A stretch of DNA of 64,000 bases from Trachythela sp. YZ-2020 (lineage: Eukaryota; Cnidaria; Anthozoa; Malacalcyonacea; Clavulariidae). The notes under the pieces were generated by a model. The model was given only the letters and a program-made list of their open reading frames with translations, did not search any database and was not told the DNA's origin. The position numbers and the translations under genes are program-made. This document shows, in pieces, positions 1 through 64,000 of this stretch (position 1 is the stretch's first letter; every line of letters starts with the position of its first letter). The DNA is taken from the NCBI GenBank assembly GCA_016169945.1, contig JADLSH010000382.1:620001-684000 (forward strand), in the 5' to 3' direction.

Positions 1-1971
1 AGTGGTTAGTTCGAAAACCAAACTGGTGGCAGTAATAAATTTCAAGTTTATTAGTAAATTCTACCAAACGATTATACATGACCCTTTCATAGATTTTTGA
101 AAAACTAGACAAAATTGAAATTGGTCTATAATTTGTGAATGTATCTACCTCACCAGCTTTAAAAATAGGAATTATTTTAGCTACTTTTAGCTTATCTGGG
201 AATAACCCTGCCTCAAGTGAAGAATTAATTACCAGCATTAATGGTTCAGATATTAATTCAAACGATTTTTTTATGATATGTATAGGTAAGTTGTCGTAGC
301 CAGGTGCTTTTCCATTTTTAAACGACATACATATCTCTCTCAGTTCATTAACAGTTGTAGGTTTAAGGAATATGGTTTCACTGATAGTAGGGCCTAAGAA
401 CTCATGAAATAAACGATTTGTTGGGGGAATCTTACGCGCAAGGGATGGGCCAATTTCAGAAAAATATTTACAAAAATCATTGGCAATTTTAGAGGGTTCA
501 TTGATAGTCATGTTATTTGATCGAAAAGATGACGGTAGTGAGGGCTTTTTACGTTTTAGGTTAGTGACTTCATTTATTAATTTCCATGTTGTTTCAAATC
601 ACTTTTAGCTAATTCAAATTTTTTATCGTAGTAAGTTTTCTTCGATATTCTAATTAGGTGATTCAATTTATTTTTGTATCTCTTATATTGAGAGTCACGT
701 ACAGGGGTAGGGTTTGCGAGATATTTTTTGTATAATTTATTCTTTTTTTTAACGGAAATCAGCAAACCTTTAGTAATCCATGGTAATTTTGATTTCCTAC
801 AAGAATTCAACTTAGATATTTTTAAGGGAAAACAATCCTCAAAATGGCTATAATATTCTTCGGCAAAAACATCGTAAAGTCTATTTGGATCCTGCCCCAT
901 CAAAACCCGAGTCCATTCGACCTGTGATAATTTAGTTTGAAACTTGATCATATTTAAATCGTTGTAATCCCGAGTATAATAAGTGGTTTCGTTGTTTGGT
1001 TTCTCAAATTTAGTACCAGATAACGCAAACACAGGTAGGTGGTCGGATAAGTCGTTTAGAATAATTCCATTTACAATATTTTGTGTAAAACAATTTGTAA
1101 ATATGTTATCAATTAGTGTTGCTGAATGAGAAGTTAGCCGCGTTGGCTTATTAATAAGAGGAATAAACATATGTAAAAAAATTATAAATTCTTGTGTATA
1201 CGCATGATGATCACAATGAAGTAAGTCCAAATTAAAATCTCCCATTATGTAGCATTGTTTGTTGTCTTTGGAAATAATGGAAAGAATTTTATTAAAGTCT
1301 TCAATAAATGAGACAAGGTTTTGGTTGGGTGGTCGGTAAACAGTTCCTACAATAATGTTTTTCCCAAGAGGGTTTGAAATTTCAACAAACAGGGACTCAA
1401 TTACTTCAGGATTAGAAATATTACAGTCTTGAATTAATTTGTACTGAAAATAATCACCTAGGTAAAGACCTACACCACCGCCTGTTTTACCTCGGCGATG
1501 ATTGCTAATGAAGTTATAACCAGGCAGATTTACCATATTAAAAGTATCATCGTTTAGCCAGGTTTCAGACACTCCAATTACAGAAAATGAGTCGAGCAAA
1601 TTTGTGGTTAAAACTCTAAACCTATCAAAATTACCAATGAGACTTCTACAATTTATATGCAAAAAAGACATTCCCGAATTACATGGTTTGTCCGTTACAA
1701 GTTCATTAACTTCACTTTCAATCATGTACCTACTATTAGGTGGCATTAGTTCGTTAAAGTTTAAATCTGGGTCAAGATTAGTTATAAATGAGTTCTCTAA
1801 AGTAGAAGGCAGATATTCAATTGGATTAAATATTAAAGATTCCAAACGATCTAGGTCAAAATTTAGTGGACCATGATCAAACTCATACAATACTGCATTA
1901 AAGGCAGTATCATCCAGGTGATTAAATGGCAGAGGTGACTCGCTTTCAATCAAAGAATTATTAACAGCCAT
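1..1971 (-). pseudogene. LINE ORF2: endonuclease plus start of reverse transcriptase, frameshifted
   Basis: ORF2 encodes the enzyme that nicks the target and copies the RNA. Residues about 101-315 of the open frame are the endonuclease: SFLHINCRS at 102-110, SETW at 135-138, VYRPPNQN at 211-218, GDFNLDLL at 244-251 and SDHLPV at 309-314. These match the conserved Glu, Asp-Asn and SDH catalytic positions of this family. The frame stops at 577, but the RT continues at once in another frame: the stretch from about 590 down to 1 reads through typical early RT blocks, including GKAPGYDNLP and NYRPISILSS, and ends near a GFR motif. A one-base-scale frameshift therefore sits near 585-600. It may be real decay or a sequence error. 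The catalytic YxDD box would lie beyond the left edge. The start at 1971 follows ORF1 closely, as expected for a bicistronic LINE. Confidence 0.85.
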
Positions 1972-2015
1972 TATTAAATATAATTATACTTATCTTATCT
2001 TCAAAAAGAAGATAG

Positions 2016-2846
2016 TTATAAACTTTGTTCTTGAGATAACAATTGAGCAAGATCCTCTCGTTTTGTAAGCTTGATAACAACATCACCCTCGGATTTGCGC
2101 AAACAAATGGCTTTATTTCTAACCCAACAAAACTTGAAGTTATTCTCGCGTTTGTATTTGTTCGCCTCAAACAAGAGTTCCTGTAGACGTGGGGGTAGAT
2201 GTTCATAGATACCAAGATGATTAACTTGCACTTCTGAGGAGAAACCAAGTTGTTGTGGTTGAACGTTGCCAGTTTCCCTTCTGAGAGCAAGAACCCTTTC
2301 CTTAGCCAAGCGACGGACGAATTTACAGACTATTGCACTCGGCCGATTTGTTTGCCTTCTCGCAAGGACTCGATGTGAAATGTCTATGTCCTGTTCTGTA
2401 ACTTCAGCTCCGATCGCGGCGAACAAATTCAAACACAATTTCGTTGTGTTTTCAGCTGATTCGTTCTCACCTTGCTGTGGCATGCCGACGATTTTCAGAT
2501 TGTATTGATAGCTGTAGTCCTCCATTTGTTCAACGGAGGTCATAATAACTTCGCATTTCTTAGATATCATGCTGACTTGCTTTTTTATATCTGTGAGATC
2601 TTGGATCACGTTATTTTTTAACACAATAATATCATCGTATTGAGCGCTTATGAATTCGATAGACTTGGTTTTATCGGCTGCCTCAGACCGATTAGTTGCA
2701 TGGTTGACTTCTTGTCCGGTAGAAGAATCGGCCATGTTGTCTTTTTTCTTTGACACTTCGTTTGTAATTTTATCCAGCCTTTCTTCTAGTGCCGTGATCT
2801 CGCTTCTCAGTGCTTGGTTCTCTTTCCGAAGCTTAGCAGTTGCCAT
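2016..2846 (-). CDS. LINE ORF1 protein (coiled coil plus L1-ORF1-like RNA-binding domain)
   Basis: A 276-aa open frame. Residues 1-36 form a heptad-rich charged coiled coil (many Leu, Glu, Lys), expected to oligomerise. A polar linker follows, then a region beginning YSYQYNLKIVGMP at 111-123. With DIDISHRV at 153-160 and PSAIVCKFV at 169-177 it has the layout of the RRM-like domain of L1-type ORF1 proteins found in several LINE clades. The family role is to bind the element RNA as a chaperone in the ribonucleoprotein. It lies directly upstream of ORF2. The frame is intact, so this copy is fairly young. The assignment is from motif layout only. Confidence 0.8.
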   Translation of the reverse strand: MATAKLRKENQALRSEITALEERLDKITNEVSKKKDNMADSSTGQEVNHATNRSEAADKTKSIEFISAQYDDIIVLKNNVIQDLTDIKKQVSMISKKCEVIMTSVEQMEDYSYQYNLKIVGMPQQGENESAENTTKLCLNLFAAIGAEVTEQDIDISHRVLARRQTNRPSAIVCKFVRRLAKERVLALRRETGNVQPQQLGFSSEVQVNHLGIYEHLPPRLQELLFEANKYKRENNFKFCWVRNKAICLRKSEGDVVIKLTKREDLAQLLSQEQSL

Positions 2847-3633
2847 AAAATAATATTAGGTAGTTGTATGATGTGAATAAGTAGTTTAACGGAGCACAAA
2901 ATACACGTCTGCTCACAACCTAACAGCACATAGGGTCTGCCAGTTAATGGGTTAACTATACAATATTTTAGTATTTTTTGGTTTTCAGTTCTTTAGTACA
3001 GTAATCCCCATTGATAGTTTTCTTTACACACAACCAGGCAAGATCCTTTTACTTTTCATGAATAACTGCTCAGCCATAATAACCAGGAATTACATCTACA
3101 ATATTAGACAAGAAGCCAATAAACATTCAACCCCACTCAGACACCAATTTTTATTTAGTTGGAGAAGTAAACATAAAGATCATTGTCAAATTCTAGGTCC
3201 AATTTGTCCCATAAATATGTAGGCAAAATGAAATGAAAATATCAAATCTTTAATCTATACTATGAAGAATACCGTGTCAATACTGCGGTTTCAACAAAAT
3301 ATCTTGCTGCAAACTTCTATATAAAAGTAAACTGTATTGGCACTCTGGTGTCCTGGCGACCCCCATAAGCTATCTAAGAATTGCAACATTTTCATTGAGA
3401 ATTAAAACATCAAAATTACTCTCTTACCTTTCTCATTTATACTTCCGATGCACACAGTTGGATTTATTCACCAAAATCGCTTAAAAGCGCGATTTAGTAG
3501 GCGGCCGTCAACTTCCGACGTGTGTCGGCAGCGCCAAAAACATCAAAGGAGTGATCCTTCTATTCATTCCTTTTAATTTTTTTAATTCTATTTTTCGTTT
3601 ACTGTTCAATATAGGCCTTCAGTTACTGCAATC
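2847..3633. other. LINE 5' flank and unassigned sequence
   Basis: No reading frame or RNA gene could be supported here. The part next to 2847 is probably LINE 5' UTR. A short stretch at about 2933-2955 (GCCAGTTAATGGGTTAAC) also occurs twice in the intronic minisatellite near 31540-31680. The block at 3480-3540 is CpG-rich compared with its surroundings. Confidence 0.5.
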
Positions 3634-4964
3634 TTGGAAAAAATAGTCAATTCAAATTTCAAAACATATCGTCAAAATATGCAATTAATCTCAATCAAAT
3701 CTAGAATTGCCCTAAATTTCGCCCCCCCGCCCAGAACAATGTTGGTTCAGGTTGTGTCGATTTGCAAGGGATACGGCCTCAATACCAACATTGTACAAGG
3801 GGGAGAGGGGAAATAATATCAAAATTCAAAGTCTACGAATTTTTCCCAAGATTGTCTGAAAAAAGAGAACGATTATGATTTTTTCTGATGTTAATTGAAC
3901 GTTTATTTCCAAAATATAGCTTAAGAAATATATGGAATCGTATATCGGGAATATAGTTTAAGGCTTCAGGAAACGTTTTCGGATGACGGAGGGTGGGGGC
4001 CTCCAGTTGGGGGTGTGTGATGTGGCCTGCGTTTTGTTGTATATATATGGTATGCTAAGGTGATGTGTATTTTATTGTACTACCTAAACGTAATTTACTG
4101 GATTTATAGTCAAGTGTACACTTAGTAGCGACATGAGAACCGTATTTTGATTGAGTCACTTAATAATGTAGTATTTCTCACTGGCCAAAAAAGCTCCCAA
4201 AAAAGTATCTTTGGAACATTCCGTTCAAATTAGGGCTGCATACCAACTGTCAAAAATTCCGTTTCAAGAGATCTTTTAGCTTCTAGCCATCTTTTTGGAC
4301 CACTGAGCTTCAAGGCGACATGGTAGTGAAAACCAACCTAGTGTTGTGGAACGACCTTGCTGCGTTTCGATGTGAATGCGGCGACTACAACTAGCATTAG
4401 CACTAAATGATTCTCTGGTCGGAAACTTCTGCAAATCGGCTTTGCTGTAAGTGATTACATATGTCCTTCTTGGTTTAGATTTATCCCTCTCGTCTGTTAA
4501 CTGTAATGTTTAGCTAAATCGTAAATACAGATTATAACTTTACCGTTTTACCATCAGAAAAGTAAACAAACCGATCGTATTCGATGAGCCAGCGAGATAG
4601 CCTGTGCGTGACGCAGAATCGTATGCCATGCCCCCCACACATATCTGTCCAACCCCCCTAAAGAAAAGTATTTCTAGTTACCCGGATTTCCTGTATGTTT
4701 TAAGTTTACAATACAATCGAATTGGACAAATCATTTAATGATCAAAACATTAAATTTCCCTTGTACGTTTTCCGTGTTTAGAGACAATCTTGGAAAAAAT
4801 ATTCGTAGACTTTTTGAAAAGTCTATTCAAATTTCAAAACATATCGTCAAAATATGCAATTAATCTCAATCAAATCTAGTAATTGCCCTAAATTTCGCCC
4901 CCTTCCCCCCCCTAGACCACATTGACAGGGGGGGTAAATAATATCAAAATTCAAAGTCTACGAA
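3634..4964 (+). repeat. Left part of 1.1-kb satellite array: partial unit then one full unit
   Basis: From 3634 to 3834 the sequence matches the tail of the unit found in tandem at 14274-18797, but with a different GC-rich stretch at about 3720-3810 that holds the inverted pair ACAATGTTGGT / ACCAACATTGT. A full unit runs from 3835 to about 4960, where it is interrupted by the 9.3-kb insertion. No coding potential is seen. The last six bases (TACGAA, 4959-4964) are the left copy of the target duplication. Confidence 0.85.
4959..4964. repeat. Target site duplication TACGAA, left copy (right copy 14273-14278)
   Basis: The same six bases flank both ends of the insertion, while intact satellite junctions at about 15391-15397 and 17642-17648 carry the site once. 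Confidence 0.9.
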
Positions 4965-5200
4965 AGTAGTATGGAGCGGGGCTTAATGGACCCAGTTTTA
5001 TGCGTAAAATTTAACGAGTTATCCCTGCATAATTCATGAGTTAATTATGTTAATGATCTGAATTAATTAATTCATTTCCGAGGATAATCCGAACAATTCC
5101 GAGTATGAGTTATGCATATTAATGAGCATTTATAATTAGATTCATTCCGACGACGTTAAAACAACGAGAGGTTTCCGACAGTTCGCCATTTTGTTCCAAG
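4965..5200 (+). repeat. Terminal inverted repeat end and leader of the left arm (mirror 14037-14272)
   Basis: The AT-rich leader between the terminus and the first gene contains palindromic AATTAATTAATT-type runs and repeats of ATGAGTTA/TTAATGAGC. It is identical in mirror image at the right end. Because genes lie inside the repeat, the terminal inverted repeat is at least 1.67 kb without net gaps and extends with small indels to about 3.9 kb. Confidence 0.8.
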
Positions 5201-5584
5201 ATGGCAGAACAGCTAATTCTGGATGTTTTTAAGGAAAATAATGTAGAATTAACGCAGGATACTTTACGGTTTTATATAAAACTGCTTTTAGAAAAGCATG
5301 AACATACATATAACTCCATGATATGTAGTATTGTAAGAGATAATGTGTTTGAAAATTTATGTCAAACATATGAAGAGACTAAGCCTTTAAATTCTGGTAG
5401 AATTATGGCTTACTTGGCTTTAGTTTACAAAGTGAGCGATTTTTGTGACACTGAAACAGTGCGAGAAGCCGTTCGAATATGTGTAGACGATTTAAAACAA
5501 TTTGATTTAGCGAGCTATGAAATTAAACTGTCTTGGTTTCAACGCTTAATTTCATGGTTAGTGTTACAGCTTAACCGCGTGTAA
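5201..5584 (+). CDS. Bcl-2-like small protein (127 aa), left-arm copy
   Basis: An all-helical 127-aa protein starting at an ATG. Residues about 56-76 contain ETKPLNSGRIMAYLALVY, which resembles the BH1 motif of Bcl-2 proteins (Asn-x-Gly-Arg-Ile followed by hydrophobic residues). The C-terminal SWFQRLISWLVLQL lies where BH2 would be and is also hydrophobic enough to contact membranes. The length suits a minimal viral Bcl-2 fold. Viral members of this family sit at mitochondria or ER and restrain host cell death; Bcl-2 homologues have been reported in adintovirus-like elements. A clear BH3-like motif was not found. An identical copy lies at 13653-14036 on the minus strand, and a truncated third is fused to the zinc-finger gene. 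The fold call is inferred from one motif and helix pattern. Confidence 0.5.
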   Translation: MAEQLILDVFKENNVELTQDTLRFYIKLLLEKHEHTYNSMICSIVRDNVFENLCQTYEETKPLNSGRIMAYLALVYKVSDFCDTETVREAVRICVDDLKQFDLASYEIKLSWFQRLISWLVLQLNRV

Positions 5585-5933
5585 TTTGAATATCACTAAT
5601 TGGAATTGAATAGCGAAAGTCATTAAGAAGTCATTAACTGTTGTACATGGGTGAACACATTGTACTTTAACGACATTGCCCAAACCATTAATTTTCCTCA
5701 TTGACTTTAAATTGCTTAAGCAGGACAGAAAGACTGAACACATTGTACTTTAACGACAGTGCCCAAACTTGATTTTTCTGAGCTTGTACAAAAAGGTTGT
5801 TAACGACTGGACTAGCCTGATCTTGTAGTTCTCTACACGGCGAAGTAGGGAGCACACATAGATAGCACAAATTGAAAACTTTCGCTTTGGAGCAACAACG
5901 TAAAAATCGTCGAAGTTGTACTTTAAAAAAAAA
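5585..5933. promoter_or_regulatory. Intergenic segment with a duplicated 33-bp motif
   Basis: Two near-identical direct copies containing CACATTGTACTTTAACGACA lie at about 5653-5686 and 5735-5768, between the Bcl-like gene and the next ORF, and mirror copies exist in the other arms. A third GTACTTTAA lies just before the next ORF (about 5918). The placement suggests a shared control or processing signal, but no function is shown. Confidence 0.35.
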
Positions 5934-6323
5934 ATGTTGCAAGATGATATTTACATGGTTGACGAAAGTCGATTATGTCGGAACCCCCTCAAATTGTTGG
6001 AAGCAATTTACGCTGATACAGTTGCAAATGAAATTACGCAGTTGTGCCAGGAAAACGAATGTAATATAGACGAAGGATGGCAGACGTACGGTATAGAAGC
6101 TATAGAACGTGTTAATAGCAAGCATTTGGTTTGGGACTCGTTTGTCGAGGCTGCAAGAATACTGAAAATCAATTGCCACGAAAACGTCCTTGAGCGTTTA
6201 AGAGAATTAAAAAAGGCACCAGAACACATGTTCGTTTACGACTTGGAAGAATCGTATCACTGTAAAAAGAGCCACCAATTTCAATGCATCCTAAATTATT
6301 TATCTTTTTGGAGGGAAAAGTAA
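5934..6323 (+). CDS. Unrecognised 129-aa protein, left-arm copy (ORF B)
   Basis: The ATG at 5934 follows a run of ten A. The protein is acidic and predicted helical, with Cys at about residues 15, 37 and 42, a central WQTYGIEAIERV stretch and a C-terminal Cys-Lys-Lys segment. No domain was recognised. It is in the same orientation as the Bcl-like gene, about 350 bases downstream. The gene is present three times: here, at 9341-9727 and at 12914-13303. The first and last are identical in length. The middle copy has small deletions that change the last twenty or so residues, so the true C-terminus is uncertain. Conservation of the frame in all copies suggests a real gene, although recent duplication would also explain it. 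Confidence 0.5.
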   Translation: MLQDDIYMVDESRLCRNPLKLLEAIYADTVANEITQLCQENECNIDEGWQTYGIEAIERVNSKHLVWDSFVEAARILKINCHENVLERLRELKKAPEHMFVYDLEESYHCKKSHQFQCILNYLSFWREK

Positions 6324-6635
6324 ACAAGTCAAGGATATCGAATGCTCATATCCGTACGTGGTCAGGCAATATTTCTATAGTAAAAAGTAGTTGACGTGTT
6401 ATTATAATTATAAAGAGGTTAAGGCGATAAACTTTTAATTCCACCTTTGGGATAACTTTACTTTACATTAAAAGTTATACGTAAAGCATACTGTAACTAA
6501 ACATTCAGTTATATTACGTGTGCATGCGCAATTGAAAATAGAGAAAATATACGTCTTGTGTACAATTTTATTAAAATATTATTACACTTCGCATAGAGTA
6601 TATTATATCTGTTTATATAATGTAGTTGAGGAAGT

Positions 6636-7216
6636 CTAGTCTGAATCAGTATTTTCGCCCTCTTCAATATAAGCATTGTCTTTTAAAAGACGTTTCAGAA
6701 GAAACTTTCTTTTATCAACGGCTGCTTCCAAAGCCTCATCATGATCAAAGTCGTCACTGTTTATAAACACATCTCTCGTGTTCATTACTTTTTTATGTAC
6801 ATGATTCCTCCTAAGCTGTCTCATCCACAATAGACGTTCCAGATAAACACTTTCGAGCTCTTTTTGTAGTTTAGGTAATATCAACGCGTACGCTTGCTTG
6901 TTGGAAGTTTCGTCATCAAGACCGTTTTCGATAAGATTCTGTTTTATTTCTTCGTACTCGCTGGCAAATCTTTGTTTTGCTTCCTCTATTAATGGTTTCA
7001 AGGATCACTTTCATCTTCTAATTCAGATCCTGATTCATTTCCATCTACCTCAGAATTTTGTGCATTATCACTATTTGACGCTTCGTCATCTGACTCCATG
7101 GGTACGGAATTGTGATCTGTATCCGACTCTTCCTCTCGGAATGGGCAGTATTCGTTTTCGTGTCTGCGCAAATTAAAGCGACGATTAAAAGATTTACCAC
7201 AAAACTTGCAGCTCAT
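6636..7216 (-). pseudogene. C2HC zinc-finger/acidic protein, left-arm copy, one-base frameshift
   Basis: The mirror of the intact 193-aa gene at 12020-12601. The start codon lies at 7216-7214. The finger and acidic region are readable down to about 7000, where one C is missing (TTTCAAGG instead of TTTCCAAGG), and the remaining frame continues to a stop at 6636. It converges with ORF B across a 310-bp AT-rich gap. Because the rest of the arm is nearly identical to the mirror copy, the missing base may be a homopolymer sequencing error rather than a true break. Confidence 0.65.
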
Positions 7217-8451
7217 CACTCTAGCACTGTTAGTAGCAAATGAGGATTTTAAGAAAATTATTGCCTCATGAGCACTTGCTCTGTTGTATAGCTCATGAAT
7301 GACGTAGCGTTGGCATGAACAAGCTCACGACGACCACTCATAATTACTCATACCCCATGAGCACTCTGAAATGCTCATTTTCGTTGAGCAGAGATAAAAG
7401 ATGGCCCGAGCAAGACGAAAACATGATCCATTAATTGACTTAATTATACGAAAATACAATCTCTCAAGATGCGACTATAGCGAAATTAACTTGCGGATAT
7501 AAGTAATGTTCTATTTAATACTTGTAATGTTGCATACATCTCTCACCAATAACTTCTATATTATTCTTCTATACATTATTTTCGTTCAGCTTGGGCCACT
7601 ACTCATATATGCTCAATGTAAATGAACATTGTAAGCCCAGTATTTTTATGAGTTCTGTATGAATAAGTTTAATAACATATCGTGAGCGTAGTTCAGCCGT
7701 GCTCAATCGATCCCTTCCGAGCGAGCCAAAAAGCAGTTAATGTAAAGTCAACAGGGTTGATTGGCAATACAAAGCAATACCGCAAAGCGAAAATCATTTT
7801 ACGACCAAGAGTTGAGAACAGGCCTAGTTTCAGGTTAATCTATTTGGTGTCTTCTAAAAAGACCGCTTGGTTTTTGAGCCTATACTATCCGTAGCAGACA
7901 TGAATATCCTTTCTGTCTAATCTAGTATGCGGCTAAGTGGGGTGTTGAAGGCAGACATAAGGACCAAGTCACTCAAAGTCAGTAATGGATCATGTTTTCG
8001 TCTTGCTCGGGCCATCTATTATGTCTGCTCAACGAAAATGAGCACTTCAGAATGCTCGTAAGGCATGAGTAATCATGAGTGGTCGTCGTGAGCTTGTCCA
8101 CAAAAGTGTTGAAAATACTATATCTTCGTACTTTTCAACTCGGCTTCCAGCAGCCAGCAGTCGTTTGGAGCATTGTTGGCAAAGTAGATAGGGCATGAAA
8201 ATTCTTACAGGTCTGGTAGCCAGTCTGAATGAGTTACGGGACATCTGGCATGTTTTCGTCTTGCTCGGGCCATCTTTTATCTCTGCTCAACGAAAATGAG
8301 CATTTCAGAGTGCTCATGGGGTATGAGTAATTATGAGTGGTCGTCGAGCTTGTCTACGTCAACGCTCATTCATGAGCTATACAACAGAGCAAGTGCTCAT
8401 GAGGCAATAATTTTCTTAAAATCCTCATTTGCTACTAACAGTGCTAGAGTG
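7217..8451. promoter_or_regulatory. Central spacer of the left half with divergent upstream regions rich in GCTCA/TGAGC
   Basis: The spacer separates two divergent zinc-finger copies. Each gene is preceded by about 200 bp densely sprinkled with GCTCA and TGAGC half-sites, many forming palindromes such as GCTCATTCATGAGC. Two direct, diverged copies of a block containing TTTTCGTCTTGCTCGGGCCA start near 7990 and 8250, and an inverted copy ends near 7435; a more distant relative is at about 7580-7640. No convincing gene was found in the spacer. Confidence 0.5.
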
Positions 8452-9003
8452 ATGAGCTGCAAGTTTTGTGGTAAATCTTTTAATCGTCGCTTTAATTTGC
8501 GCAGACACGAAAACGAATACTGCCCATTCCGAGAGGAAGAGTCGGATACAGATCACAATTCCGTACCCATGGAGTCAGATGACGAAGCGTCAAATAGTGA
8601 TAATGCACAAAATTCTGAGGTAGATGGAAATGAATCAGGATCTGAATTAGAAGATGAAAGTGATCCTTGGAAACCATTAATAGAGGAAGCAAAACAAAGA
8701 TTTGCCAGCGAGTACGAAGAAATAAAACAGAATCTTATCGAAAACGGTCTTGATGACGAAACTTCCAACAAGCAAGCGTACGCGTTGATATTACCTAAAC
8801 TACAAAAAGAGCTCGAAAGTGTTTATCTGGAACGTCTATTGTGGATGAGACAGCTTAGGAGGAATCATGTACATAAAAAAGTAATGAACACGAGAGATGT
8901 GTTTATAAACAGTGACGACTTTGATCATGATGAGGCTTTGAAGCAGCCGTTGATAAAGAAAGTTTCTTCTGAAACGTCTTTTAAAAGACAATGCTTATAT
9001 TGA
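8452..9003 (+). pseudogene. C2HC zinc-finger/acidic protein, second copy, frameshifted C-terminus
   Basis: It matches the intact copy at 12020-12601 up to about residue 165, then two single-base deletions in short homopolymer runs (near 8940 and 8962) change the last residues and the frame stops at 9003 instead of running to the usual terminal acidic tail. The downstream sequence to 9340 still matches the mirror copy with further one-base gaps, again suggesting a poorly polished duplicate or early decay. Confidence 0.65.
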
Positions 9004-9340
9004 AGAGGGCGAAAATACTGATTCAGACTAGACTTCCTCAACTACATTATATAAACAGATATAATATACTCTATGCGAAGTGTAATAATATTTTAATAAA
9101 ATTGTACACAAGACGTATATTTTCTATTTTCAATTGCGCATGCACACGTAATATAACTGAATGTTTAGTTACAGTATGCTTTACGTATAACTTTTAATGT
9201 AAAGTAAAGTTATCCCAAAGGTGGAATTAAAAGTTTATCGCCTTAACCTCTTTATAATTATAATAACACGTCAACTACTTTTACTATAGAAATATTGCCT
9301 GACCACGTACGGATATGAGCATTCGATATCCTTGACTTGT

Positions 9341-9727
9341 TTACTTTTCCTCCAAAAAGATAAATAATTTAGGATGCATTGAAATTGGTGGCTTTTTACA
9401 GTGATACGATTCTTCCAAGTCGTAAACGAACATGTGTTCTGGTGCCTTTTTTAATTCTCTTAAACGCTCAAGGACGTTTTCGTGGCAATTGATTTTCAGT
9501 ATTCTTGCAGCCTCGACAAACGAGTCCCAAACCAAATGCTTGCTATTAACACGTTCTATAGCTTCTATACCGTACGTCTGCCATCCTTCGTCTATATTAC
9601 ATTCGTTTTCCTGGCACAACTGCGTAATTTCATTTGCAACTGTATCAGCGTAAATTGCTTCCAACAATTTGAGGGGGTTCCGACATAATCGACTTTCGTC
9701 AACCATGTAAATATCATCTTGCAACAT
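9341..9727 (-). CDS. ORF B, middle copy, altered C-terminus
   Basis: The same 110 N-terminal residues as the arm copies. Small deletions near 9350 and 9394 shift the frame twice, giving a different C-terminal segment and a stop at 9341. No domain was recognised. It is the only copy without a mirror partner, because the partner was lost at the junction at 10343. Confidence 0.45.
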   Translation of the reverse strand: MLQDDIYMVDESRLCRNPLKLLEAIYADTVANEITQLCQENECNIDEGWQTYGIEAIERVNSKHLVWDSFVEAARILKINCHENVLERLRELKKAPEHMFVYDLEESYHCKKPPISMHPKLFIFLEEK

Positions 9728-10076
9728 TTTTTTTTTAAAGTACAACTTCGACGATTTTTACGTTGTTGCTCCAAAGCGAAAGTTTTCAATTTGTGCTATC
9801 TATGTGTGCTCCCTACTTCGCCGTGTAGAGAACTACAAGATCAGGCTAGTCCAGTCGTTAACAACCTTTTTGTACAAGCTCAGAAAAATCAAGTTTGGGC
9901 ACTGTCGTTAAAGTACAATGTGTTCAGTCTTTCTGTCCTGCTTAAGCAATTTAAAGTCAATGAGGAAAATTAATGGTTTGGGCAATGTCGTTAAAGTACA
10001 ATGTGTTCACCCATGTACAACAGTTAATGACTTCTTAATGACTTTCGCTATTCAATTCCAATTAGTGATATTCAAA

Positions 10077-10784
10077 TTACACGCGGTTAAGCTGTAACAC
10101 TAACCATGAAATTAAGCGTTGAAACCAAGACAGTTTAATTTCATAGCTCGCTAAATCAAATTGTTTTAAATCGTCTACACATATTCGAACGGCTTCTCGC
10201 ACTGTTTCAGTGTCACAAAAATCGCTCACTTTGTAAACTAAAGCCAAGTAAGCCATAATTCTACCAGAATTTAAAGGCTTAGTCTCTTCATATGTTTGAC
10301 ATAAATTTTCAAACACATTATCTCTTACAATACTACATATCATCGTGTTCATTACTTTTTTATGTACATGATTCCTCCTAAGCTGTCTCATCCACAATAG
10401 ACGTTCCAGATAAACACTTTCGAGCTCTTTTTGTAGTTTAGGTAATATCAACGCGTACGCTTGCTTGTTGGAAGTTTCGTCATCAAGACCGTTTTCGATA
10501 AGATTCTGTTTTATTTCTTCGTACTCGCTGGCAAATCTTTGTTTTGCTTCCTCTATTAATGGTTTCCAAGGATCACTTTCATCTTCTAATTCAGATCCTG
10601 ATTCATTTCCATCTACCTCAGAATTTTGTGCATTATCACTATTTGACGCTTCGTCATCTGACTCCATGGGTACGGAATTGTGATCTGTATCCGACTCTTC
10701 CTCTCGGAATGGGCAGTATTCGTTTTCGTGTCTGCGCAAATTAAAGCGACGATTAAAAGATTTACCACAAAACTTGCAGCTCAT
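10077..10784 (-). CDS. In-frame chimera: zinc-finger N-terminus joined to Bcl-like C-terminus
   Basis: The frame starts at the zinc-finger ATG (10784). It keeps the finger, the acidic region and the helical region to about residue 148, then passes at 10344/10343 into the last 87 residues of the Bcl-like protein, including its BH1-like and C-terminal hydrophobic segments. The joint shares a single T between the two parents, as expected for end joining. It marks where two palindromic units were fused, each with one side deleted. Whether the fusion is expressed is unknown; a one-in-three chance of being in frame means it may be accidental. Confidence 0.6.
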   Translation of the reverse strand: MSCKFCGKSFNRRFNLRRHENEYCPFREEESDTDHNSVPMESDDEASNSDNAQNSEVDGNESGSELEDESDPWKPLIEEAKQRFASEYEEIKQNLIENGLDDETSNKQAYALILPKLQKELESVYLERLLWMRQLRRNHVHKKVMNTMICSIVRDNVFENLCQTYEETKPLNSGRIMAYLALVYKVSDFCDTETVREAVRICVDDLKQFDLASYEIKLSWFQRLISWLVLQLNRV

Positions 10785-12019
10785 CACTCTAGCACTGTTA
10801 GTAGCAAATGAGGGATTTTAAGAAAATTATTGCCTCATGAGCACTTGCTCTGTTGTATAGCTCATGAATGAGCGTTGACGTAGACAAGCTCACGACGACC
10901 ACTCATAATTACTCATACCCCATGAGCACTCTGAAATGCTCATTTTCGTTGAGCAGAGATAAAAGATGGCCCGAGCAAGACGAAAACATGCCAGATGTCC
11001 CGTAACTCATTCAGACTGGCTACCAGACCTGTAAGAATTTTCATGCCCTATCTACTTTGCCAACAATGCTCCAAACGACTGCTGGCTGCTGGAAGCCGAG
11101 TTGAAAAGTACGAAGATATAGTATTTTCAACACTTTTGTGGACAAGCTCACGACGACCACTCATGATTACTCATGCCTTACGAGCATTCTGAAGTGCTCA
11201 TTTTCGTTGAGCAGACATAATAGATGGCCCGAGCAAGACGAAAACATGATCCATTACTGACTTTGAGTGACTTGGTCCTTATGTCTGCCTTCAACACCCC
11301 ACTTAGCCGCATACTAGATTAGACAGAAAGGATATTCATGTCTGCTACGGATAGTATAGGCTCAAAAACCAAGCGGTCTTTTTAGAAGACACCAAATAGA
11401 TTAACCTGAAACTAGGCCTGTTCTCAACTCTTGGTCGTAAAATGATTTTCGCTTTGCGGTATTGCTTTGTATTGCCAATCAACCCTGTTGACTTTACATT
11501 AACTGCTTTTTGGCTCGCTCGGAAGGGATCGATTGAGCACGGCTGAACTACGCTCACGATATGTTATTAAACTTATTCATACAGAACTCATAAAAATACT
11601 GGGCTTACAATGTTCATTTACATTGAGCATATATGAGTAGTGGCCCAAGCTGAACGAAAATAATGTATAGAAGAATAATATAGAAGTTATTGGTGAGAGA
11701 TGTATGCAACATTACAAGTATTAAATAGAACATTACTTATATCCGCAAGTTAATTTCGCTATAGTCGCATCTTGAGAGATTGTATTTTCGTATAATTAAG
11801 TCAATTAATGGATCATGTTTTCGTCTTGCTCGGGCCATCTTTTATCTCTGCTCAACGAAAATGAGCATTTCAGAGTGCTCATGGGGTATGAGTAATTATG
11901 AGTGGTCGTCGTGAGCTTGTCTACGTCAACGCTCATTCATGAGCTATACAACAGAGCAAGTGCTCATGAGGCAATAATTTTCTTAAAATCCCTCATTTGC
12001 TACTAACAGTGCTAGAGTG
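10785..12019. promoter_or_regulatory. Mirror copy of the spacer with GCTCA/TGAGC clusters
   Basis: Reverse-complement counterpart of 7217-8451, with the same divergent upstream regions. The 200 bp before the intact zinc-finger gene (11817-12019) contains about eight GCTCA or TGAGC sites, including TGCTCA-N7-TGAGCA. No other gene is supported in it. Confidence 0.5.
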
Positions 12020-12601
12020 ATGAGCTGCAAGTTTTGTGGTAAATCTTTTAATCGTCGCTTTAATTTGCGCAGACACGAAAACGAATACTGCCCATTCCGA
12101 GAGGAAGAGTCGGATACAGATCACAATTCCGTACCCATGGAGTCAGATGACGAAGCGTCAAATAGTGATAATGCACAAAATTCTGAGGTAGATGGAAATG
12201 AATCAGGATCTGAATTAGAAGATGAAAGTGATCCTTGGAAACCATTAATAGAGGAAGCAAAACAAAGATTTGCCAGCGAGTACGAAGAAATAAAACAGAA
12301 TCTTATCGAAAACGGTCTTGATGACGAAACTTCCAACAAGCAAGCGTACGCGTTGATATTACCTAAACTACAAAAAGAGCTCGAAAGTGTTTATCTGGAA
12401 CGTCTATTGTGGATGAGACAGCTTAGGAGGAATCATGTACATAAAAAAGTAATGAACACGAGAGATGTGTTTATAAACAGTGACGACTTTGATCATGATG
12501 AGGCTTTGGAAGCAGCCGTTGATAAAAGAAAGTTTCTTCTGAAACGTCTTTTAAAAGACAATGCTTATATTGAAGAGGGCGAAAATACTGATTCAGACTA
12601 G
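12020..12601 (+). CDS. C2HC zinc-finger/acidic protein, intact copy (193 aa)
   Basis: Residues 3-24 form one finger with spacing C-x2-C-x12-H-x4-C (CKFCGKSFNRRFNLRRHENE then YC), a C2HC variant of the classical C2H2 module. Residues 25-72 are very acidic and serine-rich. Residues 73-145 are predicted helical and include WKPLIEEAKQRF and a basic RQLRRNHVHKK stretch; the end is a charged helix and an acidic tail. A DNA-binding or nucleic-acid-binding role is likely from the finger; the rest is not recognised. Similar single-finger acidic proteins are found in eukaryotic mobile and viral elements, which fits the context. It is divergent from its neighbour across the GCTCA-rich region and converges with ORF B. 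It is the only copy with a complete frame. Confidence 0.65.
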   Translation: MSCKFCGKSFNRRFNLRRHENEYCPFREEESDTDHNSVPMESDDEASNSDNAQNSEVDGNESGSELEDESDPWKPLIEEAKQRFASEYEEIKQNLIENGLDDETSNKQAYALILPKLQKELESVYLERLLWMRQLRRNHVHKKVMNTRDVFINSDDFDHDEALEAAVDKRKFLLKRLLKDNAYIEEGENTDSD

Positions 12602-12913
12602 ACTTCCTCAACTACATTATATAAACAGATATAATATACTCTATGCGAAGTGTAATAATATTTTAATAAAATTGTACACAAGACGTATATTTTCTCTATT
12701 TTCAATTGCGCATGCACACGTAATATAACTGAATGTTTAGTTACAGTATGCTTTACGTATAACTTTTAATGTAAAGTAAAGTTATCCCAAAGGTGGAATT
12801 AAAAGTTTATCGCCTTAACCTCTTTATAATTATAATAACACGTCAACTACTTTTTACTATAGAAATATTGCCTGACCACGTACGGATATGAGCATTCGAT
12901 ATCCTTGACTTGT

Positions 12914-13303
12914 TTACTTTTCCCTCCAAAAAGATAAATAATTTAGGATGCATTGAAATTGGTGGCTCTTTTTACAGTGATACGATTCTTCCAAGTCGTA
13001 AACGAACATGTGTTCTGGTGCCTTTTTTAATTCTCTTAAACGCTCAAGGACGTTTTCGTGGCAATTGATTTTCAGTATTCTTGCAGCCTCGACAAACGAG
13101 TCCCAAACCAAATGCTTGCTATTAACACGTTCTATAGCTTCTATACCGTACGTCTGCCATCCTTCGTCTATATTACATTCGTTTTCCTGGCACAACTGCG
13201 TAATTTCATTTGCAACTGTATCAGCGTAAATTGCTTCCAACAATTTGAGGGGGTTCCGACATAATCGACTTTCGTCAACCATGTAAATATCATCTTGCAA
13301 CAT
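12914..13303 (-). CDS. ORF B, right-arm copy
   Basis: Exact mirror in position and length of 5934-6323 (coordinate sums are 19237). See that entry for what is visible in the protein. It lies between the Bcl-like gene upstream and the intact zinc-finger gene, with which it converges. Confidence 0.5.
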   Translation of the reverse strand: MLQDDIYMVDESRLCRNPLKLLEAIYADTVANEITQLCQENECNIDEGWQTYGIEAIERVNSKHLVWDSFVEAARILKINCHENVLERLRELKKAPEHMFVYDLEESYHCKKSHQFQCILNYLSFWREK

Positions 13304-13652
13304 TTTTTTTTTAAAGTACAACTTCGACGATTTTTACGTTGTTGCTCCAAAGCGAAAGTTTTCAATTTGTGCTATCTATGTGTGCTCCCTACTTCGCCGT
13401 GTAGAGAACTACAAGATCAGGCTAGTCCAGTCGTTAACAACCTTTTTGTACAAGCTCAGAAAAATCAAGTTTGGGCACTGTCGTTAAAGTACAATGTGTT
13501 CAGTCTTTCTGTCCTGCTTAAGCAATTTAAAGTCAATGAGGAAAATTAATGGTTTGGGCAATGTCGTTAAAGTACAATGTGTTCACCCATGTACAACAGT
13601 TAATGACTTCTTAATGACTTTCGCTATTCAATTCCAATTAGTGATATTCAAA

Positions 13653-14036
13653 TTACACGCGGTTAAGCTGTAACACTAACCATGAAATTAAGCGTTGAAA
13701 CCAAGACAGTTTAATTTCATAGCTCGCTAAATCAAATTGTTTTAAATCGTCTACACATATTCGAACGGCTTCTCGCACTGTTTCAGTGTCACAAAAATCG
13801 CTCACTTTGTAAACTAAAGCCAAGTAAGCCATAATTCTACCAGAATTTAAAGGCTTAGTCTCTTCATATGTTTGACATAAATTTTCAAACACATTATCTC
13901 TTACAATACTACATATCATGGAGTTATATGTATGTTCATGCTTTTCTAAAAGCAGTTTTATATAAAACCGTAAAGTATCCTGCGTTAATTCTACATTATT
14001 TTCCTTAAAAACATCCAGAATTAGCTGTTCTGCCAT
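13653..14036 (-). CDS. Bcl-2-like small protein, right-arm copy
   Basis: Same 127 residues as the left-arm copy at 5201-5584, at the mirrored position. It is the first gene inside the right terminus and reads inward. Identity of both copies points to very recent formation or ongoing homogenisation of the arms. Confidence 0.5.
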   Translation of the reverse strand: MAEQLILDVFKENNVELTQDTLRFYIKLLLEKHEHTYNSMICSIVRDNVFENLCQTYEETKPLNSGRIMAYLALVYKVSDFCDTETVREAVRICVDDLKQFDLASYEIKLSWFQRLISWLVLQLNRV

Positions 14037-14273
14037 CTTGGAACAAAATGGCGAACTGTCGGAAACCTCTCGTTGTTTTAACGTCGTCGGAATGAATCTA
14101 ATTATAAATGCTCATTAATATGCATAACTCATACTCGGAATTGTTCGGATTATCCTCGGAAATGAATTAATTAATTCAGATCATTAACATAATTAACTCA
14201 TGAATTATGCAGGGATAACTCGTTAAATTTTACGCATAAAACTGGGTCCATTAAGCCCCGCTCCATACTACTT

Positions 14274-17200
14274 ACGAATTTTTCCCAAGATTGTCTGAAA
14301 AAAGAGAACGATTATGATTTTTTCTGATGTTAATTGAACGTTTATTTCCAAAATATAGCTTAAGAAATATATGGAATCGTATATCGGGAATATAGTTTAA
14401 GGCTTCAGGAAACGTTTTCGGATGACGGAGGGTGGGGGCCTCCAGTTGGGGGGGGGGTGGTGTGGCGTGGACTGCGTTTTGTTGTATATATATGGTATGC
14501 TAAGGTGATGTGTATTTTATTGTACTACCTAAACGTAATTTACTGGATTTATAGTCAAGTGTACACTTAGTAGCGACATGAGAACCGTATTTTGATTGAG
14601 TCACTTAATAATGTAGTATTTCTCACTGGCCAAAAAAGCTCCCAAAAAAGTATCTTTGGAACATTCCGTTCAAATTAGGGCTGCATACCAACTGTCAAAA
14701 ATTCCGTTTCAAGAGATCTTTTAGCTTCTAGCCATCTTTTTGGACCACTGAGCTTCAAGGCGACATGGTAGTGAAAACCAACCTAGTGTTGTGGAACGAC
14801 CTTGCTGCGTTTCGATGTGAATGCGGCGACTACAACTAGCATTAGCACTAAATGATTCTCTGGTCGGAAACTTCTGCAAATCGGCTTTGCTGTAAGTGAT
14901 TACATATGTCCTTCTTGGTTTAGATTTATCCTCTCGTCTGTTAACTGTAATGTTTAGCTAAATCGTAAATACAGATTATAACTTTACCGTTTTACCATCA
15001 GAAAAGTAAACAAACCGATCGTATTCGATGAGCCAGCAAGATAGCCTGTGCGTGACGCAGAATCGTATGCCATGCCCCCCACACATATCTGTCCAACCCC
15101 CCTAAAGAAAAGTATTTCTAGTTACCCGGATTTCCTGTATGTTTTAAGTTTACAATACAATCGAATTGGACAAATCATTTAATGATCAAAACATTAAATT
15201 TCCCTTGTACGTTTTCCGTGTTTAGAGACAATCTTGGAAAGAATATTCGTAGACTTTTGAAAAGTCTATTCAAATTTCAAAACATATCGTCAAAATATGC
15301 AATTAATCTCAATCAAATCTAGTAATTGCCCTAAATTTCGCTTTCCCCTAGACCACATTGACAGGGGTAAATAATATCAAAATTCAAAGTCTACGAATTT
15401 TTCCCAAGATTGTCTGAAAAAAGAGAACGATTATGATTTTTTCTGATGTTAATTGAACGTTTATTTCCAAAATATAGCTTAAGAAATATATGGAATCGTA
15501 TATCGGGAATATAGTTTAAGGCGTCAGGAAACGTTTTCGGATGACGGAGGGTGGGGGCCTCCAGTTGGGGGGGGGGGGGTGTGGCGTGGACTGCGTTTTG
15601 TTGTATATATATGGTATGCTAAGGTGATGTGTATTTTATTGTACTACCTAAACGTAATTTACTGGATTTATAGTCAAGTGTACACTTAGTAGCGACATGA
15701 GAACCGTATTTTGATTGAGTCACTTAATAATGTAGTATTTCTCACTTGCCAAAAAAGCTCCCAAAAAAGTATCTTTGGAACATTCCGTTCAAATTAGGGC
15801 TGCATACCAACTGTCAAAAATTCAGTTTCAAGAGATCTTTTAGCTTCTAGCCATCTTTTTGGACCACTGAGCTTCAAGGCGACATGGTAGTGAAAACCAA
15901 CCTAGTGTTGTGGAACGACCTTGCTGCGTTTCGATGTGAATGCGGCGACTACAACTAGCATTAGCACTAAATGATTCTCTGGTCGGAAACTTCTGCAAAT
16001 CGGCTTTGCTGTAAGTGATTACATATGTCCTTCTTGGTTTAGATTTATCCCTCTCGTCTGTTAACTGTAATGTTTAGCTAAATCGTAAATACAGATTATA
16101 ACTTTACCGTTTTACCATCAGAAAAGTAAACAAACCGATCGTATTCGATGAGCCAGCGAGATAGCCTGTGCGTGACGCAGAATCGTATGCCATGCCCCCC
16201 ACACATATCTGTCCAACCCCCCTAAAGAAAAGTATTTCTAGTTACCCGGATTTCCTGTATGTTTTAAGTTTACAATACAATCGAATTGGACAAATCATTT
16301 AATGATCAAAACATTAAATTTCCTTGTACGTTTTCCGTGTTTAGAGACAATCTTGGAAAATATTCGTAGACTTTTTGAAAAGTCTATTCAAATTTCAAAA
16401 CATATCGTCAAAATATGCAATTAATCTCAATCAAATCTAGTAATTGCCCTAAATTTCGCCCCCTTCCCCCCCCTAGACCACATTGACAGGGGGGGTAAAT
16501 AATATCAAAATTCAAAGTCTACGAATTTTTCCCAAGATTGTCTGAAAAAAGAGAACATTTATGATTTTTCTGATGTTAATTGAACGTTTATTTCCAAAAT
16601 ATAGCTTAAGAAATATATGGAATCGTATATCGGGAATATAGTTTAAGGCTTCAGGAAACGTTTTCGGATGACGGAGGGTGGGGCCTCCAGTTGGGGTGGT
16701 GTGGCGTGGACTGCGTTTTGTTGTATATATATGGTATGCTAAGGTGATGTGTATTTTATTGTACTACCTAAACGTAATTTACTGGATTTATAGTCAAGTG
16801 TACACTTAGTAGCGACATGAGAACCGTATTTTGATTGAGTCACTTAATAATGTAGTATTTCTCACTGGCCAAAAAAGCTCCCAAAAAAGTATCTTTGGAA
16901 CATTCCGTTCAAATTAGGGCTGCATACCAACTGTCAAAAATTCCGTTTCAAGAGATCTTTTAGCTTCTAGCCATCTTTTTGGACCACTGAGCTTCAAGGC
17001 GACATGGTAGTGAAAACCAACCTAGTGTTGTGGAACGACCTTGCTGCGTTTCGATGTGAATGCGGCGACTACAACTAGCATTAGCACTAAATGATTCTCT
17101 GGTCGGAAACTTCTGCAAATCGGCTTTGCTGTAAGTGATTACATATGTCCTTCTTGGTTTAGATTTATCCCTCTCGTCTGTTAACTGTAATGTTTAGCTA

Positions 17201-18797
17201 AATCGTAAATACAGATTATAACTTTACCGTTTTACCATCAGAAAAGTAAACAAACCGATCGTATTCGATGAGCCAGCGAGATAGCCTGTGCGTGACGCAG
17301 AATCGTATGCCATGCCCCCCACACATATCTGTCCAACCCCCCTAAAGAAAAGTATTTCTAGTTACCCGGATTTCCTGTATGTTTTAAGTTTACAATACAA
17401 TCGAATTGGACAAATCATTTAATGATCAAAACATTAAATTTCCCTTGTACGTTTTCCGTGTTTAGAGACAATCTTGGAAAAAATATTCGTAGACTTTTTG
17501 AAAAGTCTATTCAAATTTCAAAACATATCGTCAAAATATGCAATTAATCTCAATCAAATCTAGTAATTGCCCTAAATTTCGCCCCCTTCCCCCCCCTAGA
17601 CCACATTGACAGGGGGGGTAAATAATATCAAAATTCAAAGTCTACGAATTTTTCCCAAGATTGTCTGAAAAAAGAGAACGATTATGATTTTTTCTGATGT
17701 TAATTGAACGTTTATTTCCAAAATATAGCTTAAGAAATATATGGAATCGTATATCGGGAATATAGTTTAAGGCTTCAGGAAACGTTTTCGGATGACGGAG
17801 GGTGGGGGCCTCCAGTTGGGGGGGGGGTGGTGTGGCGTGGACTGCGTTTTGTTGTATATATATGGTATGCTAAGGTGATGTGTATTTTATTGTACTACCT
17901 AAACGTAATTTACTGGATTTATAGTCAAGTGTACACTTAGTAGCGACATGAGAACCGTATTTTGATTGAGTCACTTAATAATGTAGTATTTCTCACTGGC
18001 CAAAAAAGCTCCCAAAAAAGTATCTTTGGAACATTCCGTTCAAATTAGGGCTGCATACCAACTGTCAAAAATTCCGTTTCAAGAGATCTTTTAGCTTCTA
18101 GCCATCTTTTTGGACCACTGAGCTTCAAGGCGACATGGTAGTGAAAACCAACCTAGTGTTGTGGAACGACCTTGCTGCGTTTCGATGTGAATGCGGCGAC
18201 TACAACTAGCATTAGCACTAAATGATTCTCTGGTCGGAAACTTCTGCAAATCGGCTTTGCTGTAAGTGATTACATATGTCCTTCTTGGTTTAGATTTATC
18301 CCTCTCGTCTGTTAACTGTAATGTTTAGCTAAATCGTAAATACAGATTATAACTTTACCGTTTTACCATCAGAAAAGTAAACAAACCGATCGTATTCGAT
18401 GAGCCAGCGAGATAGCCTGTGCGTGACGCAGAATCGTATGCCATGCCCCCCACACATATCTGTCCAACCCCCCTAAAGAAAAGTATTTCTAGTTACCCGG
18501 ATTTCCTGTATGTTTTAAGTTTACAATACAATCGAATTGGACAAATCATTTAATGATCAAAACATTAAATTTCCCTTGTACGTTTTCCGTGTTTAGAGAC
18601 AATCTTGGAAAAAATATTCGTAGACTTTTTGAAAAGTCTATTCAAATTTCAAAACATATCGTCAAAATATGCAATTAATCTCAATCAAATCTAGTAATTG
18701 CCCTAAATTTCGCCCCCTTCCCCCCCTTGAACCACATTGACAGGGGGGGTAAATAATATCAAAATTAAAAAAGTCTACGAATTTTTTTTCCAAGACT
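14274..18797 (+). repeat. 1.12-1.13 kb satellite, four tandem units
   Basis: Units start with ACGAATTTTTCCCAAGATTG at 14274, 15393, 16521 and 17644, and a truncated fifth start is at 18777. Lengths are about 1119, 1128, 1123 and 1133 bp, and copies differ mainly in poly-G and poly-C runs. Within each unit the start sequence reappears inverted about 970 bp later (GACAATCTTGGAAAA followed by ATTCGTAGAC), then a roughly 150-bp spacer with the hairpin GACTTTTTGAAAAGTC leads to the next unit. This is the layout of a small inverted-repeat transposon that became a tandem satellite. No ORF of note and no RNA gene were recognised. Confidence 0.9.
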
Positions 18798-18811
18798 CTG
18801 CCACTGTGGTT

Positions 18812-21050
18812 GGCATAGTACAAAACATGGACTGGACTGGACTGGACTGGACAGCTGGACTGGACTGGACCCTCTGGACTGGACTGGACTGATTTTTAAG
18901 GGGGTTTTTCTATAACGTTTTGCACCTCAAAGTTTTGATTCTCGTATATAAATATTAAAATATTTATTATATATAAATATCAATTTAAAACTGGAGTGAA
19001 ATAAATCTCCTAAAGCGAGCCTGCACAACATGGCTCCCTTCTGTTCTTTATAGAACGTGGAAAATTAACAATTTATCATTTCGAAATTGTTAATGGCTGA
19101 AGCATGACGTTTTCCTAATAAAATTAGAAAAAATCGCGCCGAGGAGATGGCCGTATTTTAAGTAAGAGCGCTAGGATACTTTGCGTTAATTAGTAATTTT
19201 TTGAACGCATTTCGCTCCTTGCTATATCGACGAATAGATAGCGAGTAACGTCTACAATCCGAATGCAGCATTTGCAATAGAAATCGACTACATTTTTTAC
19301 TGAAAACTAATATAACTCGAAACAAAACTTTATAGTAACAAAAGTGTTTAGTCCATTTAATTAAAAAACATCAATGATAACAACACTTCTATAATAACAA
19401 GTTATCAAATTTCAGAGAATATAACAAGTAACAACCAATGGTATAAAGTTTGCAGCAGCTATAGAACGCGGTCCGAGGGACAAATCACTCCAAAAATGAA
19501 TTTTAGAATTTTTTTATGATTTGTTTCAGTTAAAAGTTTACATGAACTTGATCAATGACTTGCGATTGAGTGCAAATCACTTCAAAAAATTTGTGATAAA
19601 AAAATCACGTGATTTTTTCCATGATTTTTTTTTCTTATTTTTTTACTTTTTTCTGATTTTTGTTAATTAAAAATCAGTGATTTGCCCCTCGACGCGGCCC
19701 GTCTAGCAAATTTTCTTGTATTTTCTTGTGTTGTAACTTTGCTTACGTTTGTATAAATTGACAGTTGAGTGTGGTAGTATTCAAGTGTTTATTTGAAACT
19801 ACGTGCCTGATTGGATAATAAAATTAGCAACAGTTTATGTGTAAGTTCTATATTTCACCTGACTAATATTCCACCAAGCGATTTAGTGGTTGTAACAAAG
19901 CTTTGTCGGGAATATAGGAAAGAAGGTCGGACAAGCACGAGTAAGCAATGAATTCAGTAATGTCTACTTCCACGCCAATCTACAATGTTTACACAAGAAA
20001 TTACCACACTTTTTACCAAGCTTTTTTACAAATTCCACATCTTGGTACATCAGTTTAAGACTTTACTGATGTTCGTGTCAACTCTTTCGAAACTCGTGAA
20101 ACATTCTTTCACATTAAGAAGTTAACAGTATAAACAGCTCGAAAGAGCATGCAGGTTGAAATTTACTTATTTGATAGTCGAGTTCTCAAGTGTTGATATT
20201 TGGTCGCTGACTGAACTATTGATGCAGAAGTTGTATAGACACACCATGAATAATACAGGGTGTATAAAAAAGGTAATCAAATTTCAATAGGCTATCGTGC
20301 CCAAGATATTTAATAGTTAAATGATTTCAAAATATTTTTCCAAATCATTAATCAAACAGAATTTCCAATGCATAACGGCTTGCAAGTTCGATTACCTTTT
20401 CGATACACCCTTTATGTTAGAATCGTAAAAATAATTCACAAAATTACAGATCTAGAAGTGCTTTTGTTATTATAGAAGTGTTGTTATGATTGATGTTTTT
20501 TAATTAAATAGACTAAACACTTTTGTTACTACAAAGTTTTTTTTCGAGTTATATTAGTTTTCAGTAAAAAAATGTAGTCGATTTCTATTGCAAATGCTGC
20601 ATTCGGATTGTAGACGTTACTCGCTATCTATTCGTCGATATATAGCAAGTAGCGAAATGCGCGCAATTACTAATTAGCGCAAAGTATCCTAGCGCTCTTA
20701 CTTAAAATACGGCCATCTCCTCGGGGCGATTTTTTGTAATTTTATTAGGAAAACGTCATGCTTCAGCCATTAACAATTTCGAAATGATAAATTGTTAATT
20801 TTCCACGTTCAGTAATGAACAGAAGGGAGCCATGTTGTGTAGGCTCGCTTCAGGACATTTATTTCACTCCAGTTATAAATTGATATTTATATATAATAAA
20901 TATTTTAATATTTATATACGAGAATCAAAACTTTGAGGTGCAAAACGTTATAGAAAAAAACTCTTAAAAATCAGTCCAGTCCAGTCCAGTCCAGCTGTCC
21001 AGTCCAGCTGTCCAGTCCAGTCCAGTCCAGTCCATGTTTTGTACTATGCC
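18812..21050. mobile_element. Long-TIR non-autonomous DNA element with 9-bp target duplication (MULE-like)
   Basis: The ends GGCATAGTAC and GTACTATGCC are exact complements, flanked by ACTGTGGTT at 18803-18811 and 21051-21059. The arms are about 590 bp (18812-19402 and 20460-21050) and begin with a run of GGACT/AGTCC units. A 9-bp duplication and long arms fit Mutator-like elements. No transposase is present; the core (19403-20459) is non-coding AT-rich sequence with a nested mariner-like MITE. Confidence 0.75.
20256..20412. mobile_element. Mariner-like MITE nested in the MULE-like element
   Basis: Inverted ends CAGGGTGTATAAAAAAGGTAATC and the complement ending TACACCCTT are flanked by TA on both sides. 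It is 157 bp and has no coding sequence. Confidence 0.7.
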
Positions 21051-21059
21051 ACTGTGGTT

Positions 21060-21806
21060 TTAAAAAGAGAGTAAAAATATTTTCATACATGAAGCGCTCG
21101 CCCCGCTCTAACTAATAACAGTAGATGGCAGATATTAATTAAGTATTTTTTGAAATTGTAATTTCAGCACCACGACTTTCACGAGTATACTCTTTATCTT
21201 TCCAATTTCAACATTCACTCAATCGTTTTCTACATTACCGAGAAAATCTAGATATAAAAACGTTGTTCAGCGTAAAAGTAACTATTTAATTGAAACGATT
21301 TGCTGCGGGTTTGAGGGTCACACTACCCGGCGAAAAAGAGAACAAGAACTTTCACTTTTCGAGCAAAGGCCCTTCGCCTGGAAGTGAATTTAAACTTAGC
21401 TCGGTATTTTAGCAAAATTTAGCTCGGTATTTTATTCCATACACTGGACTATCTTCTGACATAAATAAAAAACTTTGGGTCTTTAGGATCAATCTACGTG
21501 AAAAATAATGCAAAGCGTCAGTCCAGTTTATGATATATATCAGTGTCGTCGTTGAGTCGCCCGTGTTCGAAATTTAAGCGGTTTCATAATGATTGCCATT
21601 ATACTCTAGCGCAAAATTTGGAAAAGCAACAAAGGCAAATTTTTATCTTATTTTACAATCGATTTCAACTAATTTTCTTCTTGATTCAATTTGATTATTT
21701 TCAAGTCTTAAAGAAATAACTATTCGGTGGTGAACTGCGAGCGGTAAACGTTCAATTTTGTGTGTTAATTCCTACATGTACTTGACAAACTTATTTATAT
21801 CAAATT
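21060..21806. other. Upstream region of the zinc-finger gene
   Basis: No gene or repeat was recognised. It should hold the promoter and 5' UTR of the gene at 21807, but no specific element is supported. Confidence 0.4.
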
Positions 21807-23900
21807 ATGTCCGATCATTCTGGGGAGATGATTTCAACATCGAGCAGCTTGGAATTAGCTTCAGAAGAAATGACGCACAAACCTTATGAATGCGATGCTT
21901 GCAAGATGAAATTTTCTCAATCAGAAGATCTAGAAAAACATGAAAGAACACACACTGTGAACAAACCTTATGAATGTGATGTTTGCAAGATAAAATTTGC
22001 TCAATTATCTGAATTGGAAACACATAAAGAACTATCAATAGCAAAAAATGTGTCTGATCGTTGTAAAGAGATGATTCCAACACCGACTAGCTTGGAATTA
22101 GCAAGAGAGGAAACAGCACACAAACCTTATGAATGTGATGTTTGTGGGAAGAAGTGTTCTAAACAAGGAAACCTTACTCTACATAAAAGAACACACAACA
22201 GACCTATATATGAATGTGATGTTTGCAAGAAGAGATTTCCTCGATCTGACCGTTTAGACAGACATAAAGTAACACACACAGGAGAACAACCTTATGAATG
22301 TGATGTTTGTAAAAAGAGATTTTCTATGTCAGCAAATATGGTAAGACATAAAAGAATACACACTGGGGACAAACCATATGAATGTCATCTCTGCCAAAAG
22401 AGATTCTCTCAGGCAACTGATTTGGCAAGACATAAAAGAACACACACTGGAGACAAACCTTATGGGTGTGATGTTTGTAACAAGAAATTTTGCCACTCTG
22501 GAAACTTAACCATACACAAAAGAACCCACACAGGAGAAAAACCTTATGCATGTAGTCTTTGTAACAAGAAATATTCCCACCCAAGAAGCGTAGTGAAACA
22601 TACAAAAAGCAAACACTGCAGAGATAATGATGAATGTGATGTTTGCAATGAGAAATTTTCTCAATCAGCAGATTTAGATACACATAAAGCGTCACATTTA
22701 ACAGCAGAATCTATGCCTGATGATCATGAGGAGATGTTTTCAATATCGAAAGGCTTAGACTTTGTAAGAGAGAAAAGAACGCACAAACCTTATGAATGTG
22801 AAGTGTGCAAGATGAAATTTGCACAATCATCTGATTTAGAAACACATAAAGCACTATGTTCAACAACACAAATATTGTCTGATCATTGTGAGGATATGTT
22901 TTCAACATCGAGCAATTTGAAATTAGCAGGGGAGGAAGGAACACACAAACCTTCTGAATGTGATGTTTCCAAGGTGAAATTTGCTCGATCATCTGATTTA
23001 GAAACACATAAAGCACTATGTTCAACAACACAAATAATGTCTGATCATTGTGAGGAGATGTTTTCAACATCTAGCAACTTGAAATTAGCAGGGGAGGAAG
23101 GAACACACAAACTTTCTGAATGTGATGTTTGTAAGTTGAAATTTGCTCGGTCGTCTGAATTAGAAACACATAAAGCACTATGTTCAACAACATTTGTTAT
23201 GTCATATCGCTGTGAAGAGGTAATTCCAACACCGACTGGCTTGGAATTAGCAAGAGAGGAAACAGCACACAAACCTTATGAATGTGATGTTTGTGGGAAG
23301 AAGTGTTCTAAACAAGGAAACCTTACTATACATAAAAGAACACACAACAGACCTATATATGAATGTGATGTTTGCAAGAAGAGATTTCCTCGATCTGACC
23401 GTTTAGACAGACATAAAGTAACGCACACAGGAGAACAACCTTATGAATGTGATGTTTGTAAAAAGAGATTTTCTATGTCAGCAAATATGGTAAGACATAA
23501 AAGAATACACACTGGGGACAAACCATATGAATGTGATCTCTGCCAAAAGAGATTCTCTCAGGCAACAGATTTGGCAAGACATAAAAGAACACACACTGGA
23601 GACAAACCTTATGAGTGTGATGTTTGTAATAAGAAATTTTGCCACTCTGGAAACTTAACCATACACAAAAGAACCCACACAGGAGAAAAACCTTATGCGT
23701 GTGGTCTGTGTAACAAGAAATTTGCCCAACCAGGAAGCGTAGTGAAACATACGAAAAACAAACACTGCAGCGAAAATCATGAATGTGATTCGAGCCAATT
23801 AGCGGACCATAGACGAACACACACTGGAGACCAGCCCTATGAATGTGATGTTTTGGAAGAAGTACTTTACTCTACCGACTCATTTAGCAACACATTTTAA
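21807..23900 (+). CDS. Poly-C2H2 zinc-finger protein, single exon (697 aa as read)
   Basis: The protein contains about eighteen recognisable fingers, many joined by TGEKP-like linkers, which points to sequence-specific DNA binding in the nucleus. Finger block A lies at 22061-22600 and block B at 23210-23749. They are near-identical runs of six fingers exactly 1149 bp apart, a recent internal duplication. Fingers between the blocks are degenerate: some end in Cys instead of the last His, one has Ser for Cys (CDVSKVKF), and a penultimate finger is partly deleted. The stop at 23900 appears to come from a frameshift inside the last finger: in another frame the sequence continues with the expected WKKYF...H...H spacing. 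No KRAB, SCAN or BTB domain is present. The start is the first ATG of the frame, and no upstream exon is evident. Confidence 0.8.
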   Translation: MSDHSGEMISTSSSLELASEEMTHKPYECDACKMKFSQSEDLEKHERTHTVNKPYECDVCKIKFAQLSELETHKELSIAKNVSDRCKEMIPTPTSLELAREETAHKPYECDVCGKKCSKQGNLTLHKRTHNRPIYECDVCKKRFPRSDRLDRHKVTHTGEQPYECDVCKKRFSMSANMVRHKRIHTGDKPYECHLCQKRFSQATDLARHKRTHTGDKPYGCDVCNKKFCHSGNLTIHKRTHTGEKPYACSLCNKKYSHPRSVVKHTKSKHCRDNDECDVCNEKFSQSADLDTHKASHLTAESMPDDHEEMFSISKGLDFVREKRTHKPYECEVCKMKFAQSSDLETHKALCSTTQILSDHCEDMFSTSSNLKLAGEEGTHKPSECDVSKVKFARSSDLETHKALCSTTQIMSDHCEEMFSTSSNLKLAGEEGTHKLSECDVCKLKFARSSELETHKALCSTTFVMSYRCEEVIPTPTGLELAREETAHKPYECDVCGKKCSKQGNLTIHKRTHNRPIYECDVCKKRFPRSDRLDRHKVTHTGEQPYECDVCKKRFSMSANMVRHKRIHTGDKPYECDLCQKRFSQATDLARHKRTHTGDKPYECDVCNKKFCHSGNLTIHKRTHTGEKPYACGLCNKKFAQPGSVVKHTKNKHCSENHECDSSQLADHRRTHTGDQPYECDVLEEVLYSTDSFSNTF

Positions 23901-23968
23901 CATACACTAGAGACAAATGTTATGAATATTTTGTTTTGCAAAACGATGTTTTCCCTTCTAAGGGACTT

Positions 23969-24544
23969 AGGGACCGTTCATTATTTAGAGGTGGGGGGTG
24001 GGCCGGTAATTTTCAATGTTGATGCATAGTATTTTCTGGACCCACCTAACAACAATGGTTTAATTTTGTGGCCCGCCCCTTGTCATTGGACAGAAATTCA
24101 CGGCCCACCCATGTTTCAGTTTGTTTCATGTCCAGATCTGTATATCCACTTAAAAATAGTATTTTTATTATGATGATAAAAATATGACTATGATAACAGG
24201 GGTGTAGGAAGCTCGTCTATTTGGGGGGGGGGGGGACCAAAGCAATAGATAATCAGTGTGGTGCCAAAGGCACCACCCAACTAACTAGGGGGTCTGGTGG
24301 CATGCCCCCTCTAAAATGTTGAAATCTAGGCCCTCTGAAATGGCATTTTCAGCCATTTTGAAGTGCTTTTTTAACTTGTCTAAGTGAGATTTAGACTATT
24401 TCAAAATCTTTTCAAAATTTGGGTTGGCCCACCCCTTTCCTTATTTATAATTACGTTGACCCACCCCCAAAAACCATTTTCAAAACTCTGGCCCACCCTC
24501 AAAATCAACCGGCCCACCCCCCTCCTAAAAAATGAACGGTCCCT
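23969..24544. mobile_element. MITE with AGGGACCGTTCATT termini and CCCACCCC-rich flanks
   Basis: AGGGACCGTTCATT at the left is matched by AATGAACGGTCCCT at the right, and both ends continue into GGTGGG/CCCACC-rich sequence. The interior has a poly-G run and the short hairpin GGTGCCAAAGGCACC. No clear target duplication was found. It is non-coding. Confidence 0.65.
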
Positions 24545-24954
24545 CAATACTTGTAACATTTAATTATCGAAACTATATTAAATGTTTTTCTTTGTTACTG
24601 TTAATCTCACTTATTCAGGCAACTTACAATTGGATCAGCCTAGACACTAGGCCTTCGTATTTCTCTCGAGAACAAAACCAGAACAAAAACCACTTAGGGG
24701 GAGGGGAGGAAAAACGAGAAATAGAAGGCCTTAAGTTTTGCCCTTTCATTGGGAAATCTACTATATGCCCTGAAACTGTCCTGATGGTGAAATGACCGAA
24801 ACGGCGGAGAGTATGCAAGGTCAGTTCGATAACTTTCTATTTTATGGCAACTAAATCACATTCAATGCACACGCCTGGCTTCATGCCAATATATAACATG
24901 AAGTATTGGCATTAGATAACATTTCGCAAGATCAAATTTCACTGTCAATCCGTC

Positions 24955-25190
24955 ATGGCCGGCGACGTAAGCGAGGGGTTCTTGATGCTTGAAGAATTAG
25001 AAGTAAAGCAGACAGAACAAGCCGCGGCATTGCCTAATGTAGATAATTTACCTGTATGCAAATGCCGCGGCCGTTGTTTAAAAGAAACGCTTCGTGCCGA
25101 AGCTTGAATACGTTTTGTTCGAGTGCGTATCATGGCGAAGACTGTGGTTCTACTTGTATGAACAAGAGCGATAGCGACAATACGGTAAGA
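24955..25190 (+). pseudogene. Cysteine-rich exon fragment, frameshifted
   Basis: An ATG at 24955 opens an acidic N-terminus leading to VCKCRGRCLKE. After a shift of one base near 25085 the Cys-rich pattern continues (CRSLNTFC, then CGSTCMN) up to a possible donor GTAAGA at about 25182. The spacing is reminiscent of CXC-type zinc-binding segments found in some transposon-encoded proteins. No further exons were recognised. Function is unknown and the call rests on the Cys pattern only. Confidence 0.35.
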
Positions 25191-25499
25191 AATTTTACGT
25201 TTTTGCCTCTTATAGTATCTCAAGATATACTATACTCAAGATATACGAAATAAATAACATTTATTTGACACAACTCTTCACACTCCTACTTCCATGCTCT
25301 CTCCCCGAATCTGTCTCTAACCCCTGTTCGTCCTTCTCTTATCATCCTTAGTCCATCTTTATCCCTCACCGTCCATAGGTACTACTCGTTTATCAACTAT
25401 GTATAACAGAAAACACTATATCCCTCCCCCATTTAGAATCTAAAAAATCTCAACTTGTCTATGGAAAGATTTGCCTTTCCACTGTTCTAGAATAACAAA

Positions 25500-25875
25500 A
25501 TGAAATGTTTTAACCCACAACAAAGTCTTTCAGACGTCCTGGTAAACGACGTTCTCTTAAACACCGTCTCTCCGTCAACCCTTCGCGATGATCTCTGTCT
25601 GTAGTACCTATCGGATTCTTTGGATCCGCTTCTTTGACTTCGTTGTGTGGTTTGGCCATTTTCCAAACGAACGAAATGTTGCGCATGATACATGGCTCGT
25701 TTCCGCGCTTTATAATTACACTTGTTCCCTTCTTCTTGATTACGGTGTAGGGCTGAGGATCGTACGCCGAGGACAACTGATTTGTTTTTCTTTAGTTCTT
25801 TCAAAGGTACAATATCTCCCTCCTTGCGCGCTGCTTGTGGTTCTGGTCGTGGTCACAAGCTGCTTCTAACCAGGG
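25500..25875 (-). pseudogene. Ty3/gypsy integrase C-terminal relic
   Basis: One minus-strand frame contains SSAYDPQPYTVIKKKGT followed by an RN-S-F pattern, the conserved C-terminal core region of Ty3/gypsy integrases. The preceding lysine-rich stretch lies in a neighbouring frame, so there is at least one frameshift near 25780. No other pol segments or LTRs were seen. It is a short relic. Confidence 0.65.
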
Positions 25876-27232
25876 CGTCTATAAGATAGCGCGGCGAAAC
25901 GGCGAGATAATGTCGTGATCAATGTGTGATGCGCTTTGGGACTGGAGCGACGTGGCGAGTGGAAAAACTCCAGGTGAATCGAGTAAATGATTAATATTTT
26001 AAAAAGTATTCAGTCGATTATTGCTGTATTTTTTCAAGATGTTATTCAAGCCTTTTAGCGTTCATACAACAAGTTTCAAGGCGTAACTAACACATAAAAT
26101 TTTGTGTTTTAAATCTCGAAACATTTGTGACTTCCTTGTCCAATTTCGCCCCGCCCGCAAAACAATTTACTAATTCCGTACCTTAGTCTTAGAATCGAGC
26201 TAGAACGTAGCTTTTTTAAGACAACACTGCCACGAATTAAACTTTGTTCCTGCCCAATTTTGTCGTGTAATTTTTTGAACTTTTTTTGCTATAGCATGTC
26301 AACTGCAGCATAAAAATTGGGTTGTAGTGTAAAAATTTCTCAGGTTCGAATGTTTTGAAAATTCGCTTATTTCAAAGGTAGCCAAACACACTAAGACAAT
26401 CTACACAAAAATATATACGCTTCTTACCATAAGAACATCATTTGCCAAAAACAAACATTTGAAGAGATATTGCAGATTTTGTAAAGACGAAGGGTCATTC
26501 CATCCATCACAAGAGCTTCGGCAGTTCCAACACCGGTTTGTTTTATACGAAATCCAACCGCTTCTTTTGGCACCATAACTTAGTAAATCCCAGAACAGTT
26601 AGACCATTAATAGATGTATATTTGGTATAAATATCGTTTCTTAATTTTTTGAACTTATTTTGCTACCTGCCATTGAATGCGCACCAACGGGTCATTTAAA
26701 TGGAGAAAGTATGACAGGCAATTGTTTACAAGTCAGAACTCAGAAGCGGCAAATTGGCGGGAAAATTAAACTGACTACCGGCGTCCGAGTTGCGTCCGAG
26801 TACTAAACGAAGAAGATTGCGAAATATTATTTATATTGTTAATTAAATTATTAAAAAAGGTAAACAAACATTTTATTCTTGTAAAATAATACACATATTT
26901 ATTTTATGAAAATTGAGCAATAATTCAATGCAAATTTTAAAAAATGCATATTAGACAAGACACTAGCATATCTAGTTTGCACAAGCACGTATACACAAGC
27001 ACATGTTCTTCGTCTGCCAGAATTGCCCTTGTTTCGGTTAAGGCTAGTACAGTGATTTGAGTATTTTTTAACATTCCTAAATATCGTACTTTTGAAAGGA
27101 GGATTCCGACCAGGAAACCTTGCTCGGAAAGTGTTTTGCACTGCGGCTATATACTTTGAGTACGGTTGTAACTTAACACTATAAATACTCTTTGCTCTGC
27201 ATTAAGTTGACCCATTTTACGAATGTATATAT
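25876..27232. other. AT-rich non-coding stretch
   Basis: No convincing gene, repeat boundary or RNA gene was recognised. Short ORFs here lack any domain signal. Confidence 0.4.
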
Positions 27233-27372
27233 GTTATTTACCGGTTGCGAGGTCCGGATGAGAAAAACTGTGCCCGAGGTCTTTAAAACGGCCCGAGCCC
27301 GAAGGGCGAGGGACGTTTTCAAGACCGAGGGCACAGTTTTTCTCCTCCGGACCGACGCTGCCGGTAAATAAC
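27233..27372. mobile_element. CpG-rich hairpin element
   Basis: GTTATTTACCGG at the left is matched by CCGGTAAATAAC at the right, and the inner arms pair through CCGGATGAGAAAAACTGTGCC against GGGCACAGTTTTTCTCCTCCGG. It is a near-complete fold-back of 140 bp. Confidence 0.7.
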
Positions 27373-27887
27373 GTGTTTATTTTTTAACATATGTAAAATT
27401 TAAGAATTTATTAAAATTGAAAATTCCAGTGTGGAGAAATAATTTGAGATCAGTGCAATTGTGAATTCAAAGCGAGGCTGACAAAACTTGAATGTTAAAA
27501 GAAAACACGAAGACGAAAACTCAAGAAAACTGGCAAGAAACTCACAAAAAACCATGGTTTCTGTAAAAATGTACACGATATTTTTAAATATGGGAGTAGA
27601 AAAGCATAGGAATGAAAGGTTTTGGCCTGGTTTTCTGGTATTCCGTGTTTCTTCAACAAGGATATCTTCGTGTTTACTTGCTTTGGCCATAAAAAACTCA
27701 CGAAGTGCAGTGAATGCATGTGTTTTGACTTCGATCAACGCTTTTTACTAAAACTGGACAATGAACAAGGTATGCTGTAATTTGTTTCTGGTCATTTCAC
27801 GGTAAAAAACATCCTCAACTTTGTTTGCCAAGAGCCACGACTTTAACCTTTTTTTTGTTTACAACATGTATACGAAAAGTACTTTAA

Positions 27888-28226
27888 GGCCACTATTTGT
27901 TGAATATTAGTTTCTCATCCGAGGCTTTCTTCAAAGTTCATGCGGGCGGGCGGCCGTTACCATTATCTCATTATTATCCTAGAACTTGTGATGTCCAGCA
28001 TGACTCAATAAAATTACTTAAATTTTTGGTATGAGTAAGTAAAACCATGCAAAAATCCCTTTGACAACAAATAGTATCAAATACGGATGCAAAATTATAA
28101 TTTTGGAAAGAAATTTAGTAGATTTTGGTTTGATATTTGACAAAATTGCAATAATGGCCATCGATGCGGCTTTGTAAAAGCCATGCGGGCGGAGGATGAG
28201 AAACTAATATTCAACAAATAGTGGCC
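27888..28226. mobile_element. Harbinger-type MITE with TAA target duplication
   Basis: Arms of about 40 bp begin GGCCACTATTTGTTGAATAT and are complemented at the right end. TAA lies on both sides (27885-27887 and 28227-28229). It is 339 bp and non-coding. The TWA-type 3-bp target suggests PIF/Harbinger, which is inference. Confidence 0.75.
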
Positions 28227-28581
28227 TAATTAACAAATGGGCAGAAAAATCATGTTTTCACTACAGTTGGTCCATATTTTTAAGTTTTATGTATGGAGAA
28301 AAGTTTTTTCTTCTATGATATCTGTTTAAACTGTATTTTTTTAACTTTAATGTGGCCAAATACTGAAATACATGAGCAATAAAACAAATGTGTTAGTTTT
28401 AATACACGAGCATTTAAAACAAATGTATTAGTTTTCTCGACGTATCGTGCTTAGTATGAAGCCTTTGGAGTTGATGCAATTCATTTTTGTACTCTAACTA
28501 TCGTTAGGCTAGCTTTTTGAACTTTTTGGGCAGATTTTTTAATCTAAAAATTGTTTCACTCCTGTGTTTTGTCGCGTAATC

Positions 28582-28662
28582 CAGAGCGGGCCGGATGAGT
28601 TTCAGAGCGGGCCGGATGAGTTTCAGAGCGGGCCGGATGCAAAAATCCGGACCGCTCTGAAA
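28582..28662. repeat. Three 21-bp direct repeats ending in an inverted copy
   Basis: CAGAGCGGGCCGGATGAGTTT occurs at 28582 and 28603 and in truncated form at 28624, then its complement follows at about 28645-28662, giving a GC-rich hairpin. Confidence 0.8.
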
Positions 28663-29128
28663 CGCTCGCTAGCAAATCAGATTGCTTTATTTTCATAGAT
28701 AAAAAATAATGATTAATATTTTAAACATTTTTCTTTTTTAGTTGCGCAATTTCGTATGATTGGAAGCTTTTCTTAATATCCCATGTGTATAAAACTGTGT
28801 GTTTTTACGCATTCGTAGTTCAAAAGCGATAATGAATTTCAAAGAACTACAGTACAATAGGTTGCTTGAATAACATGTAATTTGAATTTGAAAAGGTAGC
28901 CTTTTTTGGGACACGAAGTCTTTCGTTGAAATTCATGACCTAGGCGCGCAGCGCCGGGGTCTTGAATTTGAATGAGAGACCGACAATGAGGTTTTTATGT
29001 TGTTTATATACCCACCACACTCATTTTCCATTGTTCTCAAGAGGTTTTGGAAGATTTATGTCTGTTATTTGTCATAATTGAAGCGATACAATAAGGTTTA
29101 ATTTCGATTGTTTGTGCAATAATATCTA

Positions 29129-29600
29129 CAGGGTGTACCAAAAAAAACGCAAACTATTGAAAATAATCTATTGTTAGAATTTCAATGGCTGAGCACTAAG
29201 CTGAATGTAAAGAGTGCAAAATATTGACAGGGTGCATATGTTAAGTATTGACTTATTAAGAAATTAAAATATCTTTGTCATTTTCTGCCCTTGGGAATTT
29301 AAAGGAGCTTCGTAAATAAAAACTGTTTTGTGTGATGCACGTAATTTTCCAGGCTGAAACAGCACATAAGCACATGTTGGACGAATTCAAATAAAATAAT
29401 TGCCATGCATAAAATTTGATTCCATTGCGTTTACGAACCCATGGGTTTAGTTCATTTTGTCTAACATAAACCGCTTCGTTATGCATAATATTTACTTATG
29501 TCAATAATTTATGCACTCGTGGGTTTAACTTAGTGCTAGGCCATTGAAATTCTAACAATAAATTATTTTCAATAGTTTGCGTTTTTTTTGGTACACCCTG
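29129..29600. mobile_element. Mariner-like MITE with preserved empty site
   Basis: Ends CAGGGTGTACC and GGTACACCCTG with about 50-bp arms are flanked by TA. The neighbouring repeat copy shows the uninterrupted sequence ATATCTATAGGCTTTTG near 30099, confirming a TA target. Confidence 0.85.
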
Positions 29601-29642
29601 TATAGGCTTTTGTTTCAAACCGTTTAAAAGTGAAGTACTCTA

Positions 29643-29856
29643 CAGGGTGTCCCAAAAAAAGGCTACCTTTTCAAATTCAAATTAGCATGTTAATTCAAGC
29701 AACCTATTGTATTCAATATCCCATGTGTATAAAACTGTGTGTTTTTACGCATTCGTAGTTCAAAAGCGATAATGAATTTCAAAGAACTACAGTACAATAG
29801 GTTGCTTGAATTAACATGTAATTTGAATTTGAAAAGGTAGCCTTTTTTTGGGACAC
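29643..29856. mobile_element. Second mariner-like MITE family, copy lacking its last bases
   Basis: It starts CAGGGTGTCCCAAAA after TA and ends at GGGACAC without the final CCTG, which is replaced by GAAGTC. It is the same family as 30147-30360. Confidence 0.7.
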
Positions 29857-30146
29857 GAAGTCTTTCGTTGAAATTCATGACCTAGGCGCGCAGCGCCGGG
29901 GTCTTGAATTTGAATGAGAGACCGACAATGAGGTTTTTATGTTGTTTATATACCCACCACACTCATTTTCCATTGTTCTCAAGAGGTTTTGGAAGATTTA
30001 TGTCTGTTATTTGTCATAATTGAAGCGATACAATAAGGTTTAATTTCGATTGTTTGTGCAATAAATGGTTTATTCAAGCGTTCACAATGCCTAATTTCAA
30101 TATCTATAGGCTTTTGTTTCAAACCGTTTAAAAGTGAAGTACTCTA

Positions 30147-30360
30147 CAGGGTGTCCCAAAAAAAGGCTACCTTTTCAAATTCAAATTAGCATGTTAATTC
30201 AAGCAACCTATTGTATTCAATATCCCATGTGTATAAAACTGTGTGTTTTTACGCAATCGTAGTTCAAAAGCGATAATGATTTCAAAGAACTACAATAGGC
30301 TGCTTGAATTAACATGCTAATTTGAATTTTAAAAGGTAGCCTTTTTTTTGGGACACCCTG
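30147..30360. mobile_element. Second mariner-like MITE family, complete copy
   Basis: CAGGGTGTCCC and GGGACACCCTG ends are flanked by TA on each side, with arms of about 60 bp and length 214 bp. Confidence 0.8.
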
Positions 30361-30580
30361 TATTCGTTTGATAAGTGTTAAGCCCGCCCATAGTTCATAG
30401 AGACAGGGTTTGGAAGGCCGGCAAACTTCAAAGGCTTTCGAGCCAATTAATTTCAGATGTTGAGAAACCGCGTCACGTGACAATACGAGTGCATCAAATT
30501 CAGAAATTACTAGAGCGTAGTATTACTGAAATACGATATTGTGATTATAAATACTGAAATAAGGCATTGTTGCTCTTGTC

Positions 30581-32215
30581 ATGGCTTCGACAAGTTCAGC
30601 ATACGATTCAGAAAGCGAAATTCCTTCAATTCTGGGCTCCGAAGTCGAAAATACAACCACGGAGGACAATTTTCAGCAAACTATTGAACTGCTGCAAATC
30701 GACGCTGAAGAATTGACACAAGAAATATCGCGTTCAGTTGAAGAAGTAAGTCTTTTATATTGTGTTCCTTGACAAAATGTGAAGTAAGATGCCTTTAACA
30801 TCATCTGTGTCTTCTGTTTGTGTGTTAGGTTGAAGGTTTAAAGCAATTTCCTTGCGAATTTTGCTCAAAAGTGTGCAAATCTAAAGAGGACGTACGAAGC
30901 AATGCATGTTCGCAGTATTAAACATTCACCCGTGAACACCGAAGATGTCGAAGCCGCTAAAGCTACTACAGCTTCTAACAAAGGAAAAAAAACAAATACC
31001 AAGCTACATCACGGAGGAGAAAGTCCCACCGATTAAGGTTTACCCAGAGAAACAAGTTGACTTGCAACGCAGTAAATCGTTCGTAGAAGATCTGAAGATG
31101 TGAATGGTCTTCTAGATAACATTCACAAAGATTCATGAAAGACTACTTCGGGAAAATGTATCGTTCATGGAAAGAATATTTTCATCCGTTCAGTGATCAC
31201 AAAGTCGTGTTTCTGATGCTGGTAAATTTGCCTGAACGATTGATCACCCGGATATTAAAATATTCTGAAGTTACCTGTGAAGATACGGTATGCATATTGC
31301 ATTATATATAAAGTACATGTTTGTGACAGGCTGAGATATTTATAAAAACAAATATTAGCTTGCACTTCATTTCACAGGTGAAGTGAAAGCTGCCTCAATT
31401 CTCCCACAGTCTTAGAGTGTATCATTTTTCGATACTATATTGACAAAAGAATAACCATGTTTTGACCCATAGCTTGCAATGCACCCTATTTCAGTGTTTT
31501 ACTCTGTCTATTAAATGCCAGACAATTTCACCTGGTAGGGTACTGCCAGTTAATGGGTTAACAAAAGTGTCTAACCTATTAGCTTGCAATGCTTCCAGAT
31601 GCACCCTACTTTAGTATGTCACTCTGTCTAATGCCAGACCCTTTTGCTCATCAGTGATAGGGTACTGCCAGTTAATGGGTTAACAAAACTATCTGCCAGT
31701 GTCTCTGGTTAACCTATTAGCTTGCAATGCACCCAGATGCACCCTACTTTAGTATGCGCCCTAATTTTACACCAGATAATGGGTTAATCCTGATAGCACT
31801 AAAATTGGTACTTTTTTATTCTGTCTATTAATGCCAGATGATTTTACTTACCCATGAGAGTGTTAGGTGTATGTGGGTTAAAGCAGAAAATCATTTTAAT
31901 ATTTTCATTTCTTCTGTTTAGAGTGAATTATCCATCACAACCGACAAGCTTGGACCCCTTGCTTATGTTGCTGGCTATGTAATCCAAGCATGGAAAGAGC
32001 AAGAATGCAGATTCATTAAGAAACCAAGAGTTACAAGCATTATTGTTTTCAATGAAAGTACCTGCTGAAGAAAATGACTACATTTCTTCAATTTCCCGAG
32101 GAGCACTGTGGGCACCCAATTCCTGGCTGGTAAATATTGCAGAAATTCCTGAATTGTGTTTAGAAAGCACACAAGAATTGGCAAACCTACCCCATTACTT
32201 GTGGATAAAGTTTTG
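30581..32215 (+). pseudogene. Transposase-like spliced gene, broken
   Basis: Exon 1 (30581-30745) is acidic and ends at GTAAGT. Exon 2 starts after TTAG at 30829 and encodes a C2H2-like finger (PCEFCSKVC), but loses frame before the His pair. Another open segment around 31135-31287 (MKDYFGKMYRSWKEYF onwards) ends at GTATGC. A further exon begins near 31921 with DKLGPLAYVAGYVIQAW and, after a frameshift near 32030, carries SRGALWAPNSWLV. The last two motifs loosely resemble the C-terminal region of THAP9/P-element transposases (xAYIAGY and GGL-P-S patterns). Several frame breaks make it inactive as read. No THAP domain was found. The family assignment is weak. Confidence 0.45.
31440..31875. 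repeat. About 120-bp minisatellite inside the transposon intron
   Basis: Diverged tandem copies share TTAGCTTGCAATGC, CACTCTGTCTA and GCCAGTTAATGGGTTAAC, spaced by about 120 bp. The last motif also occurs near 2935. Confidence 0.75.
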
Positions 32216-32229
32216 AGGAGGTCCAAGCT

Positions 32230-33664
32230 TCTCCATTAGCAAAAAGTTTGTGGAACAATATTGTTGAACAATGTGATGTTGCAGTGTCAAAGGAGTGTCA
32301 AAACTTATGTTTTGAAAACATTATCAAAGTGAACTTCAGCTGTAAATAATATCTACACTATTCTTCAATGTAAGCTCGGATTCCATATGTTGGGGCTCTC
32401 GCATGCACCATAGCATGCACAGAGAACCCCAACAGCTTGAATCTGAGCCTACCCACAATGTAAATACTAATTTCTGCATATTATTTGTTCTCTTTCTTGA
32501 AGGAGTCGACCAAAATTGTATCTGATAGTGATTTTTGTAGATATAGACTTTTGTTCAATTAAAAAATTATGAAATCAATTTAAAATGATTTCAACAATAC
32601 AATCCCAAACAAATATAAATACTGTGTTTCTTGATATAATGTTCTAGTCTTATAGTTTATCCAATGCTTGCTTGATCTGAATTGTCCATCTTTACAGATA
32701 TCCTATCTTGCACAGAATAAATAACCATAAATCTTCTATTAAGCCAGAAGGGGGCTTTTTTCAGTCACATTTGAGGTTAATAATTCCAAGTCCTACAACC
32801 ACAAATTTCTCAACCTTTTTAAAATATTCGAGGAATGGTATTGTTTTGTTTTGGGCTTGTGTCGAACAAGTTCACTTCTGGGTGCGTTGTGGAGGTGGAG
32901 GGTATGCTTTTCTCTGGTAAATTTAGGGAAGGAACAGCTCCAGGCACGCACAAGTCTTTTGCAGGTGGGAACTATAAACATGACCAAAAACCTTGTTAAT
33001 ATACAGGTATATTTTACACAAGTACTACCAGTCTACCACCATTTCAATGAATTGTATATAGGGAAATAAAAATTATCTTTTAGATCTTATATTCTGACTA
33101 AGTGCTTTATATATCAGCTAGCTCATATCAATCCATAAGCAATTGGGCATATATTAAATGATATAACTCCTGAATTTCTCCTGGGATTTATCCTGAATTT
33201 CTGTATTCCGGTAAGTTTGAACATAATTACTGAAGCGTATTATGTAAATCAGTATTAAATTTCCATATGCCCTACAATTGAAACACCATATTGAATTATA
33301 CAAGCTTCTCGCAACGAGCGATAACTTCAAGCGTTAATACTGAAATATCAATAATTCCATATTCAGAATCTATCGGTAACTGATAAGAAAGAAACTTACA
33401 TGTTTCGATAATGTTCTTTTCGAAGTGTCTTTCACAAATACGAATGGTTCGTTGATCGATTTGATTTTGCAAGATATCTCTCGAAGGCGCACTCACGCTT
33501 CGCGAGTTTTCGTCGATAAATCGTCGTATTTTGTTGGAATTCGAAAAATCCCAACACCTACGTGCTTTCTACTAGTTCCGCAACCATAATTGAGCAATTA
33601 GCTCCTGCCTTCTAAAATATCTTTCAAAAAAACATGCTTTTTAAGCGAGTTATAGCCATAGAGT
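32230..33664. other. 3' part of the transposon, non-coding
   Basis: AT-rich sequence with no supported gene. A short hairpin lies at about 32383-32445, where two copies of CTCGCATGCACCATAGCATGC-like sequence fold back. Confidence 0.4.
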
Positions 33665-33983
33665 AAGATTTCCTTATATACTTCTCGAATTTCAATGCAC
33701 TCGTATTGTCACGTGACATAGAATAACATAATTTGGCCACACCCCCAGCTTCCAAACCCTGTCTCTATTAACTATGGCCCGCCGCACACTAGAGCTATCA
33801 GCTTAGGGAAGTGTCACTCGTGACTGTTGGCGTAAGCAAGTTCCCCCAGTGTGCGGTGGCGTTTTGAGCGCTATTGTTCACGCGTGCCATCGGCACCTGA
33901 TATTCAACATGTTGAACAATTTTGTGCACGAGTGAACATTTCCTCCAAGTGTGCGCGCGTGCAAAGCTATCGCAACAAATAAA

Positions 33984-34150
33984 ATGGCGGCGAGTAGTGA
34001 TTTGGTGGCTGAAGCAATGTTGGAAGAGAAGATTGCTGATATTTGGCCGGACTATCCTTGTCTATACGACGTAAGGTGTCCTGAATTTAAAAATCGAGAT
34101 ATGCGCGATAAATCTATGCACGAAATGGCTGGAAAACTTGGAAAAACAGA
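33984..34150 (+). pseudogene. MADF-domain fragment
   Basis: From the ATG at 33984 the frame reads IADIWPDYPCLYDVRCPEFK and continues RDMRDKSMHEMAGKLG, the three-helix MADF (Adf-1 Myb/SANT-like) pattern of DNA-binding proteins, common in PIF/Harbinger helper proteins and in host factors. After the domain the frame runs into unrelated hydrophobic sequence, so the rest of the gene is missing or lies in unrecognised exons. It lies just after the end of the preceding transposon and before the Crypton-like gene. Confidence 0.55.
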
Positions 34151-34338
34151 TTTATCGCATGTCGCATTACGCCTGTTCATTACCATTATTCTAGCCAGTC
34201 AATTGCATTTTCTGACCAATAAACACGCTGAACTGGCTGGTCCGCCATTATTCTGGACAGATAACTGCATAAAAATAGGGTGTCGCGTTGCACTGCTGAG
34301 TGGCCTTTCTGGTCATTTCCTATTCTGTGATTGTAGCA

Positions 34339-35405
34339 ATGGAGTTGGACGATTCTGCCCCAGAATTGTACATTACTCAGTCAAGTCCACAACGAGTAAG
34401 AACTTTACCGGCTTTCGATGAGTGTTATCGAGAGGCATTTTCAAGTTTTTCACCAAACGAGGATATTTGGCCGTGGGCTGACAACACAGAGGAAGTCGAA
34501 GAGCAACCAGTTGGAACGAGTCTGAATCGCTTTGCAGCGCCTGTATGTGCGAGCGAAATTCAGGCTAAGATACGCGATTGTGTACCCAAGTCGACAAAAT
34601 ACAACGACAAGTGGGCTGTCACGTTGTTTGAGAATTGGCGGAAGCAAAGAAACAGGCATGCAGCACTTAGAGTATCGTGAAGATGTTTCGAAAACAAGTG
34701 CTGGGGGACTCAAACACCGAAAAATGGAAAGAAAAATCACGCGAGGATATGAGAATAGAGAAAATGCGAAACGCTGCATCGTTCGTTTGTACGACAAATA
34801 CTGTATATTAGTTTGTGGTAAGTATATGCATTTGCAATTTTAATTAATGTTGTGAAATAACTCAAAAGCTTACGTTACTGCAAATTTTATAAACAGAGAT
34901 TGCTTTGAAGTTTTATTTGTGTGTTTCAGTTTTTCACTTATATATTTGTAGCCCTAGTGTCGACTGCGTTTTATCTAAGTGCTTTGAAATGTCCCAAGCC
35001 AAATTGTCGGTACAACAATGTTCCTGTTGGGCATAATAAACTGCCTACAGAAAAATCATTCGCTACGAGCAACAGCAGAAACAAGGATGTACGATATGGG
35101 GATTGATGAGCAGCTAATATGCGAGAAAACAGGTTGAGCCATGCACGTATATAAAACGCTTAGTTTATTCTTTTTATATTGTTTACTGAATCACTATTTT
35201 TACTACCAATTTTAGGTCACCGAAGCAAATACTGTGAGGGCGTATAAAAGAACCTCAAACGACCAAGATTACAAGAAGTTGAAGTGTCTGAATTTTTGTA
35301 TGGTGTTAATGCGACTAAGGCTAAGAAAATAAAAGACGAAGACCGTGATACGAAGAGTGAAAGTTGTGTTGAATGCAGAAAATACGAAAATGAGAGTTCC
35401 AGTTA
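34339..35405 (+). pseudogene. Crypton-type tyrosine recombinase gene (KIAA1958/DUF3504-like), internally deleted
   Basis: The first part encodes an acidic N-terminus and IRDCVPKSTKYNDKWAVTLF followed by ENWRKQRN, the conserved N-terminal module of this family. It jumps directly into EYREDVSKTSAGGLKHRK, which normally lies far downstream, so most of the recombinase N-lobe is deleted. A donor at about 34819 (GTAAGT) and an acceptor near 34929 lead to SALKCPKPNC. Then, in a shifted frame, NHSLRATAETRMYDMGIDEQ carries one catalytic Arg. A second intron separates this from TGHRS-type sequence starting at 35217, where frames are again broken. The ancestral role is DNA strand exchange. This copy cannot make a complete enzyme. 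Confidence 0.7.
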
Positions 35406-35569
35406 AAGGCCTAGTGCATAGATAAATGTAAGTTTTAATTTTGTTGTGAATTAACTATTGCTCATGTCGCTGTGATTGGTGTTACTCTGTATATTGTTTA
35501 TGTTGAGTGAATTGTTGTTGTGTTTTCTGCACTAATCGATATTTTATTTACGATTTTATCAGGTTTTGA

Positions 35570-35740
35570 ATTGAAAATGTAAAACCCGGGACGGGTCTTG
35601 AATTTGAATTGAAGTTTTACATTTTCAGCCACGCACTCCCCTCTAGAAATAAAGAACCGCGTCCAGCTTTCAAAGTAAGAAACCAAAACCGTTTGAGAAC
35701 AATAGAAAATGGGTGTGGTGGGTATATAAGACAATTTCGA
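35570..35740 (-). repeat. Dispersed repeat related to the 28.9-30 kb array
   Basis: TGAAAATGTAAAAC and its complement enclose GGGTCTTGAATTTGAATT, and the following GAGAACAATAGAAAATGGGT is an inverted relative of the sequence near 29010-29050. Confidence 0.6.
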
Positions 35741-38164
35741 AACGTTTTGTGAGACGTCTCAGATTGAATTTTTGAGTACATCAAAGCTAAAAGAGTACGT
35801 AATAACATAGTTACTTTATATATAGTTGGGCAATTCATAATTTTACACACCTTATCACTATTTTACCATTTTGTACAAAAAATAGAAATATACGGCCAGT
35901 TACGTGTTACCATGGTTACAGTGAACGACACAGTACTTCATGTTACAATACCTTTTGGGGAGTTTAATTGCTTGGTTCTAATGGGCGAGGGGGTTCTGCA
36001 TGCATGTATTTATAGTATATATCAGTGATGGCGTCCATTAATTTCGCTACAGCGATACATTTTGCTCGGCGCTCTCCTCAAATATCAATACTTCGTGTCA
36101 AAATACGTAAAATAGAACACGAACAATGCAATCATAGAAATGCAATGAATCTTGAAGATGAAATATGATAGTTGGATATTTTTAATGATATTTTCTTCAA
36201 AGAAATTAATAACGTAGAAAAAAATTATTTTTGGGAATCATAGTTCGGTTTAAACATGTGAGGGGTTGCTGCATGCATGTCTTTCTAGTATAAGTGTTCT
36301 TAAACAATGACATCCATGAAATATAGCCATGCGCCCGGTAGACTTTTCACTTCGCTAGCTGAACTGTTTCTCCGAGTGTAAATATAGCCGAAAGAATTAG
36401 CACGCTCGCCATGGAAAATTGTTTCTCAATTTAATCGACAATGATTTTCGAACTACTAGTTACAGCTACAGCTACAGCTACAACTTAACATCCCTACATT
36501 CGACTGTAGGGAAAGCAACGAATGTCTAGTGGACGGTGCCGCCGCCACGGCAATTCTTGGCGTGAAAATTCAAACCTGCGCGAGCCAATGAACTCATTGT
36601 TTAACTGGAACGATAACACTTGGTTAGTGAAACCTACGCGTCAGCCTTCCACGCTACCGTATGTCAGTTTCAGTCCCTAATACACTATCACTGCGCAGTT
36701 CGTAAATAGATAATCAGTTTTAGTGCCCCACAACATAATTATTTGTACATCATCTTTAGTTTCGCATTATTTAGAAAAAAAACCCACCTGTTTTCATACC
36801 GAAATACTTTGTCCTTTGTACTTGCATAAGAAGGATTGCAGAAGGAAAACTAGGAAAATTTTCTCACCAAAGTAAGTCAATACATTTGTTCAAACAGGGA
36901 AGATATTTTAGTTTCTTGAAACTCGTTAAAGTTTTGATAATTCCGGATATAACAAAAACCGAATTCAGTAATTGTTTTATTATACATTGCATTGTCATTA
37001 AACTCCTTCGATAAACAACGATTTAAATTCAGTCGCACAACACAACGTTTAAAAAACCAATTATAAAAATAGAACAAGAACGACAAAATATTAGAAATCT
37101 AATTTACTTACTATAGTTCTGAAAACAAGTTTCAAAAGAGTGTATTTTTTACGCAAAACTTTCAAAAAGACATTGTTCATTCATGTTGTTTTTATTCTTG
37201 TATGTACAGCTGCCGCTCACCAAAAAAGTACGTACTGCTGGATTCCCATATTTAACTGTAAGCAATTATAGGCAATCAGAAGACACGCAGTGACTACAAT
37301 GTATAATAACAACAGTTATCAACAGATAGTCTTTTTTCAATTTCGTAAACTTATTTTGAACTTGGACGTTTGATGGCGTATGCATTCTATTTTAGTAACT
37401 TGAACATATCCTGGGCGGCATGTTATCGTTCCAGGTTAAACACTGAGTTCACTGGCGTTAGCCCAGTTCTCAAGTGACGTTGAACTTTTCATCTCGTCGC
37501 CTGAAGCACAGATTAACTGGAAGATAAACTCAAGCCAAATTGCGTCACACGCTTTACTTCTCATGCGCGATGTTCTGGTAAGTGTCACAAAAAAATATTA
37601 ATCAGGAATTACATAGGAAAAATTGAATTTTTACATCAATACGATCATTGGAATTTAAATTCGCTCTTCCTCGGTCTCGAGCTCTCTATTCATATGTGAT
37701 TCGAAACTCAATACTTATCTATATTAGTATATATATGTTTACTTTTTGTGGACCCATTCGTTGAGCGTTGGCCTGTGTCTTCATTCCTTAGGTAGAAGAA
37801 AGTTGATTTCGGTTTGTTTCACAACATTTTACATAGTAAAGACTATACACTTTTAAGGGTAAAAGTATAGAAATGACAGAGGAATTTGGTATAAATACAG
37901 TTAGTTTAGTTTAATTTCGTTTCGTTTAGTTTAGATTCCCTCCCGTAGAAACACTGACCAGTCCAACCGCACTGACTGAACGTCAAGGAGAGCACTCTAG
38001 AGCCGCTAGTGCTACCCAGTATAAATAGAGATCACAGTTTAGTTGCAGTTTAGATGAGGGATACTCTATTTTAAACAAGTTTACACATAAATCAACCAAC
38101 AAAGTCGGTTTCTGATATTACTAATACAAGGGCATAACGTATTGATTTTCACACCTTTGATCTC
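35741..38164. other. Intergenic region 3' of the adhesion GPCR gene
   Basis: No gene was supported. Two diverged copies of a stretch containing GCATGCATGT lie near 35990 and 36270, a short AGCTAC tandem at about 36461-36484, and GTTTA-type repeats at 37895-37935. The 3' UTR of the receptor gene should begin just left of 38165. Confidence 0.4.
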
Positions 38165-38490
38165 CTAAACAACAGAAACGCTAAGGTCGTTATAGCCACC
38201 ATGCCCACCACTTTCAGATTTCCAATCACTTCTTTCTAACAGCAGTGTAGCATTCTTTTCAACCATCCTTTGGTTTATACCAGAACCGACAGTTTTGTCG
38301 GGCGAACTAATGGAATCTGAGAAAACACATAATGTTGGTTCATCACGAATTTCACTGAACGAATGATGACAAAACTTCAAAAAAACAATGTGTCCTTACT
38401 CTTTGGATTTTGAACAGATTTTTTGATGTTGCCAAAGCTCGTTGATAATGTGTTTCGTCTCATTTTGCTGTTGCGTATAGCATCTCGAAT
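38165..38490 (-). CDS. Receptor cytoplasmic tail, last two exons (38400-38490, 38165-38316)
   Basis: The upstream exon begins [13 protein letters not shown], directly after the seventh helix. It ends in phase 1 and joins cleanly to the last exon, which starts after TTTTCTCAG. The tail is polar, Ser-rich and basic at its start, and ends DLSVSVV then stop. Ser-Val-Val at the end fits a class I PDZ ligand (S/T-x-hydrophobic), suggesting scaffolding at a membrane site. That function is inferred. Confidence 0.75.
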
Positions 38491-39339
38491 CTAGAAAACA
38501 TGAAACGTTAGGTAGAATTATCACGATTTTAACATGCTGACGAAGGGATTATAATTCGCTTGAAACGTTGAGTTGTCTTCAGGTAGTTTAGGTACTAAAA
38601 GTCTCCTTTTCAGATAGTTTAGACACAAACCACGACTGCTTAATGAGGAATACTACGTATACTGGACCACCACGTTTTACATGCAGTAATGCTTTCAGTA
38701 CCTGTTTATTAAGGACACAATGGAAAACGAAAATGAGAATTCCTTGCGCGGAATTAAACACGGCGAAAAGATACCGGAAGAACAAAGTTTCTCTATTGAA
38801 TGTCATCAAACCAAACACCCATGTCAGACCAAGAATAGGGAAAAGTACTACAGCTGCTTTTACACCAGTTCTCACTTTAGCAAGATTATCCTCTTGTTTT
38901 ATTTTATGAGAGTTCATCATTGTACGCAAGACCATGACAAACACGACAGTATTGATCTGAAAGATGAAAGAAAGGAATAAAGTCAGGGGACATCGTTATT
39001 GCGATAACAGTGCATATATTGGATAGTTCTACTAGTTCAAAACTGTTCTTCAAAGGGGTTCCGTAAAGGTTATCCCTATTAGTCCAGTGTTACTACCGGA
39101 GGAAACTAATACTGACTATATATATATACTGGATGGCTCTATCAGTACTAAACTATTGTCCTGAGAAGTTAAACGAGTTCCATCCCTAATCGGTGCAATT
39201 AGTACAGGAGGACACCAGAGAACCCGGAAAAAAACCGCGGAGTTTGGTAGAGTACAACTGGCTACACCATTCTCACACGGGACTGAGAATATCGAAAAAC
39301 CACAGAGACACCGCGCTATCAGTTCCAAACTGGGTTGAC

Positions 39340-39410
<71 letters not shown>

Positions 39411-42400
39411 GAACAATATTTAAACATGAATGCTCCGCTCACCGTAGTGATTTTCAGGGAGGTCCTGCATGTATATCATATACAAAGGAAAGTAACATAG
39501 TGGAAAAATATATAGAAATGAGACTAAAACTGAAAATTTGTATTAAGAGTCATTTTAGCAACCGTTTAAAGGAAAACCCACCTATTGTAATAGAAACAGC
39601 GACATTACTGTAAGACTTACCACTATGACAAGAAATGCCGGTCCCACAAATGCCCAGATCAATTTGTTTTCAACGCTAAGCCAACATGAATGTTCTGTGC
39701 CATATCCATCACCCTGAGTTGCTCCAAGTGATAAAACAACAATGAACAAGGGAATACCTGAGGTGGAAATTGATATATGTTTTGTGAGTGATAAGAACTT
39801 AGCTGGACACTGAGGTTGTTTAACTTTTACCAAAAAAAATACGGTAATTCTGAACAGGACCAAAATGGAACACGCATATTTGTATGTTTGAGAACATTTT
39901 ATGGCTTCCGGTGTCAGGCTCCTTTTTGAGAATTTTCCAATCGAAATTTTGTATCCATTTGCACGATTTCAAACCAGTGAATGGTAAACAACCTTGGGTT
40001 TTCGTAATGATTGATGTGAAATAGAAAGCACTGTCCATTCTCTGCCCATTCAATAGTGAGTCTTACAGCTTGTTAGATAAGAGGAGTTGGCTATCAAGCA
40101 CAGCATTCATTTCAGTGACCAGCAGTTACCATAATGAAAAAACAATGTTAATGCAGCTCACTATATGCAGTAGTCATGTATTCGGAGGCAAATGAATAGA
40201 AATGGGAACTATAGTTTGATTTGCTTGCCCTAATAAGAGTGTTTAGGTTAACCACCATCTGCTGACCCTATACCGAAACCGAAGAAAAGCGCGATCTCGA
40301 TTAGCCACCGCCTCCTAATAGACTCTATACCCATACCTATACATAGCCTTCATTTAGATAAGGAAATACTTGTCCATGATCCGAAAGGCAAATCACTTAC
40401 CCCAGCCAATCAAATTAAATATTTTCCAGTGTTTTCCACGTACATCATCAAATACTCGGATTAGTAAGATGTATAGCAATATCCCCTCACACAACATCCA
40501 CCCGAATGCTGATAGGACAAAGAAATGCAAGAGAGCAGCTGCTGCTTTACAGAAATTCTGTAAGAAAAGTAAAAATTCATCAAATATGTACATTGAAAAG
40601 TCACCTACCGTATATTTCCTTATAACTGTTATACCTACAGTACTATTACCGTTACGATATACTCATTTTGGGTTTAGTTATCTATTTTATTTAATCAGAA
40701 AAATATATATATAAATCATATCAAACGAAGCAATTTTTATACTAGATAGGTCTATCAGCTTTAAACAGTGCTGCCTAGATATCCAGAAAGAACCATCAAT
40801 CGTTGGTCTAGAATTACTAAAGGAAGAACTGGATTACGCAGAGAAAATTTGCGCTGTTTGGCAGAGTCAAATTGTAAGGACGTTCTCGTCTCGCATACGA
40901 ATGAGGCGAACTTGTAATCAGACAACTTCATACAATAAGAAACAGAAACTAGGCGCAGAAAAGGTTCCACGAACACTCCGCTTAAAATTTTGGAAAGAGA
41001 CTTACCGGACTATCTCTCGCAACCCCTTCAAGTATTGAAAATATATCAGTGAATCCAATGGCAACACACAAATTGAGTAGAACTTTGGCGCGAGGTGATT
41101 TCACTTGCTTCCAGAAACAAACTTGCAATAAAATGGTGAGCACTATGCAGACCAGCGATATTGAACACCCAATAGTAGAAATCATTTCTAATATTTTACG
41201 CTCGGACTCCGTCAACTAAAAGAGACAAGGTCTATTATTATAGAACATTGGGTATGATACAGGGTTCAAAACAGGGTTCTTAAATCGCAAAACCCCTCCT
41301 GAAATCTTCTAACTATCTCGTGCGATTTCCGCCAGTTTTTCTTATCCTCCATCACGCTCCTTCTTAACATCCTGAATACCACTATTTGTCTTCAATTTCT
41401 TCCCGTCTCCCGCTACCGAAAGAGATCCCTCGTCCCATCTAACCCGCACAAATTTTAAGATTTGCACTACACTCCAAACGTACCCTAACGAAACGTAGAG
41501 TCAGAAATATTTTCGCTCACTTCTTTCGTTTAAATAAATGGATGCAAATCTCGATAAAATTATATTTACTACCCAATGTTATGATACAACAGTGTATTTC
41601 TTTGTTTTGGGAGCGATGGAGCAGAACTACTGACAGTGATACAAAAGGAAATGCTACGGTACATTTCGACACGTTTCACAACTAAAACTTACTTTTCACA
41701 AAACAAACAATCGTAGGTTTAGGACTATTATATGATTACTATTTAGGAAGAATTATTAGCAATCGCAATATTTCTTTTGCCATTGCGAACAAATTATACA
41801 ATGCTGGTTATATCATGCAGTGATGCAGGGTATATCCAAATACACAATATATGCTGCTGGTTACGTTGACCAAGTAGGCATAAACCAGTACAATACGAAG
41901 GATCAGGAGATGTAGATCTGAACTCATCAAAGTTTGTTTGAGCAGTGATGCTGACCCTGCAACATTGCAGCGTTATTTCCCGTGCTGTTAAGGCAATTTT
42001 CCATTACAGCCGCTTTGCCCGCGCGGGCGGAGCGACCATGTTTAAACTTTCGCAGTAGCTGTCTAGCATGAGATTTTTTTGTCCGCTTTACACCTCGCGG
42101 ACACGCCTGAAAGTTGAACTACATTCAACTTTCTTGGCGTGCCCGCGCGACTAATTATTCACGTGATTCGAATCGGTCGCTTCGCCCGCGCGGGCAAAAC
42201 GACCGTAATGGAAAGTGGCCTTTACACTATAATGCTTTTGTGATCACAATGGCGTGACTCATGCAAAGCCTTTCGAATTAAATTTGTGATTTAGAAATAG
42301 GTTTACACCACCACACAGTGTATACTTTGATGAAAGAAAATTTGTCTAGACCAGCCTAAAGTGATATCCTGCTTACCTCAACCCCAGAAACATCCATCAT

Positions 42401-45400
42401 GACAGCAAACGCAGTGTTATGATCACAATCACATGTCACGTTTTCTTCACTCGATTCAGCTTCGTTTAATGTACATCCTTGACTGCTCCATCTACTGCTA
42501 TTAATGTCAGGTTCAATGAACGCGCACGTTCGTCTTGGGTCCTCATAACCAGTCTATGAAAAATGGATTGCACAATTAGTAATATACTTCAGGTACATTA
42601 GAAGATTTTTTTTCTGCGTCTCACTAGATTGAAATTGATGCAGAAGATTTAGTTGGATGGATATTTCGAGTGAAATATTATATACAATATTTTAGACCTG
42701 AACGGGAACGGCTGCGAAAAATGCAAGAGGACTTAGAGTTGCATTTTTCGCAGCCGTTCCCGTTCAGGTCTAAAATATTGTATATAATATTTCACTCGAA
42801 ATATTCATCCGCCTAAACCCTCTATTTTAGGTACAGTATTATTAGTTTGTGTTACAGTGTGAATGTTGGTGATATATATGGGGGTTAGTGCATGTTCCCT
42901 TCAACTCTGTGATCGTGTTTCGATGCCTACAGTACGCATTTTCAGATTATAATTCAGTGACATGCAAGAGAGTGCATCCAGTATTCTGTAGTAGCAATGG
43001 AACAATAAAGGACTCCCTTTACCGGACCTCTCTGGAGAACAACTAACCTAGAGCAGATTGAGCTATCCATTATTAATAAAACGACTAGGAGTTTCCTCCT
43101 ACAGTAAGTAAGTAAGCAAGTAAGTAAGTAAGCAAAGCAAGCAAGTAGGTAGGTATACTAGGTAAGTAGGTCAGTAGGTCAGTAGGTCAATAGGTAGGTA
43201 TGTAGGTAGGTAGGTAGGTAGGTAGGTAGGTAGGTAGGTAAGTAGGCAGGCAGGCAGGCAGGCAGGCACGTAGGTAGGTAGGTAGGTAGGTAGGTAGGTA
43301 GGTAGGCATGTAGGTAGGGAGGGAGGTAGGTAGGTAGGTAGCCAGGTAGGTAGGTAGGTAGGTAGGTAGGCAGGTAGGTAGGTAGGTAGGCAGGCAGGCA
43401 GGCAGGCAGGCGGGTAGGCGAGTAGGCGGGTAGGTAGGTAGGCGGGTAAGCGGGTAGGCGGGTAGGTGTGTAAGTAAGCAAAGCATTTATTTAAATAGAT
43501 GGTCGGCATCACCGTGGTACTTTTGAGCCTAGCTCTATATGTTTAAATGTTGTGTACATACAAGGGTCAGTAACGCTGGACCAAATTTCTAGTAAAAAGC
43601 CACTATACCTGGTTATTCTGTATTACAATCTTAAGAGGCTTAGGTACTGACTCATCAAGCTGTGGTTCAGTTGTAAGAGACACTATTGTACTTCTTATCG
43701 CCAACGATTCACTCGATCCTATGGTATTATCCACAGATTCCTTCAACTCATCTTGAGATAAAATATCTCTGATCGAGCTATACTTCACCACAGTGGCTTG
43801 CCGAAGATTTTTGGTGAGAACACCAGGTATAATAACACCTTCTCCTATAGTGTCAAGCAACCTGAGGTCTTCAAGTTCGACAGGTTTTACCGTTGGTAGC
43901 CGTATTCCACGTACGTCTATGTTTGGAGTACTGAATAATACTACTTTTCCTGTTTCTTCCGTTTTTGAGATGTAGTTCTTCGCATTTAGATCAGCACCAC
44001 TTATAATCTGCTTCATTAAACTATTTCTAGACTGGAAAAGAAAGTCTGGTTTTTCACTAGACAATAATTTTACAATATCTCTTTTTGGGTTCCCAACCCC
44101 AAGGTATAATACTTTAAGACAGGGTTTCACCACTGTTCTGCTGTTTAAATATCAATCATCGTGTTTTGAATAGAATGGAAACCAACTACCACAAGAGTAT
44201 TTCTATACCTTGTTGGGCGATGATGTCACGTTGCGACTTTGGATCACCCCTGATTAAAACACTAGACTGGAGTGCTGAAACTTGAGGAAAGACCGGCGAG
44301 GGGGGGGCAGAGGTTGCAAAATACCCGGGTCTGGGCTGTTCAATAAGGCCCGAAAAGTTGGGTAAGGATGATCGTGTAATATTCCTCGAATATACCATAC
44401 AGTTCTGGAACAAATGGCATAATAGAATCCATAACATGGTAGCCAAACACATAAGGATTAAAAGCATTTTAAAGACTGCATTTGTCCCACGATAACAGGA
44501 GCCCGAACTACATAGAAAGCTTTTGCAAGAAATTCATTGGAGCCAGAATACTGCACAGCGTTCGTTCACATGCCTGGCGACCGTTTACTGGGGACGGTTC
44601 AAACCAAAGTGCATGGGTGCGAGACTAAGGGGGCCCGCATTCGCCAATCTGTCCAGGGCACGTGACTGGATTTCGCCGGGCCTTGTATTGGGACGTGAAT
44701 GTAATTTGTTTGGGCATTACATAAATGCACTTAAATAACAGTTTACAAGTTACTGTATATATGTGTACTTGATATTTGCTTACCGGTATGTTTTCCCATA
44801 CATCCTTTCTCTCTTGGTTAACTATATTACTCGATGAACGAATGAAATTTTGACGATCATTTTGTGTTTTTGTTTTCTCTTTTGTCTTGTCAAGAACCGA
44901 AACGATATCTTCGACGTCTTTGTCATAAAGATCATCATCTTCCGAAACATGCTCAGTTTCTGCAATAATATCACTGATGTCCTCCGATTCAAAACCTTCG
45001 TCCAACCTGGAGACCTGTTAAATATAGGTGGGTTTCAGTAAGCGTTGAATCTGATGTTACACATGGTGGTCAAGTTCTAATGTTTTGACATTTGGCCGAA
45101 ATGTGGTAGGAATTTCCGCACGTAATACAAAAAAGTTACCAAATTTGCTAACTTTGCAAGGCTATATTTTCCGCATTTTACAACATTTCGCAACCAAACT
45201 TTGCAATTTTACTAATCTTATTATGTTCTTTGTAGTTGTTTTGATTGTTTCCCTTTTCCTTGCCTAGAACAAAATTTAGTCTATAATGCAAATTGTCTAT
45301 TTATGGGAGCAAGCCATCAGTGGAACGAGCAAATGATGCTAAATGTTTACATTACATCATTTTGCTCTAGGTCAATATATACGGTGAATAATTTAGTAAT

Positions 45401-48400
45401 TTTGATAACAGTCTTTCTTTTTAGAGATGAATACAATGTGCTGATCTTTACAACTTGATGATTTATCAGCATGCAATCAAAAGAACAAATAGCAGTACAG
45501 TAGTCCATATAGTCATTTTAGCCAATTTTGTGTGGTTTAGTTTAGATTAAACGTGAATGTCAAGAGTAATCTATACTATCTGAAATTAGATTGTTTTTAA
45601 TTATCTACAGGTATTTTACATCCAAAGTCCGAAGCCACGGTAGCTAAGTTGAGGTTAGTTAAATTTAAGAGAAATTTAAATAGATTGTAACAACTAATAC
45701 ATGTCGACGATTACCTTATCAACAAGGTCAACGACAATGATAGTTCTGCAGTTGGAGAAACTAACATCAGTCCAGACACCATGACCATTATTATTGTTAC
45801 ACAATCTAGTCACAGTTCCTGCAAATTAAATCGGGGTATTTGATTATCGATTACATTTACAAATGTTAATAATATATCTTTCTTGAATATAGCGGCATGT
45901 TCTTCGATCTAGAACTTTGAACCATGGTCAGATTTGGTTTAAAGAAAAAGCTAATTGAAAATATTTGCCAATTAACAATTAGACAACGAGGCCGAGTTAT
46001 CTCTGAGCCAATAGTCAGCGAAGGCCAAGCTTGAGTTGGTTATAAGCTATATATATTATAGAAAATAAGCAGGCACGAGCATTTAAATTAAATGTTCCAC
46101 CTTTGCTCTCTTCGCCTTCGGATTCTTCGTTTACGGTTTGCGAAAAATCCAGCGAAACTTTCCTCAAAAATTTACAGCTAGTCAGTTTCAAAAGAGATTT
46201 CAAATAGGCCGTATAACAATCAAAATATCAAGTAAATCAGTTTTTCACGTTAAAAAGTGATATAAATATTTACGCAAAGGAATGCAAAGTGTCGTTAAAA
46301 TCTATAAAAATAGATGTGACAAGCGTTACTTTAATCTGAAAACTGCATAGACAAAAGTTAAACATAATCGAAAAGCTCGGAAGCTATGCTCACTTTGCTA
46401 TACACTATTAAGTCTTTACGTCATATTTTGTACACCTTTTTGTTCTTCAGGGAAATAATTTTCTATAAAAAGAAACGTTTGCCAAATGAAAGTTCTCCGC
46501 CACCCTTTTTGAGTATTGTTTTCAATTTTACCAACCGTGATCCGTTATCTAATGGTGCATGCTTTAGCAGCCAATTAGAATACAGGAAGTGTATATACTA
46601 ATATAAAATAGCCCTAAATATTACTGGAACTATAGAAAGAACAGTTTATAATTAGATTATAATAGAAAAAGCTATCTATAGTTTAAATACTAGAGTTAGT
46701 TTAGTCGAATACCAATAGTTAACGAACCTATCTTTCCAACAGGGCAATTTTTAATGACTAATGTATCGACAGGTGTTTTCTCCCAGGTGTAACCGCTGTC
46801 CATGTCTTCAAAACAAAACTTGTCAAAGTCTAAATTAATTAAAACGTACTCGTTACATAAAGAAAACAATCACGGTCATGTGGTGATGTGTGATATGTTT
46901 TCACTAAGCACTATCGTGCGGAAGATGGAGGTCAACATGCTGTTTTGTTATATACCAAATGTCAAAGTCCGTTTTTCGTGGCTATTCATTGGACGAGAGA
47001 TCCACGCGTGGCGGTCCAAAAATCGCGATGTTTCCGCGTAAGCAATGGCAACGGGCAACAATGCATTTATTTTTCCCTAGGGAAAAATAACAAAAGCGGA
47101 AGTAAATGGCGAAGGCCCATTTTTTACTGTTTTTTTCTATATTTTAATCTTGGTATGTAACAAATCACTTATTTACTGAAACCTCGGGAAAACAATATGT
47201 TTTGTGGCCCCTCGACCGCTCGTTGTTGCCAGGTCTCGGGTCCACAAAACGCAATGTTTCCCTCGGCGCCAATAATAAGTGTTAAATCTGAGTGAGAAAA
47301 TAATGTTAATTTTTATCACTGTATGCAGATGTATTTTATTTGGTGGCAAAAATATTTCACATTCGGTTCATTTCTCATTTCTGAAAATAAATTGGTCCAA
47401 GCTTGTTAGACAGTATCAGCTACTATAAAGTATTGCCTATATGAGTTCATAAAGATACCTTATACAGTGAAAATTTACCTGGTTGAATAATCTGCACTGT
47501 CACATTTTGGCTTCGTCCTGTACCATCTGAATTCCTAGCGAAACACCAATATTCTGCAGTGTAACTAGGTTCGCTGTCGGACAGTTCGATGTCGGATAAA
47601 TCTAACACTCTAGTTTGACCAATAATAGTAGACCGTTTAGAGTTGTACCACATAATTTCGATATTCTGCTCATCACCCACAGAAACCTGACACGTTAATT
47701 TTATTGTATCACCTGAATAGAAAGTTAATTGACAAAGATACAGGCAGCAGTGATCATAAAATTTCAGATCAGAAGAATAACTATTATTATCATTGTGGCT
47801 TTTTTTTTGCGGGCTAAAATGAACCAAACAGCGGGCTAAAATATATTTTAGCCCGCTGAATTTCAATGAGCGAGTGGAGCGACAGAAAACCATTGTTTAC
47901 GTCTTTAGCCGGCTTTAACGACAAAATGCACGGCTGAAAAAATAAAGAAAGAAAAATTTAGCGATCTTCGAAGCTAAATGAGCAAGAATTCATTCCAAAA
48001 ATATTTTTTGCCCTCCTCAAAACGCTCGGGCTAAAAAGAGTCTGACTCGGCACAAAAACATATTCATGCCCGCCAACATCAACTACATGGTTATATTACT
48101 GTACGGGCGGATTCTCCCAATAAACCTAAACAATTAAGCAACGCATGTTTATGCCTCTCGCCAGCCAATTCATTCCCAAATAGAAATTAGGTTGGTCTTA
48201 ATATGGCATTCTTGTCATGTTTATCACACCTTCAACCTTATTAACTATTCATCGTTGTTGAACAATAAAGAAATTGGTCCAAATTAGTTTAGATGGAAGG
48301 TTGTATAGTTAACAGATAGGTTTCCTTTTCCATGCTTTCATTATCAAAACAGTGGCAACTAGGCACGTGAATTATCTGAAAATGTGATTTTGGTAGCAAC

Positions 48401-51400
48401 GAGCATAAACATGCGTTAGTTGATCAGGTCTGTTGGACTAGGAAGGCAAATAAAGTCTGCACACGCATGGAAAACTCCTCGTACCTACAAGCGATGAATG
48501 CCTTACCTTCAGTAGCAGAAACATATAACGGAGAAACTGCAACAACAGGAATGACTTTAACTTCTACAGATACATTATTGTTGATTCTATCTTCCCCTTT
48601 ACTGAAATGAACACAAAAATATCATGTTCCACTTTGACAAATCATTGCCAGGAAAAGCTTAGTTTTAAATGCTATGCGGAATTTGTGAAAGTGGTTATTT
48701 TACGTCGCTTTCATCCCTGCGACTGGGTTCGATTCCTACAATACGCAATTGTCTGATCATAAATTCGCCTCAGTCATAAGAGTTCCGCCAGTTCTTTTAC
48801 CGCAGGTTTTCACACGGTACTTCGATTGAATTGATCCTGTTGTGACACTGGACCAAGAAATATAGGCCCGAGTATGTTCTCTTGAGGTGCACCAGATGTA
48901 ACAGACGCCTACTATGAAGGCATGCCATCAAGGAGCCACCAATATCAAATGAGCTTACTTCGCAGTACAGTAATAATGGCCAGAGTCTGATTTTGTAGTT
49001 TTACGAACAAAAAGTTGTGAGATTTGATCGTTGTTTTCAATCTTTATTCTGGGTGATAAGGATAAAACCATGCTATCATGTCTCCATTGAAAGTTCGGCA
49101 GAAATGGCCCGCTAATGCTGCACGTTATTTCCAACATATCCCCAGCATATCCACTGTATGCTACTTCCAATTGAATGTCAGTAAAAACTAAATAGAGAAG
49201 ATAAATATGAGTTCGAGTTGTAAAACATGACTACTTCGGCCATGCTAAAAACGATGATAAATTATTACAGGCCTGCTACCAGGTTGTTTCAGGAAACTAT
49301 TTAAGTGATTGTTCTGAGCCTGAAAAGTATGTTGGTTTTCATTAAACACTATCGTCCACCATATGGCGGTTGGTGCCAAATGTGTAAAACTGTAATCATG
49401 AACTTCAATTTACTTGCTCTATATTGCTATAAGTGCGTAAATTCTGAAGTTGACAATACTATTTGTTGCCCCGTATGGCAGAAAATTTATAGACAATTTA
49501 AGGTGACTCGATAACTATAGTAATCACAAAAACCTTATTCAAGAATCGCGAAAACAAAACTTCATACTCTATGAACAAATCCGTGTGACCATTTCTGCGC
49601 GGGGGAATATTAACGAAAGAACTTACAAGATGATCTGACGTAAGCAGTTGCTCGCGTCATTGCGCGTGTTATATACCGTTTCATGTCAATTGCTGACGTC
49701 ATTAAATAATTCCATTATATATTTTGTCCGGTGACCTATGTTCAAATTTTGCATGCTGTATTGCACCGCAAAAATCTTTCATTGTCCCAAAAATAAAAAA
49801 TTCTGTAATACCAAAAACATTTTATCGAAGAAAACGACATTTTTGCCTTTTTCAAAAAAATGGCATTACAGAATTTTTTATATTTTGCTTATTGTTAGCC
49901 TGTCTTGCAAGTAAAACAATGCACGAAAAAAAATTGGTGGTCACCGTGCTTCTTTTCCAACTACACGAGACGATAGGCTATTTGAGAGTGAATTTCGTAC
50001 GCGTATGTTGCCATAGCAACGAACTATGTGTTACTAAAACTAACATAATTTGAAAGTAGAAAAATCAAAATATACGAAAACCCTGATACCGGATGAATAA
50101 AACCTAAAAATATGGAGTTTAATCATTTCAAAGGGTTGAACACCTGAATTTTGGAAAACTGTATCGAGCCACCTTAATATAAATTTGAGTTAATGAGACA
50201 ACGCGTTGAAGTATTTTAATCGTGGAGGGGATTTCTTCCGTCCAGGCCTCAAAGACGCGTTGTTTTGTTTACCTATAAGATAATTTCATCACGGGGCATG
50301 CATTCAAGTGGACAGTCCGTCATATTTCATGCTGAACCAATAGAATACTAATACAAACACTTCCTACTAACAAATTGACCAATCATAAGAGCAATACAAA
50401 ACCAGTTAATTAGCGCAAACTTGCAGGATGTTAAGCAAGATCATATCATTTTACACCGAGCTCTTCACTTACTCAAGTTATTGAAAGAATTTTCAAGAAA
50501 TAAGAGAAGATTTACCCATTATGCGAACGGACGGTGCGAGAACTACGGCGATTTCAGATGGCATGATGCGGCGGTGCGCGATCTAATGAAAATCGACAAT
50601 ATAGAGTGTGGCATAGACATTTTGTGTCGTGTATATACAACAACAAACAACGTGACAAGCGACGACGCATTATAGTCAAACAGAACTCAACGGAAAAGGG
50701 GAGCAATCACCGGCATCTATATCCCTCATGGACAAAGAAAATGCGTATAAAGTTAGTATTACGCGACGGAACAGCTGCAGCGGCATTATAACAAGAAGGA
50801 CATGCTAATGACGAACAGGTTCGGATATAACACTGGGATCTTAATTAGTCTTATATCTAATAATTCTAAGCTTTCCATGTAATTCAGTTGTTAAACTGGA
50901 ATATGGTATTATTATAAATTGATTGATTGATTGATTGATAAATCATAAAACATGCTGGATTATACAAAAGGTTTAGTTAAGCGGGGATTCGGCATCGCTT
51001 AGCTTGGGTATTGTAAGTATACAGGTGTATATAATTCGATTGATTGCGTTATATTTCGTTTTAAACCAACATAAAATTGATAAATATAATTTCTTTTATT
51101 GCCGTCCGATAACACAAACATTCTAGCCTGTGTAGTTGACTGTTGAAAGGGTTGGGGGTTGAGACGCGGGCAAGGAAAGATTAGTGTGAACGGGAGAACT
51201 GGTGAACGGGACACTGGTGAACGGGAGAACAGATCTACACCTACTTTTGCGGCAGGCGGTTTTTGTCGCACATATTTTCCCGCGCCTCGCCTCCCTAATT
51301 CTTGCGCTGCCCGCGTCTCAACCTCCAACCCTTAAAGCCGCCAGCTATGCAGGCTAAACCATTCCGGACTTATATGTCTCGTATTGCGCAGCTGGTGATA

Positions 51401-54294
51401 TATTTTATGTATTTGAGTCCAAAGGTTGATCATGGTTCTTTGGCCAGAAAATCTCTGCAGCTTGATCACATACTACAGTATAATGATATATTATTAATCA
51501 TGATTATAGAAAATAATATGAAGATCGCTATTCGCTAAATTCGCTGCACCTATCTTGTTGCATCACTGAATTAGAATGCCGGATGATAAAGTTACTAGTT
51601 GCTTAGGTCAAATTTCAATCTATTTGGCTTGCTAATCGCATCTAGACTGCGTTACAAGCTGCACTGACGAGCCGTTGAACGGCGAAACATGCATGTTTGC
51701 AGATTTGACTATATATATATATATCGTTAAATATATATATATTTTGATAGCGTTAAAGACAGCAGATAAGCTAGGGAAAGCATATCTTGAATTGCTACGC
51801 TATATTTAATAGCATTCAAGATACTTGTGTATATTACTGTCAAATTACGTTAATTTCAGCAGTATAGTCGGCGCTGGCATGCCTTCAATATACATATCTG
51901 CCCGTCAGTGAATGATGTATTGATATATTCGTTCTCACTGAAACGGAGCTAATCTTAAGCTCAATGTTATAGTCTATAGATGGATATCGAAAATTTGGCA
52001 GTAGATATATGTCTAAAAGTATTGTAATTCATCTACTATATATATCACTACACAGAAACATGCATTTCTCACAAAATGAGTTTGGCGTGCAAGTCTCAAT
52101 CTGTTGGAAATTGGTATTGATTTGATTTGCATTCAGTTTCGACTTTATTTGGTTGGGGACATTGGACATAGTGTAAGTTAAATGGAATATACACCAATAG
52201 CATCAAGGCAATATATAGTGTTACGCCAATTCAATTTTAGTCAGGCATTAAAAAGCCAATTGATGACAATTGTCGAATGATCCTTAGTGTTGTTTGTTAT
52301 AACATAGGCCTACGGTTGAATCACATTCTGTATGTTCAGATGTTGCTTGAATGTGGACACATTTCTACGATATATTGTTTCATATATAGATATAGAGTTC
52401 TAGTTCAAATACACATATATATGTTCTATGTGCCTACAAAATTTGTAGTCTTGCAATTTGGGCACATTTTATGTACGATTGGCGTTATATTTGTTTGGTT
52501 TGCATCAAACCAAATATGTAAAGCTATTTTCCAGTATCAATGACTGCAAAAACATCATACTATATGTTGTTTTTTTCTCGAGTGAACAATCAAAACAAGA
52601 CAAACGATTTAAAATACTCAAATAAACAAATACACCTTATCAGCTCTGTTTTTCGTGTTATCAACACTCCAACTAGGAACTTGTAAGATAGAAGCTCTGT
52701 GGGGAAGCTACTGGTTAATTGTCTTGGCCCTATCCAGGTTTCCTGTATCGCAGGTTTTTCCTGACCTCCCTGACATTCCAGTTGTAATGTGAGATATGGT
52801 AATGCTCAAATCAACCACTGTATTTTTAAAATATGGGGAGAGGGTTTTTTTCGTCTATGGAGAATATACATTCTATGCATTTGTGGGGTTGAAGTCTTCA
52901 AAATGTCAACTTCAGGTCAATAGACTCAATATACGTCACGCCTACAGTAAATCTAAGGACTGTCCATATAGGGGTTTATGGCCCCTTGGTCAGGTTAAGG
53001 CTGGCCATATGGACCTAGTGCCCTTAGTCAGGTTGAGGACTGTCCATAGGGGTTTAGTGCTCCTTGGTCAGGTTAAGGACTGTCCAAGTGTTTGTTGGTT
53101 CAGGTTCGTAACTGGCTACCCCTTACAAGGCTCTGTAAAATAGCACAGAGCATTCAGTTCAGAATCAGTGCAGCTTAGGGTGTCACGAGAGTAGGGATGA
53201 TTCTCGTCATAATATGAGTCTTGGTACCCCAGAACCCCTCCCCAAAACAAAATATGTTGTCTTTGAATTGTGTTTTAATAAAATGGTTTATATCAACAGC
53301 TTCGGTCACTAATACCTGAAAAACACATTGTCAGAAAGTTGGTAGCTATAGATGAACCAAAGTACTTGGGTTTATCTAATACTATCCGGGTTATCGCACG
53401 TTAAGATATTCCCAAATTACCTGGTATATCCGTGGTAATAGCGAATGAATCAGGCACAACTGAAATGTTACCAAGGACTCCAGTTGCATCAATGTCGTCC
53501 AAAACTATAGCAATTTTATCGGACGAATCTTGGACCATAACGATTTCTGCATCGCAAATAACACTTCCTCGCCTGAAGATATATACAACGATATCTTTGT
53601 TAGAAATTGGTTACAAATTTGAGACGAATATTACCATGTTGTATTAGACAACTTTATCGTATCAGTTCTTCTTTTTTTCCCTCAGGTGCAGTAAGGGACA
53701 TTCCAAGTGGAAAACTTGAGATTGTTAATGGAGACAAACTGAAAGCACTCTTTCACATGGGACTGACGAATCTACAACATATATCAGGAATGGAACCCGG
53801 GCCGAAGAAGTGCACATGCGCTAACCACTGTGCCACCACAACCCCATAAAGCGAACGAGTTCAGTCTCACAGAGTTTTCGGATCTTTGAAAAAATGGATA
53901 TTACTGTCATAAAAGTATCTAAACTGACCTGAATCGATGAATATTGGTACGACGATATTGTGGGAAATTAGAAAACTCTGCATCAAACTTAAGAATAGAT
54001 TAAAGTCATAAATTATTTATTAAGGATGGTACGAATACACCTGCAGTAAAAACATTTCATAAAATAAAATAAGATAAAGCAAGAAAAAGGATTGGGAAAC
54101 TTACATTATTACTGACATGTCGAGCAAGTGTCTGAAAGTCATCGGAGTTTCGATCGTTTAGTGAATCGGTAAATTCTCTATCCTTTAGTGTAAATGTGAT
54201 GGCAAAAAACATGTCTGGTAAGACTAAATTGAGAAATAATATAACAAAATATTGATGAAAGATCGAGTAACGCAATACAATAATATAGCAAGGA

Positions 54295-54360
<66 letters not shown>

Positions 54361-57300
54361 CATAAACTTTACACAATACTGTGAACTATATAACCTTGAC
54401 AATAAGTTCCGTTTCCGGAGAAGTCAGAATTACAAATACAGTCAAATGAACCATCATTATCACTACATGTGGCGTTGTCGTGGCAATTGTGGATTCCTTC
54501 TGTGCATTCGTCAACATCTACAAAGCATAATTTGAAAGGATGTTGGGCTATAGATGATGGGCTATAATTTGAAAAGTTGATGAGCTATTCATCATCACTA
54601 CACTGGTCGCTTGTAAAGAATTTGTGAATAAGGAAAGCATTTGATTTAGGAATGAAACTTAACAAATTAATTACTGGCCAACGTGCTCAAATAATAATCA
54701 AAATACTCCGATAATATTACATGACATTTATTAGAAGAGTATTTACTTGTGTTCTTAACATGTTGTATAGTTATGGAGAAATGAAAAAGAATAGACACGT
54801 TTACAATTGCCATTGTTGATTCAATAATATTGGAAGAAATTGTAGTTCAAGGGGAGGGGGGGGATATGAGTGAGCAAATTATTGTAAGCGTGGTGCTGTA
54901 GACATCTCCAATACAATAACATATATTCTTAGCCTCGTATGAAAAGTTAATCCATCAATTTCAATAAAATATACAAAACATTACTTAATTGCTTCGACAG
55001 TCGTACGCGTGTAGTATTTGGTCAGGTATTATTTAGTCATGTGTTGCATATTCTATATAACACATGAAGACTCCAACAGAAACATCCTGGAGGTATGATT
55101 TTTATCTTTTGACGCTTACAAATATCGAAGCTAAATTTTGTTTGGTATTTTCCAGAGTGAAAATACCGAACACTGCAATGCATCTTTACTTTGTATAATG
55201 CCTGGCGTGATGTTTTGTGAAGTGATCGAGTTTCACACACTGACCCATACAAAATGGACTGAGCGCTCGAGGTCAGTGTCGTGGGCGAGTTGTGTTTTTG
55301 AAAAGACAAAGTTGATTTTTAATTTTTTTTGTCAATTCTGTGTTGTTTTCTTCAAATTTTGTTGTTTTTGGCAAATATTTTTTACCTTCGAGTTGAGAAC
55401 AACTTTTTCAAAGATAGGAGTATATTTTCCTGTTGCAAGTTTGAAAACAAACCTTTTAATTTTAAATAAAATGATGGCTTCATATGTTTTTATAACAAGA
55501 GCTTCGGGCCATCGATGATTGCTGGTATTTATGCCATATTTTTTCATAAAATTTGCCGTGTTATGTAAGTATTATTCTGCTGTTGACATGAGAAACGTTT
55601 GCCGACAAGCTTTCCTGATATTGTGCTGAGTAAAAGACTGTTTTTGTAAAGTTTTCTACGGATATTTGAGATTTTTTTATAAAAATGTACTGCTTTAGTT
55701 AACAGTTAAAAACATACTTGACAGACAACCAATTTCTTAAAAATCACATTTAGTATTAACTGACTTACTTTCTAAAATGATTTCGCAGGAATTTATCGCC
55801 TCAAAAGAACAAAATTCACACTTTTGAGTCTCAAATATATCAAAATATAAAACACAAGCCCTTAATCAACGCATTTGCATGTCAGCGAATTTACGCATGA
55901 GAGCAAGGACCTATATGACGTCAGCAGTGGTGAGGACACCGAGCTCCTAACAAAATAGATTGCGCGCTCAGTCCATTTAGTATAGGTCAGTGGTTTCATA
56001 CAGACAAGAGATGACGCAATTAGTGTTGGTGAAATGGTGGTATCGCCCTTCGGATTACTGATGGCAACGACCTTTTACGAAACGGCAATTTGCATTGTCG
56101 CTGTCAATTATCAGTCTTAGGAATTTAGCAGCCAATAGGACTTTAGCCGACGAATTGTGTGCGAACTATTTATAATAAAATATATACTTTCGAACCATAT
56201 TTATTTCTATCTAGTAGGCCGTTTGTATCTTTTTGTTTCAGTATTTTGCGATATTTTTCTTGTTTAAGCGAAGGTATATTATCTGTGCAGATGTATTCTA
56301 GCAGAAACTCGCGGGCTTAGATTTCAATAAGACATGATACAATGACGTAACCATGCGACTGGACCATCTGCATAGATAATTACATGCACAGGTAAATAGT
56401 TGGATGGCAATGTCGGAAGCGCTTTAAGAATAGTTTTAAGCACTTATTTGTTAAAGATATATTTGACAACTATTTATTATGTGGATAACAGTATATTTGC
56501 TGGGCTACCTATGGTTTATGCAAACATGTTACGGTGAAGAGAATGAATTTTTGATATAATGAATCAATTGCATTCATGATGTTCATTCATGCAATAGGCA
56601 ATCGCATTATCTGGTCGAATCGCTCAACAGATCGGAGGCTGTCTAAAACTTCTTGTCATAATATGATTTAAAACGAGATCATTGATCACGAACAGATTCA
56701 AAATATCTAATCCACCCACCTTCACAGGTAACACCATCTCCAGAGTATCCGTTATTGCAACTACATTTAAACGAACCATCTGTGTTTTGACATGTAGCTA
56801 AGATATTGTGACAGCTGTCAGTTCCACGATTACATTCATCATTGTCTGTGAAATGTCAAAAATACAATATCAATTATAGAATAGACGTGCATGTGTTGTT
56901 GATTAACATACCATATACACAGTAGTTCTATGAACGCAATGCATTGGTTGATATCTATGAATTAAAATTATTTATATATGCTGTTTGTATGTTGTAAAAT
57001 TGCTCATTGTTGAAATAGCCAATGAAGGTCTACTTCATTTCTCTAACAAATCAATTAATTTCCAGAACTAAAACATTCACAAGCAAATGAATTATTTGCT
57101 AACAAATAATAACCATAATTTCAGTTCAACAAAGATAATATTTCTAGGGAAAACGTTGTTCTTTAATGATTTTTTGTAGTTGACATGCTAGTTCTTTAAG
57201 AAATTATTGGAGATAAAATTTTTGAATCAATTCACGTAGATGTAAAAAAATTCAAACAAGGTGAGAAAAATCATGATAATCCTGTTAGGAACAAAGGCAT

Positions 57301-60300
57301 TATATGGTTAATTGTCTTTAACTGTGATAACAGTAACAATAATACCTAGCATACCTGCACATTCAACACCATTACCAGAATATCCCACATTGCATTTACA
57401 TTCAAATGAACCCTCTGTGTTACTACATGTAGCTTTCGGGTGACAATTGTCAGTAGCAAGAACACATTCATCATTGTCTGTAAAATGTCATAAAATAATA
57501 AATAGAAAATATAAGCGTGCCTCAAGATTTACATTTTATATGTAGTTTGTTTGAACGAAATCTCTAGTTTATTACACTAAAAGTCAACTTCAAAGCTTAT
57601 AAACAGGTCAACTTTGTTTGGGTCTCCTTCCTCTTATCCGGATCTGAACATCTCGTACTGGTTGCATTGTTGAAGCTATAGTGCTTCAAATTGGGTCATC
57701 CTTCTCCGATATTGTCAACTATAACTTGTATTTCCAAACAAGAGCCTATGTTCCATCACGTGTGGATAACGTGTGGGAATGGCTGATAAAAACTGTAATG
57801 TAAATAATGTAAATAATTGGTATAAGCACAGTATGAAGTATTAGAGATTAACCTTGACACTCATTGCCATTTCCCAAGTAGCCAGAATTACAAGTACAAT
57901 TGAACGAGCCATCAATATCAATACATATAGCTTTGTCATGGCAATTGTGACTTCCCTCAGTACATTCATCAACATCTTAAAAGTTTCATTTTAATAACAC
58001 AAAATGTTAAACGTTTAAAAATGCATAATGCACAAATATAACGGTAAATTTGTTAAAGAATCAATTTTATTGAAGAGAAATATGTCGTTGAATTGACAAG
58101 AGTTACAAAGCAGAGAAGAAATTATATGAACATTGGAGGTAGTTTAGTATAAGGTAACGAAAATTAAGGGTTACCTGACATGGTTGTATTAAATTGGATA
58201 ATTAGGTTTAGTATTCAATAGACAGAATGAAGAAATATATGCAGCTTCATTTCGATTGTGTCGCTGACTAAGCCACAAAATGTTTAGAAATATATACATG
58301 ATTAAAAAGGGGTAGGTCCCAATAAATTATAATTTTTTTCCCGCATTTCATATAAAAGGATAATCAAAATTTCCAGTCCACCTACTTTCACAGGTAACAC
58401 CATCTCCAGAATATCCGTCATTGCATGTGCATTCAAATGAACCATCTATGTTTTGACATGTAGCTAATTCATCGTGACATTTGTCAGTTTTAAGACCACA
58501 TTCATCAACATCTGCAACAAACCAAGGTGAAAATTTACCCAGAGTTATACGCGTTATACCAGAGAATAGACACAATTTCATTTAAATGTAGTAGCATACG
58601 AATTTTAATATCTAGTAACTACTATTGTCATACACGAAGAGCCAAAGTTATTTTTGATTGGCTTTGTCTTGGACGAAAACCCATGCATAGCAGTCCTGAC
58701 TTGCAATACTTCCGCGTAATTTTATGAATGTTCGGACGCTCATTGTTGCCTTACTTAGCTCTACTTTGGGTAATAATGGCGATCACAGATTCCTTCGGTT
58801 TCTGCAGATAAGTTGGATTACTTGCCTTCTGTGAGAATGCTTACAGACATGCATGCTATAATCCGAGCTTTCATAACTTACTACTAGTTCTTGCTGCCTT
58901 TACTCGTATCGATGAGTCTGAACACTTCGTATTAGTAGCAGCATTGATGAAGTTCCCCAAAATGGCACATCCTTCCTGATTTTGTATTGCGAATTATAAC
59001 TTGCATTTTGAATCATGGGCCTATGATTACGACCCGCTGCGCTAATGTAATGATTTGATAACGTGCGAGGAAAGACTGATAACCGCCCAATTACAGGTGA
59101 TATCAGAATCTAAATTTGAAGTTGACGAATTTGGTTTAAGCACAGCTTGAAGGTATTCTATACTAACCTTGACAATCACTCCCATTTCCCGAGTAGCCAG
59201 AAATACAAGAACAATTGAATGAACCGTCGTTATCACTACATGAAGCACTGTCATGGCAATTGTGAGTCCCCTCAGTACATTCATCGACATCTGGAAAGTT
59301 TAGTTTCATTGAGATCAAATTTCAAACATAAAAATGCATTTGAAAAATATTTGCAATAGTTAATACATCTTATGGTTTCATTTGGGTAAATAATCTACTT
59401 TATTCAAAAGAAAAATGACGTTGAGTTTACAAGAGTCTAAACATAAAGAAGAAATAGAATTATTAGCGGTCTTCGCCATGTGAATTATATCCTTCAAACT
59501 GGCAAATGATGACTAGACATGGTAACACATGAATAAATAATATGGTTGCGAATTCAATACAAAGAATAAAGAGGTATGCTGCTTCATTTAGAGTGATTTG
59601 TTGACCATATACCGGAATGTTTGGAAACATTTAGAAATTTGAAAAAAGTACAGTATGTCCAATTTAGTTACAAATAAATTTGCGCCTATTCATAAATATG
59701 ATATTCAAAGTTTCTACTCCACATACTTTCACAGGTAACGCCATCTCCAGAATATCCGTCATTGCATCTACATTCAAATGAACCATTTGTGTTGTGACAT
59801 GTAACTAATGTATCCTTACAATCGTCAATTCCCTCAGTACATTCATCGATATCTGCAAACAAAATTAATCTCCATAAAATTCAGCTGATAAGTGCGATTT
59901 CTTACATGATTTCATCTATGTGATGGTTATAGATGTATAGAAATATTTTATAAAGACGAATTACAGTATTTCTGACAACTCATTAATAAAAACATGTGGG
60001 AATAGAAAGCATGTCTATCAATAAATGACTGGAATTTAAACAACAAATACTAACAATGAGCTGTAAGGACACCACACAAGTGAAGAGAAAGTGACGTTTG
60101 TTTTACATATGGACATATGGTAAAGTTTCTTTAATGAATTTCTGTTTTTGCATATTTCAGACCACCAATGTGTTTACAAGCATAAACATGTGTCTACGTC
60201 AATTGTTTGGTCTGATATTTCTTTAATAATATATATTCTTATATTATAAGCAGTATCTAACGAGCAATTTGATTGGCTAATTCGCGTGCTTTATGACGCA

Positions 60301-61797
60301 ATAAAGCACGGCCACCGTTTTGATTTTTTCTCCCTTTGTCCCCGCTTGTTAAATTTTCCTCGGAATTGTCAATACAATATGAACAAAATTATAATAGTTT
60401 TAAATCCAAAGTCTGTCAGAAAGCAAGAAAAAGTAGACCTAAACGAGATGGAAAAAGCCAGCCAACAAATGACAACGGGAACCATAAACGGCGAATAAAG
60501 ATTCGTAGCTGTTTCTGAGTTTGAAATATACTTTTTTGCTTGAAAGTTCGCATTCAACGGCGACAAGAAACGCGAAAATCTGTGCTATTTTGACATTTAA
60601 AGGTACAAAAACTGTATTTAACACAAACCAAACCAAATTTATCCACAGTTCTAGGTGCAAAAAATTAAAATTAATCATTTTGGCTAACACGATTTAGATA
60701 ACACTATGTGTACAGTTTTTAAGCTGTCAAGATGCAAGGACAAAAACCTACACAAATACGACATGTTTATGCATTTCTTGACAAGATTTTCTGAGAAAAT
60801 TTTTAACCACCAACCACTGAATTAGCAAAAAAAAACACAAAAAATATTCAAACAGTACCTTCAAACAAAAACTGCCCGATATATTTGGTTCAAGATGAAA
60901 AATCAACTTGACAGCCAATGTCGTCAAAGCAGCTTGACAAAAACCCTTCGCTTTTATACCGAATCCAGGACAAAAGTGAAGCAGAACAACGAAAAGCCAA
61001 TCTGTCTATCATTGTGCACCATATAATTTGAAAAATTTTCAAACGTTTTTGTGCTTTTTAATCCCAAATTTTTGTTGAGTTGCAAGTTTTTCGCTCCTTC
61101 GCCGGCCAGAATTCAAGCGTAGTTGTTGCCAAGCAATGAAAACATTGAAAAGCTTGCGAGTGACGTCAGTGATTACATGTTAGGAGAATATCAGTATTGA
61201 TCCTTGAACAAAATTGTTTACTGTGTTTATCTACCACTTATAATATAAAAGAATTAAAAAACTCGTCTTGTGTTGTTATGGTGTAATAATGCACTCGAGG
61301 GAATGTTGGGAGAATACTCGAGAAGCGTGTAAAACACACGGGTACGCCTCGTGTTTTACAAGCTTCTCTCGTATTCTCCCAACATTCCCCCCTCGTGCAT
61401 TATTACACCATAACGCCACGCGACTCGTTTTTTAATTCTTAAATAACGCATTATTCGATTCATTAATCAGGGAATTTTCCTCGCAATTTTTTGCTTACCA
61501 AATGTTATAAGAAATAACTGCGAACAAGTTAGTGAAAGATAAATTCGCAAACCCGCGATACGATTTGAGGGAAAAACAGGCTCGATGAGAAATCAAACAT
61601 TTGTTCCACATGTTCCGCTTCATGTATGGTTAGACATCATGAGATGTATGCAACGATTCATAACTAACCTTCACAACTAGTTCCTTTTTCTCTGTAGCCA
61701 TTATTACAAACACATACGAATGAACCCACAGTATCATTACATGAAGAATTTTCTTTCTCATGGCAACTGTGACTTCCCTCTCTACATTCATCAATAT
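38165..61797 (-). CDS. Adhesion G-protein-coupled receptor: EGF(8)-SEA-Ig(2)-HormR-GAIN/GPS-7TM
   Basis: At least 24 exons on the minus strand, with GT-AG junctions at most boundaries. The extracellular part has eight calcium-binding EGF modules, one SEA domain, two Ig domains and HormR. It is followed by a GAIN domain with a GPS, seven membrane helices and a short tail. Family members sit in the plasma membrane, are cut in the GAIN domain and signal through a tethered agonist. The SEA-Ig-GAIN order resembles vertebrate ADGRF5 (GPR116/Ig-Hepta), while EGF arrays resemble the ADGRE group; orthology is not claimed. The signal peptide and any further N-terminal domains were not found and may lie beyond 61797 or outside the window. 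Introns carry many repeats. Exon limits are from splice signals and frame only. Confidence 0.85.
38702..41215 (-). CDS. Receptor 7TM core, four exons
   Basis: Exon 41006-41215 holds TM1 and TM2 ([19 protein letters not shown], then [15 protein letters not shown]). Exon 40401-40557 holds TM3 and the start of TM4 ([19 protein letters not shown]). Exon 39621-39757 holds the TM4-TM5 region with the conserved Cys-Trp-Leu of the second extracellular loop (EHSCWLS). Exon 38702-38956 holds the end of TM5, TM6 and TM7 ([11 protein letters not shown] and [14 protein letters not shown]). These are the signature segments of the adhesion/secretin class. The WLCEG-type motif is present as WMLCEG. Splice sites and phases are consistent. 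Confidence 0.9.
39342..39411. repeat. (TTA)n microsatellite in a receptor intron
   Basis: About 23 uninterrupted TTA/ATT units. ORFs of poly-Asn, poly-Tyr or poly-Ile reported across it are artefacts of the repeat. Confidence 0.95.
41988..42224. mobile_element. Harbinger-like MITE with TTA duplication, GC-rich ends
   Basis: AGGCAATTTTCCATTACAG at the left and its near complement at the right are followed inwards by GCCCGCGCGGGC on both sides, with TTA at 41988-41990 and 42222-42224. The element itself is 231 bp and lies in a receptor intron. Confidence 0.75.
42377..42553 (-). CDS. Receptor GPS exon
   Basis: The exon encodes the C-terminal part of the GAIN domain: [18 protein letters not shown], then [18 protein letters not shown]. 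The Cys-Trp-Cys-Cys pattern and the His-Asn-Thr sequence match the autoproteolytic GPS, where cleavage occurs before Thr; the residues after it would be the tethered agonist. The usual cleavage triplet is His-Leu-Thr/Ser, so Asn in the middle is a variation. Confidence 0.85.
42655..42810. repeat. Perfect 66-bp-arm palindrome in a receptor intron
   Basis: Arms 42661-42726 and 42739-42804 are exact complements around a 12-bp loop, and outer bases continue imperfectly. It is non-coding and probably a MITE or a recent hairpin rearrangement. Confidence 0.9.
43085..43482. repeat. (TAGG)n tetranucleotide microsatellite
   Basis: A run of TAGG/GCAGG units with AAGT/AAGC-type variants. All three frames of the minus strand read as Leu-Pro-Thr-Tyr repeats, which is repeat noise rather than a gene. 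Confidence 0.95.
43609..45015 (-). CDS. Receptor GAIN domain exons (44785-45015 and 43609-about 44140)
   Basis: The first exon begins after TATTTAACAG and is acidic, then reads [15 protein letters not shown] and further helical sequence ending [10 protein letters not shown], as in GAIN subdomain A. The second exon is long and carries a beta-rich segment ([19 protein letters not shown]) and [13 protein letters not shown], then a strand-rich end, [10 protein letters not shown], leading to the GPS exon, as in subdomain B. The interval 44141-44784 may hide one more exon; a hydrophobic ORF there was not accepted. Domain identity is inferred from order and pattern. Confidence 0.65.
45716..46802 (-). 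CDS. Receptor HormR domain, two exons (46728-46802, 45716-45818)
   Basis: The first piece reads [19 protein letters not shown] and ends at AG|GTTCGTT. The second reads [20 protein letters not shown] followed by SNC. The Trp, the CP-G motif, R-x-C, G-x-W and the final Ser-x-Cys follow the hormone-receptor (HormR) consensus that precedes GAIN in many adhesion GPCRs. The two exons are 0.9 kb apart, and phases agree. Confidence 0.7.
47166..47281. mobile_element. Fold-back MITE in a receptor intron
   Basis: CACTTATTTACTG with AAACAATATGTTTTGTGG is complemented by CCACAAAACGCAATGTTTCC and AATAATAAGTG. A related half-like sequence lies just left, at about 46975-47110. Confidence 0.6.
47479..49187 (-). 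CDS. Receptor Ig domains 1 and 2, three exons (48959-49187, 48507-48601, 47479-47712)
   Basis: Ig1 shows LEITCSISG, the core Trp in FQWRHD, and [10 protein letters not shown], the classical Cys-Trp-DxGxYxC pattern. The middle exon supplies the last strand and a linker. Ig2 shows [15 protein letters not shown] and AEYWCFARN. Both domains therefore have the disulphide and core Trp. They sit between the SEA and HormR parts, as in Ig-Hepta-type receptors. Donors and acceptors are canonical and the reading frame is continuous. Confidence 0.85.
49791..49882. repeat. Small inverted repeat
   Basis: AATAAAAAATTCTGTAAT is complemented by ATTACAGAATTTTTTATA around a T-rich loop. It is a likely MITE remnant. 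Confidence 0.6.
51655..51708 (+). ncRNA. Type I hammerhead ribozyme
   Basis: All core parts are present in order. Stem I is CTGCA (51659-51663) with TGCAG (51698-51702). The core CTGACGA is at 51664-51670, stem II is GCCGT/ACGGC around TGA (51671-51683), then GAA at 51684-51686, and stem III is ACA/TGT around TGCA (51687-51696). The cleavage-site U is at 51697. Beyond stem I an internal loop is followed by CAA/TTG pairing. The short stem III is typical of metazoan retroelement hammerheads, which can act as dimers. It lies on the strand opposite to the host receptor gene, in an intron. Confidence 0.8.
52955..53107. repeat. About 40-bp minisatellite
   Basis: Diverged copies of a unit containing GGTCAGGTTAAGGACTGTCC recur at spacings of 39-41 bp. 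The ORF across it is spurious. Confidence 0.8.
53421..54223 (-). CDS. Receptor SEA domain, three exons (54105-54223, 53929-53987, 53421-53582)
   Basis: The exons encode [20 protein letters not shown], then [19 protein letters not shown], joined in frame to [14 protein letters not shown]. This is the SEA pattern, and the Gly-Ser-Val-Ile sequence matches the SEA autoproteolysis motif (G|SVVV type). SEA domains of mucins and of Ig-Hepta self-cleave here and stay associated. Phases agree across both introns, which supports the exon calls. It lies between the EGF array and the Ig domains. Confidence 0.85.
54297..54358. repeat. (TA)n microsatellite
   Basis: About 30 TA units lie in the intron just after the last EGF exon. 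The IYIYIY-type ORF across it is an artefact. Confidence 0.95.
54395..61797 (-). CDS. Receptor array of eight calcium-binding EGF exons
   Basis: Exons at 61669-61797, 59726-59852, 59168-59290, 58386-58511, 57853-57975, 57355-57474, 56720-56845 and 54395-54517 each encode one module beginning D-V/I/N-D-E-C, with six Cys and the GSF-x-C-x-C and GYSG/GYLG cores. The Asp-x-Asp-Glu start is the calcium-binding type. Each exon starts after the first base of a codon and all are of similar length, so they are symmetric phase-1 exons typical of duplicated or shuffled EGF modules. Two sub-families alternate: one with TEGxHNCHD and one with longer loops. Such arrays form rigid rods and bind partners extracellularly. 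The 61669 module has two extra residues between its second and third Cys. Confidence 0.9.
54518..56719. other. EGF-array intron with a possible inverted-repeat element
   Basis: At 55228-55275 and 55955-56000 sequences resembling CACTGACC-ATACAAAATGGACTGAGCGC occur in inverted orientation, suggesting an element of about 0.77 kb. No gene is supported inside. Confidence 0.4.
59853..61668. other. EGF-array intron with a long fold-back
   Basis: Arms at about 61250-61336 and 61350-61439 pair almost perfectly (TTATGGTGTAATAATGCACT against AGTGCATTATTACACCATAA-type sequence) with a loop of about 13 bp. The rest is non-coding, and the small overlapping ORFs at 60286-60690 lack support. Confidence 0.6.
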
Positions 61798-62139
61798 CTG
61801 AAAAGTCGGTTTGAAATTAAGAAATCATGAGGTACATTAAGTAATAGATAAAATACGAGCGGCAGATCTGACGCGAGTATTTTATCGTACTTGTGAAATG
61901 AAACAATTGGTAATGAATGTGGAAAGTCATTAGCTTAATATTATGCAGCACTCGGCCACTTAATGGTCAGTTGTTTTATTGTGCTTCTGCCTTGGCATTG
62001 TTTCATGGCTGTTGGTTTTATAATATGATATCGCTAATAGGTGGTTTTCAAACAATCTTATGGGATTTTAACACAATACTGGCAGATGGGGCGGAAATAA
62101 TAAGATTCTAATGAGAATATTTTGTATAGATGCTCTCTA

Positions 62140-62296
62140 CAGGGTGAGTCAGAAAAAAGTGATGCCTTTGAAATTAAATACAATAGGGTACAATAGATTC
62201 TTTGAAAGAAAATGCAAATATGAAGTTCAATATGAAGTCAAAAGGTTCACTATTGTATTAAATTTCAAAGGCATCACTTTTTTCTGACTCACCCTG
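62140..62296. mobile_element. Mariner-like MITE (CAGGGTGAGTCAG ends)
   Basis: CAGGGTGAGTCAGAAAAAAG and its complement flank a short core, with TA at 62138-62139 and 62297-62298. It is 157 bp. Confidence 0.85.
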
Positions 62297-62370
62297 TATG
62301 TGCGCTGAACGAGAACATAATGAAAATAAACAGACTTTAATTCAGCATCGGCCACGGACATATAAGAACA

Positions 62371-62495
62371 AATGAGGGTTGTTTCGCGTGTGCCTAAAAG
62401 ATGTAAACCAAATCTCGACGAAGGGCTTTAGCTCGAAACGTCGAGATTTGTTTATATCTTTTAGGCACACGCGAAACAACCCTCATTTGTTCTTG
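62371..62495. repeat. Hairpin element with hammerhead-like apical loop
   Basis: Long arms (TTGTTTCGCGTGTGCCTAAAAG and complement) enclose CTCGACGAAGGGC and GCTCGAAACGTCGAG. The apical part resembles a GACGA...GAAAC hammerhead core but lacks the CTG at its start. Confidence 0.6.
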
Positions 62496-62559
62496 AAAAT
62501 AAACAGGGTGTGTTCTGCTTGTGTGTGTAATATAGCTTTTCCTTGGCGTATAGTGAACA

Positions 62560-62943
62560 ATGTCTCAACCAAAATCTAACGAAGAGGAGTGGTCGTTCCT
62601 TGAAGAATCTGTACCTAAAAATACTAGGTATAACACGAAATGGGCGATTAAAATATTCGAAGAATGGCAAGCACGCCGCAGTAACAAAAAAGGCACTGAC
62701 GATAAAGGCGGAGATGGTCAGGATGATGCACTTGAATATGAAATTGTTGATGATCTAACGGTACCTTTGGGCCATATGTCCCCAAATTTGCTCAGCAAAT
62801 TTATTTGCGAGATTTTCAATTTGATGTGGCAGATAGTGTTTTAGCTGAAACGACTCGTAGCAACAGAAATGCTGATAGCATTTGCACGCATTCTGTCTTC
62901 AATAATTGTACGATAAATTTTGTGGTGAATGACAAAAAGTGAG
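62560..62943 (+). pseudogene. Crypton-family gene, deletion derivative joining N- and C-termini
   Basis: The ATG at 62560 opens EESVPKNTRYNTKWAIKIFE followed by EWQARR, the same N-terminal module as the copy at 34.3-35.4 kb, then VPLGHMSPNLLSKFICE. At that point the frame meets a foreign segment and stops at 62844. In a neighbouring frame the sequence continues to DSICTHSVFNNCTINFVVN and a stop at 62941-62943, resembling the C-terminal end of this family. The whole recombinase core is therefore missing. No introns are evident. It is probably non-functional. Confidence 0.6.
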
Positions 62944-64000
62944 AAATAATACTTAATCTAAAGTGTGCTTTTTAGCAAATATATGTGTTATGGAAGAAAT
63001 AAATGCTTGTTTGTTTCGTGCGTGTCCAATATATGAATATTAATGCTAATTAGGATACAGCTGTATCAAAAGTTAAGAACACTAATTAGGACATAGCTTT
63101 ATCAGATTGTTGACCTGTATTGGGGTTTACAAAGATGTCATGTGACATAAATATGGTTCATTTATTGGGTAGTTAGCTCATTAATTATTCATGAATTTTA
63201 CAATTTTATATATTTCATTTTCAAATAAAAATTTAGAACTGATAACAGTTTGATTTAGTCATAAGATGAATATTTCTTCTTCCAGTGGCAATAGTTTCTA
63301 ATAGACTTTCAGCATTTTTTTAAAATTTTCATGTAGACCATTCCACAAAATAACCTGCTCAATCTATAAATGTCCATGCAGAGTTAACGACCAGACAGAC
63401 CTGACGTTCTTTAGGTAATTGGATTCACGCCGGGCTTAAAGTGCTGGAAAATCGCCATGAACACGCGTGGATTTTGCAATCCGACCACGCGTTTAGACAG
63501 GAGGTACCTGATTTTTTACGCCGCGTGTCGCCTTGTGGTTTGCTTATATGAAGTACTTTCATTTGATATCAAATACGAAAGGTCAAGTAAATTCAAACAG
63601 TTTATTTCGTAATTTCTTTTGTCCAATTTTTGGAATTCTGCATTTAGGCGAAAAGGTATGATTTTGACCCTGGGTTTGATTTGTTTACGGTTTGGCTAGC
63701 CAACTCCCCAGGAACTCGAATGTAGTTCGTATGGACTATGGTTTTTGGTTTTGACGATTTTGCTCTGTTTTTCTGTATTTTGTGTTTTTTATCGGCTTTT
63801 TGTGATGACTGGCAGAAAGTAACTATTAACTAATTAAGTATTTGCACTTTAGTGAAGGCAAGGACGACAGACGTTTTGTCAGTGAAATCACAGCAGAGAG
63901 ATAAATTGGACTATTTTGGAGTTTTTGCACATACCTAAGTTTATCACATTTGTGATGTATTCTTATATATCTAAAACAGGCGAAACTATGTATAAAAATG
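62944..64000. other. Right end, no gene recognised
   Basis: AT-rich sequence. A short hairpin ACGCGTGGATT/AATCCGACCACGCGT occurs at about 63463-63494. Nothing else is supported. Confidence 0.45.

Follow-up and report, generated by a model that had tools for sequence, protein, structure and literature searches.

A mirrored insertion in a satellite array

Within the window, by which we mean the whole 64,000-nucleotide stretch of DNA analysed, a 1.12-kb satellite is interrupted by a 9,308-bp element (4965–14272) whose genes lie in long inverted arms. Its boundaries and segments are as follows.

4959–4964: target-site duplication TACGAA, left copy (6 bp, perfect)
4965–4970, + strand: terminal motif AGTAGT, the (AGT)2 of Mavericks (motif from PMC8097293)
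4965–5311, + strand: segment A, the outermost 347 bp, found only at the two ends and absent from the centre
5312–7425, + strand: segment B, left outer copy
7426–8248, + strand: spacer C, left copy
8249–10349, − strand: segment b, the inverted copy of B on the inner left, with small indels of its own and truncated at its outer end at about 10343
10335–10990, + strand: 656-bp stub of the right inner B copy, with the turn-back junction near 10343
10991–11813, − strand: spacer C, right copy, inverted
11814–13925, − strand: segment B, right outer copy, inverted
13926–14272, − strand: segment A, right copy
14267–14272, − strand: terminal motif, ACTACT on the + strand
14273–14278: target-site duplication TACGAA, right copy (6 bp, perfect)

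The element reads A-B-C-b, then a 1.4-kb loop (8901–10334), then its own complement. The outer arms (4965–8900 and 10335–14272) align over 3,932 bases with 5 mismatches and 10 gap columns, and their outermost 2,035 bases pair without any difference, in agreement with the giant palindrome described in a first-pass annotation of this DNA. Chance can be excluded as the source of the mirror because 50 random sequences with the length and first-order composition of the element gave perfect inverted repeats of 20 nt at most (median of the longest, 14). A second mirror is nested in the left half (5312–7425 and 8249–10349; 2,100 aligned bases, 15 gap columns and 6 mismatches, two of which fall at the central junction). 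The annotation had taken each half to be an inverted pair again; this holds for the left half, whereas the right half keeps a mere 656-nt stub (10335–10990) of the second inner arm. The left copy of spacer C also contains an older inverted copy (7976–8100, about 90%) of 7316–7441.

Satellite copies with an unbroken TACGAA site lie at 3834, 15392, 16520 and 17643. When the flanks of the element were joined with a single TACGAA (806 bases), they were identical, without a gap, to the satellite copy around 17643 at 806 of 806 positions, and matched two further copies with 98.4% and 97.9% identity. This comparison with empty sites agrees with the 6-bp duplication proposed earlier. Mirror symmetry ends exactly at the termini of the element, and the flanks continue in direct order; the palindrome was therefore complete before the element was inserted. 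A chimera of genomic DNA, formed in a read or during amplification, was rejected, since the mirror would then extend into the flanks.

The ends, AGTAGT...ACTACT, match (AGT)2//(ACT)2, the commonest of three types of Maverick end motif in PMC8097293 (another is (AG)3//(CT)3), a ranking published for vertebrates that may not be that of the host animal. The probability of AGTAGT at one fixed place is 3.5e-4, to be multiplied by the three published motif types. The element combines a perfect 6-bp duplication, a Maverick-type terminal motif and terminal inverted repeats. The AG termini and Polinton-like ends of the first-pass annotation were correctly seen, and the likeness goes beyond AG alone to the whole published 6-base motif. 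Ginger was rejected as a candidate because Ginger ends are TGTNR (PMC2836005).

Genes in the arms

Three gene families occupy the arms, as the annotation had placed them.

5201–5584, + strand: gene 1, probable Bcl-2-fold protein, 127 aa, left copy
5916–6323, + strand: ORF2, 135 aa, protein of unknown function
6636–7216, − strand: left outer copy of the zinc-finger gene, interrupted by a frameshift
8296–9003, + strand: zinc-finger gene, left inner copy, C terminus altered
9341–9745, − strand: ORF2, inner copy, small indels changing the C terminus
10077–10787, − strand: truncated zinc-finger gene and truncated Bcl-like gene, fused in frame over the turn-back junction, 236 aa
12017–12601, + strand: zinc-finger protein, 194 aa, the sole copy open across the length shared with relatives
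12914–13321, − strand: ORF2, right copy, identical sequence
13653–14036, − strand: probable Bcl-2-fold protein, right copy, identical sequence

The product of gene 1, which the annotation called Bcl-like, is probably a Bcl-2-fold protein. Against this assignment, a profile search of solved structures returned polyhedrin (E 0.55), a designed protein and nothing else, and no viral model matched at E ≤ 0.001, the best being herpesvirus ORF64 (E 0.075), not named Bcl-2. There was no significant profile match between this protein and ORF2. For ORF2, a protein search found two relatives, the structure model was poor (mean pLDDT 51.3), and the best match in PHROGs, where the gene products gave weak matches only, was phrog_37350 (E 6.4e-4, function unknown). 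A Pfam match of ORF2 to MUG113 (E 0.011) was below the cut-off and was set aside. The zinc-finger protein had 238 relatives in a protein search and matched Pfam zf-C2H2 with E 7.7e-5 and 23.4 bits, under the cut-off of 25.2. Its conserved ligands in 20 aligned family members are C-C-H-C, so the protein may be a C2HC variant; its profile gave weak matches to solved structures, the best being Gfi-1 (E 0.007).

The longest stop-to-stop frame of the element is 256 aa, which leaves no room for a Maverick polymerase, and all nine frames of at least 110 aa come from the three gene families. Pfam models of polymerase, integrase and capsid had no match in four gene products and six spacer frames; these six, out of 23 listed around the spacer, gave nothing above the cut-off in spacer C. 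Neither the autonomous Maverick/Polinton set (protein-primed DNA polymerase B, RVE integrase, ATPase, protease and capsid) nor the PolB and hexon of adintovirus type, for which the element holds no frame of sufficient size, was found. Because the core genes were not found, we regard the element as only a non-autonomous derivative, and its content of accessory genes alone is as the first reading had it. Searches of viral contigs with the zinc-finger protein, with profiles of the zinc-finger, Bcl-like and ORF2 proteins, and with the 19-base terminus returned no relative, nor did the zinc-finger profile match anything in prokaryote genomes. One copy of the element was seen within the window.

Comparison with known systems

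Defective viral genomes of the snap-back or copy-back type, like inverted duplications of the adenovirus type, consist of a strand followed by its own complement, with the one intact end duplicated. The element resembles snap-back genomes and the inverted chimeras made by phi29 polymerase (PMC1855051) in having a strand followed by its complement with a stretch lost or looped out; unlike snap-back genomes, the product is chromosomal and flanked by a target duplication, and there were apparently two such events. With Mavericks/Polintons (PMC8097293, PMC4028283) it shares the 6-bp duplication, the (AGT)2//(ACT)2 ends, terminal inverted repeats and accessory genes close to the ends. However, at 9.3 kb it is smaller than the 12.7–24.6 kb given for Mavericks, its gene-holding arm of 3.9 kb compares with published terminal repeats of 46–1,447 bp, and it differs in its nested mirror, its lack of a polymerase-length frame and the lack of a core-gene Pfam match in what was scanned. 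Among the titles in limited literature listings, we found no palindromic non-autonomous Mavericks.

Zinc-finger regulator-like genes are present in some adintoviruses, animal-associated, integrase-bearing relatives of Polintons (2024 preprint, PMC11071296), and the zinc-finger gene is a likeness to that group. The term 'Bcl' is absent from the main text of that preprint. Unlike adintoviruses, the element is without PolB, hexon and integrase, and we do not claim membership. Copies of Drosophila Galileo and Foldback likewise consist almost wholly of long, recombined inverted repeats, although these have a 7-bp duplication and belong to a P-type transposase family (PMC3573991).

Origin of the nested mirror

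From about 8893 outward, the left half recurs in reverse complement as the right half, barring the differences between the outer arms counted above, and spacer C lies in the right half in the orientation that copying back predicts. The first-pass annotation had proposed two fold-back units joined head to head. That arrangement is possible and leads to the same sequence, but a single strand snapping back needs fewer steps, and one strand turned back at about 10343 is the better reading compared with two equal units.

With about even confidence, we propose a non-autonomous element with Maverick/Polinton-type ends, built by two self-primed rounds of snap-back copying and integrated by enzymes acting in trans. 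The ancestor would have been a linear replicon that was copied by strand displacement and bore terminal inverted repeats; its accessory genes (Bcl-like, ORF2 and zinc finger) would have adjoined one end. A molecule would have lost one end along with the polymerase, integrase and capsid genes, folded back near spacer C and served as its own template while its 3′ end was extended as far as the terminus that remained; the product, A-B-C-b-a, would have had two good ends. A second loss, of 347 bp or more from one end of a molecule of this kind, would have been followed by another snap-back, at about 10343 onto about 8893, and by copying out to the terminus, yielding the present A-B-C-b / B′-c-b-a. 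Every round would restore the lost replication and integration end, a form of end rescue. As the last step, a Maverick-type integrase from another element would have inserted the product with a 6-bp duplication.

The polymerase of phi29 and the Polinton enzyme are both members of the protein-primed B family. In support of the model, over 85% of 475 chimeras that this strand-displacing phi29 enzyme made in vitro were inverted joins from which the sequence in between had been deleted, and over 70% of chimera junctions had 2–21 nt of complementarity (PMC1855051). The turn-back junction at about 10343 has an overlap of 1 bp, less than that of most phi29 chimeras and also compatible with end joining. 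The same study rules out hairpin self-priming as a major route there and favours priming on nearby displaced strands (PMC1855051). The 1-bp overlap, this priming route, the single copy seen, an end motif published for vertebrates, the lack of a relative in viral contigs and an inner arm that differs by indels only all weaken the snap-back model.

Joining of two independent fold-back units, each about 5.7 kb long before the loss of part of one flank, by end joining or recombination, before insertion or in place, would give an identical final sequence, and we consider it somewhat unlikely. The 1-bp overlap suits end joining, and one 1-base difference separates both left copies from both right copies. 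The halves are, however, almost identical (spacer C, 823 of 823 positions), as expected of a copy made from one strand, although two very recent units would also look nearly alike. A join in place would need two insertions with one shared target duplication, and what is seen is one intact pair of TACGAA and an empty site that aligns without gaps. It is distinctly unlikely, in our view, that the centre is an assembly artefact, the true insertion being a simpler A-B-C-b-a mirror of about 5.7 kb that the assembler threaded through a chimeric read or through reads that came from another copy. Near-identical inverted arms are difficult to assemble, and the changes private to inner arm b, compared with its sister arms, are seven indel groups and no substitution. 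Such indel-only differences look like uncorrected long-read error, which makes the assembly of the centre less certain. Against this, a genomic chimera would carry the mirror into the satellite, whereas here it stops at the termini, with flanks and duplication in direct order; the junction also links two points, neither of which is a copy of the other, and requires a read carrying it.

An origin from a different superfamily of fold-back transposons (Galileo/P-like, Foldback/MULE-like or other), with 6-bp duplications by coincidence and with captured genes, would account for the long arms, since Galileo has long, variable and recombined terminal repeats (PMC3573991). We judge it very improbable: the Galileo duplication is 7 bp (PMC3573991) and that of the element 6 bp, the AGTAGT/ACTACT ends are those of Mavericks (PMC8097293), the products scanned had no transposase-like Pfam match, and a different fold-back in the window (18812–21050) has a 9-bp duplication.

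The snap-back reading has an unlikely extension, in which the element would be a germline record of the defective-interfering genome of a Maverick-type virus, a hyperparasite that spread and grew by repeated end rescue through folding. Linear extrachromosomal replication would yield snap-back genomes in which core genes are shed, accessory genes doubled and ends restored, and the hyperparasite would use the integrase, the polymerase and perhaps the particles of a full Maverick.

Implications

Replication of Mavericks before integration is believed to proceed on linear, protein-primed molecules, a stage that is hard to see. The structure described here suggests that, prior to insertion, an element was reconstructed by folding back and copying itself. 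A palindrome that predates insertion and whose symmetry stops at Maverick-type termini would be a trace of such copying outside the chromosome. Should derivatives of this kind occur in other genomes, the replication of these virus-like elements and of their possible defective relatives could be studied from assemblies alone.

Insertion into a satellite array

The host of the element (4965-14272, 9,308 bp) is a satellite array at about 3.6-18 kb (3600-18000) with units of about 1.12 kb, which serves as a natural empty-site control. We found that the element split one unit, with TACGAA on either side. Because four uninterrupted units carry a single TACGAA each at the equivalent site, and the 806 bases of the joined flanks are identical and gapless relative to the unit around 17643, the element went in cleanly and only once, duplicating 6 bp of its target.

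Another fold-back element, unrelated to this one, lies at 18812-21050. It has TGGAC pentamer repeats in its arms and terminates in GGCATAGTAC...GTACTATGCC, and the 9 bp ACTGTGGTT are duplicated at 18803-18811 and 21051-21059, a length reminiscent of Mutator/Foldback-type elements. The window also holds:

577-2855, minus strand: non-LTR retrotransposon remnant, comprising an endonuclease domain plus an ORF that gave a Baculo_FP-type match
21786-23900: C2H2 zinc-finger array, recognised by eye, in a 704-aa frame that also has internal 84-bp and 162-bp repeats
33936-34421: frame matching the MADF DNA-binding domain
38588-47896, minus strand: exon-like frames with adhesion-type GPCR (GAIN, secretin-type 7tm_2) and immunoglobulin domain matches, which make an animal origin of the window very probable

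A nested mirror formed before insertion

The element is built from three segments:

4965-5311: segment A
5312-7425: segment B
7426-8248: spacer C

With inverted copies in small letters, the order is A-B-C-b and c-b-a, with a 656-bp stub of B between them. The 3.9-kb arms on the two sides pair over 3,932 aligned bases (5 mismatches, 10 gap columns); the outermost 2,035 bases pair exactly, and spacer C is the same at 823 of 823 positions. The inner pair aligns over 2,100 bases with 6 mismatches (two at the junction) and 15 gap columns, and the central turn at about 10343 has 1 bp common to both sides. By chance, the longest perfect inverted repeat was 20 nt, among 50 randomised sequences matched for first-order composition.

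A mirror of chromosomal, read-level or amplification origin would extend into the flanks. Instead, symmetry ends at both termini while the flanks run in direct order with the duplication intact, so the mirror formed before the element inserted.

The sequence equals one strand (A-B-C-b) joined to the complement of that strand, taken from about 8893 outward, and spacer C is oriented as copying back predicts. One possible explanation is that a molecule lost one end and was then copied by self-priming (snap-back), which would leave both ends intact, A absent from the centre and the same pattern at two scales. The main rival is that two units were united by end joining; the first-pass annotation had two fold-back units joined head to head. 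In PMC1855051, a strand-displacing polymerase makes such inverted joins: more than 85% of 475 phi29 chimeras were inverted, with an intervening deletion. The same study excludes hairpins as a major route and prefers priming on nearby displaced strands, which counts against the simplest snap-back model. We lean slightly towards a snap-back origin. An inverted pair inside and beside spacer C (7316-7441 and 7976-8100, about 90% identity) could be a relic of a previous fold-back round.

Variation among the arm copies

The four copies of B differ by 10 small indel groups and 3 substitution groups, the substitutions all falling within a single short stretch of the left outer copy; inner arm b has 7 private indel groups. 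A pattern of indels with no substitutions suggests uncorrected long-read error and not age. At 7290-7330, the left outer copy alone has a local rearrangement cluster, as if short words had been swapped. A frameshift splits the zinc-finger gene in the left outer copy, the left inner copy of this gene and the inner copy of ORF2 have altered ends, and at the central turn (10077-10787) truncated zinc-finger and Bcl-like genes are fused in one open frame. These faults may be either real or sequence errors.

Probable Maverick-type ends and no core-gene match

The element starts with AGTAGT and ends with ACTACT. The first-pass annotation had noted AG termini, which is borne out yet understated, as the match to the Maverick motif is fuller. 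In PMC8097293, a survey of vertebrates, (AGT)2//(ACT)2 is the commonest end motif of Mavericks, alongside 6-bp duplications. Given this base composition, AGTAGT at one fixed place has a chance of 3.5e-4; that survey names three motif types, which raises the chance of matching any of them to roughly threefold this figure or a little below it. The ends are probably Maverick-type.

By ends and duplication, the element is, as judged from sequence, of Maverick/Polinton type; by content it is predicted not to be an autonomous one, because stop-to-stop frames in it reach 256 aa at most, all nine frames of at least 110 aa come from the three accessory gene families (probable Bcl-2-fold, ORF2 and zinc-finger), and four gene products and six spacer frames gave no Pfam match to polymerase, integrase or capsid. 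We do not claim membership of Adintoviridae. All inferences concern one locus. Scans of viral and prokaryote contigs found no relatives, which would fit a family living in animal genomes without demonstrating it. Its integration is rather likely to depend on a helper, and we think that the element is a derivative that relies on a helper and that regained its ends through snap-back copying.
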